A DNA stretch of 47,106 nucleotides, taken from Thermovirgaceae bacterium (GTDB taxonomy: Bacteria > Synergistota > Synergistia > Synergistales > Thermovirgaceae). Made by a program: the position numbers and the translations under genes. The stretch is taken from assembly GCA_030656095.1 (NCBI GenBank), contig JAUSOU010000101.1:1-47106 (forward strand). Direction: 5' to 3'. How positions within the stretch are numbered: position 1 is the first letter of the stretch; each line of letters opens with the position of its first letter. A model generated the notes under the pieces. That model was not told the origin of the DNA and made no database searches. It was given only the letters and a program-made list of their open reading frames with translations. Of this stretch, positions 1-47,106 are shown in pieces.

Positions 1-3
1 TGA

Positions 4-39
4 AAAAATCCAGCCCCGGGGGGCTGGATTTTTTTATGA
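4..39. terminator. Bidirectional Rho-independent terminator
   Basis: aaaaaatccagccccggggggctggatttttt: GC-rich stem flanked by A-tract and T-tract, just 3' of the minus-strand ORF ending at 58. Confidence 0.8.
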
Positions 40-57
40 TCCCGTACAAGGAAAATG

Positions 58-459
58 TCAAAAAGCGAAAATTCCCAGGCAGATGATCGCGAAACCCATG
101 CAGTAGACGAACCCCGCAAGTCCCAAAGAAAAGACCCTCCCCCGATCCATAAGAGAGACCATGATCTTCCTGGTCTGGCGGTATCTGAAAAGCAACAGGT
201 AAAATTTAGGGATCGCGAGAGTGATGTAAAGAGTCATGACCCAGGAAAGGTGTACCGAGGTCGTGAGCTCCGCATACCAGGTGACGAGAACCAGAAATAC
301 CGAAGCGGCGCCGGCAACCCAAAACCAGACGGGCTGTTCCTCGGGGTAGACAACCTCCCGCAGAAAATCGATCCACCGCTCTCCCCTCATCGCCACGAAA
401 GGCGCCACGGTAAGCATGACAGTTCCGAAGAAAAGCGCGAGAAACTGGAAGTACAACAT
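58..459 (-). CDS. Small multi-spanning membrane protein, unknown function
   Basis: ORF track; internal Met (MLYFQFLALFFG...) preceded by ggggagg RBS; several hydrophobic segments. Confidence 0.6.
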   Translation of the reverse strand: MLYFQFLALFFGTVMLTVAPFVAMRGERWIDFLREVVYPEEQPVWFWVAGAASVFLVLVTWYAELTTSVHLSWVMTLYITLAIPKFYLLLFRYRQTRKIMVSLMDRGRVFSLGLAGFVYCMGFAIICLGIFAF

Positions 460-482
460 CTTTTCTCCTCCCCTCTGGAGTT

Positions 483-884
483 CTAGCCTTCCCGTTCTTC
501 GGGCGTTATCGTACCATCGGGCCGGATGGGCTCGCACGAACCCTTTGCCGGTTCCACTTTGAACCAGTATCCGACCGGATCGCCGATCTTGAATCCGTCC
601 TCGTTGAGCCGCCTGATGGTGTAACTCACGATAAAGACGCCCTTCTCACCGGTTTCCTCGATCCCCCAACCGAGCAGTTTGAATTTGCTCTCCTGGTGGG
701 TCCTGGACACGAATGCATCGATGGTTTCTTTGGGAAGATACTCTCTCTTCACAAGCTCGATGGCCTCGACCTTCGTGTTAACCTTCAAAACGAACAGGGC
801 GTACGTTGCCAGGCAGGCCAAGGTGAATGCCACGATCAGCAGAAGAGCCTTTTTCCCGAAAGTTAATCCGCTTTTCTTTGCCAT
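483..884 (-). CDS. N-terminally membrane-anchored hypothetical protein
   Basis: 133-aa ORF, one N-terminal TM helix (ALLLIVAFTLACLATYALFVL), same strand as neighbour. Confidence 0.6.
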   Translation of the reverse strand: MAKKSGLTFGKKALLLIVAFTLACLATYALFVLKVNTKVEAIELVKREYLPKETIDAFVSRTHQESKFKLLGWGIEETGEKGVFIVSYTIRRLNEDGFKIGDPVGYWFKVEPAKGSCEPIRPDGTITPEEREG

Positions 885-1012
885 CCCTGCAGGTCACCCC
901 CTTTTTCAATATTATGCCATAACGGCTCCATCTTTAAACCTGTCAATATCACTTATTGCAGGGATTTTTTGCATTTGGTAGACTAAAATGCGAAGCAGGG
1001 GGTTGATATTCC

Positions 1013-4000
1013 ATGACGGCAAGAAAATTGATGCATTCCTTGATACTTGTATCTATCGCGGGCGCGCTCTTTCTGGCCTGCTGTGACGTGTTTTCCAGCG
1101 AAGCGCTTGCCGCCCCATCCTGGCTCCAGGTTGGGCAACCGGTTCCCGCTCAGTTTGCCTTCAGCGGAGAAGTTCCCTCCATGGAAGAGCTGCGCGAGGC
1201 TTTTATCCGGAGGTTCGGGACTGATCCATCGAAATGGCCCGATGAGTTCCGCCGCATTCACGAGACCCAGGTGGCTTTCAACAAGCGGGCCCTTGCGAGT
1301 TCAAAATTTCAGGGGCAGTTCGGCAGGGAGGCGCTGGATAAGATCAGGGTCCAGGCCGAGGATCCAGTCGGCTACTGGGTCCGCTCGCTATACGACGGGT
1401 GGGGTTTCGAGGAGTGGTTCAACCACGATCACCTTACGGTCCAGAGGGTTCCAAGAGCCCTCCTGGGCCGCTTTCTCAACGAGTTGTTTCCGTTGATGTG
1501 GAGGGACATCAGGAGCATCATCCACGTCCAGGAGCTGATGCTTGGATTTCCCGACGCCAAGTTCGTTCCGTACAATAGCTACGACGGTCAGGTTCTTCAT
1601 CTGAGAAAGCGCGATGTTCTTGAATACAATGGCCTAATCGAGAAGGCCGCCAATAAGTACATCAGGGAAAACGATTTCCTGATGCTTCTTCTGATGCCTG
1701 AGCGCATCGACACAAACTGGGTCGGTGACGCTGGACTGGAAGCCTCTCTGGTCAGCAGGGCAAAAAAACTCTCGGGAAGAATCCAGGATGTCGTCCGGAA
1801 TATGGACCGGAGTTTCAGGGAGTCTTTTTACAAGGCGGTTCCCCGCCTGACGTACTCATGGAACGAGGAACCGTGGTCGGAAAACCACGTTGTCCTGGAC
1901 GGGAAACCAAAGAAGAGATCGGCCAACGTTGATCTCCTTGGCGTCAGCACCCGGATCGAACACCCCTTCATTGGAGAAAAGACAACGGTTAAAGACCAGA
2001 AGATCCTTTCGGGCGCGGCGCTGAAACTGCAGTGGGGAACCGCACCGGTTCACTCGTCCGAGTTTGACAAGGGTGCCGTTGTCGCAAAAATCTCCTCACG
2101 GTACATGATAGCCAAAAAACAGTATGGGGAATCAAAGGAGTTCGTGCTCTCTCTCTACCTTGACCATGTCTCCGGATTCGGCCACGAGGTCGCCTTCACT
2201 CCCGCCGACGGGCCGCCCTACCCCGAGGGAATCGGCGAGGAGATCATGAATGCGGTCACCGCGGCCTTTTTCGAAGCCGCTGAGACCCTGTACGGCAAAT
2301 CATCCATGAACGAGCCGCAGGCCCTGAATGTTCCCGGTACTCAGGTTCTCGGTCCCGCTTCAGTCAGAAAGGTCCTCCTGAAACCTCCAAAAGAAAAGCG
2401 CCTCAATGTAATTGGCGATGAGCCGCGCGGATCTTCATTTACCGTCAGCGTCTGGGATGGAAGAAAAAAATTTCCCCATGCGGAGGTTTCGGTAAGGAAA
2501 CCGGAGGTAGGTTCTCTCTCGTCGAAAAACGCGACGGGAGGAGATGAGAAATGGCTGTTTATCACTACCGGCCCGCTTGGTGATGCCGAAGTCGTCTATG
2601 ATCCGCCTTCGAATTCGGAACTCAAGACGCTAGGGCCAATCCAGTGGGATGTCGTAATCGTGGTCGAAGATACCCTCGGAGGAGAAGGATCTTCGCTCAC
2701 CCTGAAAGTGATAAGGCCCAGGGACATCGACATCACGGCGGAACATGCCGTATTGCCGGCCGATCCCTCCTTTGCAAACCCGGTCCGTTTCCGTTTCGAC
2801 GGGAAGGGGCCCGGGAGCGACCCTTCCGAAAGATTCCGGATAAAGATAAGGGCCTTGAGCGGCATGGGGGTGTTGTCCACGAAGCGAGGCGATATAGGAG
2901 GCAGGAGTACCCTCGCCCTTGAGATCGAAGCCGACAGGGAGCACGAACTCTTTTACAGGTGGCTGGGTGACAGGAAGCTCAAGGGGCCCGTCGCCGAAAC
3001 CCTTCTTTTCGAGGTTCCGGAACTCGAGATAAAGGGCTCTGTGACCTTTTCGGTGGGAGTTGCCCCATACATTCATTCGCCGCAGGGGACGCACCCGGAC
3101 ATAAAGCAGCCAGGTCTTTTCATCCCCCTCAAGGTCTACGTCCAGGACGAGTATCACCCCGATCTGGACATGGCGGCGTTCCTGAAGGCCTTTGGACTCA
3201 AACCGGTTCTAGATATCAGGCAGGTTAGTTTCGAGCCCGTGGAATCGGACGGCTCAAAAAGCAGCCAGATCCTTGAAGCGATACTGCAGCACATCAAGGG
3301 GGCTGAACTGCCCCGGGATGTGCAATCCCTGGAACCGGAATCATGGTCTCTGGTCAAGGAATCCGGTTCCAGGTGGTTTATCGCGGGTGATACCCCCGGT
3401 GGGGATTACTCCTCGGAAAATGTCATTCCGGGCGTCATCCCCTGGGAATACGGTGACTACACCTTCAGGATAAGCATGAATCTCGAGGATACAAGAGGGG
3501 TTTCCGTTGAACCTCTAAGGCGGACGATGACGAGCATACTGCACGTTCGCCCTTTCGCGCCATCCTCCGGTGACGGCCAGGCGGACCTCATCCTTCCGTT
3601 GATACTCGCCTTCTCCGCAATATTTCCCGGAGAGGATACCCGGCAATTTGCAGCCAAAAGCAGGAACCTTCTCCAAAAGGGCGATTTTGAAGCCGTTTCT
3701 GTCGCCCTGGGGGAGCAGTTTTCCCAGCGGCTCTCATGGTCTTCCATATCGGATCTTGCAAACGCGGCTGACCGGGAACGCCTGGTTAAACTCGTCGCCA
3801 AGGCACACGGGATTTCCGGAGCTTCTCTGTCAGAGGATATAGTGAATGAATCTATCTTCCGCACCAAGCGCAACTTCCTCTGCGCCGTGGCAGGGGTTTA
3901 TGCGGAATCATTCCTTTCCGGGGGCTACGATCTGTCCCGCCTTGCGGAAGGTCCCTCTTCCGGGGCGAACGGTTCGGAGGTCCTTATCCTCGAGATGATC

Positions 4001-4336
4001 AAGTGTTTTCTCGAGGGTTACGGAGAATACGGGATCGTCGCCCTGACAAATGAAAACATCCGGTCTCTCGAGGTCTACACAGAATCAGGCGAGAGGCTCA
4101 CAGAGTTCCCAGGCCAGGTTTTCGGCGGGGGAGACGACTCCAGGAGGATCTTCAACGGGAAACACTCGGTTGTGATCCCCTTCAGGCTCGGCGAGAATCT
4201 TATGATAACTCTTCGAGGCAATGGAGAACCCGTCGATGCGATAAAGATCCTCCCCAACGGCATCAACGTCCAGCGGTACGGCTTCCGTCCGGGGAGCGAA
4301 ACCATCAACGTCTACGGCGATGTGGTGAGGCCGTAA
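1013..4336 (+). CDS. Large exported protein of unknown function (1107 aa)
   Basis: Long ORF with N-terminal signal sequence (LILVSIAGALFLACC...SEALA|AP); no family recognised. Confidence 0.8.
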   Translation: MTARKLMHSLILVSIAGALFLACCDVFSSEALAAPSWLQVGQPVPAQFAFSGEVPSMEELREAFIRRFGTDPSKWPDEFRRIHETQVAFNKRALASSKFQGQFGREALDKIRVQAEDPVGYWVRSLYDGWGFEEWFNHDHLTVQRVPRALLGRFLNELFPLMWRDIRSIIHVQELMLGFPDAKFVPYNSYDGQVLHLRKRDVLEYNGLIEKAANKYIRENDFLMLLLMPERIDTNWVGDAGLEASLVSRAKKLSGRIQDVVRNMDRSFRESFYKAVPRLTYSWNEEPWSENHVVLDGKPKKRSANVDLLGVSTRIEHPFIGEKTTVKDQKILSGAALKLQWGTAPVHSSEFDKGAVVAKISSRYMIAKKQYGESKEFVLSLYLDHVSGFGHEVAFTPADGPPYPEGIGEEIMNAVTAAFFEAAETLYGKSSMNEPQALNVPGTQVLGPASVRKVLLKPPKEKRLNVIGDEPRGSSFTVSVWDGRKKFPHAEVSVRKPEVGSLSSKNATGGDEKWLFITTGPLGDAEVVYDPPSNSELKTLGPIQWDVVIVVEDTLGGEGSSLTLKVIRPRDIDITAEHAVLPADPSFANPVRFRFDGKGPGSDPSERFRIKIRALSGMGVLSTKRGDIGGRSTLALEIEADREHELFYRWLGDRKLKGPVAETLLFEVPELEIKGSVTFSVGVAPYIHSPQGTHPDIKQPGLFIPLKVYVQDEYHPDLDMAAFLKAFGLKPVLDIRQVSFEPVESDGSKSSQILEAILQHIKGAELPRDVQSLEPESWSLVKESGSRWFIAGDTPGGDYSSENVIPGVIPWEYGDYTFRISMNLEDTRGVSVEPLRRTMTSILHVRPFAPSSGDGQADLILPLILAFSAIFPGEDTRQFAAKSRNLLQKGDFEAVSVALGEQFSQRLSWSSISDLANAADRERLVKLVAKAHGISGASLSEDIVNESIFRTKRNFLCAVAGVYAESFLSGGYDLSRLAEGPSSGANGSEVLILEMIKCFLEGYGEYGIVALTNENIRSLEVYTESGERLTEFPGQVFGGGDDSRRIFNGKHSVVIPFRLGENLMITLRGNGEPVDAIKILPNGINVQRYGFRPGSETINVYGDVVRP

Positions 4337-4360
4337 CTCGTGACTCGTAACTCGTAACTT
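4332..4360 (+). repeat. Heptad array, left arm (CGTAACT CGTGACT CGTAACT CGTAACT)
   Basis: Direct reading, exact 7-bp period; inverted partner at 4487-4517. Confidence 0.9.
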
Positions 4361-4404
4361 GGAAAAACCCAAAATGAAAACGCAAAACCAGATAAATCAC
4401 GAAA

Positions 4405-4439
4405 AAGCAGGGCCGAGTCTATAGACTCCGGCCCTGCTT
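4405..4439. terminator. Bidirectional terminator inside a heptad element, between convergent genes
   Basis: aagcagggccgagtctatagactccggccctgctt hairpin. Confidence 0.8.
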
Positions 4440-4486
4440 GGTGTCTTGGAAAATTTCCAGATTCAACTCTGCAGCTCTTGCCTTTT

Positions 4487-4517
4487 CGAGTCACGAGTTA
4501 CGAGTCACGCGTTACGG
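4487..4517 (-). repeat. Heptad array, right arm (inverted copy)
   Basis: cgagtcacgagttacgagtcacgcgttacgg; its reverse complement closely matches 4332-4360. Confidence 0.9.
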
Positions 4518-4523
4518 TTTTTC

Positions 4524-5534
4524 CTATTTCGTCATCAAAAACCCCGTTCCCATCTCGTCGTTTTTCTGCTGGAGCAGGAAGTTGAACCCTGTCACGCTGG
4601 CTCTCCCCCGGATGAACGGGAGAACGGTTTCATAACCCCCGATCTTTGGCCCCGGCTGGTAGTGGCCGTGGAAAACGCTGCCCACGACGCTCTCGTGATC
4701 GAACACCTCTCCCGGTTTAAGCAGCCCCTTGGCGGCCAGGAGCGCCATCTTCGCGCAGGTGCCTGTCCCGCACGGCGAGCGGTCCACGTTGCTCTCTCCG
4801 AAAAGCACGCAGTTCTTGGTTGGTTTTCCCGGGCGCTCAAGGGCGAACTCGGTGAGTCCAATGGTGTTGATGTGTTTTTCGGTCGGATGCTGGACCGGCA
4901 CTGCCCGGTTGACCTCCCTGAGGATCTCCAGGCCGAGCCTGAGAAGTTCCGGGACCTCCTCGCGCTCGAGTGTCAGGCCAAGCTCCTCTGCGTGTACAAT
5001 AGCGAAGAAGTTTCCGCCGAACGCTATATCGAGATGGATCTTCTTTCCGCCCCGCGAGGGTACCGCAAGCTCAACGTCGCGCTTGAAGACAAAGGCCGGA
5101 ACGTTGGCCAGGGTCACATCCCCTACAACCCCGTTCTTAACCTCGACCTTGAGACGGATCTGCCCGACCGGTGTGTCCAGAACCACCTCGGTGTGCGGCT
5201 CGGTCCGCGGAACCATGCCGAGCTCAACAAGGGCGTTGGCCGTCCCTATGGAACCGTGGCCGCACATGGAAACCCCGTCGCCGGAATCCATGAAAAGCAC
5301 TCCGTAGTGCGAATCTTCGCGCTCGGGAGGGGTCAGAAACGCCCCGAACATGTCGCCGTGACCCCGGGGCTCGTGCATGACGAAATTGCGGAAGTCGGAA
5401 AGGTTTTCCTTGAGGTAGGCCCATTTTTCGCTCATGGTTTTTCCCGGGAGGTGAGGCCCCCCTCCGATGATAATGCGGGTGGGTTCTCCTCCTGTGTGGG
5501 TGTCCACAACTGCGGTGGCGCGTACTATCTCCAT
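4524..5534 (-). CDS. Proline racemase / 4-hydroxyproline 2-epimerase family protein
   Basis: DTHTGGEPTRIIIGG, EPRGHGDMFGA, MCGHGSIG and RSPCGTGTC motifs; both catalytic Cys present, so racemase/epimerase rather than the 3-Hyp dehydratase branch. Confidence 0.9.
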   Translation of the reverse strand: MEIVRATAVVDTHTGGEPTRIIIGGGPHLPGKTMSEKWAYLKENLSDFRNFVMHEPRGHGDMFGAFLTPPEREDSHYGVLFMDSGDGVSMCGHGSIGTANALVELGMVPRTEPHTEVVLDTPVGQIRLKVEVKNGVVGDVTLANVPAFVFKRDVELAVPSRGGKKIHLDIAFGGNFFAIVHAEELGLTLEREEVPELLRLGLEILREVNRAVPVQHPTEKHINTIGLTEFALERPGKPTKNCVLFGESNVDRSPCGTGTCAKMALLAAKGLLKPGEVFDHESVVGSVFHGHYQPGPKIGGYETVLPFIRGRASVTGFNFLLQQKNDEMGTGFLMTK

Positions 5535-5621
5535 TGAATACCGTCTCCTTTCGAGTAATGGCTCTTGTAAAAATTAGTTCAACAAGCATTGCTGGTCGTA
5601 CCAAAAGTGCAAAACACGGTT

Positions 5622-5650
5622 TGACTGCTGGGGCCGGAATAAATAGAATC
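5622..5650 (+). promoter_or_regulatory. Sigma70-like promoter for the FAD oxidoreductase
   Basis: TTGACT - 17 bp - TAGAAT. Confidence 0.6.
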
Positions 5651-5739
5651 ATGTATCGGGTCCTTATGATTATATGCACGTTCCTTGATTGAGGCAATTT
5701 TTTGGGTCTTTATTTTTTCCATGGAAGGAGTCGGAAAAC

Positions 5740-6885
5740 ATGGGTCGCAATACTGCGGATGTGGCGATAATTGGAGGCGGGGTTCACGGGTGTTCCATCG
5801 CCTACCACCTCGCGAAACGGGGAGTCAAAGCGGTTTTATTCGAGAGGGACTATCTCTCGTCCGGTTCCAGCGGCAGAAGCGCCGCCGGTCTCCGGTACCA
5901 GTTCGGGACAGAGGTCAATTGCCGCCTGTCTATGTACAACATGGAAAAGATACCGCATCTGCGTGAGGAACTGGAGTACGGAGCCGACCTTGAATACGAT
6001 CCCGCCGGTTACCTCTGGATCGCATACAGCGACTCGCAGCTCGATCAGCTCAAAAAGAACGTGGCGCTTCAGAACTCTCTGGGGATTGAATCGGTCATTC
6101 TCAATCCCGCAGGGGTCAAGGAAGTGGCTCCCGGCCTCAATATCGAAGGGATGCTTGGAGCAAGCTTCAACCAGAAGGACGGGCACGTCAACCCGCACAC
6201 CATGAACTTTGCCTACGGCGACGCCGCCAGACGTCTCGGGGCCGAGATCCATACCAAGACCGCAGTAACGGGTCTTCTGACGGACAACAAAAAGGTCTGG
6301 GGAGTCAAGACGGACAAGGGCGAATGGGAGGCCGGGGCTGTGGTTTGCGCAGTTAACGCCTGGTCCCCCGAGGTCTGCGGATGGTGCGGTCTTGAGGTGC
6401 CTATCGTGGCCGAACGTCACCAGATACTCATCACCGAGCCGGTCGAGAGAATGAAGCACCCCATGACCCTCTGCCTCGATGACGGCAGCTACTTCAAGCA
6501 ATGCCCGAACGGAACATTCATGCTCGGGTGGGGCAACCCGGAGGAGAAAAAAGACACCAGTTACGCATCCTCCTGGCAGTTCCTGGAAGAGGTATCCAAA
6601 AGAGTCGTCGCGAAGATGCCGTGCCTTGCCGGGGTGAGGGTTGTACGCCAGTGGACCGGTCCCTACGCGATCACGCCGGACGAGCAGACCATCATGGGCA
6701 AGACTCCCGTCGAGAACTTCTTCTTCGTAGGCGGGTGGAGCGGGCACGGACTACAGTTTGCCCCATCTGCGGGGCGTATCATGTCCGAGATCGTCATGGG
6801 CGAGGAGCCCTTCCTGGATGTAAGCCCCTTCCGTTTCAGCAGGTTCGAGGAAGGCTGTCTCTTCCCCGAACCCGCCTGCATCTAG
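5740..6885 (+). CDS. FAD-dependent oxidoreductase (DAO/sarcosine oxidase beta-like; possible D-proline/D-hydroxyproline oxidising enzyme)
   Basis: GxGxxG dinucleotide motif VAIIGGGVHGCSIAYHLAKRG; C-terminal FFFVGGWSGHGLQFAPSAG; RBS ggaaggag before ATG 5740. Confidence 0.85.
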   Translation: MGRNTADVAIIGGGVHGCSIAYHLAKRGVKAVLFERDYLSSGSSGRSAAGLRYQFGTEVNCRLSMYNMEKIPHLREELEYGADLEYDPAGYLWIAYSDSQLDQLKKNVALQNSLGIESVILNPAGVKEVAPGLNIEGMLGASFNQKDGHVNPHTMNFAYGDAARRLGAEIHTKTAVTGLLTDNKKVWGVKTDKGEWEAGAVVCAVNAWSPEVCGWCGLEVPIVAERHQILITEPVERMKHPMTLCLDDGSYFKQCPNGTFMLGWGNPEEKKDTSYASSWQFLEEVSKRVVAKMPCLAGVRVVRQWTGPYAITPDEQTIMGKTPVENFFFVGGWSGHGLQFAPSAGRIMSEIVMGEEPFLDVSPFRFSRFEEGCLFPEPACI

Positions 6886-6892
6886 TTTTTTA

Positions 6893-6946
6893 AAACAAAA
6901 AGACACCGGGGGCCTGTCCGATGCCTCCGGTGTCTTTTTGTTTTTC
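6893..6946. terminator. Bidirectional terminator between convergent genes
   Basis: aaaacaaaaagacaccgggggcctgtccgatgcctccggtgtctttttgttttt. Confidence 0.85.
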
Positions 6947-6961
6947 CTTATGATTGCCTGT

Positions 6962-7861
6962 TCAGACAGATTGAACCGCCACTGCCCCCGCCCTTCCCGA
7001 AATCTCCAGGTTCCTGACATCGCATATCGGAAGTTTCGCAAGGCCGGATCCGGAAATAGATTCTCCTACTGGCGTGAGGAATATTCCGGCATCCAGGCAG
7101 CGGACAACAAGATCCTCCAGAAGATGGATCTTGGATCGCCCCTCCATCTCGGCATGAATGGTATGAACGCTCAGCCCTGGACGGATAAGTTTCAGGTAGT
7201 GGTCGTTGACGCTTCCGTCGTCGATGCCGGAAGCGCCGTAGATCTCGTCCATCGTAGGAAGTGTGGTGGGAACCTGCGGGGTTTTAAAAGCTTCGCAGCC
7301 CATCCGCGGGAGAAACGGGAAGCTTCCCCTGGTGTCGCTGCAGTAGTCGAAGCCGTACTCATCCTGCATTCCAAGGCTTGCCCCGGTGACCTTCCACGCC
7401 GGGGCGGCGCAGCAGCGGGGGGGTTTTCCCGCGAGCGACGAGAACATCTCGAAGGCCCTGGCGAAATCATCCCGCATCGCCGTTTCGGGCATAGAGTCCA
7501 GGGTGTCCTGCCACGCGACGTGGTCCCAGGCGTGAATGCCGCACTCGTGCCCTTCGCCGACAGCCCGCCGGAAGATATCAGGATCACGGGGAACAATAAG
7601 AGGCGCGGGGAGCAGGGTTCCGTACATCATCGTCGTGAGGCCGTAGGTCCCCGGCGCGTTTGTGCGGAGCATCTTTTTCACGAACCCTTTTCTGAAGATC
7701 CTTCTTATCGCCTTGCCGGAGTTGTCGGGTCCGAACGAGAAGTAGAAGGATGCCCTCACGCCATGCTTTTTGAGGAGTGAAAGCATTGCCGGAACCCCGT
7801 CCAGATACCCTTTCAGCGTGTCCACGTCAACCTTCAGCGCGAGAACAGCCTTCATCGTCAT
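6962..7861 (-). CDS. arnD: ArnD-type 4-deoxy-4-formamido-L-arabinose-phosphoundecaprenol deformylase (polysaccharide deacetylase family)
   Basis: KVDVDTLKGYLDGVPAML, FYFSFGPDNSGKAIRRI, CGIHAWDHVAWQ, YTIHAEMEG: colinear with remembered E. coli ArnD motifs. Confidence 0.85.
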   Translation of the reverse strand: MTMKAVLALKVDVDTLKGYLDGVPAMLSLLKKHGVRASFYFSFGPDNSGKAIRRIFRKGFVKKMLRTNAPGTYGLTTMMYGTLLPAPLIVPRDPDIFRRAVGEGHECGIHAWDHVAWQDTLDSMPETAMRDDFARAFEMFSSLAGKPPRCCAAPAWKVTGASLGMQDEYGFDYCSDTRGSFPFLPRMGCEAFKTPQVPTTLPTMDEIYGASGIDDGSVNDHYLKLIRPGLSVHTIHAEMEGRSKIHLLEDLVVRCLDAGIFLTPVGESISGSGLAKLPICDVRNLEISGRAGAVAVQSV

Positions 7862-7898
7862 CCCTCCGGAGGCAATTGTAGCAGGGGGACCGAAGGGC

Positions 7899-7931
7899 CG
7901 TAACTCGTGACTCGTAACTGGTGACTAGTAA
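7899..7931 (+). repeat. Heptad array, left arm
   Basis: cgtaactcgtgactcgtaactggtgactagtaa. Confidence 0.85.
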
Positions 7932-7983
7932 GAACAAAAGAAACCATAGATTTTTAATCCTTAAAATGGGTTTCCGGGTAAAA

Positions 7984-8000
7984 GGTAACGAGTCACGCAC
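7984..8000 (-). repeat. Short heptad array, right arm
   Basis: ggtaacgagtcacgcac. Confidence 0.6.
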
Positions 8001-8012
8001 TTGAAAGTCCCT

Positions 8013-8036
8013 GATATCTGATATATCATATATCTG
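8013..8036. promoter_or_regulatory. Putative operator of the GntR regulator
   Basis: gatatctgatatatcatatatctg: AT-rich palindromic sequence ~20 bp before ATG 8056. Confidence 0.45.
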
Positions 8037-8055
8037 TAACGGGAGGAGGCGCGAA

Positions 8056-8751
8056 ATGCAGACCGATTGTCCGTTCAGCGTCGTGTCGCTTCGCCAGCAG
8101 GTTTACGACTACCTCAGGGGGCAGATGAACCGGGGAGACCTTCGCCCTGGGAGCGCCATCAACCTCGGTGAGATGAGCGCCCGATTCGGCATAAGCAGGA
8201 CCCCTCTTCGAGAAGCCCTTCTTCAGCTGGAAGCTGAAGGGTTTGTGACGATATACCCCCGCAGGGGGATAGTTGTGAACCCCCTTTCCGAAAGCGACAT
8301 CAGGCATGCCTACGAGGTGATCGGAGCCTTGGAGGCTTCCGTAATTTTAAACGAGCAGGGAAAAATTTCTTCTGCCGAAACCGGCCAGATGCGCGAGCTG
8401 AACGAACTTATGCGGCAGTCCCTGGATCGTGACGATTTCGCAGAATTTTACGACCACAACGTAGCCTTCCACAACGTCTACCTCGATCTCTCCGACAACC
8501 GTGGTCTGGTCCGCACGGTGATGACCCTGAAACAACGCCTCTACGACTTTCCCAGGCGAAAGGGTTTCGTTAAGGAGTGGGAGACGACGTCCACGGGAGA
8601 GCACGAGCGCTTCATCGGACTCCTCGAATCGGGCGACCCGAAGGCGGCCTCCGGCTACATGCGCGATGTTCACTGGTCGTTCGATGTCCAGAAACCCTGG
8701 ATACGCAGGTATTACAGCGAGCTGGAGCGGGAAGGGGCGCTGAATAGATGA
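8056..8751 (+). CDS. GntR-family (FCD-type) transcriptional regulator
   Basis: N-terminal wHTH (LRQQVYDYLRGQMNRGDLRPGSAINLGEMSARFGISRTPLREALLQLEAEGFV) plus C-terminal helical effector domain. Confidence 0.9.
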   Translation: MQTDCPFSVVSLRQQVYDYLRGQMNRGDLRPGSAINLGEMSARFGISRTPLREALLQLEAEGFVTIYPRRGIVVNPLSESDIRHAYEVIGALEASVILNEQGKISSAETGQMRELNELMRQSLDRDDFAEFYDHNVAFHNVYLDLSDNRGLVRTVMTLKQRLYDFPRRKGFVKEWETTSTGEHERFIGLLESGDPKAASGYMRDVHWSFDVQKPWIRRYYSELEREGALNR

Positions 8752-9674
8752 TCGGGGGAGGTTCTTCAGTGACCAGAGGGGTTATTTTCGACATCAGGAG
8801 GTACTCCATCCATGACGGTCCTGGCATTCGTACCACGGTTTTTATGAAGGGCTGTCCTCTCTCCTGTTGGTGGTGTCACAATCCGGAGAGCCAGTCCGCC
8901 TTCACGGAGATCATCTACAGGCCGGAACGGTGCATCGGATGCGGGGCGTGCGCCAAGACCTGCCCTGAAGGAGCCGTAACTCTGACCCAGCGCGGCTACA
9001 TCTCCGACCCCGATAAATGCACAGGTTGCGGTGATTGCGCGGGAGTCTGTCCCTCTGAGGCCCGTGAGATGCTAGGCAGAGATATTACGATCGGTGAACT
9101 GGCCCGGGAGATTCAGAAGGATGTTCTCTTCTTTGAAGAATCCGGCGGGGGTGTTACCTTTTCAGGCGGAGAGCCGCTCGCGCAGCCGGAGTTTCTTGCC
9201 GCAGCTCTTGAGGCTGCCCGCGAACTTGAGATACACACTGCCGTGGACACCTGCGGGTTTGCCCCACGTCATGTTCTTGAGACGATCGCGCCGCTCACGA
9301 GGCTTTTCCTTTTTGATCTGAAAATAATGGATCCGGTTCTCCACAGAAAGTACACTGGAGTCAGCAACGAAATCATTCTGGAAAACCTGAAGTGGCTTAC
9401 AGGGAATAAATATGAAACAGTGGTCCGTATCCCGGTTATACCGGGGATAAACGATACGGAAGAGAATATTGAAGCTGTCGGCAGGTTTCTCTCGGGTCTT
9501 TCCATGAGGCCGGATGTGGATCTGCTTGCGTATCACGCGTCAGCGACCGAAAAATACCGGAGGTTCGAAATGTCTTACCTTTTGCAGGATGTTGTTCCCC
9601 CACATAAGGATCATATGCGGGATATTTCAGACAGGCTTGAGATGTTCGGCCTGAATGTATCAACAGGAGGTTGA
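8748..9674 (+). CDS. Glycyl-radical enzyme activating enzyme (radical SAM, ferredoxin insert)
   Basis: MKGCPLSCWWCHNPE (CxxxCxxC), CIGCGACAKTCP and CTGCGDCAGVCP clusters; ATGA overlap with upstream gene (GTG at 8769 is an alternative start). Confidence 0.93.
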   Translation: MIGGGSSVTRGVIFDIRRYSIHDGPGIRTTVFMKGCPLSCWWCHNPESQSAFTEIIYRPERCIGCGACAKTCPEGAVTLTQRGYISDPDKCTGCGDCAGVCPSEAREMLGRDITIGELAREIQKDVLFFEESGGGVTFSGGEPLAQPEFLAAALEAARELEIHTAVDTCGFAPRHVLETIAPLTRLFLFDLKIMDPVLHRKYTGVSNEIILENLKWLTGNKYETVVRIPVIPGINDTEENIEAVGRFLSGLSMRPDVDLLAYHASATEKYRRFEMSYLLQDVVPPHKDHMRDISDRLEMFGLNVSTGG

Positions 9675-9679
9675 AAAGA

Positions 9680-12040
9680 ATGAACGATCGGGTCGAAAGA
9701 CTCAGAAGCGAAAGTTTTGAGGCGCCTGTGGCCCTGGATCATGAGAGGGCCGAGATCATTACGGAGTACTATCGCGATAATTTCGGCAAATTCTCCGTAC
9801 CCGTGAACAGGGCGATGGCTTTCATGGAACTGTGCGAAAAGAAGAGCATATTCATAGGCAGGGACGAGCTCGTCGTTGGAGAGAGAGGGCCATTCCCCAA
9901 GTCCGTTTCAACATATCCGGAGCTTAACTGCCACTCGGTAGAGGATCTCGAAATACTCGACAGCAGGGAGAAAAACCCCTACAAGGTCTCAAAGAAGTGC
10001 ATGGATGTTTACGCGGAGAAGGTCATTCCCTACTGGCGCGGACGCACGATGCGCGACAAGATATTCGCCGATATAGGCGACGAGTGGAAGGAAACCTACG
10101 CATCAGGCTTCTTCACGGAGTTCATGGAGCAGCGCGCCCCGGGGCACACGACGCTGGACGGCAAGTTCTACACCAAAGGCATGGAGGGTTTTAAAAGTGA
10201 TATCGACGAATCCATTGCCGCTCTTGATTTCAAGGCCGACCCGGAGGCCACGAAGAAGCGCGAGCAGCTCAAGGCCATGAAGATAAGCTGCGACGCAGTC
10301 ATTCTTTTTGCCGAGCGCCATGCGGAACTGGCGTCGAAGATGGCTTTGGAGGAGAAGGATCCGGCCAGGAAAAAGGAGCTGGAGCGCATAGCATCCATCT
10401 GCCGTTACGTTCCTCGCCATGCTCCCCGCGACTTCTGGGAGGCTCTCCAGATGTACTGGTTCATGCACCTGGGAACCATTACGGAGCTCAACGGATGGGA
10501 CGCCATGAATCCGGGTCACCTAGACCGCTACTTCCACCCCTTCTATGAGAGTGACCTGAAATCTGGCGCAATAACCCGGGACTGGGCGAAGGAGCTACTG
10601 AGCGCCTTCTGGATCAAGTTCAATAACCACCCCGCGCCCCCCAAGGTCGGTGTTACGGCTGCGGAGAGCGGGACTTACAATGATTTTACCAATATCAATC
10701 TGGGAGGACTTCTTTCGGATGGTTCTGACGGAGTCAACGATGTCTCCTACATGATGCTTGAGATAATCGACGAGATACATCTGCTCCAGCCGCAGGCAAA
10801 TATCCAGCTCAGCCGCAAGAACTCCGACAGGTTCCTCAAGGCGGCGGCCAGGGTTATACGCAAGGGTTATGGTTACCCATCGGTATTCAACGCCGACACG
10901 GTCATAGAGGAGATGATACGGGCCGGCAAGAGCGTGGAGGACGCACGCGAGGGCGGGACAAGCGGCTGCGTTGAGACCGGCGCGTTCGGCAAAGAAGCAT
11001 ACATCCTGACAGGTTACCTCAACACGCCGAAGATCTTCGAGCTGGCTCTCAACAACGGTGTGGATCCCGTTTCAGGTAAAAAGATCGGTGCCGAGACGGG
11101 TGATCCTGCCGGGTTCAAGACCTTCGATGACCTTTACGCTGCCTTTGAAAAGCAGTTGCATCACATCGTGGATATCAAGGTAAGGGGGAACCAGTTCATA
11201 GAGCGAATGTACGCCGACAATGCCCCGGCGGTCTTCCTCTCCGTCCTCACCGATGACTGCATCAAGAGGGGCAAGGATTACAATGACGGAGGTCCCCGCT
11301 ACAACACGAATTACATACAGTGCGTGGGCATCGGGACAATGACCGACAGCCTGAGCGCCCTGAAAAAGCATGTATTCGAGGAGAATGCCTTTACGATGGG
11401 CGAAGCCGCCAAAGCCGTACGGGAGAATTTCGAGGGGAAAGAGGCCATGAGACTTACCTTCGCCAACAAAACCTCCAGGTGGGGTAATGATGACGACTAC
11501 GCAGATTCGCTGATGAAAAAGGTTTTCAACTCCCTTTATGATGAGATCGACGGCAGGCCCAACACCAAGGGCGGCTGCTATCACATCGACATGCTCCCGA
11601 CCACCTGCCACGTCTACTTCGGATCGATAACCGGAGCGACGCCGGACGGACGCCTGGCGGGAGCGCCGCTTTCCGAGGGCATATCACCGGTCCAGGGGGC
11701 GGACCGCAACGGCCCCACGGCAGTCATCAAATCGTGCGGGAAAATGGACCATATCAGGACCGGAGGCACTCTGCTGAACATGAAGTTCATGCCGAAGGTG
11801 CTTGAGGGCGAAGAAGGAATAGACAAGCTTGCAAAACTCGTCCGGACCTACTTCCGTTACGATGCGCACCACATCCAGTTCAACGTAGTCGACCTCGAGA
11901 CACTGAGGGAAGCACAGGCCCATCCGGAGAACCACCGGGACCTTATCGTCCGTGTCGCGGGCTACAGCGATTACTTCTGTGACATAGGCCCCGACCTGCA
12001 GGAGGAGATAATCTCCCGCACCGCGCAGGAGGAAGTATAG
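9680..12040 (+). CDS. hypD: Glycyl radical enzyme, probable trans-4-hydroxy-L-proline dehydratase
   Basis: TEFMEQRAPGHT, SGTYNDFTNINLGG, GGTSGCVETGAFGKEAYILTGY, and C-terminal glycyl-radical motif VRVAGYSD; near-colinear with remembered Clostridioides difficile HypD; RBS aggagg before ATG 9680. Confidence 0.88.
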   Translation: MNDRVERLRSESFEAPVALDHERAEIITEYYRDNFGKFSVPVNRAMAFMELCEKKSIFIGRDELVVGERGPFPKSVSTYPELNCHSVEDLEILDSREKNPYKVSKKCMDVYAEKVIPYWRGRTMRDKIFADIGDEWKETYASGFFTEFMEQRAPGHTTLDGKFYTKGMEGFKSDIDESIAALDFKADPEATKKREQLKAMKISCDAVILFAERHAELASKMALEEKDPARKKELERIASICRYVPRHAPRDFWEALQMYWFMHLGTITELNGWDAMNPGHLDRYFHPFYESDLKSGAITRDWAKELLSAFWIKFNNHPAPPKVGVTAAESGTYNDFTNINLGGLLSDGSDGVNDVSYMMLEIIDEIHLLQPQANIQLSRKNSDRFLKAAARVIRKGYGYPSVFNADTVIEEMIRAGKSVEDAREGGTSGCVETGAFGKEAYILTGYLNTPKIFELALNNGVDPVSGKKIGAETGDPAGFKTFDDLYAAFEKQLHHIVDIKVRGNQFIERMYADNAPAVFLSVLTDDCIKRGKDYNDGGPRYNTNYIQCVGIGTMTDSLSALKKHVFEENAFTMGEAAKAVRENFEGKEAMRLTFANKTSRWGNDDDYADSLMKKVFNSLYDEIDGRPNTKGGCYHIDMLPTTCHVYFGSITGATPDGRLAGAPLSEGISPVQGADRNGPTAVIKSCGKMDHIRTGGTLLNMKFMPKVLEGEEGIDKLAKLVRTYFRYDAHHIQFNVVDLETLREAQAHPENHRDLIVRVAGYSDYFCDIGPDLQEEIISRTAQEEV

Positions 12041-12071
12041 GAACAGGAGACAGGAGACAGGAGACAGGAAA
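12041..12071 (+). repeat. Heptad array, CAGGAGA family
   Basis: gaacaggagacaggagacaggagacaggaaa starting directly after the TAG stop. Confidence 0.85.
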
Positions 12072-12086
12072 ATCCAAACCATAAAC

Positions 12087-12124
12087 TTCACCACGGAGGA
12101 CGCAGAGTAACACAGAGGAGAACC
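12087..12124 (+). repeat. CACAGAG-type repeat, left arm
   Basis: ttcaccacggaggacgcagagtaacacagaggagaacc. Confidence 0.8.
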
Positions 12125-12187
12125 TGTTTATGTGAAGAATAAATCAGGACCGATCAAAATAATTGATTTGTTTTTATCTCATAAAAG

Positions 12188-12226
12188 ATTTTCTCTGTGG
12201 TTCTCTGTGCTCTCTGTGGTGCAAAA
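12188..12226 (-). repeat. CACAGAG-type repeat, right arm (inverted)
   Basis: ttttctctgtggttctctgtgctctctgtggtgcaaaat. Confidence 0.8.
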
Positions 12227-12277
12227 TTTGGGTTTTGCCTTTTCTGACTCCTTGCTTTTCACCCTTGGAGGTCTCCC

Positions 12278-13429
12278 ATGAAATTTTCGTCCCTGTTCTC
12301 GTTTCTGGGCATAGCCTTAAGCATCTATGCGGCGGCAAATCTCTATATATGGATACATCTGGCCAGGGTGATCCCTTACCTGGGGTCTCTCAGGATACCT
12401 GTGCTGGTGGGGTTCTGGCTCCTTGTCGCCGCGTTCCCGCTGGGCAGGATCGGCGGGACGATCTTCCGCTGCAGATTCACAGACACTCTTGCCGTCCTGG
12501 GTTCGTGGTACATGGCGGCCATGATAATGGCCCTGCTTATGCTTGGGCTTCTGGACATTTTGCTGGTAGCCGATCAATGGCTCCGCATTTTCCCGGATTC
12601 CCTGGCAAGGCGTCCGGAGATGGCGCGGCTGGTTTTCTTCTGGGTGATCGTCTCCCTGACGGTCATTTTCGTCGCCGCAGGGCGATGGAACGCCATCCAT
12701 CCGGTACTTCGGGAATATGAGATCACCCTCAGGGGAACTCCGCAAGATGCTCCGGTCCGTGTTGTCGTGGCGACGGATCTTCATGTGGGTCTTATGGTAA
12801 AGAACCACTGGCTGGGCAGGATGATCGAAGTCATCAACTCGGCCTCGCCTGATGTTGTGCTTCTGGTGGGGGATACCGTCGATTCCGACGCCACTCACGC
12901 CCAAGAGGAGAGGCTCTCCGATGAGCTGGCTTTGATCTCCGCTCCGCTCGGGGTTTATGCCGTGCTGGGCAATCACGAATTCTACTCGGGAGCCCAGGAG
13001 GCCGTTAACTCGTACGAAGCCGGAGGCGTGAGAGTCCTCCGCGATGAATGTGTCGTCATAGGAGATGCCTTTACTCTCTTGGGCCGCGATGACAGGGTAT
13101 CGCCACGGATGGGACTCAATCGCCTTCCTCTGGCAGAGATACCGGGAGTGAACGGGGGTCTCCCTGTAATAGTGATGGATCACACGCCGTCGCATCTTGG
13201 GGAGGCGGAGAAAGCCGGAGTCGCACTGCAGGTCTCCGGCCACACGCACAGGGGACAGCTGTGGCCGTTCAACTACATAACAGCCCACATCTTTGAACAG
13301 GACTGGGGTTTTCTCAAGAAAGGGAAAACGCTTTATTACATCTCCTGCGGAGTTGGTGTCTGGGGTCCGCCGATCAGGACATCCAGCCGCCCGGAAGTGG
13401 TGGTGCTGAAGATAAGATTTGAACCGTAA
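12278..13429 (+). CDS. Membrane-associated metallophosphoesterase (YaeI/YkuE-like)
   Basis: N-terminal TM helices; VVVATDLHVG, VLLVGDTVD, AVLGNHEFY, VSGHTHRGQ motifs. Confidence 0.9.
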   Translation: MKFSSLFSFLGIALSIYAAANLYIWIHLARVIPYLGSLRIPVLVGFWLLVAAFPLGRIGGTIFRCRFTDTLAVLGSWYMAAMIMALLMLGLLDILLVADQWLRIFPDSLARRPEMARLVFFWVIVSLTVIFVAAGRWNAIHPVLREYEITLRGTPQDAPVRVVVATDLHVGLMVKNHWLGRMIEVINSASPDVVLLVGDTVDSDATHAQEERLSDELALISAPLGVYAVLGNHEFYSGAQEAVNSYEAGGVRVLRDECVVIGDAFTLLGRDDRVSPRMGLNRLPLAEIPGVNGGLPVIVMDHTPSHLGEAEKAGVALQVSGHTHRGQLWPFNYITAHIFEQDWGFLKKGKTLYYISCGVGVWGPPIRTSSRPEVVVLKIRFEP

Positions 13430-13452
13430 ATCGCGAGTCGTGTGATCTGTAA
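13425..13452 (+). repeat. Heptad array (degenerate left arm) overlapping a stop codon
   Basis: cgtaaatcgcgagtcgtgtgatctgtaa; TAA stop of the upstream gene lies inside. Confidence 0.65.
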
Positions 13453-13572
13453 AAGGGCTGGCAAGGTTACGCAGTTGAAGCTTTCAAGGATATTTGTTCA
13501 GAGGTTCCTTAATAGACAAAACCATATCGATCATGATACCGTAATACAAAATAGATCGATGGAGGTATTGGC

Positions 13573-13779
13573 ATGCAATCAGTAACCATATCACCAAAAT
13601 ATCAAATCGTTATACCAAAAACAGTTAGAGAGGCATTGAATCTTCGTCCGGGCCAAAAAATGCAGGTTGTCGAATATGCCGGACGTATTGAACTTATACC
13701 GGAACGTGATATCAAAGAACTCCGTGGATTCCTCAAGGGCATCAATACAGAATTCAACCGAGAGGAAGATAGGGTATGA
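13573..13779 (+). CDS. AbrB/VapB-type antitoxin
   Basis: SpoVT/AbrB swapped-hairpin fold sequence: VTISPKYQIVIPKTVREALNLRPGQKMQVVEYAGRIELIP. Confidence 0.9.
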   Translation: MQSVTISPKYQIVIPKTVREALNLRPGQKMQVVEYAGRIELIPERDIKELRGFLKGINTEFNREEDRV

Positions 13780-14150
13780 ATATCGTTGATTCTTCCGGCT
13801 GGCTTGCCTACTTCGCAGATGAGCCTAATGCCGAGCATTTCTTAGCCCCGCTCAGTGACTCAGCTTTGCTTGTCGTCCCAACCGTAACGATATACGAGGT
13901 ATTCAAGGTCATTCTCAGGGAGTCCGGCGAGAATGAAGCGCTGCAGGCGATTGTGGCTATGCAAAAAGGAACGGTTGTGGATATGAACACACCATTGGCA
14001 ATCACCGCTTCAAAGCTGAGTCTGGAGCATAATCTTCCTATGGCGGATAGTATCATTCTTGCGACGGCGCAGGAATTCAAAGCCATTCTCTGGACTCAGG
14101 ATTCAGATTTCAAAAATATAAGTAATGTGAAGTATTTTCCCAAGAAATAA
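13776..14150 (+). CDS. PIN-domain toxin (VapC-type)
   Basis: MNIVDSSGWLAYF, DSIILATAQ, LWTQDSDF acidic motifs; ATGA overlap with antitoxin. Confidence 0.9.
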   Translation: MNIVDSSGWLAYFADEPNAEHFLAPLSDSALLVVPTVTIYEVFKVILRESGENEALQAIVAMQKGTVVDMNTPLAITASKLSLEHNLPMADSIILATAQEFKAILWTQDSDFKNISNVKYFPKK

Positions 14151-14348
14151 GAAATAGCCAACCAATCAGTCCACCGGATCCTCATTGATACCTTTTTCCG
14201 AGTGCGATTATTTGGCAGACTTGTCCAATATGGCCTCCAAAACCGTTTCGGTTACTGGGGCATGTTCCCGATTTCAGTTTATTTTGGACAGCTCCGGGTT
14301 TTGCATTTACCAGTGATCCTGCCTTCGGCATTTATGTCCCTGCTCTTC

Positions 14349-14380
14349 CGAGTCACGAGTTACCAGTAACGAGTCACGGC
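14349..14380 (-). repeat. Heptad array, right arm
   Basis: cgagtcacgagttaccagtaacgagtcacggc, 4 bp from the stop of the phosphomannomutase gene. Confidence 0.85.
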
Positions 14381-14384
14381 CTCT

Positions 14385-15767
14385 TTAATACTCCCACTCA
14401 AACTCATTGACCCCGGCCTTTAGTATCCTGCGCTTGAGGTCTTGTGAATATTCCGCAAGATCCTCCTTTGACTTTCCCTCTACTCTTGCAACAATGACCG
14501 GCTGGGTGTTCGAAGCCCGTACAAGCCCCCACCCCCTGGGGTAAAGGATCCTTACGCCGTCGACCGTTATAGCCTCGTGATCCCTGAGCGCGTCCTCTTT
14601 GATCTGCTCTATCACCTGGAATTTGCGTTCGTCGGTGCAGGTTATCCGGGTCTCGGCGGTGCTGTAATAGACAGGGACATCCGAAAGAAGTTCCGACAGC
14701 TTTCTGTCGGAGTTCGAGAGAATGCGGAGCAGCCTCCCGGCGGCGTAGAAAGAGTCGTCGAAACCGTAAAACTCGTCGGCGAAGAACATGTGCCCCGAGA
14801 CCTCGCCGGAAAAGAGCGCGTCAATTTCCTTCATTTTCGCCTTGATGAGGGAGTGTCCGGACTTCCACCAGACGACATTCCCCCCAAGGCGGTTGATCTC
14901 GTCAACCAGGGCCTGGGAGCTCTTCACCTCAACTATAGCGTCGGCTCCCTGGTGAAGAGGAAGGATCTCTCTCCAGAAGAGTATCATCAGGATATCTCCC
15001 CAGACGACCTCGCCCCGGTCGTCTATGACGCCGATCCTGTCGGCGTCACCATCGAAACCCAGCCCAAGGTCGGCACCCTCCCGGCGGACCGTCTCGATGA
15101 GGTCCACAAGATACTCGCGTTTTGTAGGGTCCGGGTGATGGTTGGGGAAAGTACCGTCCGGTTCCGCAAAGAGGGGGATAACTTCACATCCGATGTCTTT
15201 AAGGAACTTGTTTACCATTGGGCCTGCTGTCGCGTTGCCCGGGTCGGTGACTACCTTCAGTTTGCGGGGTCCCAGGGTTATCTTCGATCGCAGCATCCCG
15301 AGATATTCCCCGGAAAGATCGAGTTCGGTCACGGAACCCTGTTCGGGAGTCCTGACAAGGTCGTCTGCCTGGATCATCCGTCGGATCTCCTGGATCTGGT
15401 CGCCGTAGAGAGTCGTCTTTTCGAAAGCGAGTTTCAGGCCGTTGAACTCCTTCGGGTTGTGGCTTCCGGTTATCATTACGCCGCCGTTGAAGTCCAGGTG
15501 GAAGAGGCTCCAGTAAAGGAGCGGGCTGGTAACTACTCCGAGGTTCACGACATCGATACCGCCGGAAGTCAACCCTTCGATGATGTCTCTTCGGATCCTT
15601 TCGGTCGACAGCCTGACGTCTCCGCCGACAGTGATCTTTTTCACGCCGCTGCGGGCCAGAAATGTCCCGAAAGCAAGCCCTATGGCGAGAACTGTTTCGC
15701 TGGCAAGTTCCTCTTCAGCGTTTCCACGGATGTCGTATTCCCTGAATATGTTGGCGGGAACCTTCAT
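14385..15767 (-). CDS. Phosphomannomutase/phosphoglucomutase
   Basis: FREYDIRGNAEEEL, ITGSHNPKEFNGLK, GFDGDADRIGV, GEVSGHMFF motifs. Confidence 0.93.
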   Translation of the reverse strand: MKVPANIFREYDIRGNAEEELASETVLAIGLAFGTFLARSGVKKITVGGDVRLSTERIRRDIIEGLTSGGIDVVNLGVVTSPLLYWSLFHLDFNGGVMITGSHNPKEFNGLKLAFEKTTLYGDQIQEIRRMIQADDLVRTPEQGSVTELDLSGEYLGMLRSKITLGPRKLKVVTDPGNATAGPMVNKFLKDIGCEVIPLFAEPDGTFPNHHPDPTKREYLVDLIETVRREGADLGLGFDGDADRIGVIDDRGEVVWGDILMILFWREILPLHQGADAIVEVKSSQALVDEINRLGGNVVWWKSGHSLIKAKMKEIDALFSGEVSGHMFFADEFYGFDDSFYAAGRLLRILSNSDRKLSELLSDVPVYYSTAETRITCTDERKFQVIEQIKEDALRDHEAITVDGVRILYPRGWGLVRASNTQPVIVARVEGKSKEDLAEYSQDLKRRILKAGVNEFEWEY

Positions 15768-15809
15768 GCTGAGACCTCCCCGAAGAAAATCCTTATTTTA
15801 TCATACCAC

Positions 15810-16835
15810 CTATAGCAGCGTGTTATGGCGCAGTGTTGCCTCAACGGTCATACGGACTGCGTCCTCGAGCTTAGTGACCGGTTCCCAGCCCAGCAGTCGC
15901 TTGGCCTTGGCGATCGAAGGAACCCGGTCAAGAACGTCCTCGTACCCCTTCCCGTAATAATCCCTGGAGTCTATCTCCACCAGCCCGGCTCTTTCGGCCT
16001 TTTCCCGGCATTGGGGAAATTCCTTCAAAATACGGATTATGGCCAGAGCCAGCTCCTTGATGGAGGCGTTGTTGGCCGGGTTTCCGATGTTGAAGATCTC
16101 ACCGTCGGCGCAGCCGTTTTCGTTTCTGATTATCGTCTCAAGGCCCCTGACCCCGTCCCCGATCCAGGTGAAGCTTCTCCTCTGGCGGCCTCCACCGACA
16201 AGGGAGACGTCCCTTCCGTGGAGGACGTCATAGAGGATCTGGGTGATGGAACGGGCCTTATGCGCCTCCGCGTCAGCAAAAGTGTCGAGCCGGGAACCTA
16301 TCCAGTTGAAGGGCCGGAAAAGCGTGTACCTGAGCCCCTCCTCCTGTCCGTAGGCGGCGATCACGCGGTCCATCATCTGCTTGCTGCAGCTGTAGATCCA
16401 TCGCGATTTGCACACAGGCCCGAGGATGATAGGGCTCTCGTCCTCCTTGAGTTCCTTGTCCGTGCTCATCCCGTAAACCTCTGATGTCGAGGGGAAGATC
16501 ACGCGTTTTTTGTGCTTCACGCACATGCGAACGATCTTGAGGTTGGCCTCGAAATCCAGGTGAAATGTCATGACCGGGTTCGTGATGTAGAACGCGGGCC
16601 TGGCGATGCCGACAAGGGGCAATACCGAGTCGCAATTTTTTACGGCGTCGTCGATCCATTCATCCTCGGTGTAAAAGTCTCCCTGTTTGAATGAAAACCG
16701 GTCCTTGCCCAGGCAGTTGCCGAGGTTGAAATCCTTGATATCGAATCCGGTGATATTCCACTCCGTATTTTCGAGCAGGTGCTCGCAGAGATGCGACCCG
16801 ATAAATCCGTTGGCGCCGAGAATAAGAACCTTCAA
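15810..16835 (-). CDS. UDP-glucuronate decarboxylase, stand-alone equivalent of the ArnA C-terminal domain
   Basis: LILGANGFIGSHLCEHLLE, IFPSTSEVYGM, RWIYSCSKQMMDRVIAAYG, FRPFNWIGSRLD, GEIFNIGNPANNASI, YYGKGYEDV match ArnA dehydrogenase domain. Confidence 0.92.
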   Translation of the reverse strand: MKVLILGANGFIGSHLCEHLLENTEWNITGFDIKDFNLGNCLGKDRFSFKQGDFYTEDEWIDDAVKNCDSVLPLVGIARPAFYITNPVMTFHLDFEANLKIVRMCVKHKKRVIFPSTSEVYGMSTDKELKEDESPIILGPVCKSRWIYSCSKQMMDRVIAAYGQEEGLRYTLFRPFNWIGSRLDTFADAEAHKARSITQILYDVLHGRDVSLVGGGRQRRSFTWIGDGVRGLETIIRNENGCADGEIFNIGNPANNASIKELALAIIRILKEFPQCREKAERAGLVEIDSRDYYGKGYEDVLDRVPSIAKAKRLLGWEPVTKLEDAVRMTVEATLRHNTLL

Positions 16836-16903
16836 AAGAAAACCCCCCTTTGGCTGGAGAAAAAATCAAGAGTAAGAATTTCAAAAAGAGAAAACCCAAG
16901 TCT

Positions 16904-16940
16904 TTCACCACGGAGGACACAGAGGGCCACAGAGAAAGGC
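16904..16940 (+). repeat. CACAGAG-type repeat
   Basis: ttcaccacggaggacacagagggccacagagaaaggc. Confidence 0.8.
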
Positions 16941-17206
16941 AAAAGCCTTTTTTGGATTTAGAAACAAAAGAACCTGAAATATTTTTTCTGATTTATTGAG
17001 TTGATCTGCGTCCATCTTCGTAATACCCTACAGTCACCCATCGGCGGATCCGGAATTTCAGAATTACAGAAAGGCAAAGACGTGGATCACAAATTGTGAC
17101 CGGTTACAAGTTCCCGGGTCTTGTAATTCAGAGTCCGGCCATGGGTTGTGCAAAGAATCCGGGTCTGATCCTGTAACTTGAAGTATTGTATTTGGTTTTG
17201 ATCTTT

Positions 17207-17230
17207 CGAGTTACGAGTCACGTGTCACGC
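17207..17230 (-). repeat. Heptad array, right arm, overlapping the 3' end of the formyltransferase CDS
   Basis: cgagttacgagtcacgtgtcacgc; TAA stop (17211-17213, minus strand) is inside. Confidence 0.85.
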
Positions 17231-18080
17231 TCTTCTCATCCACCCTTACAACTCCCTTGCCCGCGGCGACGAGAAAAGGGTCCGTGGATATCACGGTTCC
17301 GGGAGAAGCATCGGCATTCTCGTCCAGGGGTGTTGCCTTCCAGATGAAGATCTTCTCGCCGTTCAGAACGGCGAAGGCTCCCGGATAGGGGTGAGTCACG
17401 GCCCTGACAAGGTTGCAGATGTTTCTGGCCGGGGCGTTCCAGTCTATCCTGCCGTCCTTCGGTCTTCTGCCTCCGAAGTACGTCGCCTGCGAACGATCCT
17501 GTTCCTTCCGCGGGGCCTTTCCCGATTCCAGCAGAGGCAGGTTCCTCGTGATGACCTTTTCGGCGGCATCCGCAATTTTCAGCATCACGTCCATCGCTGT
17601 GTCGCTCTCTTCGATGGGAACCCTTTCCTGGTCGACGATGTCCCCCTCGTCGGGGTGCTTCGTCATCCAGTGAAGCGTGGGGCCCGTCTCGGTTTCTCCA
17701 TTGATGATGGCCCAGTTGACGCAGGCTCTTCCTCGGTACTTCGGCAGAAGCGACCCGTGCATATTGAAGGCTCCCAGGCGCGGTATCTCAAGGATAGGTT
17801 CAGGGATGATGTCGCGATAATAAAAGGAGAAGATCAGTTCCGGCTGAAGGTTCCTTATCTGATCCAGGATTTCAAGGGTTTTCACTCCATCAGGAGTGAA
17901 AACGGGTAGTCCGTTGTCCAGCGCGAGCTCCCTCACGGAGCTAAACCATGTATTTTCACCCGGGTCGTCCTCGTAGGTGAAAACTGCCCGCACATCAGCG
18001 CCGGAGCGCAGCAACGCTCCGAGGCATCTGTAACCCACCTCACTGTAGGCAAAAACCACTATCCCCGGTCTGTCACTCAT
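17211..18080 (-). CDS. UDP-Ara4N formyltransferase, stand-alone equivalent of the ArnA N-terminal domain
   Basis: AFNMHGSLLPKYRGRACVNWAIINGETETGPTLHWM, DEGDIVDQ, GRIDW: formyltransferase fold of ArnA/Fmt type. Confidence 0.9.
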   Translation of the reverse strand: MSDRPGIVVFAYSEVGYRCLGALLRSGADVRAVFTYEDDPGENTWFSSVRELALDNGLPVFTPDGVKTLEILDQIRNLQPELIFSFYYRDIIPEPILEIPRLGAFNMHGSLLPKYRGRACVNWAIINGETETGPTLHWMTKHPDEGDIVDQERVPIEESDTAMDVMLKIADAAEKVITRNLPLLESGKAPRKEQDRSQATYFGGRRPKDGRIDWNAPARNICNLVRAVTHPYPGAFAVLNGEKIFIWKATPLDENADASPGTVISTDPFLVAAGKGVVRVDEKSVTRDS

Positions 18081-19014
18081 CTCCGTAAACCTTGTTCACG
18101 ATGTAGCGGGGGCGTTTGCGTATCTCCTGGAAAATCCTCCCGATGTATTCGCCGGCAATTCCGACGCAGAACATCGTTACGCCCATCAGGAAAAAGTTGA
18201 TAGTCATTAAAGTGAAGAGCCCTTCGGCCTCGGGGCCGACGAAGATGCGCCTCAGAACCATGTATATCGTGAAGAGGAAGCTGAAGCCCGCCACGAAAAG
18301 CCCAAGCATCGTTACGGCCTGGAGCGGAAAGAGGGAAAAGCCGGTCATGAGGTCAAAATTCAGACGTATGAGCCGGAACAGGCTGTACTTTGAGGTCCCC
18401 TGCTCGCGCTCGGAGTGACCCACCTCGATCTCGATGGGGTTAAGCGCGAATCTCTGGGCCAGGGCGGGGATGAATGTCGTCGTCTCCGAGCATCCGTTGA
18501 TCAGTTCGATGATACGCCTGCTGTAGGCTCTGAGCATGCATCCGTAGTCGTTGAGGTTAAGTCCGGTTATCCTGTTGGTTATCCGGTTTACGATCTTCGA
18601 GGCGAACTTTCTGAAGAAGGGGTCCTTTCTCATCGAGCGGATCGTGCCGACGACATCGTGGCCCGAGTCTATCTCGGCCAGGAGCCGCGGAATCTCCTCC
18701 GGGGGGTTCTGGAGATCGGCGTCCATTGTCACGACGATACTACCCCGCGAAGACGAAAAACCGGCGGTGATGGCCATGTGTTGACCGAAATTCCCATTGA
18801 AGTCGACAACCCGTACCTTGCCGGGAAATTTGTCCACGCATTGTAGAAGCATCCCCAGAGAGCGGTCCCTGCTTCCATCGTTTACGAAGACCACCTCCCA
18901 GCTTCGACCGAGTGACTCCATCACGGGGAACAGCCTCTCAAAAAGAGCGGGGAGCGACTCCTCTTCGTTGTAGACCGGGATCACTACCGAAACGTCCACC
19001 AGAGTTTTTTCCAT
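18073..19014 (-). CDS. arnC: Undecaprenyl-phosphate 4-deoxy-4-formamido-L-arabinose transferase (ArnC-like GT2)
   Basis: SVVIPVYNEEESLP, VFVNDGSRDRSL, MDADLQNPPEEI, two C-terminal TM helices; start at internal ATG (MEKTLVDV). Confidence 0.85.
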   Translation of the reverse strand: MEKTLVDVSVVIPVYNEEESLPALFERLFPVMESLGRSWEVVFVNDGSRDRSLGMLLQCVDKFPGKVRVVDFNGNFGQHMAITAGFSSSRGSIVVTMDADLQNPPEEIPRLLAEIDSGHDVVGTIRSMRKDPFFRKFASKIVNRITNRITGLNLNDYGCMLRAYSRRIIELINGCSETTTFIPALAQRFALNPIEIEVGHSEREQGTSKYSLFRLIRLNFDLMTGFSLFPLQAVTMLGLFVAGFSFLFTIYMVLRRIFVGPEAEGLFTLMTINFFLMGVTMFCVGIAGEYIGRIFQEIRKRPRYIVNKVYGDE

Positions 19015-19024
19015 CAGATTCTCC

Positions 19025-20185
19025 TTAGCCGCAAATTTCCAGCACCGCTTCGACACCGTCCGCGATGTCGTCATCGGTCATGGCTGGGAACAGTGGGAGA
19101 GAGATAATGCGGCCGCTTACGTATTCAGCGTTCGGGAAATCGCCCCTCTTCCATCCATAGTTTTCAGAGAAATACGAAAAAAGATGTATTGCCTGGTAGT
19201 GCAGTGCTGTTCCGATGTTCTTCTCCCTCATTTTGCCCATGAATTCGTCACGGGACATTTCCAGCCGGTCTGTTTCGACGAGCGGGGTGAAGATGTGCCA
19301 GGAGTGAGTGTCTTTGGGGTCCGGCACCGGAGGCAGGGATAGCGTCTTGAGCCCTCCCAGCTTGCGGCGGTAGAGATCGACGATCTCCCGTCTTTTTGCG
19401 TTGAAGGCCTCCAGGTGCTTCAGCTGGTCGCTGCCTATGGCGGCCTGGATGTCAAGCATGTTGTATTTCAGTCCGGGGAAGAGGATGTCGTAGTGCGGGT
19501 TTCCCGTGACGGCGTAGCGGTTCCACGCCCCCTTGCTCATGCCGTGCTGGCGGAGAACCGAGACCTTCTCGGCAGCATCCTCGCACTCCGTGCAGACCAT
19601 TCCGCCCTCACCCGTTGTGATGTTCTTGGTCGGGTGAAAACTGAAGACCGCGGCGTGCCTCTCTCCAAGAGGGGCTCCGATGCGCCTTCCCCTAAAATCA
19701 GCCCCGAGGGCGTGGGCCGCGTCCTCGATGATGACAAGTCTGTGCCTTTTCGCTATTGCCTCTATGGCATCCATATCACACGGTCGTCCGGCAAAATGAA
19801 CGGGGATGATCGCCTTTGTTCTTGGCGTCACCGCCTTCTCAACAAGGGCCGGGTCGATATTCAGAGTGACGGGGTCTATGTCCGCAAGTACGGGCTTCGC
19901 TCCGACCCAGACGATCGTGTTGACAGTGGCCGCAAATGTCAACGGAGTGGTGATGACCTCGTCTCCCGGTCCTATCCCGAAGGCCAGAAGTGCAAGATGC
20001 AGCCCTGCGGTGGCGGAGTTGACGGCCAGAGAGTACGGTGAGCCGACGTACTCCCCGAAGGAGTTCTCGAAGCGCTGAGCCTTGGGCCCCGTTGTTATCC
20101 ACCCTGATCTTATCGAATCCACTACGTCCGCGATCGCTTCTTCGCTGACGTCAGGCTTCGCGAAGGGAAGAAATTCACTTCTCAT
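19025..20185 (-). CDS. arnB: UDP-4-amino-4-deoxy-L-arabinose aminotransferase (ArnB-like, PLP)
   Basis: DegT/DnrJ/EryC1 family: NSATAGLHLALLA, IIEDAAHALGA, FSFHPTKNITTGEGGM. Confidence 0.88.
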   Translation of the reverse strand: MRSEFLPFAKPDVSEEAIADVVDSIRSGWITTGPKAQRFENSFGEYVGSPYSLAVNSATAGLHLALLAFGIGPGDEVITTPLTFAATVNTIVWVGAKPVLADIDPVTLNIDPALVEKAVTPRTKAIIPVHFAGRPCDMDAIEAIAKRHRLVIIEDAAHALGADFRGRRIGAPLGERHAAVFSFHPTKNITTGEGGMVCTECEDAAEKVSVLRQHGMSKGAWNRYAVTGNPHYDILFPGLKYNMLDIQAAIGSDQLKHLEAFNAKRREIVDLYRRKLGGLKTLSLPPVPDPKDTHSWHIFTPLVETDRLEMSRDEFMGKMREKNIGTALHYQAIHLFSYFSENYGWKRGDFPNAEYVSGRIISLPLFPAMTDDDIADGVEAVLEICG

Positions 20186-21837
20186 TGGCTGGTCTCATCT
20201 CCCTTGTTGGTAACGACAACTTTTCCGGATTCCTTGATCAGAACGACTGGTCTGATGCCGTCGATCTCGAGAAAATCGAGAGGCTGCCCTTCGCGAAGGA
20301 CCAGCAGCACGCGCTCGCCGGATCTCCAGTATCTTTTGATGAATGCGGGTGTATCAGGAAACCAGTCTGACTGATCCCCCCGCTTAGAACCGAACTCAAG
20401 TTCGCCTTTCCAGTCTATCAGCACTATCCGGCGTTTCAGATAGAAGGGCAGCCCCTGGTCATACTCCCCGTACTGGGCGACGATGTCTCCCGGCAGGATA
20501 TGCTCACTCATTGCCGCCGAAACTTCCCGGACTGTCATTATCCGGTCGTAGAAGCCGAAGACATTCTTGAAAGTGGCGATGTTGAGAAATGCAAAGATGC
20601 AGAGGGTAAGTATCACTTTTCTGGACTCGCCCTTTGCGTAGAAGACCCAGGACATCACCACCAGGAGTATGAGAACAGCCGCGACAGGCGCCACGAAGGG
20701 CAGAAGCATCGTTCCGTATCTCTCGTCCAGGAATGGATAAGCCGCCAACGCGATCCCGAACGGCAAAAGCACCATGGTATTGAACAGCATTCCCATGAAC
20801 AGTCCACGGGACTTTCCGCTGTCCATGAGGTTATCCAGGAATGCCCCCGCAAGAATTGCGAGCGGCGGCATCACCGGGATGATGTATGGGATCAGTTTGG
20901 AACTGGACAGAGAGAAGAAAACGAATATGATGATGAACCAGAGCAGGAGGAATAGATTTGCCCTGTTCTGGTGAGTCTGCTTCGAAAAAGATGAGGGTAG
21001 CGATTTTCTGACGGCTCCTGGAATGAACCCGGTCCATGGGATGAAACCCGCGATCAATATGGGGATGAACCACCACCACGGCTCAAATCGCCCGTGCATC
21101 TTCGTTGTGTAGCGCAGGAAGTGCTCCTGGATGAAGAAGAATTGGAAAAAATCACGATTCTCAAGGCTCACCATGACGAACCAGGGGGTTCCGATCAGGA
21201 AGAAGAGCAGTATTCCAGGCAGGTAAAGTGCGTCGAGGATGACGCTCCACTTTCTGGTCAGGACGATCCACCAGAATGCAACTCCCGCCGGCAGAACGAT
21301 CCCTATAAGCCCCTTCGTGAGAGTAGCAAGGGCCATTCCGGCGAAAAAGAGCAGGAAGAATCTCCTGTCCCTTCGCTGCCCCATCCAGAAGCCTGCCAGA
21401 GACAGCGTAATGAAAAAGGCCAGGGGCATGTCGGTGATGTTGATCTGGCCTATGGCAAAATACACAAGTGAGGTTGCCAGAATCCATGCGGATAAAAATG
21501 CAGAACGGGGTCCGTTCATCTTGTTGGCAAGCCAGTAGGTGACGAAGACTCCTCCGAGGGCCAGGACCGCAGGCCAGAAGCGCGCGGCGAACTCGTTCTG
21601 CCCCAGCAATTTGAATGAGAACGCCGTCAGCCAGTAGTGGAGCACCGGCTTTTCGAAATAGGCCACGTAGTTGAGGCGCGGAGTGAGATAATCTCCGCTC
21701 TCTATCATCTCCCGGGGGATCTCCGAATAGCGCCCCTCGTCGGGATCGAGAAGGCCATGGTTCCCCAGCGCCACCAGGTAGAGGATCGTTGTAAGTACCA
21801 GAAGGAACAGAATATTCTTTTTGTGGGAAGAAAACAA
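20182..21837 (-). CDS. arnT: 4-amino-4-deoxy-L-arabinose lipid A transferase (ArnT-like, PMT family)
   Basis: LLDPDEGRYSEIPREMIESGDYLTPRLNYVAYFEKPVLHYW; multi-TM; proposed TTG start at 21837 with ggagg 8 nt upstream. Confidence 0.85.
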   Translation of the reverse strand: MFSSHKKNILFLLVLTTILYLVALGNHGLLDPDEGRYSEIPREMIESGDYLTPRLNYVAYFEKPVLHYWLTAFSFKLLGQNEFAARFWPAVLALGGVFVTYWLANKMNGPRSAFLSAWILATSLVYFAIGQINITDMPLAFFITLSLAGFWMGQRRDRRFFLLFFAGMALATLTKGLIGIVLPAGVAFWWIVLTRKWSVILDALYLPGILLFFLIGTPWFVMVSLENRDFFQFFFIQEHFLRYTTKMHGRFEPWWWFIPILIAGFIPWTGFIPGAVRKSLPSSFSKQTHQNRANLFLLLWFIIIFVFFSLSSSKLIPYIIPVMPPLAILAGAFLDNLMDSGKSRGLFMGMLFNTMVLLPFGIALAAYPFLDERYGTMLLPFVAPVAAVLILLVVMSWVFYAKGESRKVILTLCIFAFLNIATFKNVFGFYDRIMTVREVSAAMSEHILPGDIVAQYGEYDQGLPFYLKRRIVLIDWKGELEFGSKRGDQSDWFPDTPAFIKRYWRSGERVLLVLREGQPLDFLEIDGIRPVVLIKESGKVVVTNKGDETSQ

Positions 21838-21951
21838 AGGAATAGCCTCCAGAAAAAAGATAATTGTCTGCCCGGGAGTATAAAGGGCCCAAACTTGGAT
21901 TATTATAGCGGTATTGTTCCGATTTTTCCCATCGCACGGGAGGTGCGCTTC

Positions 21952-22317
21952 ATGGACAGACTGGGGATGCTCATGATTCTTGGCTCGGCTCTCTTCAACG
22001 CCGCGGCCAGCAGCATGATGAAGACAGGCTTCGGGCACCAGCACGACCTTTTGGAGAGAGGCTTCATCGGCGCTGTCTCCAGGATCGTTACGAATCCGTG
22101 GGCTGTTGCCGGGGTCTTCTGTTTCGGCATCTCGTTCATCTTCATGAGCGCCGCTCTGACCCGGGTCGATCTTTCGGTGGCCTATCCGGTGATGTCGGGG
22201 CTTGTATTTGTGCTGGTGCTTGGAGTGTCCGTCTTTTTCTTCTCCGAGCAGATCACACTCATGCGCCTGATGGGCGTCTTCCTGATACTATCGGGAGTGT
22301 TGGCGATAAGCAGGTAG
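21952..22317 (+). CDS. EmrE/SMR-like small membrane protein (ArnE-like flippase subunit)
   Basis: ~122 aa, four hydrophobic helices; DLSVAYPVMSGLVFVLV; ggaggt RBS before ATG 21952; sits inside the arn cluster. Confidence 0.75.
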   Translation: MDRLGMLMILGSALFNAAASSMMKTGFGHQHDLLERGFIGAVSRIVTNPWAVAGVFCFGISFIFMSAALTRVDLSVAYPVMSGLVFVLVLGVSVFFFSEQITLMRLMGVFLILSGVLAISR

Positions 22318-22320
22318 AAA

Positions 22321-22354
22321 AACAAGGAAACAGGAAACAGGAAACAGGAAAACC
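22321..22354 (+). repeat. Heptad array, CAGGAAA variant, left arm
   Basis: aacaaggaaacaggaaacaggaaacaggaaaacc directly after the stop. Confidence 0.85.
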
Positions 22355-22400
22355 CCAATCCAGTGGCAGATTACAGGTAGGGGTCGGCATTAAGGTTTTC

Positions 22401-22436
22401 TGACGCCTGATGCCTGTCTCCTGCCTCCTGGTTTTC
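22401..22436 (-). repeat. Heptad array, CAGGAGA family, right arm (inverted)
   Basis: tgacgcctgatgcctgtctcctgcctcctggttttc. Confidence 0.75.
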
Positions 22437-22450
22437 TTAGGAGGATTCTT

Positions 22451-23779
22451 ATGCGCGTCTGTATGATAGGTACAGGGTACGTAGGTCTGGTGACGGGAGC
22501 ATGCCTTGCCGAGAACGGAAACGACGTCTGGTGCGTTGACGTCGACGAAACAAAGATAGCGGGCCTCAAGGAAGGCAGGATCCCCATCTACGAGCCGGGG
22601 CTCGAGGACATCGTCCGCAGGAACGTGGCGCAAAACCGGCTTCGCTTCACTACCGACCTAAAGGAGGGCCTTGCCGATAGCCTCTTCGTCTTCATAGCAG
22701 TCGGAACCCCGCCGATGGGTGACGGTTCGGCCGATCTTGGCTACGTCTACGAGGCTGCCTCCCAGGTCGGAACCCTCATGGACGGATACAAGATAGTAGT
22801 CGCCAAATCAACGATCCCCGTTGGAACGACCGCAAGGGTCCAGGAGATCATCCGCGAAAAACTGGAGGAAAGAAAAAAAAGTGACATTGATTTCGATGTC
22901 GCGTTCTGCCCCGAATTCCTCAAGGAAGGAGCCGCCGTGGAGGACTGCCTCCGCCCCGACCGTATCGTAATAGGGACCGGGAACGAGAGGACCGCCGAGT
23001 TTCTCAAGGAACTCTTCGCCCCCTTCGTAATGAAGGAGAACCGATTCTACACCATGTCCATACCATCGGCAGAGATGACCAAATACGCCTCCAACGCGAT
23101 GCTTGCTACAAGGATCAGTTTTATGAACGAACTCTCCCGCCTCTGCGAGAAGGTCGGAGCGGATATCGATCAGGTGAGGGTGGGGATGGGTACCGACAGC
23201 AGGATAGGCTCCTCGTTCCTCTACGCCGGTCTCGGTTACGGCGGCTCATGCTTCCCCAAGGATGTGCAGGCCCTGATACACTGCGCATCTTCAAATGGGG
23301 TGGACCTCTCGATCCTGAAGGCGGTGGAGGAGGCCAATAGGGAACAGAGGCGGCTCTTTATCGAAAAAATAATCGGTCACTTCGGAGATGATCTTTCAGG
23401 AAAGGCCTTCGCACTCTGGGGTATGAGCTTCAAACCTCAAACCGACGACATGCGGGAGGCCCCGGCGCTTACCATTGCCGAGGCCCTTCTCTCGCGGGGC
23501 GCCGTCATAAGGGCGTTCGACCCGGTGGCCATGGAGAAGGCCCGGGAGATGCTCCCCGGAGACGGTTCGGTCATATTCTGCGACGATGCTTACGATGCCC
23601 TGGAGGGTACCGAGGCGCTCGTGCTTGTGACGGAGTGGCCCCAGTTCCGGAGGCCGGACTGGGATCGCATCAGGGAACTCATGAAACCGTCCGCCGCCGT
23701 CTTCGACGGTCGCAACCAGCTCTCTCCGTCCCGCGTCCGCGCCCTCGGGTTCGCATATTACGGGATAGGAAGAGCGTGA
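22451..23779 (+). CDS. ugd: UDP-glucose 6-dehydrogenase
   Basis: MRVCMIGTGYVGLVTGACLAENG, VAKSTIPVGT, NPEFLKEG-like CPEFLKEGAAVEDC, GYGGSCFPKDVQAL. Confidence 0.95.
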   Translation: MRVCMIGTGYVGLVTGACLAENGNDVWCVDVDETKIAGLKEGRIPIYEPGLEDIVRRNVAQNRLRFTTDLKEGLADSLFVFIAVGTPPMGDGSADLGYVYEAASQVGTLMDGYKIVVAKSTIPVGTTARVQEIIREKLEERKKSDIDFDVAFCPEFLKEGAAVEDCLRPDRIVIGTGNERTAEFLKELFAPFVMKENRFYTMSIPSAEMTKYASNAMLATRISFMNELSRLCEKVGADIDQVRVGMGTDSRIGSSFLYAGLGYGGSCFPKDVQALIHCASSNGVDLSILKAVEEANREQRRLFIEKIIGHFGDDLSGKAFALWGMSFKPQTDDMREAPALTIAEALLSRGAVIRAFDPVAMEKAREMLPGDGSVIFCDDAYDALEGTEALVLVTEWPQFRRPDWDRIRELMKPSAAVFDGRNQLSPSRVRALGFAYYGIGRA

Positions 23780-23789
23780 TTCGAAAGAA

Positions 23790-23820
23790 CGTAACTCGTA
23801 ACTGGTGACTCGTGACTCGA
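23790..23820 (+). repeat. Heptad array, left arm
   Basis: cgtaactcgtaactggtgactcgtgactcga. Confidence 0.9.
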
Positions 23821-23860
23821 AAAAGCAAAACCCCGAAGCCGAAATAAAAAACTTGCCAAC

Positions 23861-23901
23861 AAAGACAGGGCCGGAGTGTGCAATGCCCCGGCCCTGTCTT
23901 T
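23861..23901. terminator. Bidirectional terminator inside a heptad element, between convergent genes
   Basis: aaagacagggccggagtgtgcaatgccccggccctgtcttt. Confidence 0.85.
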
Positions 23902-23928
23902 AGTGATTGCTTTTGTTTTTGATTTTTT

Positions 23929-23959
23929 CGAGTCACGCGTTACGAGTCACGCGTGACGC
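23929..23959 (-). repeat. Heptad array, right arm
   Basis: cgagtcacgcgttacgagtcacgcgtgacgc, 2 bp from the citF-like stop. Confidence 0.9.
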
Positions 23960-23961
23960 TC

Positions 23962-25512
23962 TTATTTCTTCTTCAGCTGCCTCACTACATCAATAACGGT
24001 TCCGTCGCGGTACTCGACGACACCGATGATCCTCTCTTCCGTTTCAACCGGGGACATCTTTCCTGTGAGCCCTTCAGCTTTTTCGATGAGTTCGTCCATA
24101 GTGACAAGCGGGATGTTTCCGGCCTCTTTGGCCGCGTCGATGAGGTCCTGCCGTCTGGGGTTGATGGCAACTCCGAACTCAGTGACAACGGCGTCAACTA
24201 CCTCGCCCGGCGTGGTGACTGTGTAGACTGAATCCACGGCGCAGGGGATCCGGCCGCGCAGCAGGGGAGTGGTTATGATCGTCAGCTGAGCTCCGGCCGC
24301 GGTGTCCTGGTGACCGCCGATCCCGTGCAGCAGGGCGCCGTCCGCCTCGGTGTTGACGTTGGCGTTGAAGTTCCGGTCCACTTCCGTTGCTCCGAGGACC
24401 ACGGTGTCGAGCATATTGACGGCGCATCCGGCGTTCCAGGGGTTGGCGTACCAATCGGCCGATATCTCTATGTGGTTGGGATTCTCGCCGATGGACTTGA
24501 CTGCGGCCAGGTCGAAAGACTGGACATCCATCAGCCGCTCGAAGAGACCTTCCTTCATCATGTCGACGAAGAACTCTGTGATGCCTCCCAGTCCGAAACT
24601 CCCCTTGATGCCCCTCTCGCGCATTGCGTCCCTTACGTAAGCCGCTACGGCAAGGGAGATGCCGCCTGCCCCCGTCTGGAAGGAGATCCCGTCCTTGAAA
24701 TACTGGCTGGATTCGATCAGTCTGGCAGCGTTTCTTGCGATCAGAAGCCTCATGGGATCCCTGGTTACGCGGGTGGTACCGCTTACGATTCCCGCCGGGT
24801 CCCCGATCGATTCGACCGTAACGACGTAATCGACGAAATACTGCGGAATATGGATGTTGGAAGCGGGGAACGGCGCCAGGTTGTCGGTGATCGCCACGAC
24901 GCACTCGGCGTACTCCGCGTCGGAATGGGCGTAACCAAGCGAACCGCAGGCGGATTTTCCGACAGCGCCGGAGAGGTTCCCGTACCTGTCGGATGTCGGG
25001 GCCGCGATAAAGGCAACATCTATAACAATATTCCCGCTTGTAACCGCGCGGGGGCGACCGCCGTGGCTTCGCAGGACCACCGGGACTTCCATGCCGCCCT
25101 CGGAGGCCAGCTGTCCGATCGGCCCGTTGACTGATCCCTGTATCTGGCGGATCACTCCGCTCTTGATGTGTTTGGTAAGGTGTTTGTGAACCCCGAAGAG
25201 AGCGGTGGGGAATAAGACGAGGTCGCGGATCCCCATCTCCGCGCATGCGTCCATAACGGCATTTACCACGAAGTCGCCGTTGCGGAGGTGGTGGTGGAAA
25301 GAGACTGTCATCCCGCTTTTGAGGCCGGAAGCGCTTATCGCGGCCTTGATGTCGGGGAGAGTCTTGTCAGTTTTGTTGTTGAATGATGCTCTGTTTTTTT
25401 TGCCGTAACGGTTCCCCTCGGGGATCCTCTTGTCGTGCCCCTCGAAGTGCTTTACATCGCCGTACCCCGGGATGGAGTCGGGGATATTGCGCCCCGCGGT
25501 GTTGATAGTCAT
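23962..25512 (-). CDS. citF: Citrate lyase alpha subunit family (CoA transferase component)
   Basis: 516 aa, GMTVSFHHHLRNGD, GGHQDTAAGAQLTII, NVNTEADG; third member of a citDEF set. Confidence 0.88.
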   Translation of the reverse strand: MTINTAGRNIPDSIPGYGDVKHFEGHDKRIPEGNRYGKKNRASFNNKTDKTLPDIKAAISASGLKSGMTVSFHHHLRNGDFVVNAVMDACAEMGIRDLVLFPTALFGVHKHLTKHIKSGVIRQIQGSVNGPIGQLASEGGMEVPVVLRSHGGRPRAVTSGNIVIDVAFIAAPTSDRYGNLSGAVGKSACGSLGYAHSDAEYAECVVAITDNLAPFPASNIHIPQYFVDYVVTVESIGDPAGIVSGTTRVTRDPMRLLIARNAARLIESSQYFKDGISFQTGAGGISLAVAAYVRDAMRERGIKGSFGLGGITEFFVDMMKEGLFERLMDVQSFDLAAVKSIGENPNHIEISADWYANPWNAGCAVNMLDTVVLGATEVDRNFNANVNTEADGALLHGIGGHQDTAAGAQLTIITTPLLRGRIPCAVDSVYTVTTPGEVVDAVVTEFGVAINPRRQDLIDAAKEAGNIPLVTMDELIEKAEGLTGKMSPVETEERIIGVVEYRDGTVIDVVRQLKKK

Positions 25513-26390
25513 TATTTTTCACCTCCGGACTTCAGGCCCGCCCGCTGCAAAGTAAATTCCGCACGTTTTACGACCGGTCTGTCGACCATCCTGCCGTCGA
25601 CCTGAACGGCTCCAAGCCCCTTAGCGGCGGCCTCGGCGGCGGCTTCGACTATACGCTTCGCCTGCTCTATCTCCTTCGCCGTGGGAGTGAAGACATCGTG
25701 GATTATGGGTATCTGGTTGGGGTGAATGACGCTCTTGCCCTGGAAGCCAAGCTGTTTGACCCACTCGGTCTCCCGCCTCAAGCCGGCATCGTTGGTGATG
25801 TCGGCATATACCGTGTCCAGAGCATCGACCCCGGCTGCGTGGGCGGCCAAAACAACTATTCTGCGGGGGCCGATAAGCTCCTCGCTGTTTTCCGAACGCG
25901 TCGTCTTTAGATCTGCCCTGAGATCCTCACCCCCGGGACATATTGCCGCGACGCGCTTGGAGGCGGTCGCTATCTCGTAGGAGCGCCAGATGCCGAGGGC
26001 GGTCTCGAGAAGACAGAATATAAGCGTTTTTCCAACGGGGATCCCGGCCTTGCTCTCGATCTCCGAGAGAGCCTCGCCCATCAGGGCTACGTCCTTCGGG
26101 TTTTCCACCTTGGGTATGCGGATTCCGTCGATTCCGCAGGGGACTACGGTCTCGATATCGGTTCTCCACAGGTCCGTGTCCATGGCGTTGATCCTGACAG
26201 TAACCTCGCAATCGCCGAAATCGCCCCTGGTGAGGACATCCCTGACGAGAATTCGCGCCGCGTCTTTTTCGCTCATCGCAACGGCGTCCTCAAGGTCCAG
26301 AATGACGCCGTCCGGGCCGAAAAGGTGCCCCCTGAGAAGCATGTTGGGGTTGTTGCCGGGAAGATACAGCTTTGTCCTTCGCAGCTTCAT
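25512..26390 (-). CDS. citE: Citrate lyase beta subunit family (HpcH/HpaI aldolase fold)
   Basis: RTKLYLPGNNPNML, DGVILDLEDAV, VRINAMDTDLW, QGKSVIHPNQI. Confidence 0.9.
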   Translation of the reverse strand: MKLRRTKLYLPGNNPNMLLRGHLFGPDGVILDLEDAVAMSEKDAARILVRDVLTRGDFGDCEVTVRINAMDTDLWRTDIETVVPCGIDGIRIPKVENPKDVALMGEALSEIESKAGIPVGKTLIFCLLETALGIWRSYEIATASKRVAAICPGGEDLRADLKTTRSENSEELIGPRRIVVLAAHAAGVDALDTVYADITNDAGLRRETEWVKQLGFQGKSVIHPNQIPIIHDVFTPTAKEIEQAKRIVEAAAEAAAKGLGAVQVDGRMVDRPVVKRAEFTLQRAGLKSGGEK

Positions 26391-26659
26391 CTGGCATCTC
26401 CCCCCAAAAGCCTTGTAGCGGCCGCCTCAACCCGTGCCCTCAGCACGAGATCGCCCGCGCCGTTGTCCTGGACGGAAACCGAAATATCGAGGACGCCCAT
26501 CTTTTTGAGGGTGTCCTTGGTGCTGCTTACGATCGCCTCGCCGAAGCGGGCGACGCTTGCTCCCTCCATCGAAACGGTAATGCCCCGTCCCTTTTCGGAT
26601 TCGCTTACGGTGACGATACAGTCCATCGATTCAAGGGTCCCTGCCTGGGCAGTCTGCAT
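26387..26659 (-). CDS. citD: Citrate lyase acyl carrier protein (gamma) family
   Basis: 90 aa; AGTLESMD with Ser at the prosthetic-group attachment site; overlaps citE start. Confidence 0.88.
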   Translation of the reverse strand: MQTAQAGTLESMDCIVTVSESEKGRGITVSMEGASVARFGEAIVSSTKDTLKKMGVLDISVSVQDNGAGDLVLRARVEAAATRLLGGDAR

Positions 26660-26688
26660 ATGGATACCTCCCTGCGGAACTCGAAAAA

Positions 26689-26720
26689 CGTAACTCGTGA
26701 CTCGAGACTCGTTACTCGTA
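26689..26720 (+). repeat. Heptad array, left arm
   Basis: cgtaactcgtgactcgagactcgttactcgta. Confidence 0.88.
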
Positions 26721-26771
26721 AAATCAAAGGCAAAATCCGAAAAGGGCTCCTGGTTTATAGTTTCTGCTCTT

Positions 26772-26806
26772 GCGAGTTACCAGTTACGGGTCACGAGTTA
26801 CGGGTC
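26772..26806 (-). repeat. Heptad array, right arm
   Basis: gcgagttaccagttacgggtcacgagttacgggtc. Confidence 0.88.
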
Positions 26807-26869
26807 CTAAAAATCCGGAGCCCACCCGAAGGTGAGCCCCGGGCTCAGAGCCTGTTTCCCTGTTTCCAA

Positions 26870-26992
26870 TTGTCATCCCGAGGTTCCTGAAGGGAACAGA
26901 GGCGGAACGCCCGCCCACCGGCGGGGATCTGGTTTAAATTATTCCTGGTAAAAAACGAGATTCCTCCCCGCTGGGCGGGTTCGGAATGACAA
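26870..26992. repeat. Long imperfect palindromic intergenic repeat (TTGTCATCCCGAGG...TTCGGAATGACAA)
   Basis: Termini ttgtcatcccgagg / ggttcggaatgacaa are inverted copies; internal cgcccaccggcgggg hairpin. Confidence 0.7.
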
Positions 26993-27028
26993 ACAAAGGG
27001 TTGCATGTATCCTTGCCTTTCTGCCTTT

Positions 27029-27069
27029 CCTGTCTCCTGCCGCCTGTTGCCTGTCTCCCTGTTCCTGTA
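27029..27069 (-). repeat. Heptad array, CAGGAGA family, abutting a stop codon
   Basis: cctgtctcctgccgcctgttgcctgtctccctgttcctgta next to the minus-strand TAG at 27070-27072. Confidence 0.8.
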
Positions 27070-28305
27070 CTATGCCAAATTCTCCCATGCGCACATCTCG
27101 CGAGCTTTTGCGCAGATAGCGTTGGCCTTCTTGTCGAAGCCCGGGTCGATCTTGGCTGCTATGGCCTTTGCCATCTCGAGGGTCGAGACAGCCTTCTTCT
27201 CCCAATCCTTGTCGACTTTGTCGTCGCGCCAGATGTCGTAGGTCAGAGACTTGCTCTCGACGAGGACCTCTCCGATGGCCTTCTCGAGTTTCGCCGCGTG
27301 ATCCATCAGCCCCAGATACTCCAGCATCATTGTGGCTGCACAAAGGATGCCGCAGGGGTTGATCTTGTACTGGTGCGCGTACTTCGGGACCGAACCGTGG
27401 CTTGGTTCGAAGATAGCCGCCTCTTCGCCGATGTTTCCGCTCGGAGCGAAACCCATTCCGCCGACCAGCTGGGATGCCTCGTCGGAGAGTATGTCGCCGA
27501 ATACGTTGGACGTCACGACAACCTGATAGTCCTGCGGGTTCTTGATGAGCCACATCGCGGTGGCGTCGGCGTTCTCTTCACGTGACTCGATGTCCGGATA
27601 CTCTTTGGCTATCTCGTGGAAGCGCTCCTTCATCATTCCGTCGGTAGCCCGGATGACGTTCGCCTTGTTGCAGCAGACGACGCTCTTGAGGCCGTTGGCC
27701 TTTGCGTACTCGAAGGCTGCGCGGATGATCCTGTCGCAACCCTCTTTTGAATAGACTCGCCAGGATACCGCCACCTCTGACTTGTCCTTGAAGCGCTCCA
27801 TTCCCGGGTGAAGGTCGAACATCTCACGGGGGAGCGGGCGCCATTCTACTGCCGCGTAAAGGTCCTCTGTGTTCTCGCGGAACATCCTGATATCGATCTT
27901 CGGGTCGCCCTTCAAGGGGCACTCCAGTCCCGGCAGAAGCTTTGCGGGGCGAAAGTTGATGTAAAGGTCGAAGATCTGCCGCATCTGAAGGATGGCCGAT
28001 TTGAACCCTTTGACCCCGGCTTTGGAGGTGATGGCGGCCATCAGTGTCGCGTCGGTGCTTCTCACCTTGTCGATAGTCTCCTGGGGAACGGAGTTCCGGC
28101 GCTTGTCGCCCTCGGGGAACTCCTTGCAGGATTTCTCCCACATGCACCAGCCCATATCCGCGCGGACCCAATCGATGGGGGGGTTGAGGGCCTGCATGAC
28201 GATCAGCGCTGCTTCCATTACATCGAATCCCGAGTCGTCTCCCGGGATGTAGCTTACATTGTAGCGGGCTTTTTTCTCTTTGACCTGCATGACGTTTCTG
28301 GCCAT
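27070..28305 (-). CDS. Isocitrate/isopropylmalate dehydrogenase family protein
   Basis: YIPGDDSGFDVMEAAL, RQIFDLYINFRPAK, RENTEDLY, NVFGDILSDEASQLVGGMGFAPSGNIG. Confidence 0.9.
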   Translation of the reverse strand: MARNVMQVKEKKARYNVSYIPGDDSGFDVMEAALIVMQALNPPIDWVRADMGWCMWEKSCKEFPEGDKRRNSVPQETIDKVRSTDATLMAAITSKAGVKGFKSAILQMRQIFDLYINFRPAKLLPGLECPLKGDPKIDIRMFRENTEDLYAAVEWRPLPREMFDLHPGMERFKDKSEVAVSWRVYSKEGCDRIIRAAFEYAKANGLKSVVCCNKANVIRATDGMMKERFHEIAKEYPDIESREENADATAMWLIKNPQDYQVVVTSNVFGDILSDEASQLVGGMGFAPSGNIGEEAAIFEPSHGSVPKYAHQYKINPCGILCAATMMLEYLGLMDHAAKLEKAIGEVLVESKSLTYDIWRDDKVDKDWEKKAVSTLEMAKAIAAKIDPGFDKKANAICAKAREMCAWENLA

Positions 28306-28330
28306 GTGAATTGCCTCCTTGTTTTTAACA

Positions 28331-28361
28331 CGTAACTGGTAACTCGTGACGCGTTACTCGG
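28331..28361 (+). repeat. Heptad array, left arm
   Basis: cgtaactggtaactcgtgacgcgttactcgg. Confidence 0.88.
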
Positions 28362-28421
28362 AAAACCCAAAACCCGAAATCAGAAATCCCTGGAAGTTTT
28401 TCGATCCTGTTTTTGATCTTA

Positions 28422-28452
28422 CTGGTTACGAGTTACGCGTCACGCGTCACGG
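28422..28452 (-). repeat. Heptad array, right arm
   Basis: ctggttacgagttacgcgtcacgcgtcacgg, 3 bp from the downstream stop. Confidence 0.88.
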
Positions 28453-28455
28453 TTT

Positions 28456-28947
28456 CTACAGTCCCAGACTCTTCTTCACGTGCGGGATCAGCCCGCCGTC
28501 CTCGATCAGCCCCTTGACGAAATCCGGGTAGGGCGTGAAGGAGAAGGTTCCCTTGGAGGTCACGACCTGGCTCTTGTCGAAATCGATCGTTACTTCCTGC
28601 CCCTTCTCAAGGGCTTCCACTGCCTCGGGGCAAACGACGATAGGAAGACCTTCGTTGAGAGCGTTGCGGTAGTAGATCCTTGCGAAACCCTTTGCGATGA
28701 TCGCGCCTATCCCGCGCATTTTGATGCAGGTCACCGCCTGCTCACGGGATGAGCCGCAGCCCCAGTTCTTGCCGCCCACGATGATATCGCCGGGTTTGGC
28801 GTTTTTCGTGAAATCCTGGTCCAGATCCTCAAGGGCGTACTGCCCCATCTCTGCGGGATCGGAGACCGTGTAAGTGTATTTGCCCGGGAAGATGACGTCT
28901 GTGTTCACGTCGTTCCCGTATTTCCAGACCTTTCCGGTGATCTTCAT
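28456..28947 (-). CDS. Aconitase/IPMI-type hydro-lyase small subunit (LeuD-like) 2
   Basis: NTDVIFPGKYTYT, GGKNWGCGSSREQA, FARIYYRNALNEGLPI. Confidence 0.9.
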   Translation of the reverse strand: MKITGKVWKYGNDVNTDVIFPGKYTYTVSDPAEMGQYALEDLDQDFTKNAKPGDIIVGGKNWGCGSSREQAVTCIKMRGIGAIIAKGFARIYYRNALNEGLPIVVCPEAVEALEKGQEVTIDFDKSQVVTSKGTFSFTPYPDFVKGLIEDGGLIPHVKKSLGL

Positions 28948-28951
28948 GGTC

Positions 28952-30208
28952 TTAAAGCACCTCCCTTGGATCGGAGATCTCGCCCTTGAGAGCGGAGGCC
29001 GCGACGGTCATCGGGCTGGCAAGGTAGATATTGCTATCCTTGTTGCCCATGCGCCCCTGGAAGTTCCTGTTCGCGGTCGAGATGCATGTCTCTCCCGGAG
29101 CAAGAATTCCCTCGTGGTTGCCCATGCACGGGCCGCACCCCGGGTTGTTGATGATGCATCCCGCGTCGAGGAAGACGTCGAAGAGCCCTTCCTTCATCGC
29201 CTGGCGGTAAACGGTCCAGGAGGCGGGTATGACGATTGTCCTCACCGCGATCTCCTTGCCTTTCAGGATCGCGGCGGCCTCGCGCAGGTCCTCAATCCGG
29301 GCGTTCGTGCAGCTTCCGAGAAATGCCTGGTGGATCGGGGTGCCCTTGACCTCGCCGATGGGGGCGTAGTTGTCTACCGTGTGCGGTTTTGCGACGCACG
29401 GTTCGAGTTTGCCGAGATCGTAGTTCAGTTCCTGGGCATAAACGGCGTCGTCATCGGCCCAGATGGCTTCCCATGCGTTGGTCTTTGCGATCGGCTTGAT
29501 GAAATCCAGGACCTTCTTGTCTGGAGGGCAGACGGCGTTCTTCGCGCCCATCTCGATGCCCATGTTGCAGAGCGTCATGCGCTCGGCAAGGGACATTGCC
29601 TCGATCGCGGGACCGTGGAACTCCACCGACATGTAGTCAGCGCCGTCGGCCTTGATGTCGCCGATGACCTTGAGGATCAGATCCTTGGCAGAGACTCCCT
29701 TGCTGAACTTGCCGGTGACGGTGATCTTCATCGACTCCGGGACGCGGAACCAGATCTGCCCCGTAGCCCAGGCTCCGGCCATCTCGCTGCGGCCGATGCC
29801 TGTAGAAAAGGCTCCGAAGGCCCCGTAAGTGCAGGTGTGGCTGTCGCTTCCCACCATGATCAGTCCGGGAAGGGCGAAACCCTCCTCGCACATGATCTGG
29901 TGGCAGACTCCGCCCTTGCTGGTGACGTCGTAGAAGTGCTTGAGCCCCTGTTCCTTGACGACCTGGCGGATCTGCATGTGGTTCTCCGCATGCTTGTCGG
30001 TCGGCGCCGGGATAGCGTGGTCAAGGATGAACACCAGGTGGTCGGGTTTCCATACCTTGCTGACGCCGATCTTCTTGAAAGTCTTCCAGATGGGGGCGGC
30101 GTTGTCGTGGCTCATGCAAAAGTGCGGTTCGACGATCACGACCTGACCGGCAGATACGGATTCCCCAGCCGCCTTGCCAAGTACCTTTTCAGCGAATGTC
30201 TTGCCCAT
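28952..30208 (-). CDS. Aconitase/IPMI-type hydro-lyase large subunit (LeuC-like) 2
   Basis: VGSDSHTCTYGAFGAFSTGIG, GSCTNARIEDLR, NPGCGPCMGNHEGIL (Fe-S ligands). Confidence 0.92.
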   Translation of the reverse strand: MGKTFAEKVLGKAAGESVSAGQVVIVEPHFCMSHDNAAPIWKTFKKIGVSKVWKPDHLVFILDHAIPAPTDKHAENHMQIRQVVKEQGLKHFYDVTSKGGVCHQIMCEEGFALPGLIMVGSDSHTCTYGAFGAFSTGIGRSEMAGAWATGQIWFRVPESMKITVTGKFSKGVSAKDLILKVIGDIKADGADYMSVEFHGPAIEAMSLAERMTLCNMGIEMGAKNAVCPPDKKVLDFIKPIAKTNAWEAIWADDDAVYAQELNYDLGKLEPCVAKPHTVDNYAPIGEVKGTPIHQAFLGSCTNARIEDLREAAAILKGKEIAVRTIVIPASWTVYRQAMKEGLFDVFLDAGCIINNPGCGPCMGNHEGILAPGETCISTANRNFQGRMGNKDSNIYLASPMTVAASALKGEISDPREVL

Positions 30209-30226
30209 GCCGTTTTCTCCTCCCTC

Positions 30227-30760
30227 CTACTTTTTCTTCTCTTCGGCCTTTTCCTTGAGATATTCGATCAGGCCGCCGGCTTTCATGATGTCCTTCTCAA
30301 GGTCTGCCACCGCGTCGCCGTGGAAAGTGTTGCCGTTGGTGACATCCTTGATCTCGCCTTTGAGAAGGTTTACCTCAAGTTCGTCCCCGTCCTTGATCTT
30401 GCCGTCCTTGATCGCCTGGCTAAGCCCCTTGACGAAGAGAACGGGGTAGCCGTTGTTGATGGCGTTACGGTAGTAGATGCGTGAGAAGGATTCGGCCAGA
30501 ATCACCGGCACACCGGCGTACTTGAGGCAGTAGACAGCGTGCTCACGCGATGAGCCGCAACCGAAGTTCGTCCCTGCGACCACGAAATCGCCTTCCTTTA
30601 CCTCTTTGGCGAAGTTTTCCTTGCCGGGGAAGTACTCGAAAGAGTACTTCGGCATGTTCTTCGGGTCTGTTTCGGCCAGGTACTTGTTGTGGTAGATGAG
30701 GTCGGTATCGACGTCATCATTGAAGACCCAGGCCCTTCCGCGAAGGATTGTCTTGTCCAT
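30227..30760 (-). CDS. Aconitase/IPMI-type hydro-lyase small subunit (LeuD-like) 1
   Basis: DTDLIYHNKYLAE, GTNFGCGSSREHAVYCLK, FSRIYYRNAINNGYPV. Confidence 0.9.
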   Translation of the reverse strand: MDKTILRGRAWVFNDDVDTDLIYHNKYLAETDPKNMPKYSFEYFPGKENFAKEVKEGDFVVAGTNFGCGSSREHAVYCLKYAGVPVILAESFSRIYYRNAINNGYPVLFVKGLSQAIKDGKIKDGDELEVNLLKGEIKDVTNGNTFHGDAVADLEKDIMKAGGLIEYLKEKAEEKKK

Positions 30761-30774
30761 AAGTATTCCCCTCC

Positions 30775-32055
30775 CTATCCGAGGATATCCCTGGGATCAG
30801 TGACCTTGCCGCGAACGGCAGTGGCCATTGCGGTCATAGGGCTTGCCAGGTATGTGTGGCTGCCCTTGCCCACCTTGCCGATGAAGTTCCTGTTGGTTGT
30901 GGACATTCCCACGTCTCCGCTTGGAAGCGTTCCGAAGTGTTCCGCCGTGCAGAGAGCGCAGGTCGGGTTCGTGAAGATGATCCCGGCCTCAAGGAATTTC
31001 TGGATGTAGCCGGCCTCGGCGCACTGCTTCATGACCTCGCGTGTCGCGGGAGTTACTATGGCGCGCATTCCCGGTGCGATCTTGAAGTTGGCGGCCTTGA
31101 GAACCTCGAAGGCGGCCGAGATGTCCTCGAATCTTCCGTTTGAGCAGGATCCGATATGAACCTGGTCAACGTGTGCTCCTGCGACTTCGCGGACCTTCTT
31201 GACATTGTCCGGAGCGTCGGGGCATGAGGTCATCGGTTCGAGGTCGTCGACGTTGAAAACGAGCTCCTGGCAGTAGACGGCGTCCGGATCCGCGGAGAGC
31301 GTTTTCACGCGATCCAGCACTTCCTTGCCGGCCCTCTCGACGAGCCAGTCAAGGACTTTCCCGTTCGGCATGATGAGCCCGACCTTGCCGCTCATCTCGG
31401 TGACCATAGAGCAGAGGGTGATCCTGTCGGAGAGCGATGACCTCTCGATGGTGTCGCCGTAGAACTCCACGGACATGAAGAACATCCCGTCGGCTCCGAG
31501 CGTGCCTACTATGTGGGTCAGAAGGTCGCGCATGCAGACGCCTTTTTTGAACGAACCGTTCACAGTGACCTTCATCGTCTCGGGTACGCGGAACCAGTTG
31601 GTGCCCTCGAACCACGAGGCCACGATGTCGGTGTTCCCAACGCCTGTGGCGAAGGCCCCCACGGCGCCCAGAAGGTTCATGTGGCTGTCGGTGCCGAGGA
31701 TCACGTCGCCGGGTTTCACCAGACCGTTCTCCAGAAGAACGTGCTGTCCGATACCCCAGTTGACGTCGAAAACCTTTTTGATACCCTGCTGCTTGGCGAA
31801 CTCGCGGATGATCTTCTGGTTGACGGAGACCTTTTCGGAATGCGATGGAGCCTGCAGGTCGAAAGTGAAGGCCACCTTGTCGGGGTTCCACACCTTGCCC
31901 TTCTTGTCGGTTACCTCTTCAAACTGGAGAACGCAGTTGGCGCCTCCGAAGTCCCGGGCGGTCGAGAGGTCGATGTTGCACCATATCCTTTCACCGACCT
32001 TGATTTCCTTGCCGGATGACCGCCTCATGATCTTTTCGATCATCGTTTTGCCCAT
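30775..32055 (-). CDS. Aconitase/IPMI-type hydro-lyase large subunit (LeuC-like) 1
   Basis: LGTDSHMNLLGAVGAFATGVGNTDI, GSCSNGRFEDI, NPTCALCTAEHFG. Confidence 0.92.
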   Translation of the reverse strand: MGKTMIEKIMRRSSGKEIKVGERIWCNIDLSTARDFGGANCVLQFEEVTDKKGKVWNPDKVAFTFDLQAPSHSEKVSVNQKIIREFAKQQGIKKVFDVNWGIGQHVLLENGLVKPGDVILGTDSHMNLLGAVGAFATGVGNTDIVASWFEGTNWFRVPETMKVTVNGSFKKGVCMRDLLTHIVGTLGADGMFFMSVEFYGDTIERSSLSDRITLCSMVTEMSGKVGLIMPNGKVLDWLVERAGKEVLDRVKTLSADPDAVYCQELVFNVDDLEPMTSCPDAPDNVKKVREVAGAHVDQVHIGSCSNGRFEDISAAFEVLKAANFKIAPGMRAIVTPATREVMKQCAEAGYIQKFLEAGIIFTNPTCALCTAEHFGTLPSGDVGMSTTNRNFIGKVGKGSHTYLASPMTAMATAVRGKVTDPRDILG

Positions 32056-32087
32056 GGGTCACGCACCTCCTGTCCAGTGATTATTGG

Positions 32088-32642
32088 TTACTTCATTCCA
32101 AGGAACGACTTGATCGTCTCGAAGTTGATAAAGTCGCACTTGTTGATGACAACGGCCTCCGGGCAGCGGTATCCGCCCTCTCCCTCGCCCGCGTGAACCG
32201 CTATGCAGTGGCAGATCCGGGAGGGTATGCCGTTGCGCATCGCAAGTCCCACGCCGGAGAACGGGTGGCGAAGATCCTTGCCCATGGGAGACTTGATGTA
32301 CTTGCCGTCCTTCTTCTCGTACTCCACCAGTTTCCCCACATCATGGAGAATGGCTCCGGCGATCAGCACGTCATGGTCAAGCTGGAATCCGCCGTTGTCC
32401 TTATAGAGGGGGTTGTACTCCTCGTAGACCCTCTTTGCTATGCGCGTAACACCCCTGTTGTGGACGTTGAGAGAAGCGGGGCAGTCGGGGATAAGAAGCG
32501 TGAACGGGATCTTATCCATGTCTTCGGGCTCCCATCCGCCCGTCTTGAGTGCGTCCTCAATAGTTGCTACGACCTTCTCCTTGAGATCCTTGTCCTGGAT
32601 CCAGTCGATCTCGGGGATCATTTTCATGATCCGGTCTCTCAT
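32088..32642 (-). CDS. HD-domain phosphohydrolase family protein
   Basis: HNRGVTRIAKRV, AGAILHDVGKLVEY (HD), HPFSGVGLA. Confidence 0.85.
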   Translation of the reverse strand: MRDRIMKMIPEIDWIQDKDLKEKVVATIEDALKTGGWEPEDMDKIPFTLLIPDCPASLNVHNRGVTRIAKRVYEEYNPLYKDNGGFQLDHDVLIAGAILHDVGKLVEYEKKDGKYIKSPMGKDLRHPFSGVGLAMRNGIPSRICHCIAVHAGEGEGGYRCPEAVVINKCDFINFETIKSFLGMK

Positions 32643-32691
32643 TTGAACATCCCTCCAAAAAAGTTTTTGAAGCCTTGCCGCTCTATGGTTG

Positions 32692-33390
32692 TTACTTGAC
32701 CTCGAGGGCCAGTGCTTCCTGCAGTGTCTTGTAAACCCGTTCGATGTGCCCGGCCGACAGCGATCTGGCCCTTGCTACGTCGTGGTCTATGATCGCGTCG
32801 TAGATGGCCCGGTGTTCGTTCAGAAAAGCCTCCTTGTCTGCAAGGAGGGAGTAGATCCTGTCATGGGTGGCCATGATAAGGTTGAACGTCATCTTCACAA
32901 TGTTGATGAACACGAAGTTGTGGGTTGCTTCCGCAAGAACCAGATGGAAGTCGAAATCGACCTGCGAACGCCGCTCGATAATATCCAGGCTTTTCTCAGT
33001 GCGCGATAGGACCTTGCGCAGTTTCATGAGGTCTGCCGGCATAGCGTGCATCGCCGCAGTCGCCGCTATCGCGGGATCGAGGATCCGGCGGGCCTCCATA
33101 AGCTCAAGCACTGCCTCGTCCTCGAGCGGCATATTTCTTGAGTCTGCGGTGTCACCGCGCGGCTTTCTGACGAACCGTCCCTTTCCCGGAACACTGTCGA
33201 TGAGCCCCAGAAGCTCGAGGACCCTGAAGGCTTCCCTCAAAGAACTTCTGCTCACACCCATATCACCCATCAGCTGGCGCTCTGGGGGGAGCGGATCTCC
33301 CGGCTGGAGTTCGCCGGAGGCAATGGATTCCTTCAGCTGGTCGACAACCTGTTCGTATATCCTTGTATGACGCAGTTTCTTGTCGGTCAT
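32692..33390 (-). CDS. FadR-type GntR-family transcriptional regulator
   Basis: IYEQVVDQLKESIASGELQPGDPLPPERQLMGDMGVSRSSLREAFRVLELLGLI + FCD domain. Confidence 0.92.
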   Translation of the reverse strand: MTDKKLRHTRIYEQVVDQLKESIASGELQPGDPLPPERQLMGDMGVSRSSLREAFRVLELLGLIDSVPGKGRFVRKPRGDTADSRNMPLEDEAVLELMEARRILDPAIAATAAMHAMPADLMKLRKVLSRTEKSLDIIERRSQVDFDFHLVLAEATHNFVFINIVKMTFNLIMATHDRIYSLLADKEAFLNEHRAIYDAIIDHDVARARSLSAGHIERVYKTLQEALALEVK

Positions 33391-33701
33391 CTCTTCCCTC
33401 CTCGGCGGACCACCCAGTACACTTTATATACCTAGCATACCGTTTGTGCAAGAGTTATCAAGAAGACTAAATGTTCAGACTTTTTCGCGATTGGATGGCT
33501 TGTTTTCATAACAGTTCCGCAGGATCCTCTTCTGGACGCCGTCAAAAGCCCCGTATTGCTTGCTGCTGCAGGGTGCCATTTGCCGTTCACCATTCACCCG
33601 GTTTTTTTAAGTATTTTCCCCATCGACCTTCCCTGCCTCCAGCGGTTAAAATAACTCTCAGGGCCCCCTTCCGGGTTGCCCCCAACCATCCAAACGAAAG
33701 G

Positions 33702-34688
33702 ATGATGATCTTGAAAAAGACATCTCTGCTTGTCCTTGCTCTCCTGATCTGTTTTGCATCCGTTGCTGCAGGAGCGGAAACGGAACTCTCCAAGGACGCG
33801 CTTTTTGTTGATGCGGCCTGGTTAAAGGCCAACATCCCGAATGTCACTGTCATCGACGCCCGTCCGGCCGCTATGTACAACAAGGGACACATACCCGGAG
33901 CAGTCCAAGCGGAATGGACCTACTTCGCCAACATGAAAGGCCAGCCGGGAAGTCCCGGATGGGGAGATCTGTTCTCCAGGGAGACGCTGGCCAAAAAGAT
34001 AGGGGCCCTGGGCATCAGCGGCAAGAAGTCCGTAGTCGTATATGGAGATTGCGGTGGATGGGGTTCCGAGGGTTGGGCAGTATGGATACTTCGCCTTTCC
34101 GGCGTCGCAAACGCGAAAAAACTGGATGGCGGGTATAACGCCTGGGTGGCCGCGGGCGGCAAAGTCTCCACGGCCGCCGCAAAGGCCAAGGCTGTTGCTT
34201 TCTCCATCCCGGCCTTTCAGGGAGGGCTCAATGTAACGACCCCATGGCTGGTTTCAAAGCTGGGTGAGGTCGCCATCATCGATGCGCGCACCCCCTTTGA
34301 ATATGAAGGCGGCAGACTCTTTCAGGAGCGGCGGGGAGGTCATATCCCCGGAGCCATCAACATCCCCTTCGACGTAGTCTTCAAGGATGATATGAATGTC
34401 CGGGAGGTAGAAGATCTCCAGGCCATCTTCACCATGCACGGCCTTGATCCAGAGCAGGAGATAGTCGTCTACGACACAGCGGGAGTAAGGTCCGCGTATT
34501 TGGTCATGGTCCTGAGGATGGCCGGATACGAAAAAGCGCGCAATTACGACTCATCCTTCCAGGAGTGGGCCGGGAATATGGAACTGGAGGTAGTCCAGGG
34601 GAAAGAACCGGGCGGCCCCTGCAAGGAAGAACTCGCGACCGAGGATCCCCAGCCTCCGGTCGAACCTGCGCCTCAGCAGACTATATAG
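33702..34688 (+). CDS. Exported tandem-rhodanese sulfurtransferase family protein
   Basis: Signal peptide (MMILKKTSLLVLALLICFASVAAGA); two rhodanese domains (VIDARPAAMYNKGHIPGAV, IIDARTPFEYEGG...GHIPGAINIPF). Confidence 0.9.
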   Translation: MMILKKTSLLVLALLICFASVAAGAETELSKDALFVDAAWLKANIPNVTVIDARPAAMYNKGHIPGAVQAEWTYFANMKGQPGSPGWGDLFSRETLAKKIGALGISGKKSVVVYGDCGGWGSEGWAVWILRLSGVANAKKLDGGYNAWVAAGGKVSTAAAKAKAVAFSIPAFQGGLNVTTPWLVSKLGEVAIIDARTPFEYEGGRLFQERRGGHIPGAINIPFDVVFKDDMNVREVEDLQAIFTMHGLDPEQEIVVYDTAGVRSAYLVMVLRMAGYEKARNYDSSFQEWAGNMELEVVQGKEPGGPCKEELATEDPQPPVEPAPQQTI

Positions 34689-34693
34689 CCGCG

Positions 34694-36334
34694 ATGCCGA
34701 TCTCCGTGGAGATATCCGGCGGGAGGGGCCACAGGTTCGACCCCCCCGTAACGGGGCAGGACATTCTCAACAAAGTCGGCGCCGGGCGGGACCGGAAGAT
34801 CGTGGCATGGCACGTCAACAACTACCTCCGCCCCCTTGACTGGATCTTGAAAGACGATGCCCGGGTCGATTTTGTCGACACCTCTACCTTTGAAGGAATG
34901 GCCGTATACCGGGGGACTTTGACGTTTGTCCTCTCTCTCGCCTGTCGAGGGGCTCTCGGTGAGGGTCTTTGCGTTCGCCACTCGATCAGCGACGGTTTTT
35001 TCTGCGAGCTTAGATCCGGTCCCATCACACCGGAACAGACGAAACTCGTTAAGGAAGCTGCCGATTTCATCATCACCAAAGACCTTCCCATAACCAGGGA
35101 GATCATGCCTATCGATGCGGCGAGAAGAATTTTTGAGGAGCAGAACGAGCCCGACACTGCCAACCTTCTGAAATGCGCCGGAATGGATCCGGTTATCCTC
35201 AATGAATGCGATGAGGTTTACGGATTCTTCCACGGCCCCCTGGCTCCGTCCACAGGTTACATCTCATCCTGGGATCTGGTTCCTTTCCGGGATGGGATGG
35301 TCCTTCGCTTTCCCACGGTGGCCTTCCCAAGGGAACTGCCGCCTTTCAAGCCCGCCGAAAAACTGGCCGGAGTTTTCCGCGAATACGGCGAATGGCTCCG
35401 GATACTCGGTGTCAAGACCATGGAAAACCTCCATGGACAGGTCACGGCGGGGCGGGGAAAGGAACTGGTCCTGGTCAGCGAGGCTCTCCACAGCCAGAAA
35501 CTCAACCAGATGTCCGAAAGGATCGTTTCGGGCGAAAACACCCGCCTGGTCTGCATATCGGGGCCGTCCGGTTCAGGAAAGACGACCACGGCGGCGAGGC
35601 TTTCTATCAACCTCAGGGCCCTCGGAATGAGACCTGTGGCCATATCGCTCGACGACTACTTCGTCGACAGGAAGAAGACCCCAAGGGACGAAGAGGGCAA
35701 CTACGACTTCGAATCAATTGACGCGCTTGATCTTGACCTGATAAACGAACACCTCGAAACCCTGCTTGGGGGCGGGAGTGTCAGCGTCCCCCGGTTCAAC
35801 TTCATAACGGGCCGACGCGAGCGGGGACCCGCGGTCCACCTGGAAAAGGGCGACATCCTCATAATCGAGGGCATCCACGGCCTCAACAGCAGGCTCACCA
35901 GTTCGGTACCGGATCCCTTGAAGTTCCGCATATACATATCGCCTCTCACCGGGATCAGCCTCGACAGGCACAACCGAACGAGCACCACCGACAACAGGCT
36001 CCTGCGGCGGCTCGTCAGGGATCAAAGGCTCAGGGGCAAGAGCGCCGAGACGACCCTTGCGCAGTGGCCTTCCGTCATTCGCGGGGCCCATCAGTACATC
36101 TTCCCCTACCAGGAGCAGGCCGACGAGATGTTCAACTCCGCGCTGGTCTACGAGCTCTCGGTGCTCAAAGGATACGCCGAACCTGTCCTGAAAACCGTCC
36201 GGGAGGAATCCCCGGAGTTCGGCGAAGCGCAGAGACTTCTCAACATATCAAGGTACATACCCTACATCCCGGCCGATTTCGTCCCCGCAAACTCCATCCT
36301 CCGCGAATTCATCGGAGGCAGCTGTTTTGAATAG
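34694..36334 (+). CDS. TGS/ThrRS-like N-terminal region fused to uridine-kinase-like P-loop domain
   Basis: N-terminal TGS-like segment; ThrRS-like region; GPSGSGKTTTAARLSINL Walker A, SLDDYFVDRKKTPRDEEGNYDFES. Confidence 0.85.
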   Translation: MPISVEISGGRGHRFDPPVTGQDILNKVGAGRDRKIVAWHVNNYLRPLDWILKDDARVDFVDTSTFEGMAVYRGTLTFVLSLACRGALGEGLCVRHSISDGFFCELRSGPITPEQTKLVKEAADFIITKDLPITREIMPIDAARRIFEEQNEPDTANLLKCAGMDPVILNECDEVYGFFHGPLAPSTGYISSWDLVPFRDGMVLRFPTVAFPRELPPFKPAEKLAGVFREYGEWLRILGVKTMENLHGQVTAGRGKELVLVSEALHSQKLNQMSERIVSGENTRLVCISGPSGSGKTTTAARLSINLRALGMRPVAISLDDYFVDRKKTPRDEEGNYDFESIDALDLDLINEHLETLLGGGSVSVPRFNFITGRRERGPAVHLEKGDILIIEGIHGLNSRLTSSVPDPLKFRIYISPLTGISLDRHNRTSTTDNRLLRRLVRDQRLRGKSAETTLAQWPSVIRGAHQYIFPYQEQADEMFNSALVYELSVLKGYAEPVLKTVREESPEFGEAQRLLNISRYIPYIPADFVPANSILREFIGGSCFE

Positions 36335-36343
36335 TCCGGGAAC

Positions 36344-36373
36344 CGTAAATCGTAAATCGTTAATCGTTAAGCG
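36344..36373 (+). repeat. Heptad array, CGTDAAT variant, left arm
   Basis: cgtaaatcgtaaatcgttaatcgttaagcg. Confidence 0.9.
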
Positions 36374-36432
36374 AAGAAGCAAGGTGCAAAGCCCTTGCGC
36401 AAGGGTTTTCAAGGCCTGGTTTCCCGATTTGT

Positions 36433-36470
36433 CATTCACGATTCACGATTTACGATTCACGATTCACGCC
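36433..36470 (-). repeat. Heptad array, CGTDAAT variant, right arm
   Basis: cattcacgattcacgatttacgattcacgattcacgcc. Confidence 0.9.
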
Positions 36471-36484
36471 TTAAGGTTCCTCCC

Positions 36485-37315
36485 ATGCGCGTGACAATGT
36501 CCGATGTCGCGGCGGAGGCTGGGGTCAACAAGGCCACCGTCAGCAGGGTCCTCAGGGGTGATCCCAGGATCAGCTCGGCAACCGGCGAAAGGGTCTGGAG
36601 CACCATCAAGGCTCTTGGCTACAGACCCGACGCAATCGCGAGGGGGCTTTCAAGCCGGAGCAGCGACACCATAGGCGTCTTTTTCAGGGATCTTTCCGCC
36701 CCCTGGGCTGGGGAGTTTCTCGCGGGGTTCGAACGCGTGGTCTCCCGTCACGGGAGCGAATGCATGATCCGAGCGACGGGTGCGGACCCTCAGCAGCGGC
36801 GCAACGCCATGTTCCGCTTCCTGTCCAGGAGGGTCGACGGATTCGTGTGGCTCGACGGTCTCCCCGAACCGGACGCGGAAGTGCCTGGGATCACGGTAGG
36901 GATCCCATCGCCCTCGGGGGTCTCCGTCCTTGTGGACATAGAAGTAGCTGCGTCCCTTCTCCAAGGGCTTGCGGGGGACCGGGACATTGAGATAGTGCAG
37001 GGGGAGAGGCCGTTTTTTCCGGGGATACACTCGTTTCTTCCCGTGGTCAAAAAAAAGGAGAGCGGGACCGTCAGGGTTTACGACGGGAACCTGCCCCCCG
37101 ATACGGAAACAGAGCACGGGGATATTCTTGTAATATGCACAACCCGTAAATGCCCGGTCCTCTCCCCGGATTCCTGGAGGCTCTACTGGCCGGCCTTCGA
37201 ACTCGGGACGCTTTCGGCCAGGGTTCTCCTGAACACCATAAGGGGCAGGGGAGCCCGCCCCGAAACGGTCAGACTGCTCCCTGTCCTGTCAGGCCCCTCC
37301 CGGGATCAACTGTGA
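36485..37315 (+). CDS. LacI-family transcriptional regulator
   Basis: MSDVAAEAGVNKATVSRVLRGDPRISSATGERVWSTIKALGYRPDAIARGL. Confidence 0.88.
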   Translation: MRVTMSDVAAEAGVNKATVSRVLRGDPRISSATGERVWSTIKALGYRPDAIARGLSSRSSDTIGVFFRDLSAPWAGEFLAGFERVVSRHGSECMIRATGADPQQRRNAMFRFLSRRVDGFVWLDGLPEPDAEVPGITVGIPSPSGVSVLVDIEVAASLLQGLAGDRDIEIVQGERPFFPGIHSFLPVVKKKESGTVRVYDGNLPPDTETEHGDILVICTTRKCPVLSPDSWRLYWPAFELGTLSARVLLNTIRGRGARPETVRLLPVLSGPSRDQL

Positions 37316-38343
37316 GATCTGTGCACTGAAAGAAGATCCGCCAGGAGTGCCTGTCCGGTCTCCACCCTTCCGGCTCCGGGACCCACGATCGTGACCTCGC
37401 CGAGGTGGTCCGTAACCAGCGTGATGGCGTTGGTAGCGTTCATAATCCCTGCAAGCGGGTGCGTCAGGGGGATCTCTTTCGGGGCCACCTTTGCCACCAG
37501 TATGCCGTTCTCCCTTCGCACTTCCGCTATCAATTTGATGCGTGCGCCCCTCTTCGCCGCCGCCTCGATGTCCCCGCTGGTGATCCCGGTGATGCCCGTG
37601 CGGTCAACATCCTCAACGCGGATGGGTTCTCCCATCAGGACCTTGGCCAGCACCTGTACCTTTACCGCTGCGTCCCACCCTTCCACGTCTCCGGTCGGAT
37701 CGGCCTCGGCGTATCCGAGTTCCTGCGCTTTTTTCAACGCCTCCCCGTAGGGCATTCCCTCTTCCATGCGGGTCAGGATATAGTTCGTCGTCCCGTTCAC
37801 TATGCCCATGGCGCCGGTGATGTCGCAGCCCGCCAGCGCCTCGCGGGCCAGGTTCATCGTCGGCGTTCCGCTCATCACGACGCCTTCGAAGAAGTAGGAG
37901 ACGCCGTTTTTCTCCGCGAGCTCCATGAGTTCCGGCAGGGCTATTGATACCGGGCCCTTGTTTGTAGATACTACGTGGATTCCGCGATCCAGGGCTGTTC
38001 GGATGTGAGTAACGCCGGGCTCGCCGGTCTTCAGGTCGGTATATGTTGCCTCGGTGATGATGTCGGCGTAGTTTCCCGAGATCAGGGAGAGCGTGTCTTT
38101 TTCGGTCGCATCGGGGTGTCCTTTGAGTGATCCGGTCTTGTCCAGTACCGCAAGAGCGGAAGCAAGGTCTATCCCATTAGGGTTGAAAAGGGACCCCTTC
38201 ACCGGGGCCGCAATAAATGTTACCGAATACTCGAATCCGTAACGCTCCTTAAGAGCTTCACGCTTATCGACAAGAATTCTCGCAAGCCCCTGGCCGACGT
38301 TTCCGAAACCCACGCATCCGATCTTCCACATATTCATCTGCAC
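37306..38343 (-). CDS. Homoserine dehydrogenase family protein (no ACT domain)
   Basis: GCVGFGNVGQGLARIL, STNKGPVS, GIVNGTTNYILTRMEEG, DPTGDVEGWDAAVKV. Confidence 0.9.
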   Translation of the reverse strand: MQMNMWKIGCVGFGNVGQGLARILVDKREALKERYGFEYSVTFIAAPVKGSLFNPNGIDLASALAVLDKTGSLKGHPDATEKDTLSLISGNYADIITEATYTDLKTGEPGVTHIRTALDRGIHVVSTNKGPVSIALPELMELAEKNGVSYFFEGVVMSGTPTMNLAREALAGCDITGAMGIVNGTTNYILTRMEEGMPYGEALKKAQELGYAEADPTGDVEGWDAAVKVQVLAKVLMGEPIRVEDVDRTGITGITSGDIEAAAKRGARIKLIAEVRRENGILVAKVAPKEIPLTHPLAGIMNATNAITLVTDHLGEVTIVGPGAGRVETGQALLADLLSVHRSHS

Positions 38344-38349
38344 CTCCCT

Positions 38350-40146
38350 TTAAATGCGCTGGCGTATGCCAAGCCTGTTGATCGTGGCATCGGTGGGACG
38401 CCCTTCAAAGTCCCAACCTCTCAGCGAATAATATTCATCAAGCATCGTGTCAAAATCCTTTCGGGATAGCGAAACGCTCTGCTCCCCGCGCGGCGGCATT
38501 GGAAGCGGGTCCTCGAACATCCTCGGCGGGAGAGTGTCGTCCTTTCTGGATATTCCGGCTTCGCGGATGTTGAAGAGGCGTGTATGGTTCCATATCCGCT
38601 CCCCGGCAAAAAGGTACTCCTCTTCGGAGATCTCCCAGCCCGTGATATGTTTCAGGCACGACAGAGCCCTTTCCTGCGAATACGGGACAAAATCGCAGAC
38701 TACGAGAGAGTAGGCCGCGGCGCGCTCGTCCTGTGCCGACTTGACAGTCAATGCCATGCCATTGGTGCTGAAGCGGGGGAGAATACCGTCAAGCTCTCCC
38801 AGAACGGTCCAGGCCCTCTGGTGACATCCTCCACGGTCCGAGGTGGCGTATGCGAGGGCCATTCCCCAGGTTGCACGCGGTTCGTAGCCGGGAAGTTCCA
38901 TCCCCTTGACGTGGATCGCGAAGTGGTCAGTGCCCTGGCCTATCTCTTCTGCCGTAGCCCTGACGCCCTTTGAAAGCGTAGCGCCGAGCCCTCTTCTGTA
39001 GGCGATATCTTCGAGGAGTTTTACCTGCCCCTCAGAATCTCCGAACTCCGGCGCGTCGGGCAGAATGCCTCTCTGTCTGCACTCCATGGCAAAAGCTACT
39101 GCTCCCCCGGCGGATATGGAGTCCAGCCCCAGCTGGTTGCAAACCCTGACCGCTTTTGCCAGCTGCGGCATCTTGCCTATTCCGTTGTTGCTCCCGAGCA
39201 GTGCGATCGATTCATACTCGACCTTGACCGCATGTCCGTCGTCCTCCAGGACTTTTCCGCACATGATGGGGCAGTTGGAGCACGCCACATCGCGCTTGGT
39301 GTAGTGCCGAAGGTTAGTCGAGGTCAGTCCATAGATAGGGTTGAAATACCCCTGCTGAAAGTTGTTCGTAGGGAGGATCCCCGTACGGCTCATCGCTTCC
39401 ACAAGTGACGCTGTGCCGACAATGCGTCTCGTGTGGATCGAATCGCTGGCGTTGATACCCTTGATTATCTCCGCGACCTCTTTCCTGAGGGCGCTTTCGT
39501 TTGCAAGAGGGATGCTGCCGGATCCTTTCACAGCGATGGCCTTGAGATTCTTGCTCCCCATAACTGCTCCCGTGCCTCCGCGTCCTGCAACGCCTGCTCT
39601 TGTCGTGTCGCTGTCACAGTCGATCGTGATCGTGGCTATCGGGACAAGGTTCTCCCCTCCGGGGCCTATTACGGCAACGTGGGCGCCGGGGTCTGTCACG
39701 TCTCGTACGGCCATTACCGTATCATCAACAGCCTTTCCCCAGAGATCTCCAGCCTCGCGGATCTCCGCTTTCCCGTCGTTGAGCCAGAGGTATGACGGCT
39801 TTGCAGCTTTCCCGGTGACTATGATCCCGTCATAGCCCGCCATCCGCAGCTCCTTTGCGAAAAACCCTCCGGAGTGGCTGTCCACATACATTCCGGTCAG
39901 CGGGGATTTCGTCACAACAACGAATCTTCCCGATGTCGGGAATATCGTTCCCGTGAAAGGTCCGGTCAGGAATATCAGCACATTTTCCGGGTCAAGCGCT
40001 CCTGTGCCGGGTTTCATCAGGGAGTCCAGCAGGTATATCCCCAGTCCTTTCCCCCCAATGTACTGTCTTGCGATCTCCTCCGGAACAAAAGAATCCTTGA
40101 AAGATCCGGTTCCAAGGTCGACATGCAGAAGTTTTCCGAACATCAC
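38350..40146 (-). CDS. Aldehyde:ferredoxin oxidoreductase (tungsten/AOR family)
   Basis: YIGGKGLGIYLL, PLTGMYVDSHSGGFFAKELRMAGYDGI, AGVAGRGGTGAVMGSKNLKAIAVKG, CSNCPIMCG. Confidence 0.93.
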   Translation of the reverse strand: MMFGKLLHVDLGTGSFKDSFVPEEIARQYIGGKGLGIYLLDSLMKPGTGALDPENVLIFLTGPFTGTIFPTSGRFVVVTKSPLTGMYVDSHSGGFFAKELRMAGYDGIIVTGKAAKPSYLWLNDGKAEIREAGDLWGKAVDDTVMAVRDVTDPGAHVAVIGPGGENLVPIATITIDCDSDTTRAGVAGRGGTGAVMGSKNLKAIAVKGSGSIPLANESALRKEVAEIIKGINASDSIHTRRIVGTASLVEAMSRTGILPTNNFQQGYFNPIYGLTSTNLRHYTKRDVACSNCPIMCGKVLEDDGHAVKVEYESIALLGSNNGIGKMPQLAKAVRVCNQLGLDSISAGGAVAFAMECRQRGILPDAPEFGDSEGQVKLLEDIAYRRGLGATLSKGVRATAEEIGQGTDHFAIHVKGMELPGYEPRATWGMALAYATSDRGGCHQRAWTVLGELDGILPRFSTNGMALTVKSAQDERAAAYSLVVCDFVPYSQERALSCLKHITGWEISEEEYLFAGERIWNHTRLFNIREAGISRKDDTLPPRMFEDPLPMPPRGEQSVSLSRKDFDTMLDEYYSLRGWDFEGRPTDATINRLGIRQRI

Positions 40147-40175
40147 TTATCCCTCCCTGATCGTGGTCGAAGAAA

Positions 40176-40517
40176 TTATTCTTCCAGGGCCTCCGGAGCG
40201 CAGAAATTGAAAAACCTTGCAACGATGCGCCCCGAAAGGGTGCTGCAGATCTGGTGATTAGCCTCCTCCGATGCCGCATCGTAGGCTTCAGCAAGCCTGG
40301 CAATGCTTTCTGGATGCCCGTCAGCTCCCGAAGAGGAAGCCCTTCGGGCCGACTCGATCTCCCCACGCAGCGCATTGCACTCCCTCACGGCACGGAAGAT
40401 CCGGTCGTAGGCAAGCCCGATCCACCAGCAGACACCCATCAGAAAAAGAAAAAAGAAGATCATAAAAGTCCCCAAAATCAGCCCTCCCGGCCCGGCTGAA
40501 CAATTTACACCGTACAC
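40176..40517 (-). CDS. Small membrane protein, unknown
   Basis: 113-aa ORF, one TM (TFMIFFFLFLMGVCWWIGLAY) plus helical tail. Confidence 0.5.
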   Translation of the reverse strand: MYGVNCSAGPGGLILGTFMIFFFLFLMGVCWWIGLAYDRIFRAVRECNALRGEIESARRASSSGADGHPESIARLAEAYDAASEEANHQICSTLSGRIVARFFNFCAPEALEE

Positions 40518-40599
40518 TCATTTTAGCCTGAAAAGCTCTCCATGTGATCCTTCCTCAAAAATAAACAGGTTCATTTTTTACCAATTTACTAAACTTAGG

Positions 40600-40627
40600 T
40601 TGACATTTCCCGGAAGACGGATATGCT
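40600..40627 (+). promoter_or_regulatory. Sigma70-like promoter
   Basis: TTGACA - 16 bp - TATGCT. Confidence 0.6.
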
Positions 40628-40644
40628 TGCTAGCGCGCAAGGGC

Positions 40645-40674
40645 CGTTAATCGTTAATCGTCGATCATAAATCG
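40645..40674 (+). repeat. Heptad array, CGTDAAT variant
   Basis: cgttaatcgttaatcgtcgatcataaatcg. Confidence 0.8.
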
Positions 40675-40755
40675 AGGAGGAGAAGCAAGAACAGAATAAG
40701 GTCTGGTTTTTCCGTCTTACGTCTAACATTTCACGCTGTCAGGAGGTCCTCACCG

Positions 40756-41172
40756 ATGCTTCGAATAAGACCTGGTCATCCATCAGGGATTAACAGCGCA
40801 ACAGCCAACTTCAAAACAGGAAACCTGATCGGAGGTCTCGATATGTGGCACCAGGACAGCGCAGGCAAATGGTACATGGCGGAAAGCGAAATCATAGGAT
40901 CCGATAACATCGCATCGCCCGCGGATGGCGTTGCGGTCTGGGCCAATACAGTCATATCAGGCGATTTTTTCGAGCTGGGAGTCGACAGCAGCGTTTACCT
41001 TTTTTCCTCCCAGGCCCGGGGGCATGAGAGAGCCGTAAATCGTGACTCGCACCCTGCCGCTGCGCTCGGGGCACCTTGTGACTCGGGGGATGGGGACAGG
41101 AAAACCACATCATCCAAACACAGGGTCGGGGGCGGTATGGCCCCCGCCCTTGTCATCCCGATTCACGCATAA
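40756..41172 (+). CDS. Hypothetical protein; C-terminus reads through heptad repeat
   Basis: ORF with aggaggt RBS at ~40741; C-terminal residues RAVNRDS are encoded by cgtaaatcgtgactcg. Confidence 0.45.
   Translation: MLRIRPGHPSGINSATANFKTGNLIGGLDMWHQDSAGKWYMAESEIIGSDNIASPADGVAVWANTVISGDFFELGVDSSVYLFSSQARGHERAVNRDSHPAAALGAPCDSGDGDRKTTSSKHRVGGGMAPALVIPIHA
41033..41050 (+). repeat. Short heptad array inside an ORF 3' end
   Basis: ccgtaaatcgtgactcgc. Confidence 0.6.
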
Positions 41173-41236
41173 CGCACCTGCCCCTCTGCTATACTTTCCC
41201 CATAGATTTCTCATCGCAAAAAATGACAAAGGGGAT

Positions 41237-41845
41237 ATGCCTGTCATGACTGTTGCCTACTTCGACGGCGCTTCTCGAGGTAACCCGGGCGAATCTGGTG
41301 CCGGTGCCTGCATAATCAATGACGACGGAACAATGGCCTGGGAATCCTGCCGGGCCCTCGGAAGGGGCACCAACAACGAGGCCGAATACCACGCCTTGAT
41401 AATGCTCCTTGAGGAGATCTCCAAAAGGGGCCTGAAGCGCGTCACCGTGCGCGGCGACAGCCGCCTGGTCGTCTTGCAGGTCAACGGGGAGTGGAAGGTA
41501 CGCGAGGATCGCCTCCGCATCCTCGCCGACCGGGCACGTGCCCTCGTAAGGGAAAGCGGTGCAACCCTTGAGTGGGTCCCCAGGGAGCAGAACTCAATGG
41601 CGGATGCCCTCTCCAACAAGGCCCTCGACGGAGAAACCATCACAAAGATCAACCCCTTCCCGGAGGAGAGGCTCGAGCACGTCTCCGACGGGATCTTCAT
41701 CGCCCACGGCAGTTCCGACTATGCCGTGGACATTTCCCATTCATCATGCAGCTGCCCTTCCTTCAGGTCGCGGGGAAAGTGCAAGCATCTTGATGCTGCA
41801 CTCTCATTCGCGAAAAAGGAGAAGAGATCATGTTCGTCCTCCTGA
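41237..41845 (+). CDS. RNase HI-like domain fused to C-terminal SWIM zinc finger
   Basis: YFDGASRGNPGESGAGACI, NNEAEYHALI, GDSRLVV, EQNSMADALSNKAL; then CSCPSFRSRGKCKHL (CxCx9CxH). Confidence 0.85.
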   Translation: MPVMTVAYFDGASRGNPGESGAGACIINDDGTMAWESCRALGRGTNNEAEYHALIMLLEEISKRGLKRVTVRGDSRLVVLQVNGEWKVREDRLRILADRARALVRESGATLEWVPREQNSMADALSNKALDGETITKINPFPEERLEHVSDGIFIAHGSSDYAVDISHSSCSCPSFRSRGKCKHLDAALSFAKKEKRSCSSS

Positions 41846-42738
41846 CAGGAGACACCGAAGCAGGGCTCAGGAAACCCGGCCGCTTTGCCTCTCACGAGGA
41901 GGCCGGGTTTATCTGGTGGGGCATTCCGGCCCCCTCCGATACTTTCGTGTTCCAGAAAGGCTCCGAAATACCTCCCGCGGTCTTCACGAGGGCTGCACGC
42001 CTGGTTTCAGATTTTCCGGTCCTGATCGTTCGTGCGGGCACATTCACCCACCCGGTTTGTCCCTTCATGGAGACAGGGGCTCAGCCCGGCAAGAACCCCC
42101 GAAAAGAAAAAGCCGTGCCGGATGCCCGCAGGCTCTGGGACTGCGGATTCAGCATCGGCAGACTTGTAGCCCGGATGGGCGAAACCGTTGTGATAGGAGA
42201 ATCCGTCCCCGGGGGAGATGTCACCGCGGATCTCCTGCTTAGGGCCTTCGGTATGCCCCCGGTAGACCCTGATAATGAATCCGCCTGGGAGGATGCATCA
42301 TCCCGCCTCGGCATCACCCCCAAAGATCTCCCTGGTCGAGGTTTCGAAGCGGTCGTTGAACTTGGAGACCCCATGCAGGTAGTTGCTGCGGGGATTGCAA
42401 CCGGTGCCCGCGACAGGGCGGAGGTCGTCCTTGCTGGCGGAATCCCCATGCTGGCCGTTGCGGCGCTGCTTCGAAACCTCGGGGACATTGGCAGGATAAC
42501 CATCGCAACGACAAGCCGTACGGTCGATGATCCCTCCCTTGACTTTTGCTCCATGGCCGCATCGCTCGGACTTGAATCCATGGTCATTCCGCTGGACTAT
42601 GTTCGAGACGGGGCCGGAGCGGCGGGCGCCGCATGGTACGCGGAGCGGCTGGATTTTACTCTGGAGCGAGTCCTCCAGCGGGCTGCCCTTCTTTGCGGCG
42701 AACTCTCCGCCGCACCCACGGTAAATACGGAAGGATAA
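41830..42738 (+). CDS. CobT-like nicotinate-nucleotide:dimethylbenzimidazole phosphoribosyltransferase family
   Basis: AGTFTHPVCPF, GESVPGGDVTADLLLRAFG, GDPMQVVAAGIATGA, VVLAGGIPMLAVAALL. Confidence 0.75.
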   Translation: MFVLLTGDTEAGLRKPGRFASHEEAGFIWWGIPAPSDTFVFQKGSEIPPAVFTRAARLVSDFPVLIVRAGTFTHPVCPFMETGAQPGKNPRKEKAVPDARRLWDCGFSIGRLVARMGETVVIGESVPGGDVTADLLLRAFGMPPVDPDNESAWEDASSRLGITPKDLPGRGFEAVVELGDPMQVVAAGIATGARDRAEVVLAGGIPMLAVAALLRNLGDIGRITIATTSRTVDDPSLDFCSMAASLGLESMVIPLDYVRDGAGAAGAAWYAERLDFTLERVLQRAALLCGELSAAPTVNTEG

Positions 42739-43712
42739 TGATGACGCCCCGCGGCCCCTTCAGGCTTTGGCTCCTTGCCCTTTCGGCATCCCTGGCGGCG
42801 GCTCTTCTCTGGGTCATCTCCATCGGCGAGGTGAGGATACCCGCGGGGGAAATAATCGATGTGATCCTCGGAAACATCTCAGGGGCGGATCCCCGCGCTG
42901 TGATAGTCCTGTCGATCCGACTCCCCAGGGCTCTTGCCGCCTCGGCGGTCGGCGCGGTTCTGGCCGGGAGCGGCGTAGTCTTCCAGGGAGTCCTTTTAAA
43001 CCCCCTTGCAGAGCCGTACACGCTCGGTGTGGCCACTGGGGCTGCCTTCGGAGCATCTCTTGCCATAACTCTCCGCCTGCCATTCATACCCCCCTTCGCC
43101 TTTGCGGGGGGAGTGGCGGCCCTTGGCCTGGTCTGGATCCTCGGGCACGGAGGGCGTGACTCCTCATCTTCGACCCGCCTCATCCTTGCCGGGGTCATCG
43201 TCGGAAGCGTCCTCGGCGCCGGCATCACACTCATCAAGGCCCTTGCGGGCGACCAGGTGGGCGTCATAGTTCTCTGGCTCCTGGGGAGTTTTTCCCTTTC
43301 TTCCTGGGGCGATGTCGGATGGAGCATGGCTTCGGCGCTTCTGGTTCTCCTGCTGGGGATCTTCTGGGCCAGAGATATGGACGTGATATCGTCGGGCGTT
43401 AACCCCCGTTCCCTTGGAGTGGACGACAGAAAAACCGTGGGGTTCCTTCTCTTCGGATGTTCCCTGGCGACGGCCATAGCGGTATCGATCAGCGGGATCA
43501 TAGGTTTCGTCGGCCTTGTGGTCCCCCACCTCATCAGGCTGGTCTCGGGACCCTCCCATGCGAGGCTCGTTCCTCTGAGCGTCCTCGGCGGAGCTCTCCT
43601 GCTCCTGCTTGCCGACACGGCGGCCCGTTCGCTGGGCGAACTCCCAGTCGGGGTGATCACCGCCCTTATCGGCGGCCCCATTTTCTGTTTTCTGCTCTGG
43701 AGGGGAAGGTAA
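42738..43712 (+). CDS. FecCD/BtuC-type ABC transporter permease
   Basis: SIRLPRALAASAVGAVLAGSGVVFQGVLLNPLAEPYTLGVATGAAFGA, GLVVPHLIRL. Confidence 0.92.
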   Translation: MMTPRGPFRLWLLALSASLAAALLWVISIGEVRIPAGEIIDVILGNISGADPRAVIVLSIRLPRALAASAVGAVLAGSGVVFQGVLLNPLAEPYTLGVATGAAFGASLAITLRLPFIPPFAFAGGVAALGLVWILGHGGRDSSSSTRLILAGVIVGSVLGAGITLIKALAGDQVGVIVLWLLGSFSLSSWGDVGWSMASALLVLLLGIFWARDMDVISSGVNPRSLGVDDRKTVGFLLFGCSLATAIAVSISGIIGFVGLVVPHLIRLVSGPSHARLVPLSVLGGALLLLLADTAARSLGELPVGVITALIGGPIFCFLLWRGR

Positions 43713-44479
43713 TGGCGCTTCTATCCGTCAGCGGGCTCAAGGTTACGCTGGGTTCCTCCGAGGTTCTCAAAGGGATCGACATTGATCTTCTTGAGGGGCA
43801 GATCGTCGCGCTTCTCGGCTCCAACGGCAGCGGCAAAAGCACTTTTCTTGCGGCTGCAGGGGGAATAGGAAGGCGAAGCGGCGGTTCGGTTTATATCCTG
43901 GGTGACGACATCGACAGCCTGTCCCGGCGCGAGGTTGCCAGAAGAGTGGCAGTTGTGCCGCAGCAGACCGGATTCCTGATGCCGTTCTCGGTCATGGAGA
44001 CGGTCCTCATGGGTCGATTCCCGGCGGCAGGGAGGTTTGCCCCGCTTTCGCGCGAGGATGCGCAAGCCGCGAGGGCTGCTCTTGATGCGGTGGACCTGGG
44101 TTCGTTCGGGGACCGTCTCGTAACGGACCTCTCCGGCGGAGAGGCCCAGAGGGTTGCCATTGCCCGTGCGCTTGCACAGGACACCCCCATACTTCTTCTG
44201 GACGAGCCTGTTAGCGCCCTCGACCCGCGCCATGCCATGGCGGTATTCCGCCTTCTCGATTCGCTCAAAAAAGAGGGGAGGGGAATTATAGTGGCTCTGC
44301 ACGACATCAACTACGCTCTGCGCTTCGCGGACAGGATAATTTTCCTGAAAGACGGCCTTCTTCACGAGCCGCCGTCCCCGAGGCTGGTCGACGAAAAACT
44401 TCTTGGCCGCATTTTCGACACTCAATGGAGGCTGGAAACCCTCTCCAGCGGCGACCGAGCGGCCTTCCCGCTCGCCTGA
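43712..44479 (+). CDS. FepC/BtuD-type ABC transporter ATPase
   Basis: Walker A GSNGSGKST, signature LSGGEAQR, Walker B ILLLDEPVSALD. Confidence 0.94.
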   Translation: MALLSVSGLKVTLGSSEVLKGIDIDLLEGQIVALLGSNGSGKSTFLAAAGGIGRRSGGSVYILGDDIDSLSRREVARRVAVVPQQTGFLMPFSVMETVLMGRFPAAGRFAPLSREDAQAARAALDAVDLGSFGDRLVTDLSGGEAQRVAIARALAQDTPILLLDEPVSALDPRHAMAVFRLLDSLKKEGRGIIVALHDINYALRFADRIIFLKDGLLHEPPSPRLVDEKLLGRIFDTQWRLETLSSGDRAAFPLA

Positions 44480-44486
44480 AACCTCG

Positions 44487-46292
44487 CTAGGCCAGAGAGA
44501 AAAGCGCGTTCAGGATCCCCCCGGCGGTCAGCGCCGCCAGTATCATGATCCCCATCGACAGCAGCATGTCGCGCAGGCCGAGTTCGCGCCACAGCACGAC
44601 GAAAGTGGCTATGCAGGGGAACGTCATTGCAAGGGTCACAACGGCCACTACCATCTGCCCAGGATCAAGCCCCATAGGCAGCAGCATTCCCACGGCTATG
44701 TCCTTGCGGAGAAAGCCCAGCAGGATCGGCCCGGCCGTCTCGGGAGGCAGGCCCAGCACTCCCCGGAACAGAGGCGAAAGAAAACCGGAAACAGAATGCA
44801 TGATCGAGGATGTCGACAGCAGATTTGCTATTAATACCCCCACCAGAACCAGCGGGATCGCCTCGATGAGGAACCCCTTGATCCTGAGCCAGAGCTTGAA
44901 TCCTATCCCTGCCAGGGACGGCATTCTGTAGGGTGGTATCTCGATCACAAGTTCGGGACTGTACCCCGGAAGCAATTTGTGCAATATCCTCCCCAGTATC
45001 ACCCACGACGCGAAGAGAGTGCCGTAGACGGCAAGTACGTAGCGCCCCCCAAGATCGCCCAGGGCTCCTATGATCATTGCCTGCAGTCCGGCGCAGGGGA
45101 CGGCGACAGATATCAGGGTGGCGGCTATAAAACGTTCCCTTCGTGAATCCAGGATCCTTGTAGCCATGATCCCCGGGACGTTGCAGCCAAGCCCCAGGAG
45201 ATTCGGAACAATGGCAAAGCCGTGGAGTCCTATGCGGTGCATAAGGGCGTCGAAAAGCACGGCGAAGCGCGGCAGGTACCCCACGTCCTCAAGAAAACTC
45301 AGCACTGCGTAAAAGGCGACGACGTATGGGAGCACCATCACCAGGGGTACATAAAGCCCTGTCGTGAGAAGCCCGAAACTCAGCTCCGGGTCGATCGTGC
45401 CCGCAATGGGCATTCCTATGAGGGTTCGGAAGAGGAAGGAACCATCACCACCCAGTATCGGGCCAAGCCATTCGAAGAATGGCATGAAGATGCCGTTGAA
45501 GATCGGGTCAAGGACGTAATTTATCAGGCCCTCTCCCAGGAACCGCACGGCCAGAAAACTTCCCAGTATCACAAAGACTCCGAGAAGGGCTCCCCACCCT
45601 GAGTGGACTGAAAGGTCCTCGATGCGGTCCCTCAGGGAGTGATGTCTATGCTCGATCATCTGAACGGCTTTCACGATCTCGCCAATTCGAAGCCAGCGCG
45701 CCGGGCCTTCAATGGCATCAGTTTCCCCGGCTCGGGCGTCGCCAAGGCGGGTGATAAGTTCGCTCACTCCCTGTCCTGTCACTGCCACGGTGGCGATCAC
45801 AGGGACTCCAAGCTCCCTTTCCAGGGCCGCAACATCGATGTGGACACCCTCGTGGCGGGCTTCGTCCACCATGTTGAGAGCCACGACCGAAGGCTGGCCG
45901 AGTTCCAGCACCTGCAGCGCCAGATTGAGGTTTCGTTCGAGAGCCGTGGCGTCTATGGTAATGACCACGACGTCGGCGCCTTCCTCCAGGATCCTTCTGG
46001 CGACCTCCTCGGCTTCGTTGGTAGGCTCGATAGTGTACGCGCCGGGGACGTCGATGAGGCGATACCTTTTTCCCCCGATCAGCAAATTACCCTCGGTGAA
46101 ACCCACGGTGGTGCCGGGGTAGTTGGACGAAACCGCATGTACTCCAGTCAGGCGTGAAAAAAGGGCGCTCTTTCCGACATTGGGGTTTCCAACCAGAAGA
46201 ACCTTTTTCGGGGGCAGAGCCTGCATTTCCGGATCTGCGTTGGAGCATGGCCGAAGGCACCCACCCGGAGGGCATTGGGAGCAGAACTTCAC
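44487..46292 (-). CDS. feoB: Ferrous iron transport protein B
   Basis: GNPNVGKSALFSRLTG, NYPGTTV, DVPGAYTI, NMVDEA G-motifs; C-terminal gate/nucleoside-recognition regions. Confidence 0.95.
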   Translation of the reverse strand: MKFCSQCPPGGCLRPCSNADPEMQALPPKKVLLVGNPNVGKSALFSRLTGVHAVSSNYPGTTVGFTEGNLLIGGKRYRLIDVPGAYTIEPTNEAEEVARRILEEGADVVVITIDATALERNLNLALQVLELGQPSVVALNMVDEARHEGVHIDVAALERELGVPVIATVAVTGQGVSELITRLGDARAGETDAIEGPARWLRIGEIVKAVQMIEHRHHSLRDRIEDLSVHSGWGALLGVFVILGSFLAVRFLGEGLINYVLDPIFNGIFMPFFEWLGPILGGDGSFLFRTLIGMPIAGTIDPELSFGLLTTGLYVPLVMVLPYVVAFYAVLSFLEDVGYLPRFAVLFDALMHRIGLHGFAIVPNLLGLGCNVPGIMATRILDSRRERFIAATLISVAVPCAGLQAMIIGALGDLGGRYVLAVYGTLFASWVILGRILHKLLPGYSPELVIEIPPYRMPSLAGIGFKLWLRIKGFLIEAIPLVLVGVLIANLLSTSSIMHSVSGFLSPLFRGVLGLPPETAGPILLGFLRKDIAVGMLLPMGLDPGQMVVAVVTLAMTFPCIATFVVLWRELGLRDMLLSMGIMILAALTAGGILNALFSLA

Positions 46293-46540
46293 CGCGAAAC
46301 GTCCTCCCCGCTGATAATGGGATCAACAGTCACCTTGCAGCATATACCGTGTCCTATGGCGATCTGTCTTCCGTCGAGCATGATGGTAACTGGTCCACAG
46401 AAGGGCATGCCTGATACCTTTGTGACCATCTTTCCCGGCCTTAAACCAAGCGCTTCAAGCCTCCGCCCGCTCATGCCCGGCGGAAGCGCTATGATCCTTA
46501 CTGTCTCTCCGTTCTTCATGGAGCAAAGTGTGGTCGGCAT
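46289..46540 (-). CDS. feoA: Ferrous iron transport protein A
   Basis: 83-aa SH3-like FeoA domain, ATGA overlap with feoB. Confidence 0.9.
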   Translation of the reverse strand: MPTTLCSMKNGETVRIIALPPGMSGRRLEALGLRPGKMVTKVSGMPFCGPVTIMLDGRQIAIGHGICCKVTVDPIISGEDVSR

Positions 46541-46649
46541 AAAAACCCCCCTGAAATAGTCCTGCTGTTAAAATGTTAGTGCCACCGAACTTTTTTATAA
46601 ACTACCGTGTGACCGTCTCTTTGTCAAGAGTGGATATCAATAATGAGAT

Positions 46650-46696
46650 CGTAAGGCGTGGATCGTAACGCGTAACTCGTGACTTGTGACGCGTAA
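46650..46696 (+). repeat. Heptad array, left-arm orientation, long and degenerate
   Basis: cgtaaggcgtggatcgtaacgcgtaactcgtgacttgtgacgcgtaa. Confidence 0.85.
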
Positions 46697-46723
46697 AATC
46701 AAAGGCCAGGACAAAAACAAGCC

Positions 46724-46770
46724 TTTTCACCACAGAGGACGCAGAGGGGCGCAGAGAAAACCAGAGAGAA
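46724..46770 (+). repeat. CACAGAG-type repeat
   Basis: ttttcaccacagaggacgcagaggggcgcagagaaaaccagag. Confidence 0.8.
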
Positions 46771-46883
46771 TCTTTTTTTGTGAGAGACAAAACCCGGGGC
46801 CAAGGCTAAAACCTTTTCATCACGGACAAAGTCACCGTTTGGGGCGGCAGAAACAAACAGGTCAGGGCGCAAACTGCGTTTTT

Positions 46884-46964
46884 CGGAGCAACTCGGCCAG
46901 GGTTTCGGAGCAACTCGGCCACCCTGTCGGAGTAATTCGGCCAGCATGACGGAGCAACTCGGCC
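46884..46964 (+). repeat. Iterated terminal repeats, CGGAGCAACTCGGCC x4, exact 22-bp period
   Basis: Copies at 46884, 46906, 46928 (cggagtaattcggcc) and 46950. Confidence 0.92.
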
Positions 46965-47065
46965 TCCCTTAGGTTGGTCGGGGAGGAGGAGTTTGCTCCC
47001 ATCGGGGATCAGGAACAGCGCCGGGCAATCCAAAGCCATAAAATCGCATTTACGGGGGTGATTTT

Positions 47066-47106
47066 ATGGCTAACAGGAGGTTGCCTGTGCGAAAGATAAA
47101 AGAAAT
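47066..47106 (+). CDS. IstA-like transposase, N-terminal fragment (runs off the window)
   Basis: ATG... translating MANRRLPVRKIKE, typical IstA N-terminus. Confidence 0.7.
   Translation, partial: MANRRLPVRKIKE

Follow-up and report, generated by a model that had tools for sequence, protein, structure and literature searches.

The window, the whole stretch of 47,106 nt that was analysed, comes from an uncultured bacterium in which runs of a seven-base unit occupy many of the gaps between genes (Table 1). At the threshold chosen, 16 arrays of period 7 were detected in the window and none of any other period from 4 to 13; in a 597-kb genome sample, period 7 gave 80 arrays and each of the other periods counted gave 1-8 arrays. 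The heptad arrays are real: no period but 7 shows enrichment, and five Synergistota relatives repeat the pattern found genome-wide. Genome-wide numbers refer to about 597 kb of 1.92 Mb, with contigs partly picked for having arrays, a choice that affects density but not orientation; pooled numbers cover six genomes, the host genome (G000) and the five relatives, with gene models from our own simple gene caller. Only 1 of 212 arrays lies within a coding sequence. CGTRACT arrays most often contain four units (17 of 48), with the GTRA core as their most conserved part. Scans of the window gave no Rfam match above the gathering score and no tRNA match.

Table 1. Heptad arrays and related features in the window; left and right brackets denote the two inward-facing orientations (IGR, intergenic region).
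Feature	Coordinates	Strand	Context
CGTRACT array, left bracket	4332..4360	+	holds TAA stop 4334-4336 of gene 1013-4336
CGTRACT array, right bracket	4487..4516	-	7 nt from stop of 4524-5534 (-)
CGTRACT array, left bracket, divergent IGR	7899..7929	+	antisense to gene at left
AGGAGAC array, without stop codons	12041..12072	+	2 nt past TAG of glycyl radical enzyme gene
Metallophosphoesterase stop, then decayed heptad-like stretch	13427..13452	+	under detection threshold
CGTRACT array, right bracket	14350..14377	-	7 nt from stop of phosphomannomutase gene 14385-15767 (-)
CGTRACT array	17204..17229	-	codes C-terminal residues and TAA of formyltransferase gene 17211-18080 (-)
AGGAAAC array, left bracket, divergent IGR	22325..22352	+	does not sit at a stop codon
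AGGARRC array, right bracket	22395..22430	-	faces 22325-22352
CGTRACT array, left bracket	23790..23819	+	10 nt past stop of UDP-sugar dehydrogenase gene
CGTRACT array, right bracket	23929..23958	-	adjoins stop of 23962-25512 (-)
CGTRACT array, left bracket	26689..26719	+	
CGTRACT array, right bracket	26774..26801	-	
AGGARRC array, right bracket	27025..27066	-	adjoins stop of 27070-28305 (-)
CGTRACT array, left bracket	28325..28359	+	
CGTRACT array, right bracket	28419..28451	-	4 nt from stop of 28456-28947 (-)
CGTDAAT array, left bracket	36341..36373	+	6 nt past stop of 34694-36334
CGTRAAT array, right bracket	36419..36468	-	upstream of gene 36485-37315 (+)
CGTTAAT array, left bracket	40645..40673	+	
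Two-heptad remnant	41036..41051	+	in-frame AVNRDS, ORF 40756-41172; frame left unclosed

The data themselves set which direction counts as sense in each heptad family, a choice of one bit per family. Across five heptad families and six genomes, all 67 arrays abutting gene 3′ ends run in the sense direction and all 10 abutting 5′ ends run antisense. Adjacent arrays in the 86 multi-array intergenic regions are ordered (( in 51 cases, )) in 78 and () in 61, and the outward-facing order )( does not occur (0 of 190 pairs); the gene on the 5′ side of an array is the nearer one for 253 of 307 arrays. Heptads of the type AGGARAC, which are stop-free in every frame, obey the same orientation rule, as do the equally stop-free GGGTAYT heptads of a Desulfobacterota symbiont genome, where these unrelated heptads gave counts of 21:1 and 10:0, with 16 () pairs and one )( pair. 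Polarity is near-absolute, and is a stronger rule than the supply of stop codons.

The initial annotation had proposed insertion or growth of the arrays where genes end, with the arrays acting as a portable stop and 3′ UTR. Enrichment at stops, judged against random placement in the same intergenic regions, is borne out in the host genome (24 arrays near 3′ ends versus 9.7 expected, a count reached in none of 2000 simulations) and in the six genomes pooled (54 versus 29.6), with depletion near 5′ ends (9 versus 19.2); no such enrichment was seen in G008 (8 versus 7.5) or G001 (4 versus 3.2). Actual overlap with 3′ ends shows no excess in the pooled set (20 versus 17.4 expected from placement), and in the host genome alone stands at 10 versus 5.7 (P = 0.046). 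Stop overlap does not exceed what chance placement along the edges of intergenic regions gives.

In the window, the stop of the exported-protein gene (TAA, 4334-4336) and that of the formyltransferase gene (17211-17213, minus strand) do lie within arrays, in CGTAACTCGTGACT... and CGTGACACGTGACTCGTAACTCG, respectively, and the last formyltransferase residues, SVTRDS, are array-coded. The metallophosphoesterase stop (13427-13429), assigned to an array in the same way, precedes only a decayed stretch (TAAATCGCGAGTCGTGTGATCTGTAA), which was not detected as an array; in relatives the protein ends in ...FQ*, without an array. Arrays lying within about 0-15 nt of a stop were found at the stops at 12040, 14385, 23779, 23962, 27070 and 28456, but not at 22321, where no supported gene stops: the plus-strand ORF that stops at 22317 runs across the minus-strand gene 20182-22044, which places the array on the 5′ side of that gene. 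ORF 40756-41172 does read RAVNRDS, but with only about two heptads, an unclosed frame and a low coding score.

Stops inside arrays number 10 of 328 in the host genome, and five unrelated proteins in its sample end in array-coded tails of the form V-T/N-R/G-D/N-S*. The formyltransferase orthologues end in SVTRDS (G000), SVTR (G001), SVTRDA (G002) and SVNGKR (G005), and in G007 an AGGAGAC-like stretch codes the tail; each tail is coded by that genome's own array at the site, which supports the view that arrays are able to provide a stop and three to six C-terminal codons. The C-terminus GDVVRP* of gene 1013-4336 is kept in G001, G002, G005 and G007, and for this gene as for L130:4921, L133:220 and L137:8673 at least one relative that has another array, or lacks one, places the stop at the identical residue. 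These four stops are therefore ancestral, and ancestral stops make up about half of those inside arrays. Retention of the C-terminus in array-less orthologues, the observation named at the outset as counting against stop supply, applies to some genes and not to others. With sense and antisense arrays kept apart, since mixing both confounds the test, a wobble T occurs in about 12% of positions where the stop is kept versus 5% where it is lost. Selection on the wobble base for stop codons gave only a weak signal, which leaves room for some selection on stops in the GTRA dialects.

Each genome has its own set of heptads: CTCGTRA has 94 matches in the host genome and 0-32 in relatives, GTDAGAC has 63 in G002 and none in the host, and a reversed heptad control has no match in any genome. 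DNA identity of the relatives is about 75-83%, and their intergenic regions align poorly. Heptad sequence at orthologous 3′ ends differs between genomes, indicating turnover; the 3′ end of the glycyl radical enzyme gene, for example, carries other heptads in relatives. Facing arms share a dialect in 35 of 61 pairs (23.4 expected, P = 0.0006), yet their choice of A or G is close to independent (same in 65, different in 43, p = 0.05), which implies that the arms are neither mutual copies nor held by pairing. An origin of the two arms as an inverted duplication of each other is rejected on the same near-independence. Arm matching was judged by the bracket test, as direct and inverted pairs together say nothing on orientation. 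Inner arrays are no purer than outer ones (0.920 versus 0.935, p = 0.075), so nested growth at a palindrome centre is unsupported.

That the arrays are kept for all-frame stops and as a 3′ UTR draws on the enrichment and array-coded C-termini described above, on the conserved GTRA core, and on the frames themselves: read in sense, 40 of the 48 CGTRACT arrays put a stop in each of the three, and read in antisense, 38 of the 48 put a stop in no frame at all. What stands of this proposal is the enrichment at 3′ ends and the supply of stops and codons; as a general explanation it fails because stop-free heptads, including those of the second phylum, are oriented by the same rule. At 5′ ends the orientation of arrays is just as strict, antisense to the gene, and with stop overlap at placement level, several overlapped stops ancestral and the wobble bias weak, we regard it as improbable. 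Retention of facing arrays as a long transcript stem, which would terminate transcription or protect mRNA 3′ ends, is also rather unlikely, even though the intergenic stems are very stable (-82 kcal/mol over 185 nt, -149 over 366 nt; the arrays at 4332-4360 and 4487-4516 pair in a fold of -81.8 kcal/mol), the stem is retained in orthologous intergenic regions while its heptads change, and arrays occur in 43% of convergent intergenic regions versus 15-16% of others. In stems of tandem intergenic regions G·U pairs (32) do not exceed A·C mismatches (37), which argues against RNA pairing and gives no sign of the RNA element that a 3′ UTR role had suggested; the A/G choices of the two arms are almost uncoupled, polarity is unchanged at divergent borders, where there is no 3′ UTR, and separate terminator-like hairpins sit between the arms.

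A mobile element of foldback or MITE-like type, bounded by heptad arrays that serve as terminal inverted repeats and inserting into intergenic regions and into other such elements, would account for inward-facing terminal arrays, for families that look nested, such as A( N( )N )A, and for dispersed copies with the common linker GAAAGGGCAAAAACC (29% of tails versus 3.3% of random intergenic sequence). It is nonetheless unlikely: by self-BLAST of intergenic regions, interiors beyond the heptads and short linkers form no dispersed repeat family, and the side-by-side order ()(), some of which random insertion should yield, was never seen. Polar 7-bp units are known as protein sites, the ribbon-helix-helix ParB of pSM19035 binding such units (PMC9499535), and a polarity-reading protein of that kind, or a Chi-like one, might guard genes or organise DNA; two-sided inward polarity would suit a barrier that blocks an exonuclease moving away from a break between genes. 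However, heptads differ between neighbouring intergenic regions of a single genome and between relatives, a variation incompatible with a sequence-specific protein, and such a boundary role seems very unlikely. Telomerase-like extension of DNA ends by reverse transcription, with a 7-nt RNA as template, by analogy with DRT10, which produces tandem-repeat cDNA (PMC12632851), would yield the observed polarity by 3′-directed repeat addition, but the heptads vary within and between arrays and RVT_1 (PF00078) was found in none of the family's 10 genomes (controls positive). RVT_1-type enzymes as the source of the arrays are largely refuted, and the mechanism as a whole is extremely improbable.

These observations lead us to favour, by a modest measure of confidence, arrays as DNA-level, strand-polar repeats that would have grown 5′-to-3′ from gene borders. 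The 5′ end of an array is anchored at the border, with the purine-rich strand reading into the intergenic region, and the same polarity from both sides leaves each intergenic region bracketed by inward-facing arrays. Over evolution, a border array is swapped for one of another dialect. Growth may proceed, where intergenic DNA is broken or a 3′ end has stalled, by directional 5′-to-3′ extension or by slippage, and purifying selection would bar arrays from coding sequence and from starts. Arrays may also eat a few codons into a gene 3′ end; with GTRA-type heptads, the 7-nt step brings each frame to a stop within five codons, which makes intrusion survivable and gives the gene an array-coded tail and stop. 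Stop supply is thus a by-product of the position and orientation of the arrays and not what they are for. More tentatively, a directional DNA process common to unrelated phyla may write purine-rich 7-nt units from gene borders into intergenic regions, wherever a break or a stalled 3′ end occurs, while the dialect drifts in each genome; if so, the intergenic regions of array-rich bacteria are a record of repair events, and directional writing repeatedly creates new protein C-termini. The tails described here show how proteins of no common descent can, by simple means, come to share one C-terminal tail, and whatever makes or keeps the heptads must know the direction from border to intergenic region, regardless of transcription direction, stop codons or G-quadruplexes.

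The arrays are best read as a non-G-quadruplex variant of a known, poorly understood class of intergenic heptanucleotide repeats. Like the GGGAATC and GGGGA(C/T)T repeats of Xanthomonas and Nostoc (PMC4692102), they are intergenic tandem 7-nt units in about four copies, lie on the coding strand 0-50 bp from stops and on the non-coding strand upstream of ORFs, overlap stop codons, form inverted pairs, and vary in sequence at the same genes among close relatives; the published repeats are also nearer their 5′ neighbouring ORF whatever its orientation (PMC4692102). A few instances of (GGGAATC)2 occur within arrays of G008 and G000, but the main heptads here (GTRACTC, GTDAATC, GTDAACR, GTDAGAC and AGGARRC) contain no GGG, and the explanation by G-quadruplexes offered for Xanthomonas and Nostoc is accordingly not transferable. 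The arrays here further differ in having several dialects per genome, in the absence of )( among 190 pairs, and in the comparison of array-coded C-termini across orthologues. The TAACTGA repeats of marine Beggiatoaceae (PMC4679880) are likewise mostly intergenic heptads with stops in all frames, some overlapping the 3′ end of the upstream ORF, but most stand forward and directly upstream of start codons, whereas start-adjoining arrays here are rare and antisense (10 of 10), and placement near 5′ ends is depleted. Hepta- and octanucleotide elements of Geobacter metallireducens (PMC2700814) also comprise tandem heptads in multiple intergenic copies, some of which form inverted pairs of variable spacing, but have other sequences, are classed as predicted regulator binding sites or RNAs, and include one family also found within genes. 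Among long simple repeats in bacteria the commonest unit is 7 nt according to Mrazek et al. (2007), as cited in PMC4679880 and PMC4692102, and polymerase slippage was proposed for them; slippage by itself predicts no polarity relative to gene borders. The dominance of the 7-nt unit among long simple repeats of bacteria, a question standing since 2007, becomes testable with the bracket rule, its recurrence in a second phylum and the published asymmetry in Xanthomonas and Nostoc.

A period scan found 16 period-7 arrays in the window and none at the other periods from 4 to 13. The window's own genome (G000) belongs to an uncultured Synergistota member (1.92 Mb, 169 contigs), whose nearest named relatives are the Synergistaceae MAGs UBA4066 and AS06rmzACSIP_581; in 597 kb of it there are 80 period-7 arrays, versus 1–8 for the other periods counted. 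CGTRACT is the commonest array unit, accompanied by CGTDAAT, GTDAACR, AGGARRC and, in the relative G002, GTDAGAC. Arrays are joined by a shared linker near GAAAGGGCAAAAACC, and a weak 7-nt periodicity persists beyond array ends (0.352 versus 0.279 in shuffles). In a Desulfobacterota symbiont (G121, stretches L219–L238) period-8 arrays are also in clear excess (46, versus 97 of period 7).

The chief result of the analysis is the polarity of the arrays relative to the adjoining genes. Arrays adjoining a 3′ end are in sense in 67 of 67 cases, the sense of each heptad family having been fixed from the data (five bits versus 67 observations), and those adjoining a 5′ end are antisense in 10 of 10. 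Intergenic regions (IGRs) follow the bracket pattern ((( ))), where “(” reads rightward and “)” leftward: the 190 neighbouring array pairs, those sharing one IGR being mutually non-independent, include 61 inward-facing “()” and no outward-facing “)(”. The same rule is obeyed by stop-free AGGARAC arrays and in divergent IGRs, where a 3′ UTR is lacking. The Desulfobacterota symbiont, which uses GGGTAYT and other heptads, shows the same polarity (21:1 at 3′ ends, 10:0 at 5′ ends) and bracket order (16 “()” versus one “)(”).

The initial annotation had proposed that arrays insert or grow at gene 3′ ends. Compared with random placement within the same IGRs, arrays adjoining 3′ ends are enriched (54 observed, 29.6 expected), and those overlapping 3′ ends occur as by chance (20 versus 17.4). 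Arrays adjoining 5′ ends are depleted (9 versus 19.2), and no array overlaps a start codon (11.2 expected). The 3′-end enrichment is plain in G000 and G002 and not seen in the relatives G008 and G001. Convergent IGRs bear arrays most frequently, in 43% of cases, versus 15–16% for other IGRs. Gene models were produced by a simple in-house caller and, for the main window genes, match Pfam and orthologues; the sampled contigs were partly picked for having arrays.

A 376-kb sample contains 328 stops, of which 10 lie within an array, all TAA or TGA; five of these 10 proteins carry heptad-written tails (SVTRDS, ENRNS, MVTRNS, AVNRDS and PVNGNS). Such tails are short and alike because the GTRA heptad, read forward, closes all frames within five codons; on the reverse strand none is closed. 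Comparison of orthologues gives both possible outcomes. The ArnA-type formyltransferase tail tracks the array that each genome carries, being SVTRDS, SVTR, SVTRDA, SVNGKR or AGGAGAC-coded, which bears out the earlier reading of its C-terminus as array-coded. The exported protein, by contrast, retains a GDVVRP* C-terminus in five genomes despite three different stop codons and differing arrays. Its stop, although within an array as first reported, is therefore ancestral. The metallophosphoesterase stop, likewise placed inside an array by the initial annotation, adjoins only a decayed stretch, and relatives end in ...FQ* without an array.

Orthologous 3′ ends bear different heptads from relative to relative, and the commonest heptad differs by genome. 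CTCGTRA has 94 matches in G000 and 14 in G001, ATCGTRA 84 in G001 and 94 in G008, and GTDAGAC 63 in G002 and none in G000; reversed heptad patterns, used as a control, gave no matches. The outermost facing arrays belong to the same family in 35 of 61 cases (23.4 by chance, P = 0.0006), and folding predicts long stems for the IGRs. However, the A/G alternation in one arm is nearly independent of that in the other (65 same, 43 different), and tandem IGRs show no excess of G.U over A.C (32 versus 37). Pairing of the arms is therefore probably a consequence rather than the selected trait.

Other repeats and loci were noted alongside the arrays (table). The palindrome CTGATATCTGATATATCATATATC also occurs at the orthologous position in L040, a stretch of the relative G007, and in the Anaerolineales stretch L042, which favors an operator over an array; it is probably the operator of the GntR/FCD regulator.

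Coordinates of genes, repeats and neighbouring loci (window positions unless a stretch is named; minus-strand (GGGAATC)2 positions are reverse-strand offsets)
Feature	Location	Remark
Exported protein	1013-4336	
Formyltransferase	17211-18080	
Palindrome CTGATATCTGATATATCATATATC	8011-8034	7-periodic; directly 5′ of GntR/FCD regulator, glycyl radical enzyme operon
Inverted repeat CACGGAGGACACAGAG... / CTCTGTGG...	12085-12235; 16900-16940	another dispersed intergenic kind; CACAGAG units spaced 8–10 nt; dispersed in G001 and G002 too
Putative AbrB-like antitoxin and PIN-domain toxin pair	13573-14150	3′ of metallophosphoesterase; by eye
44-bp tandem repeat TCGGAGCAACTCGGCCAGCATG...	46883-46969	near window end; unrelated kind
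Palindromic repeats TGTCATTCCGAGCG...AGGAATCT...GGAATGACA	L127:3060-3250; L129:150-370; L132:12570-12700	nested between heptad arms
(GGGAATC)2, G008	L203:5641; L205:8644; L206:2919; L209:7702	the Xanthomonas heptad itself, within or beside GTGAATC arrays
(GGGAATC)2, G000	L129:4058	as for G008

Period, polarity, placement, dialect turnover (change in the set of heptads that a genome uses) and array-coded tails are observed properties of the arrays. We propose that heptads would be extended 5′-to-3′, starting in DNA close to a gene and running into the IGR from both sides, wherever breaks or stalled ends arise. Selection would shield coding sequence and promoters, and 3′ ends to a lesser degree. 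An RVT_1-type reverse transcriptase was ruled out as the agent, RVT_1 being absent from all ten genomes of the family. A polar binding protein may instead lie behind the arrays but fits less well than extension, the heptad sequence being too variable for one such protein. The arrays might also represent a mobile element, again a less good fit, as no conserved interior was found and no elements lay side by side.

Heptads in Xanthomonas and Nostoc lie nearer the ORF on their 5′ side, irrespective of ORF orientation, and their authors sought an explanation in G-quadruplexes (PMC4692102). Although they differ in having no G-runs, the Synergistota heptads resemble those of Xanthomonas and Nostoc in lying closer to the 5′-side gene.
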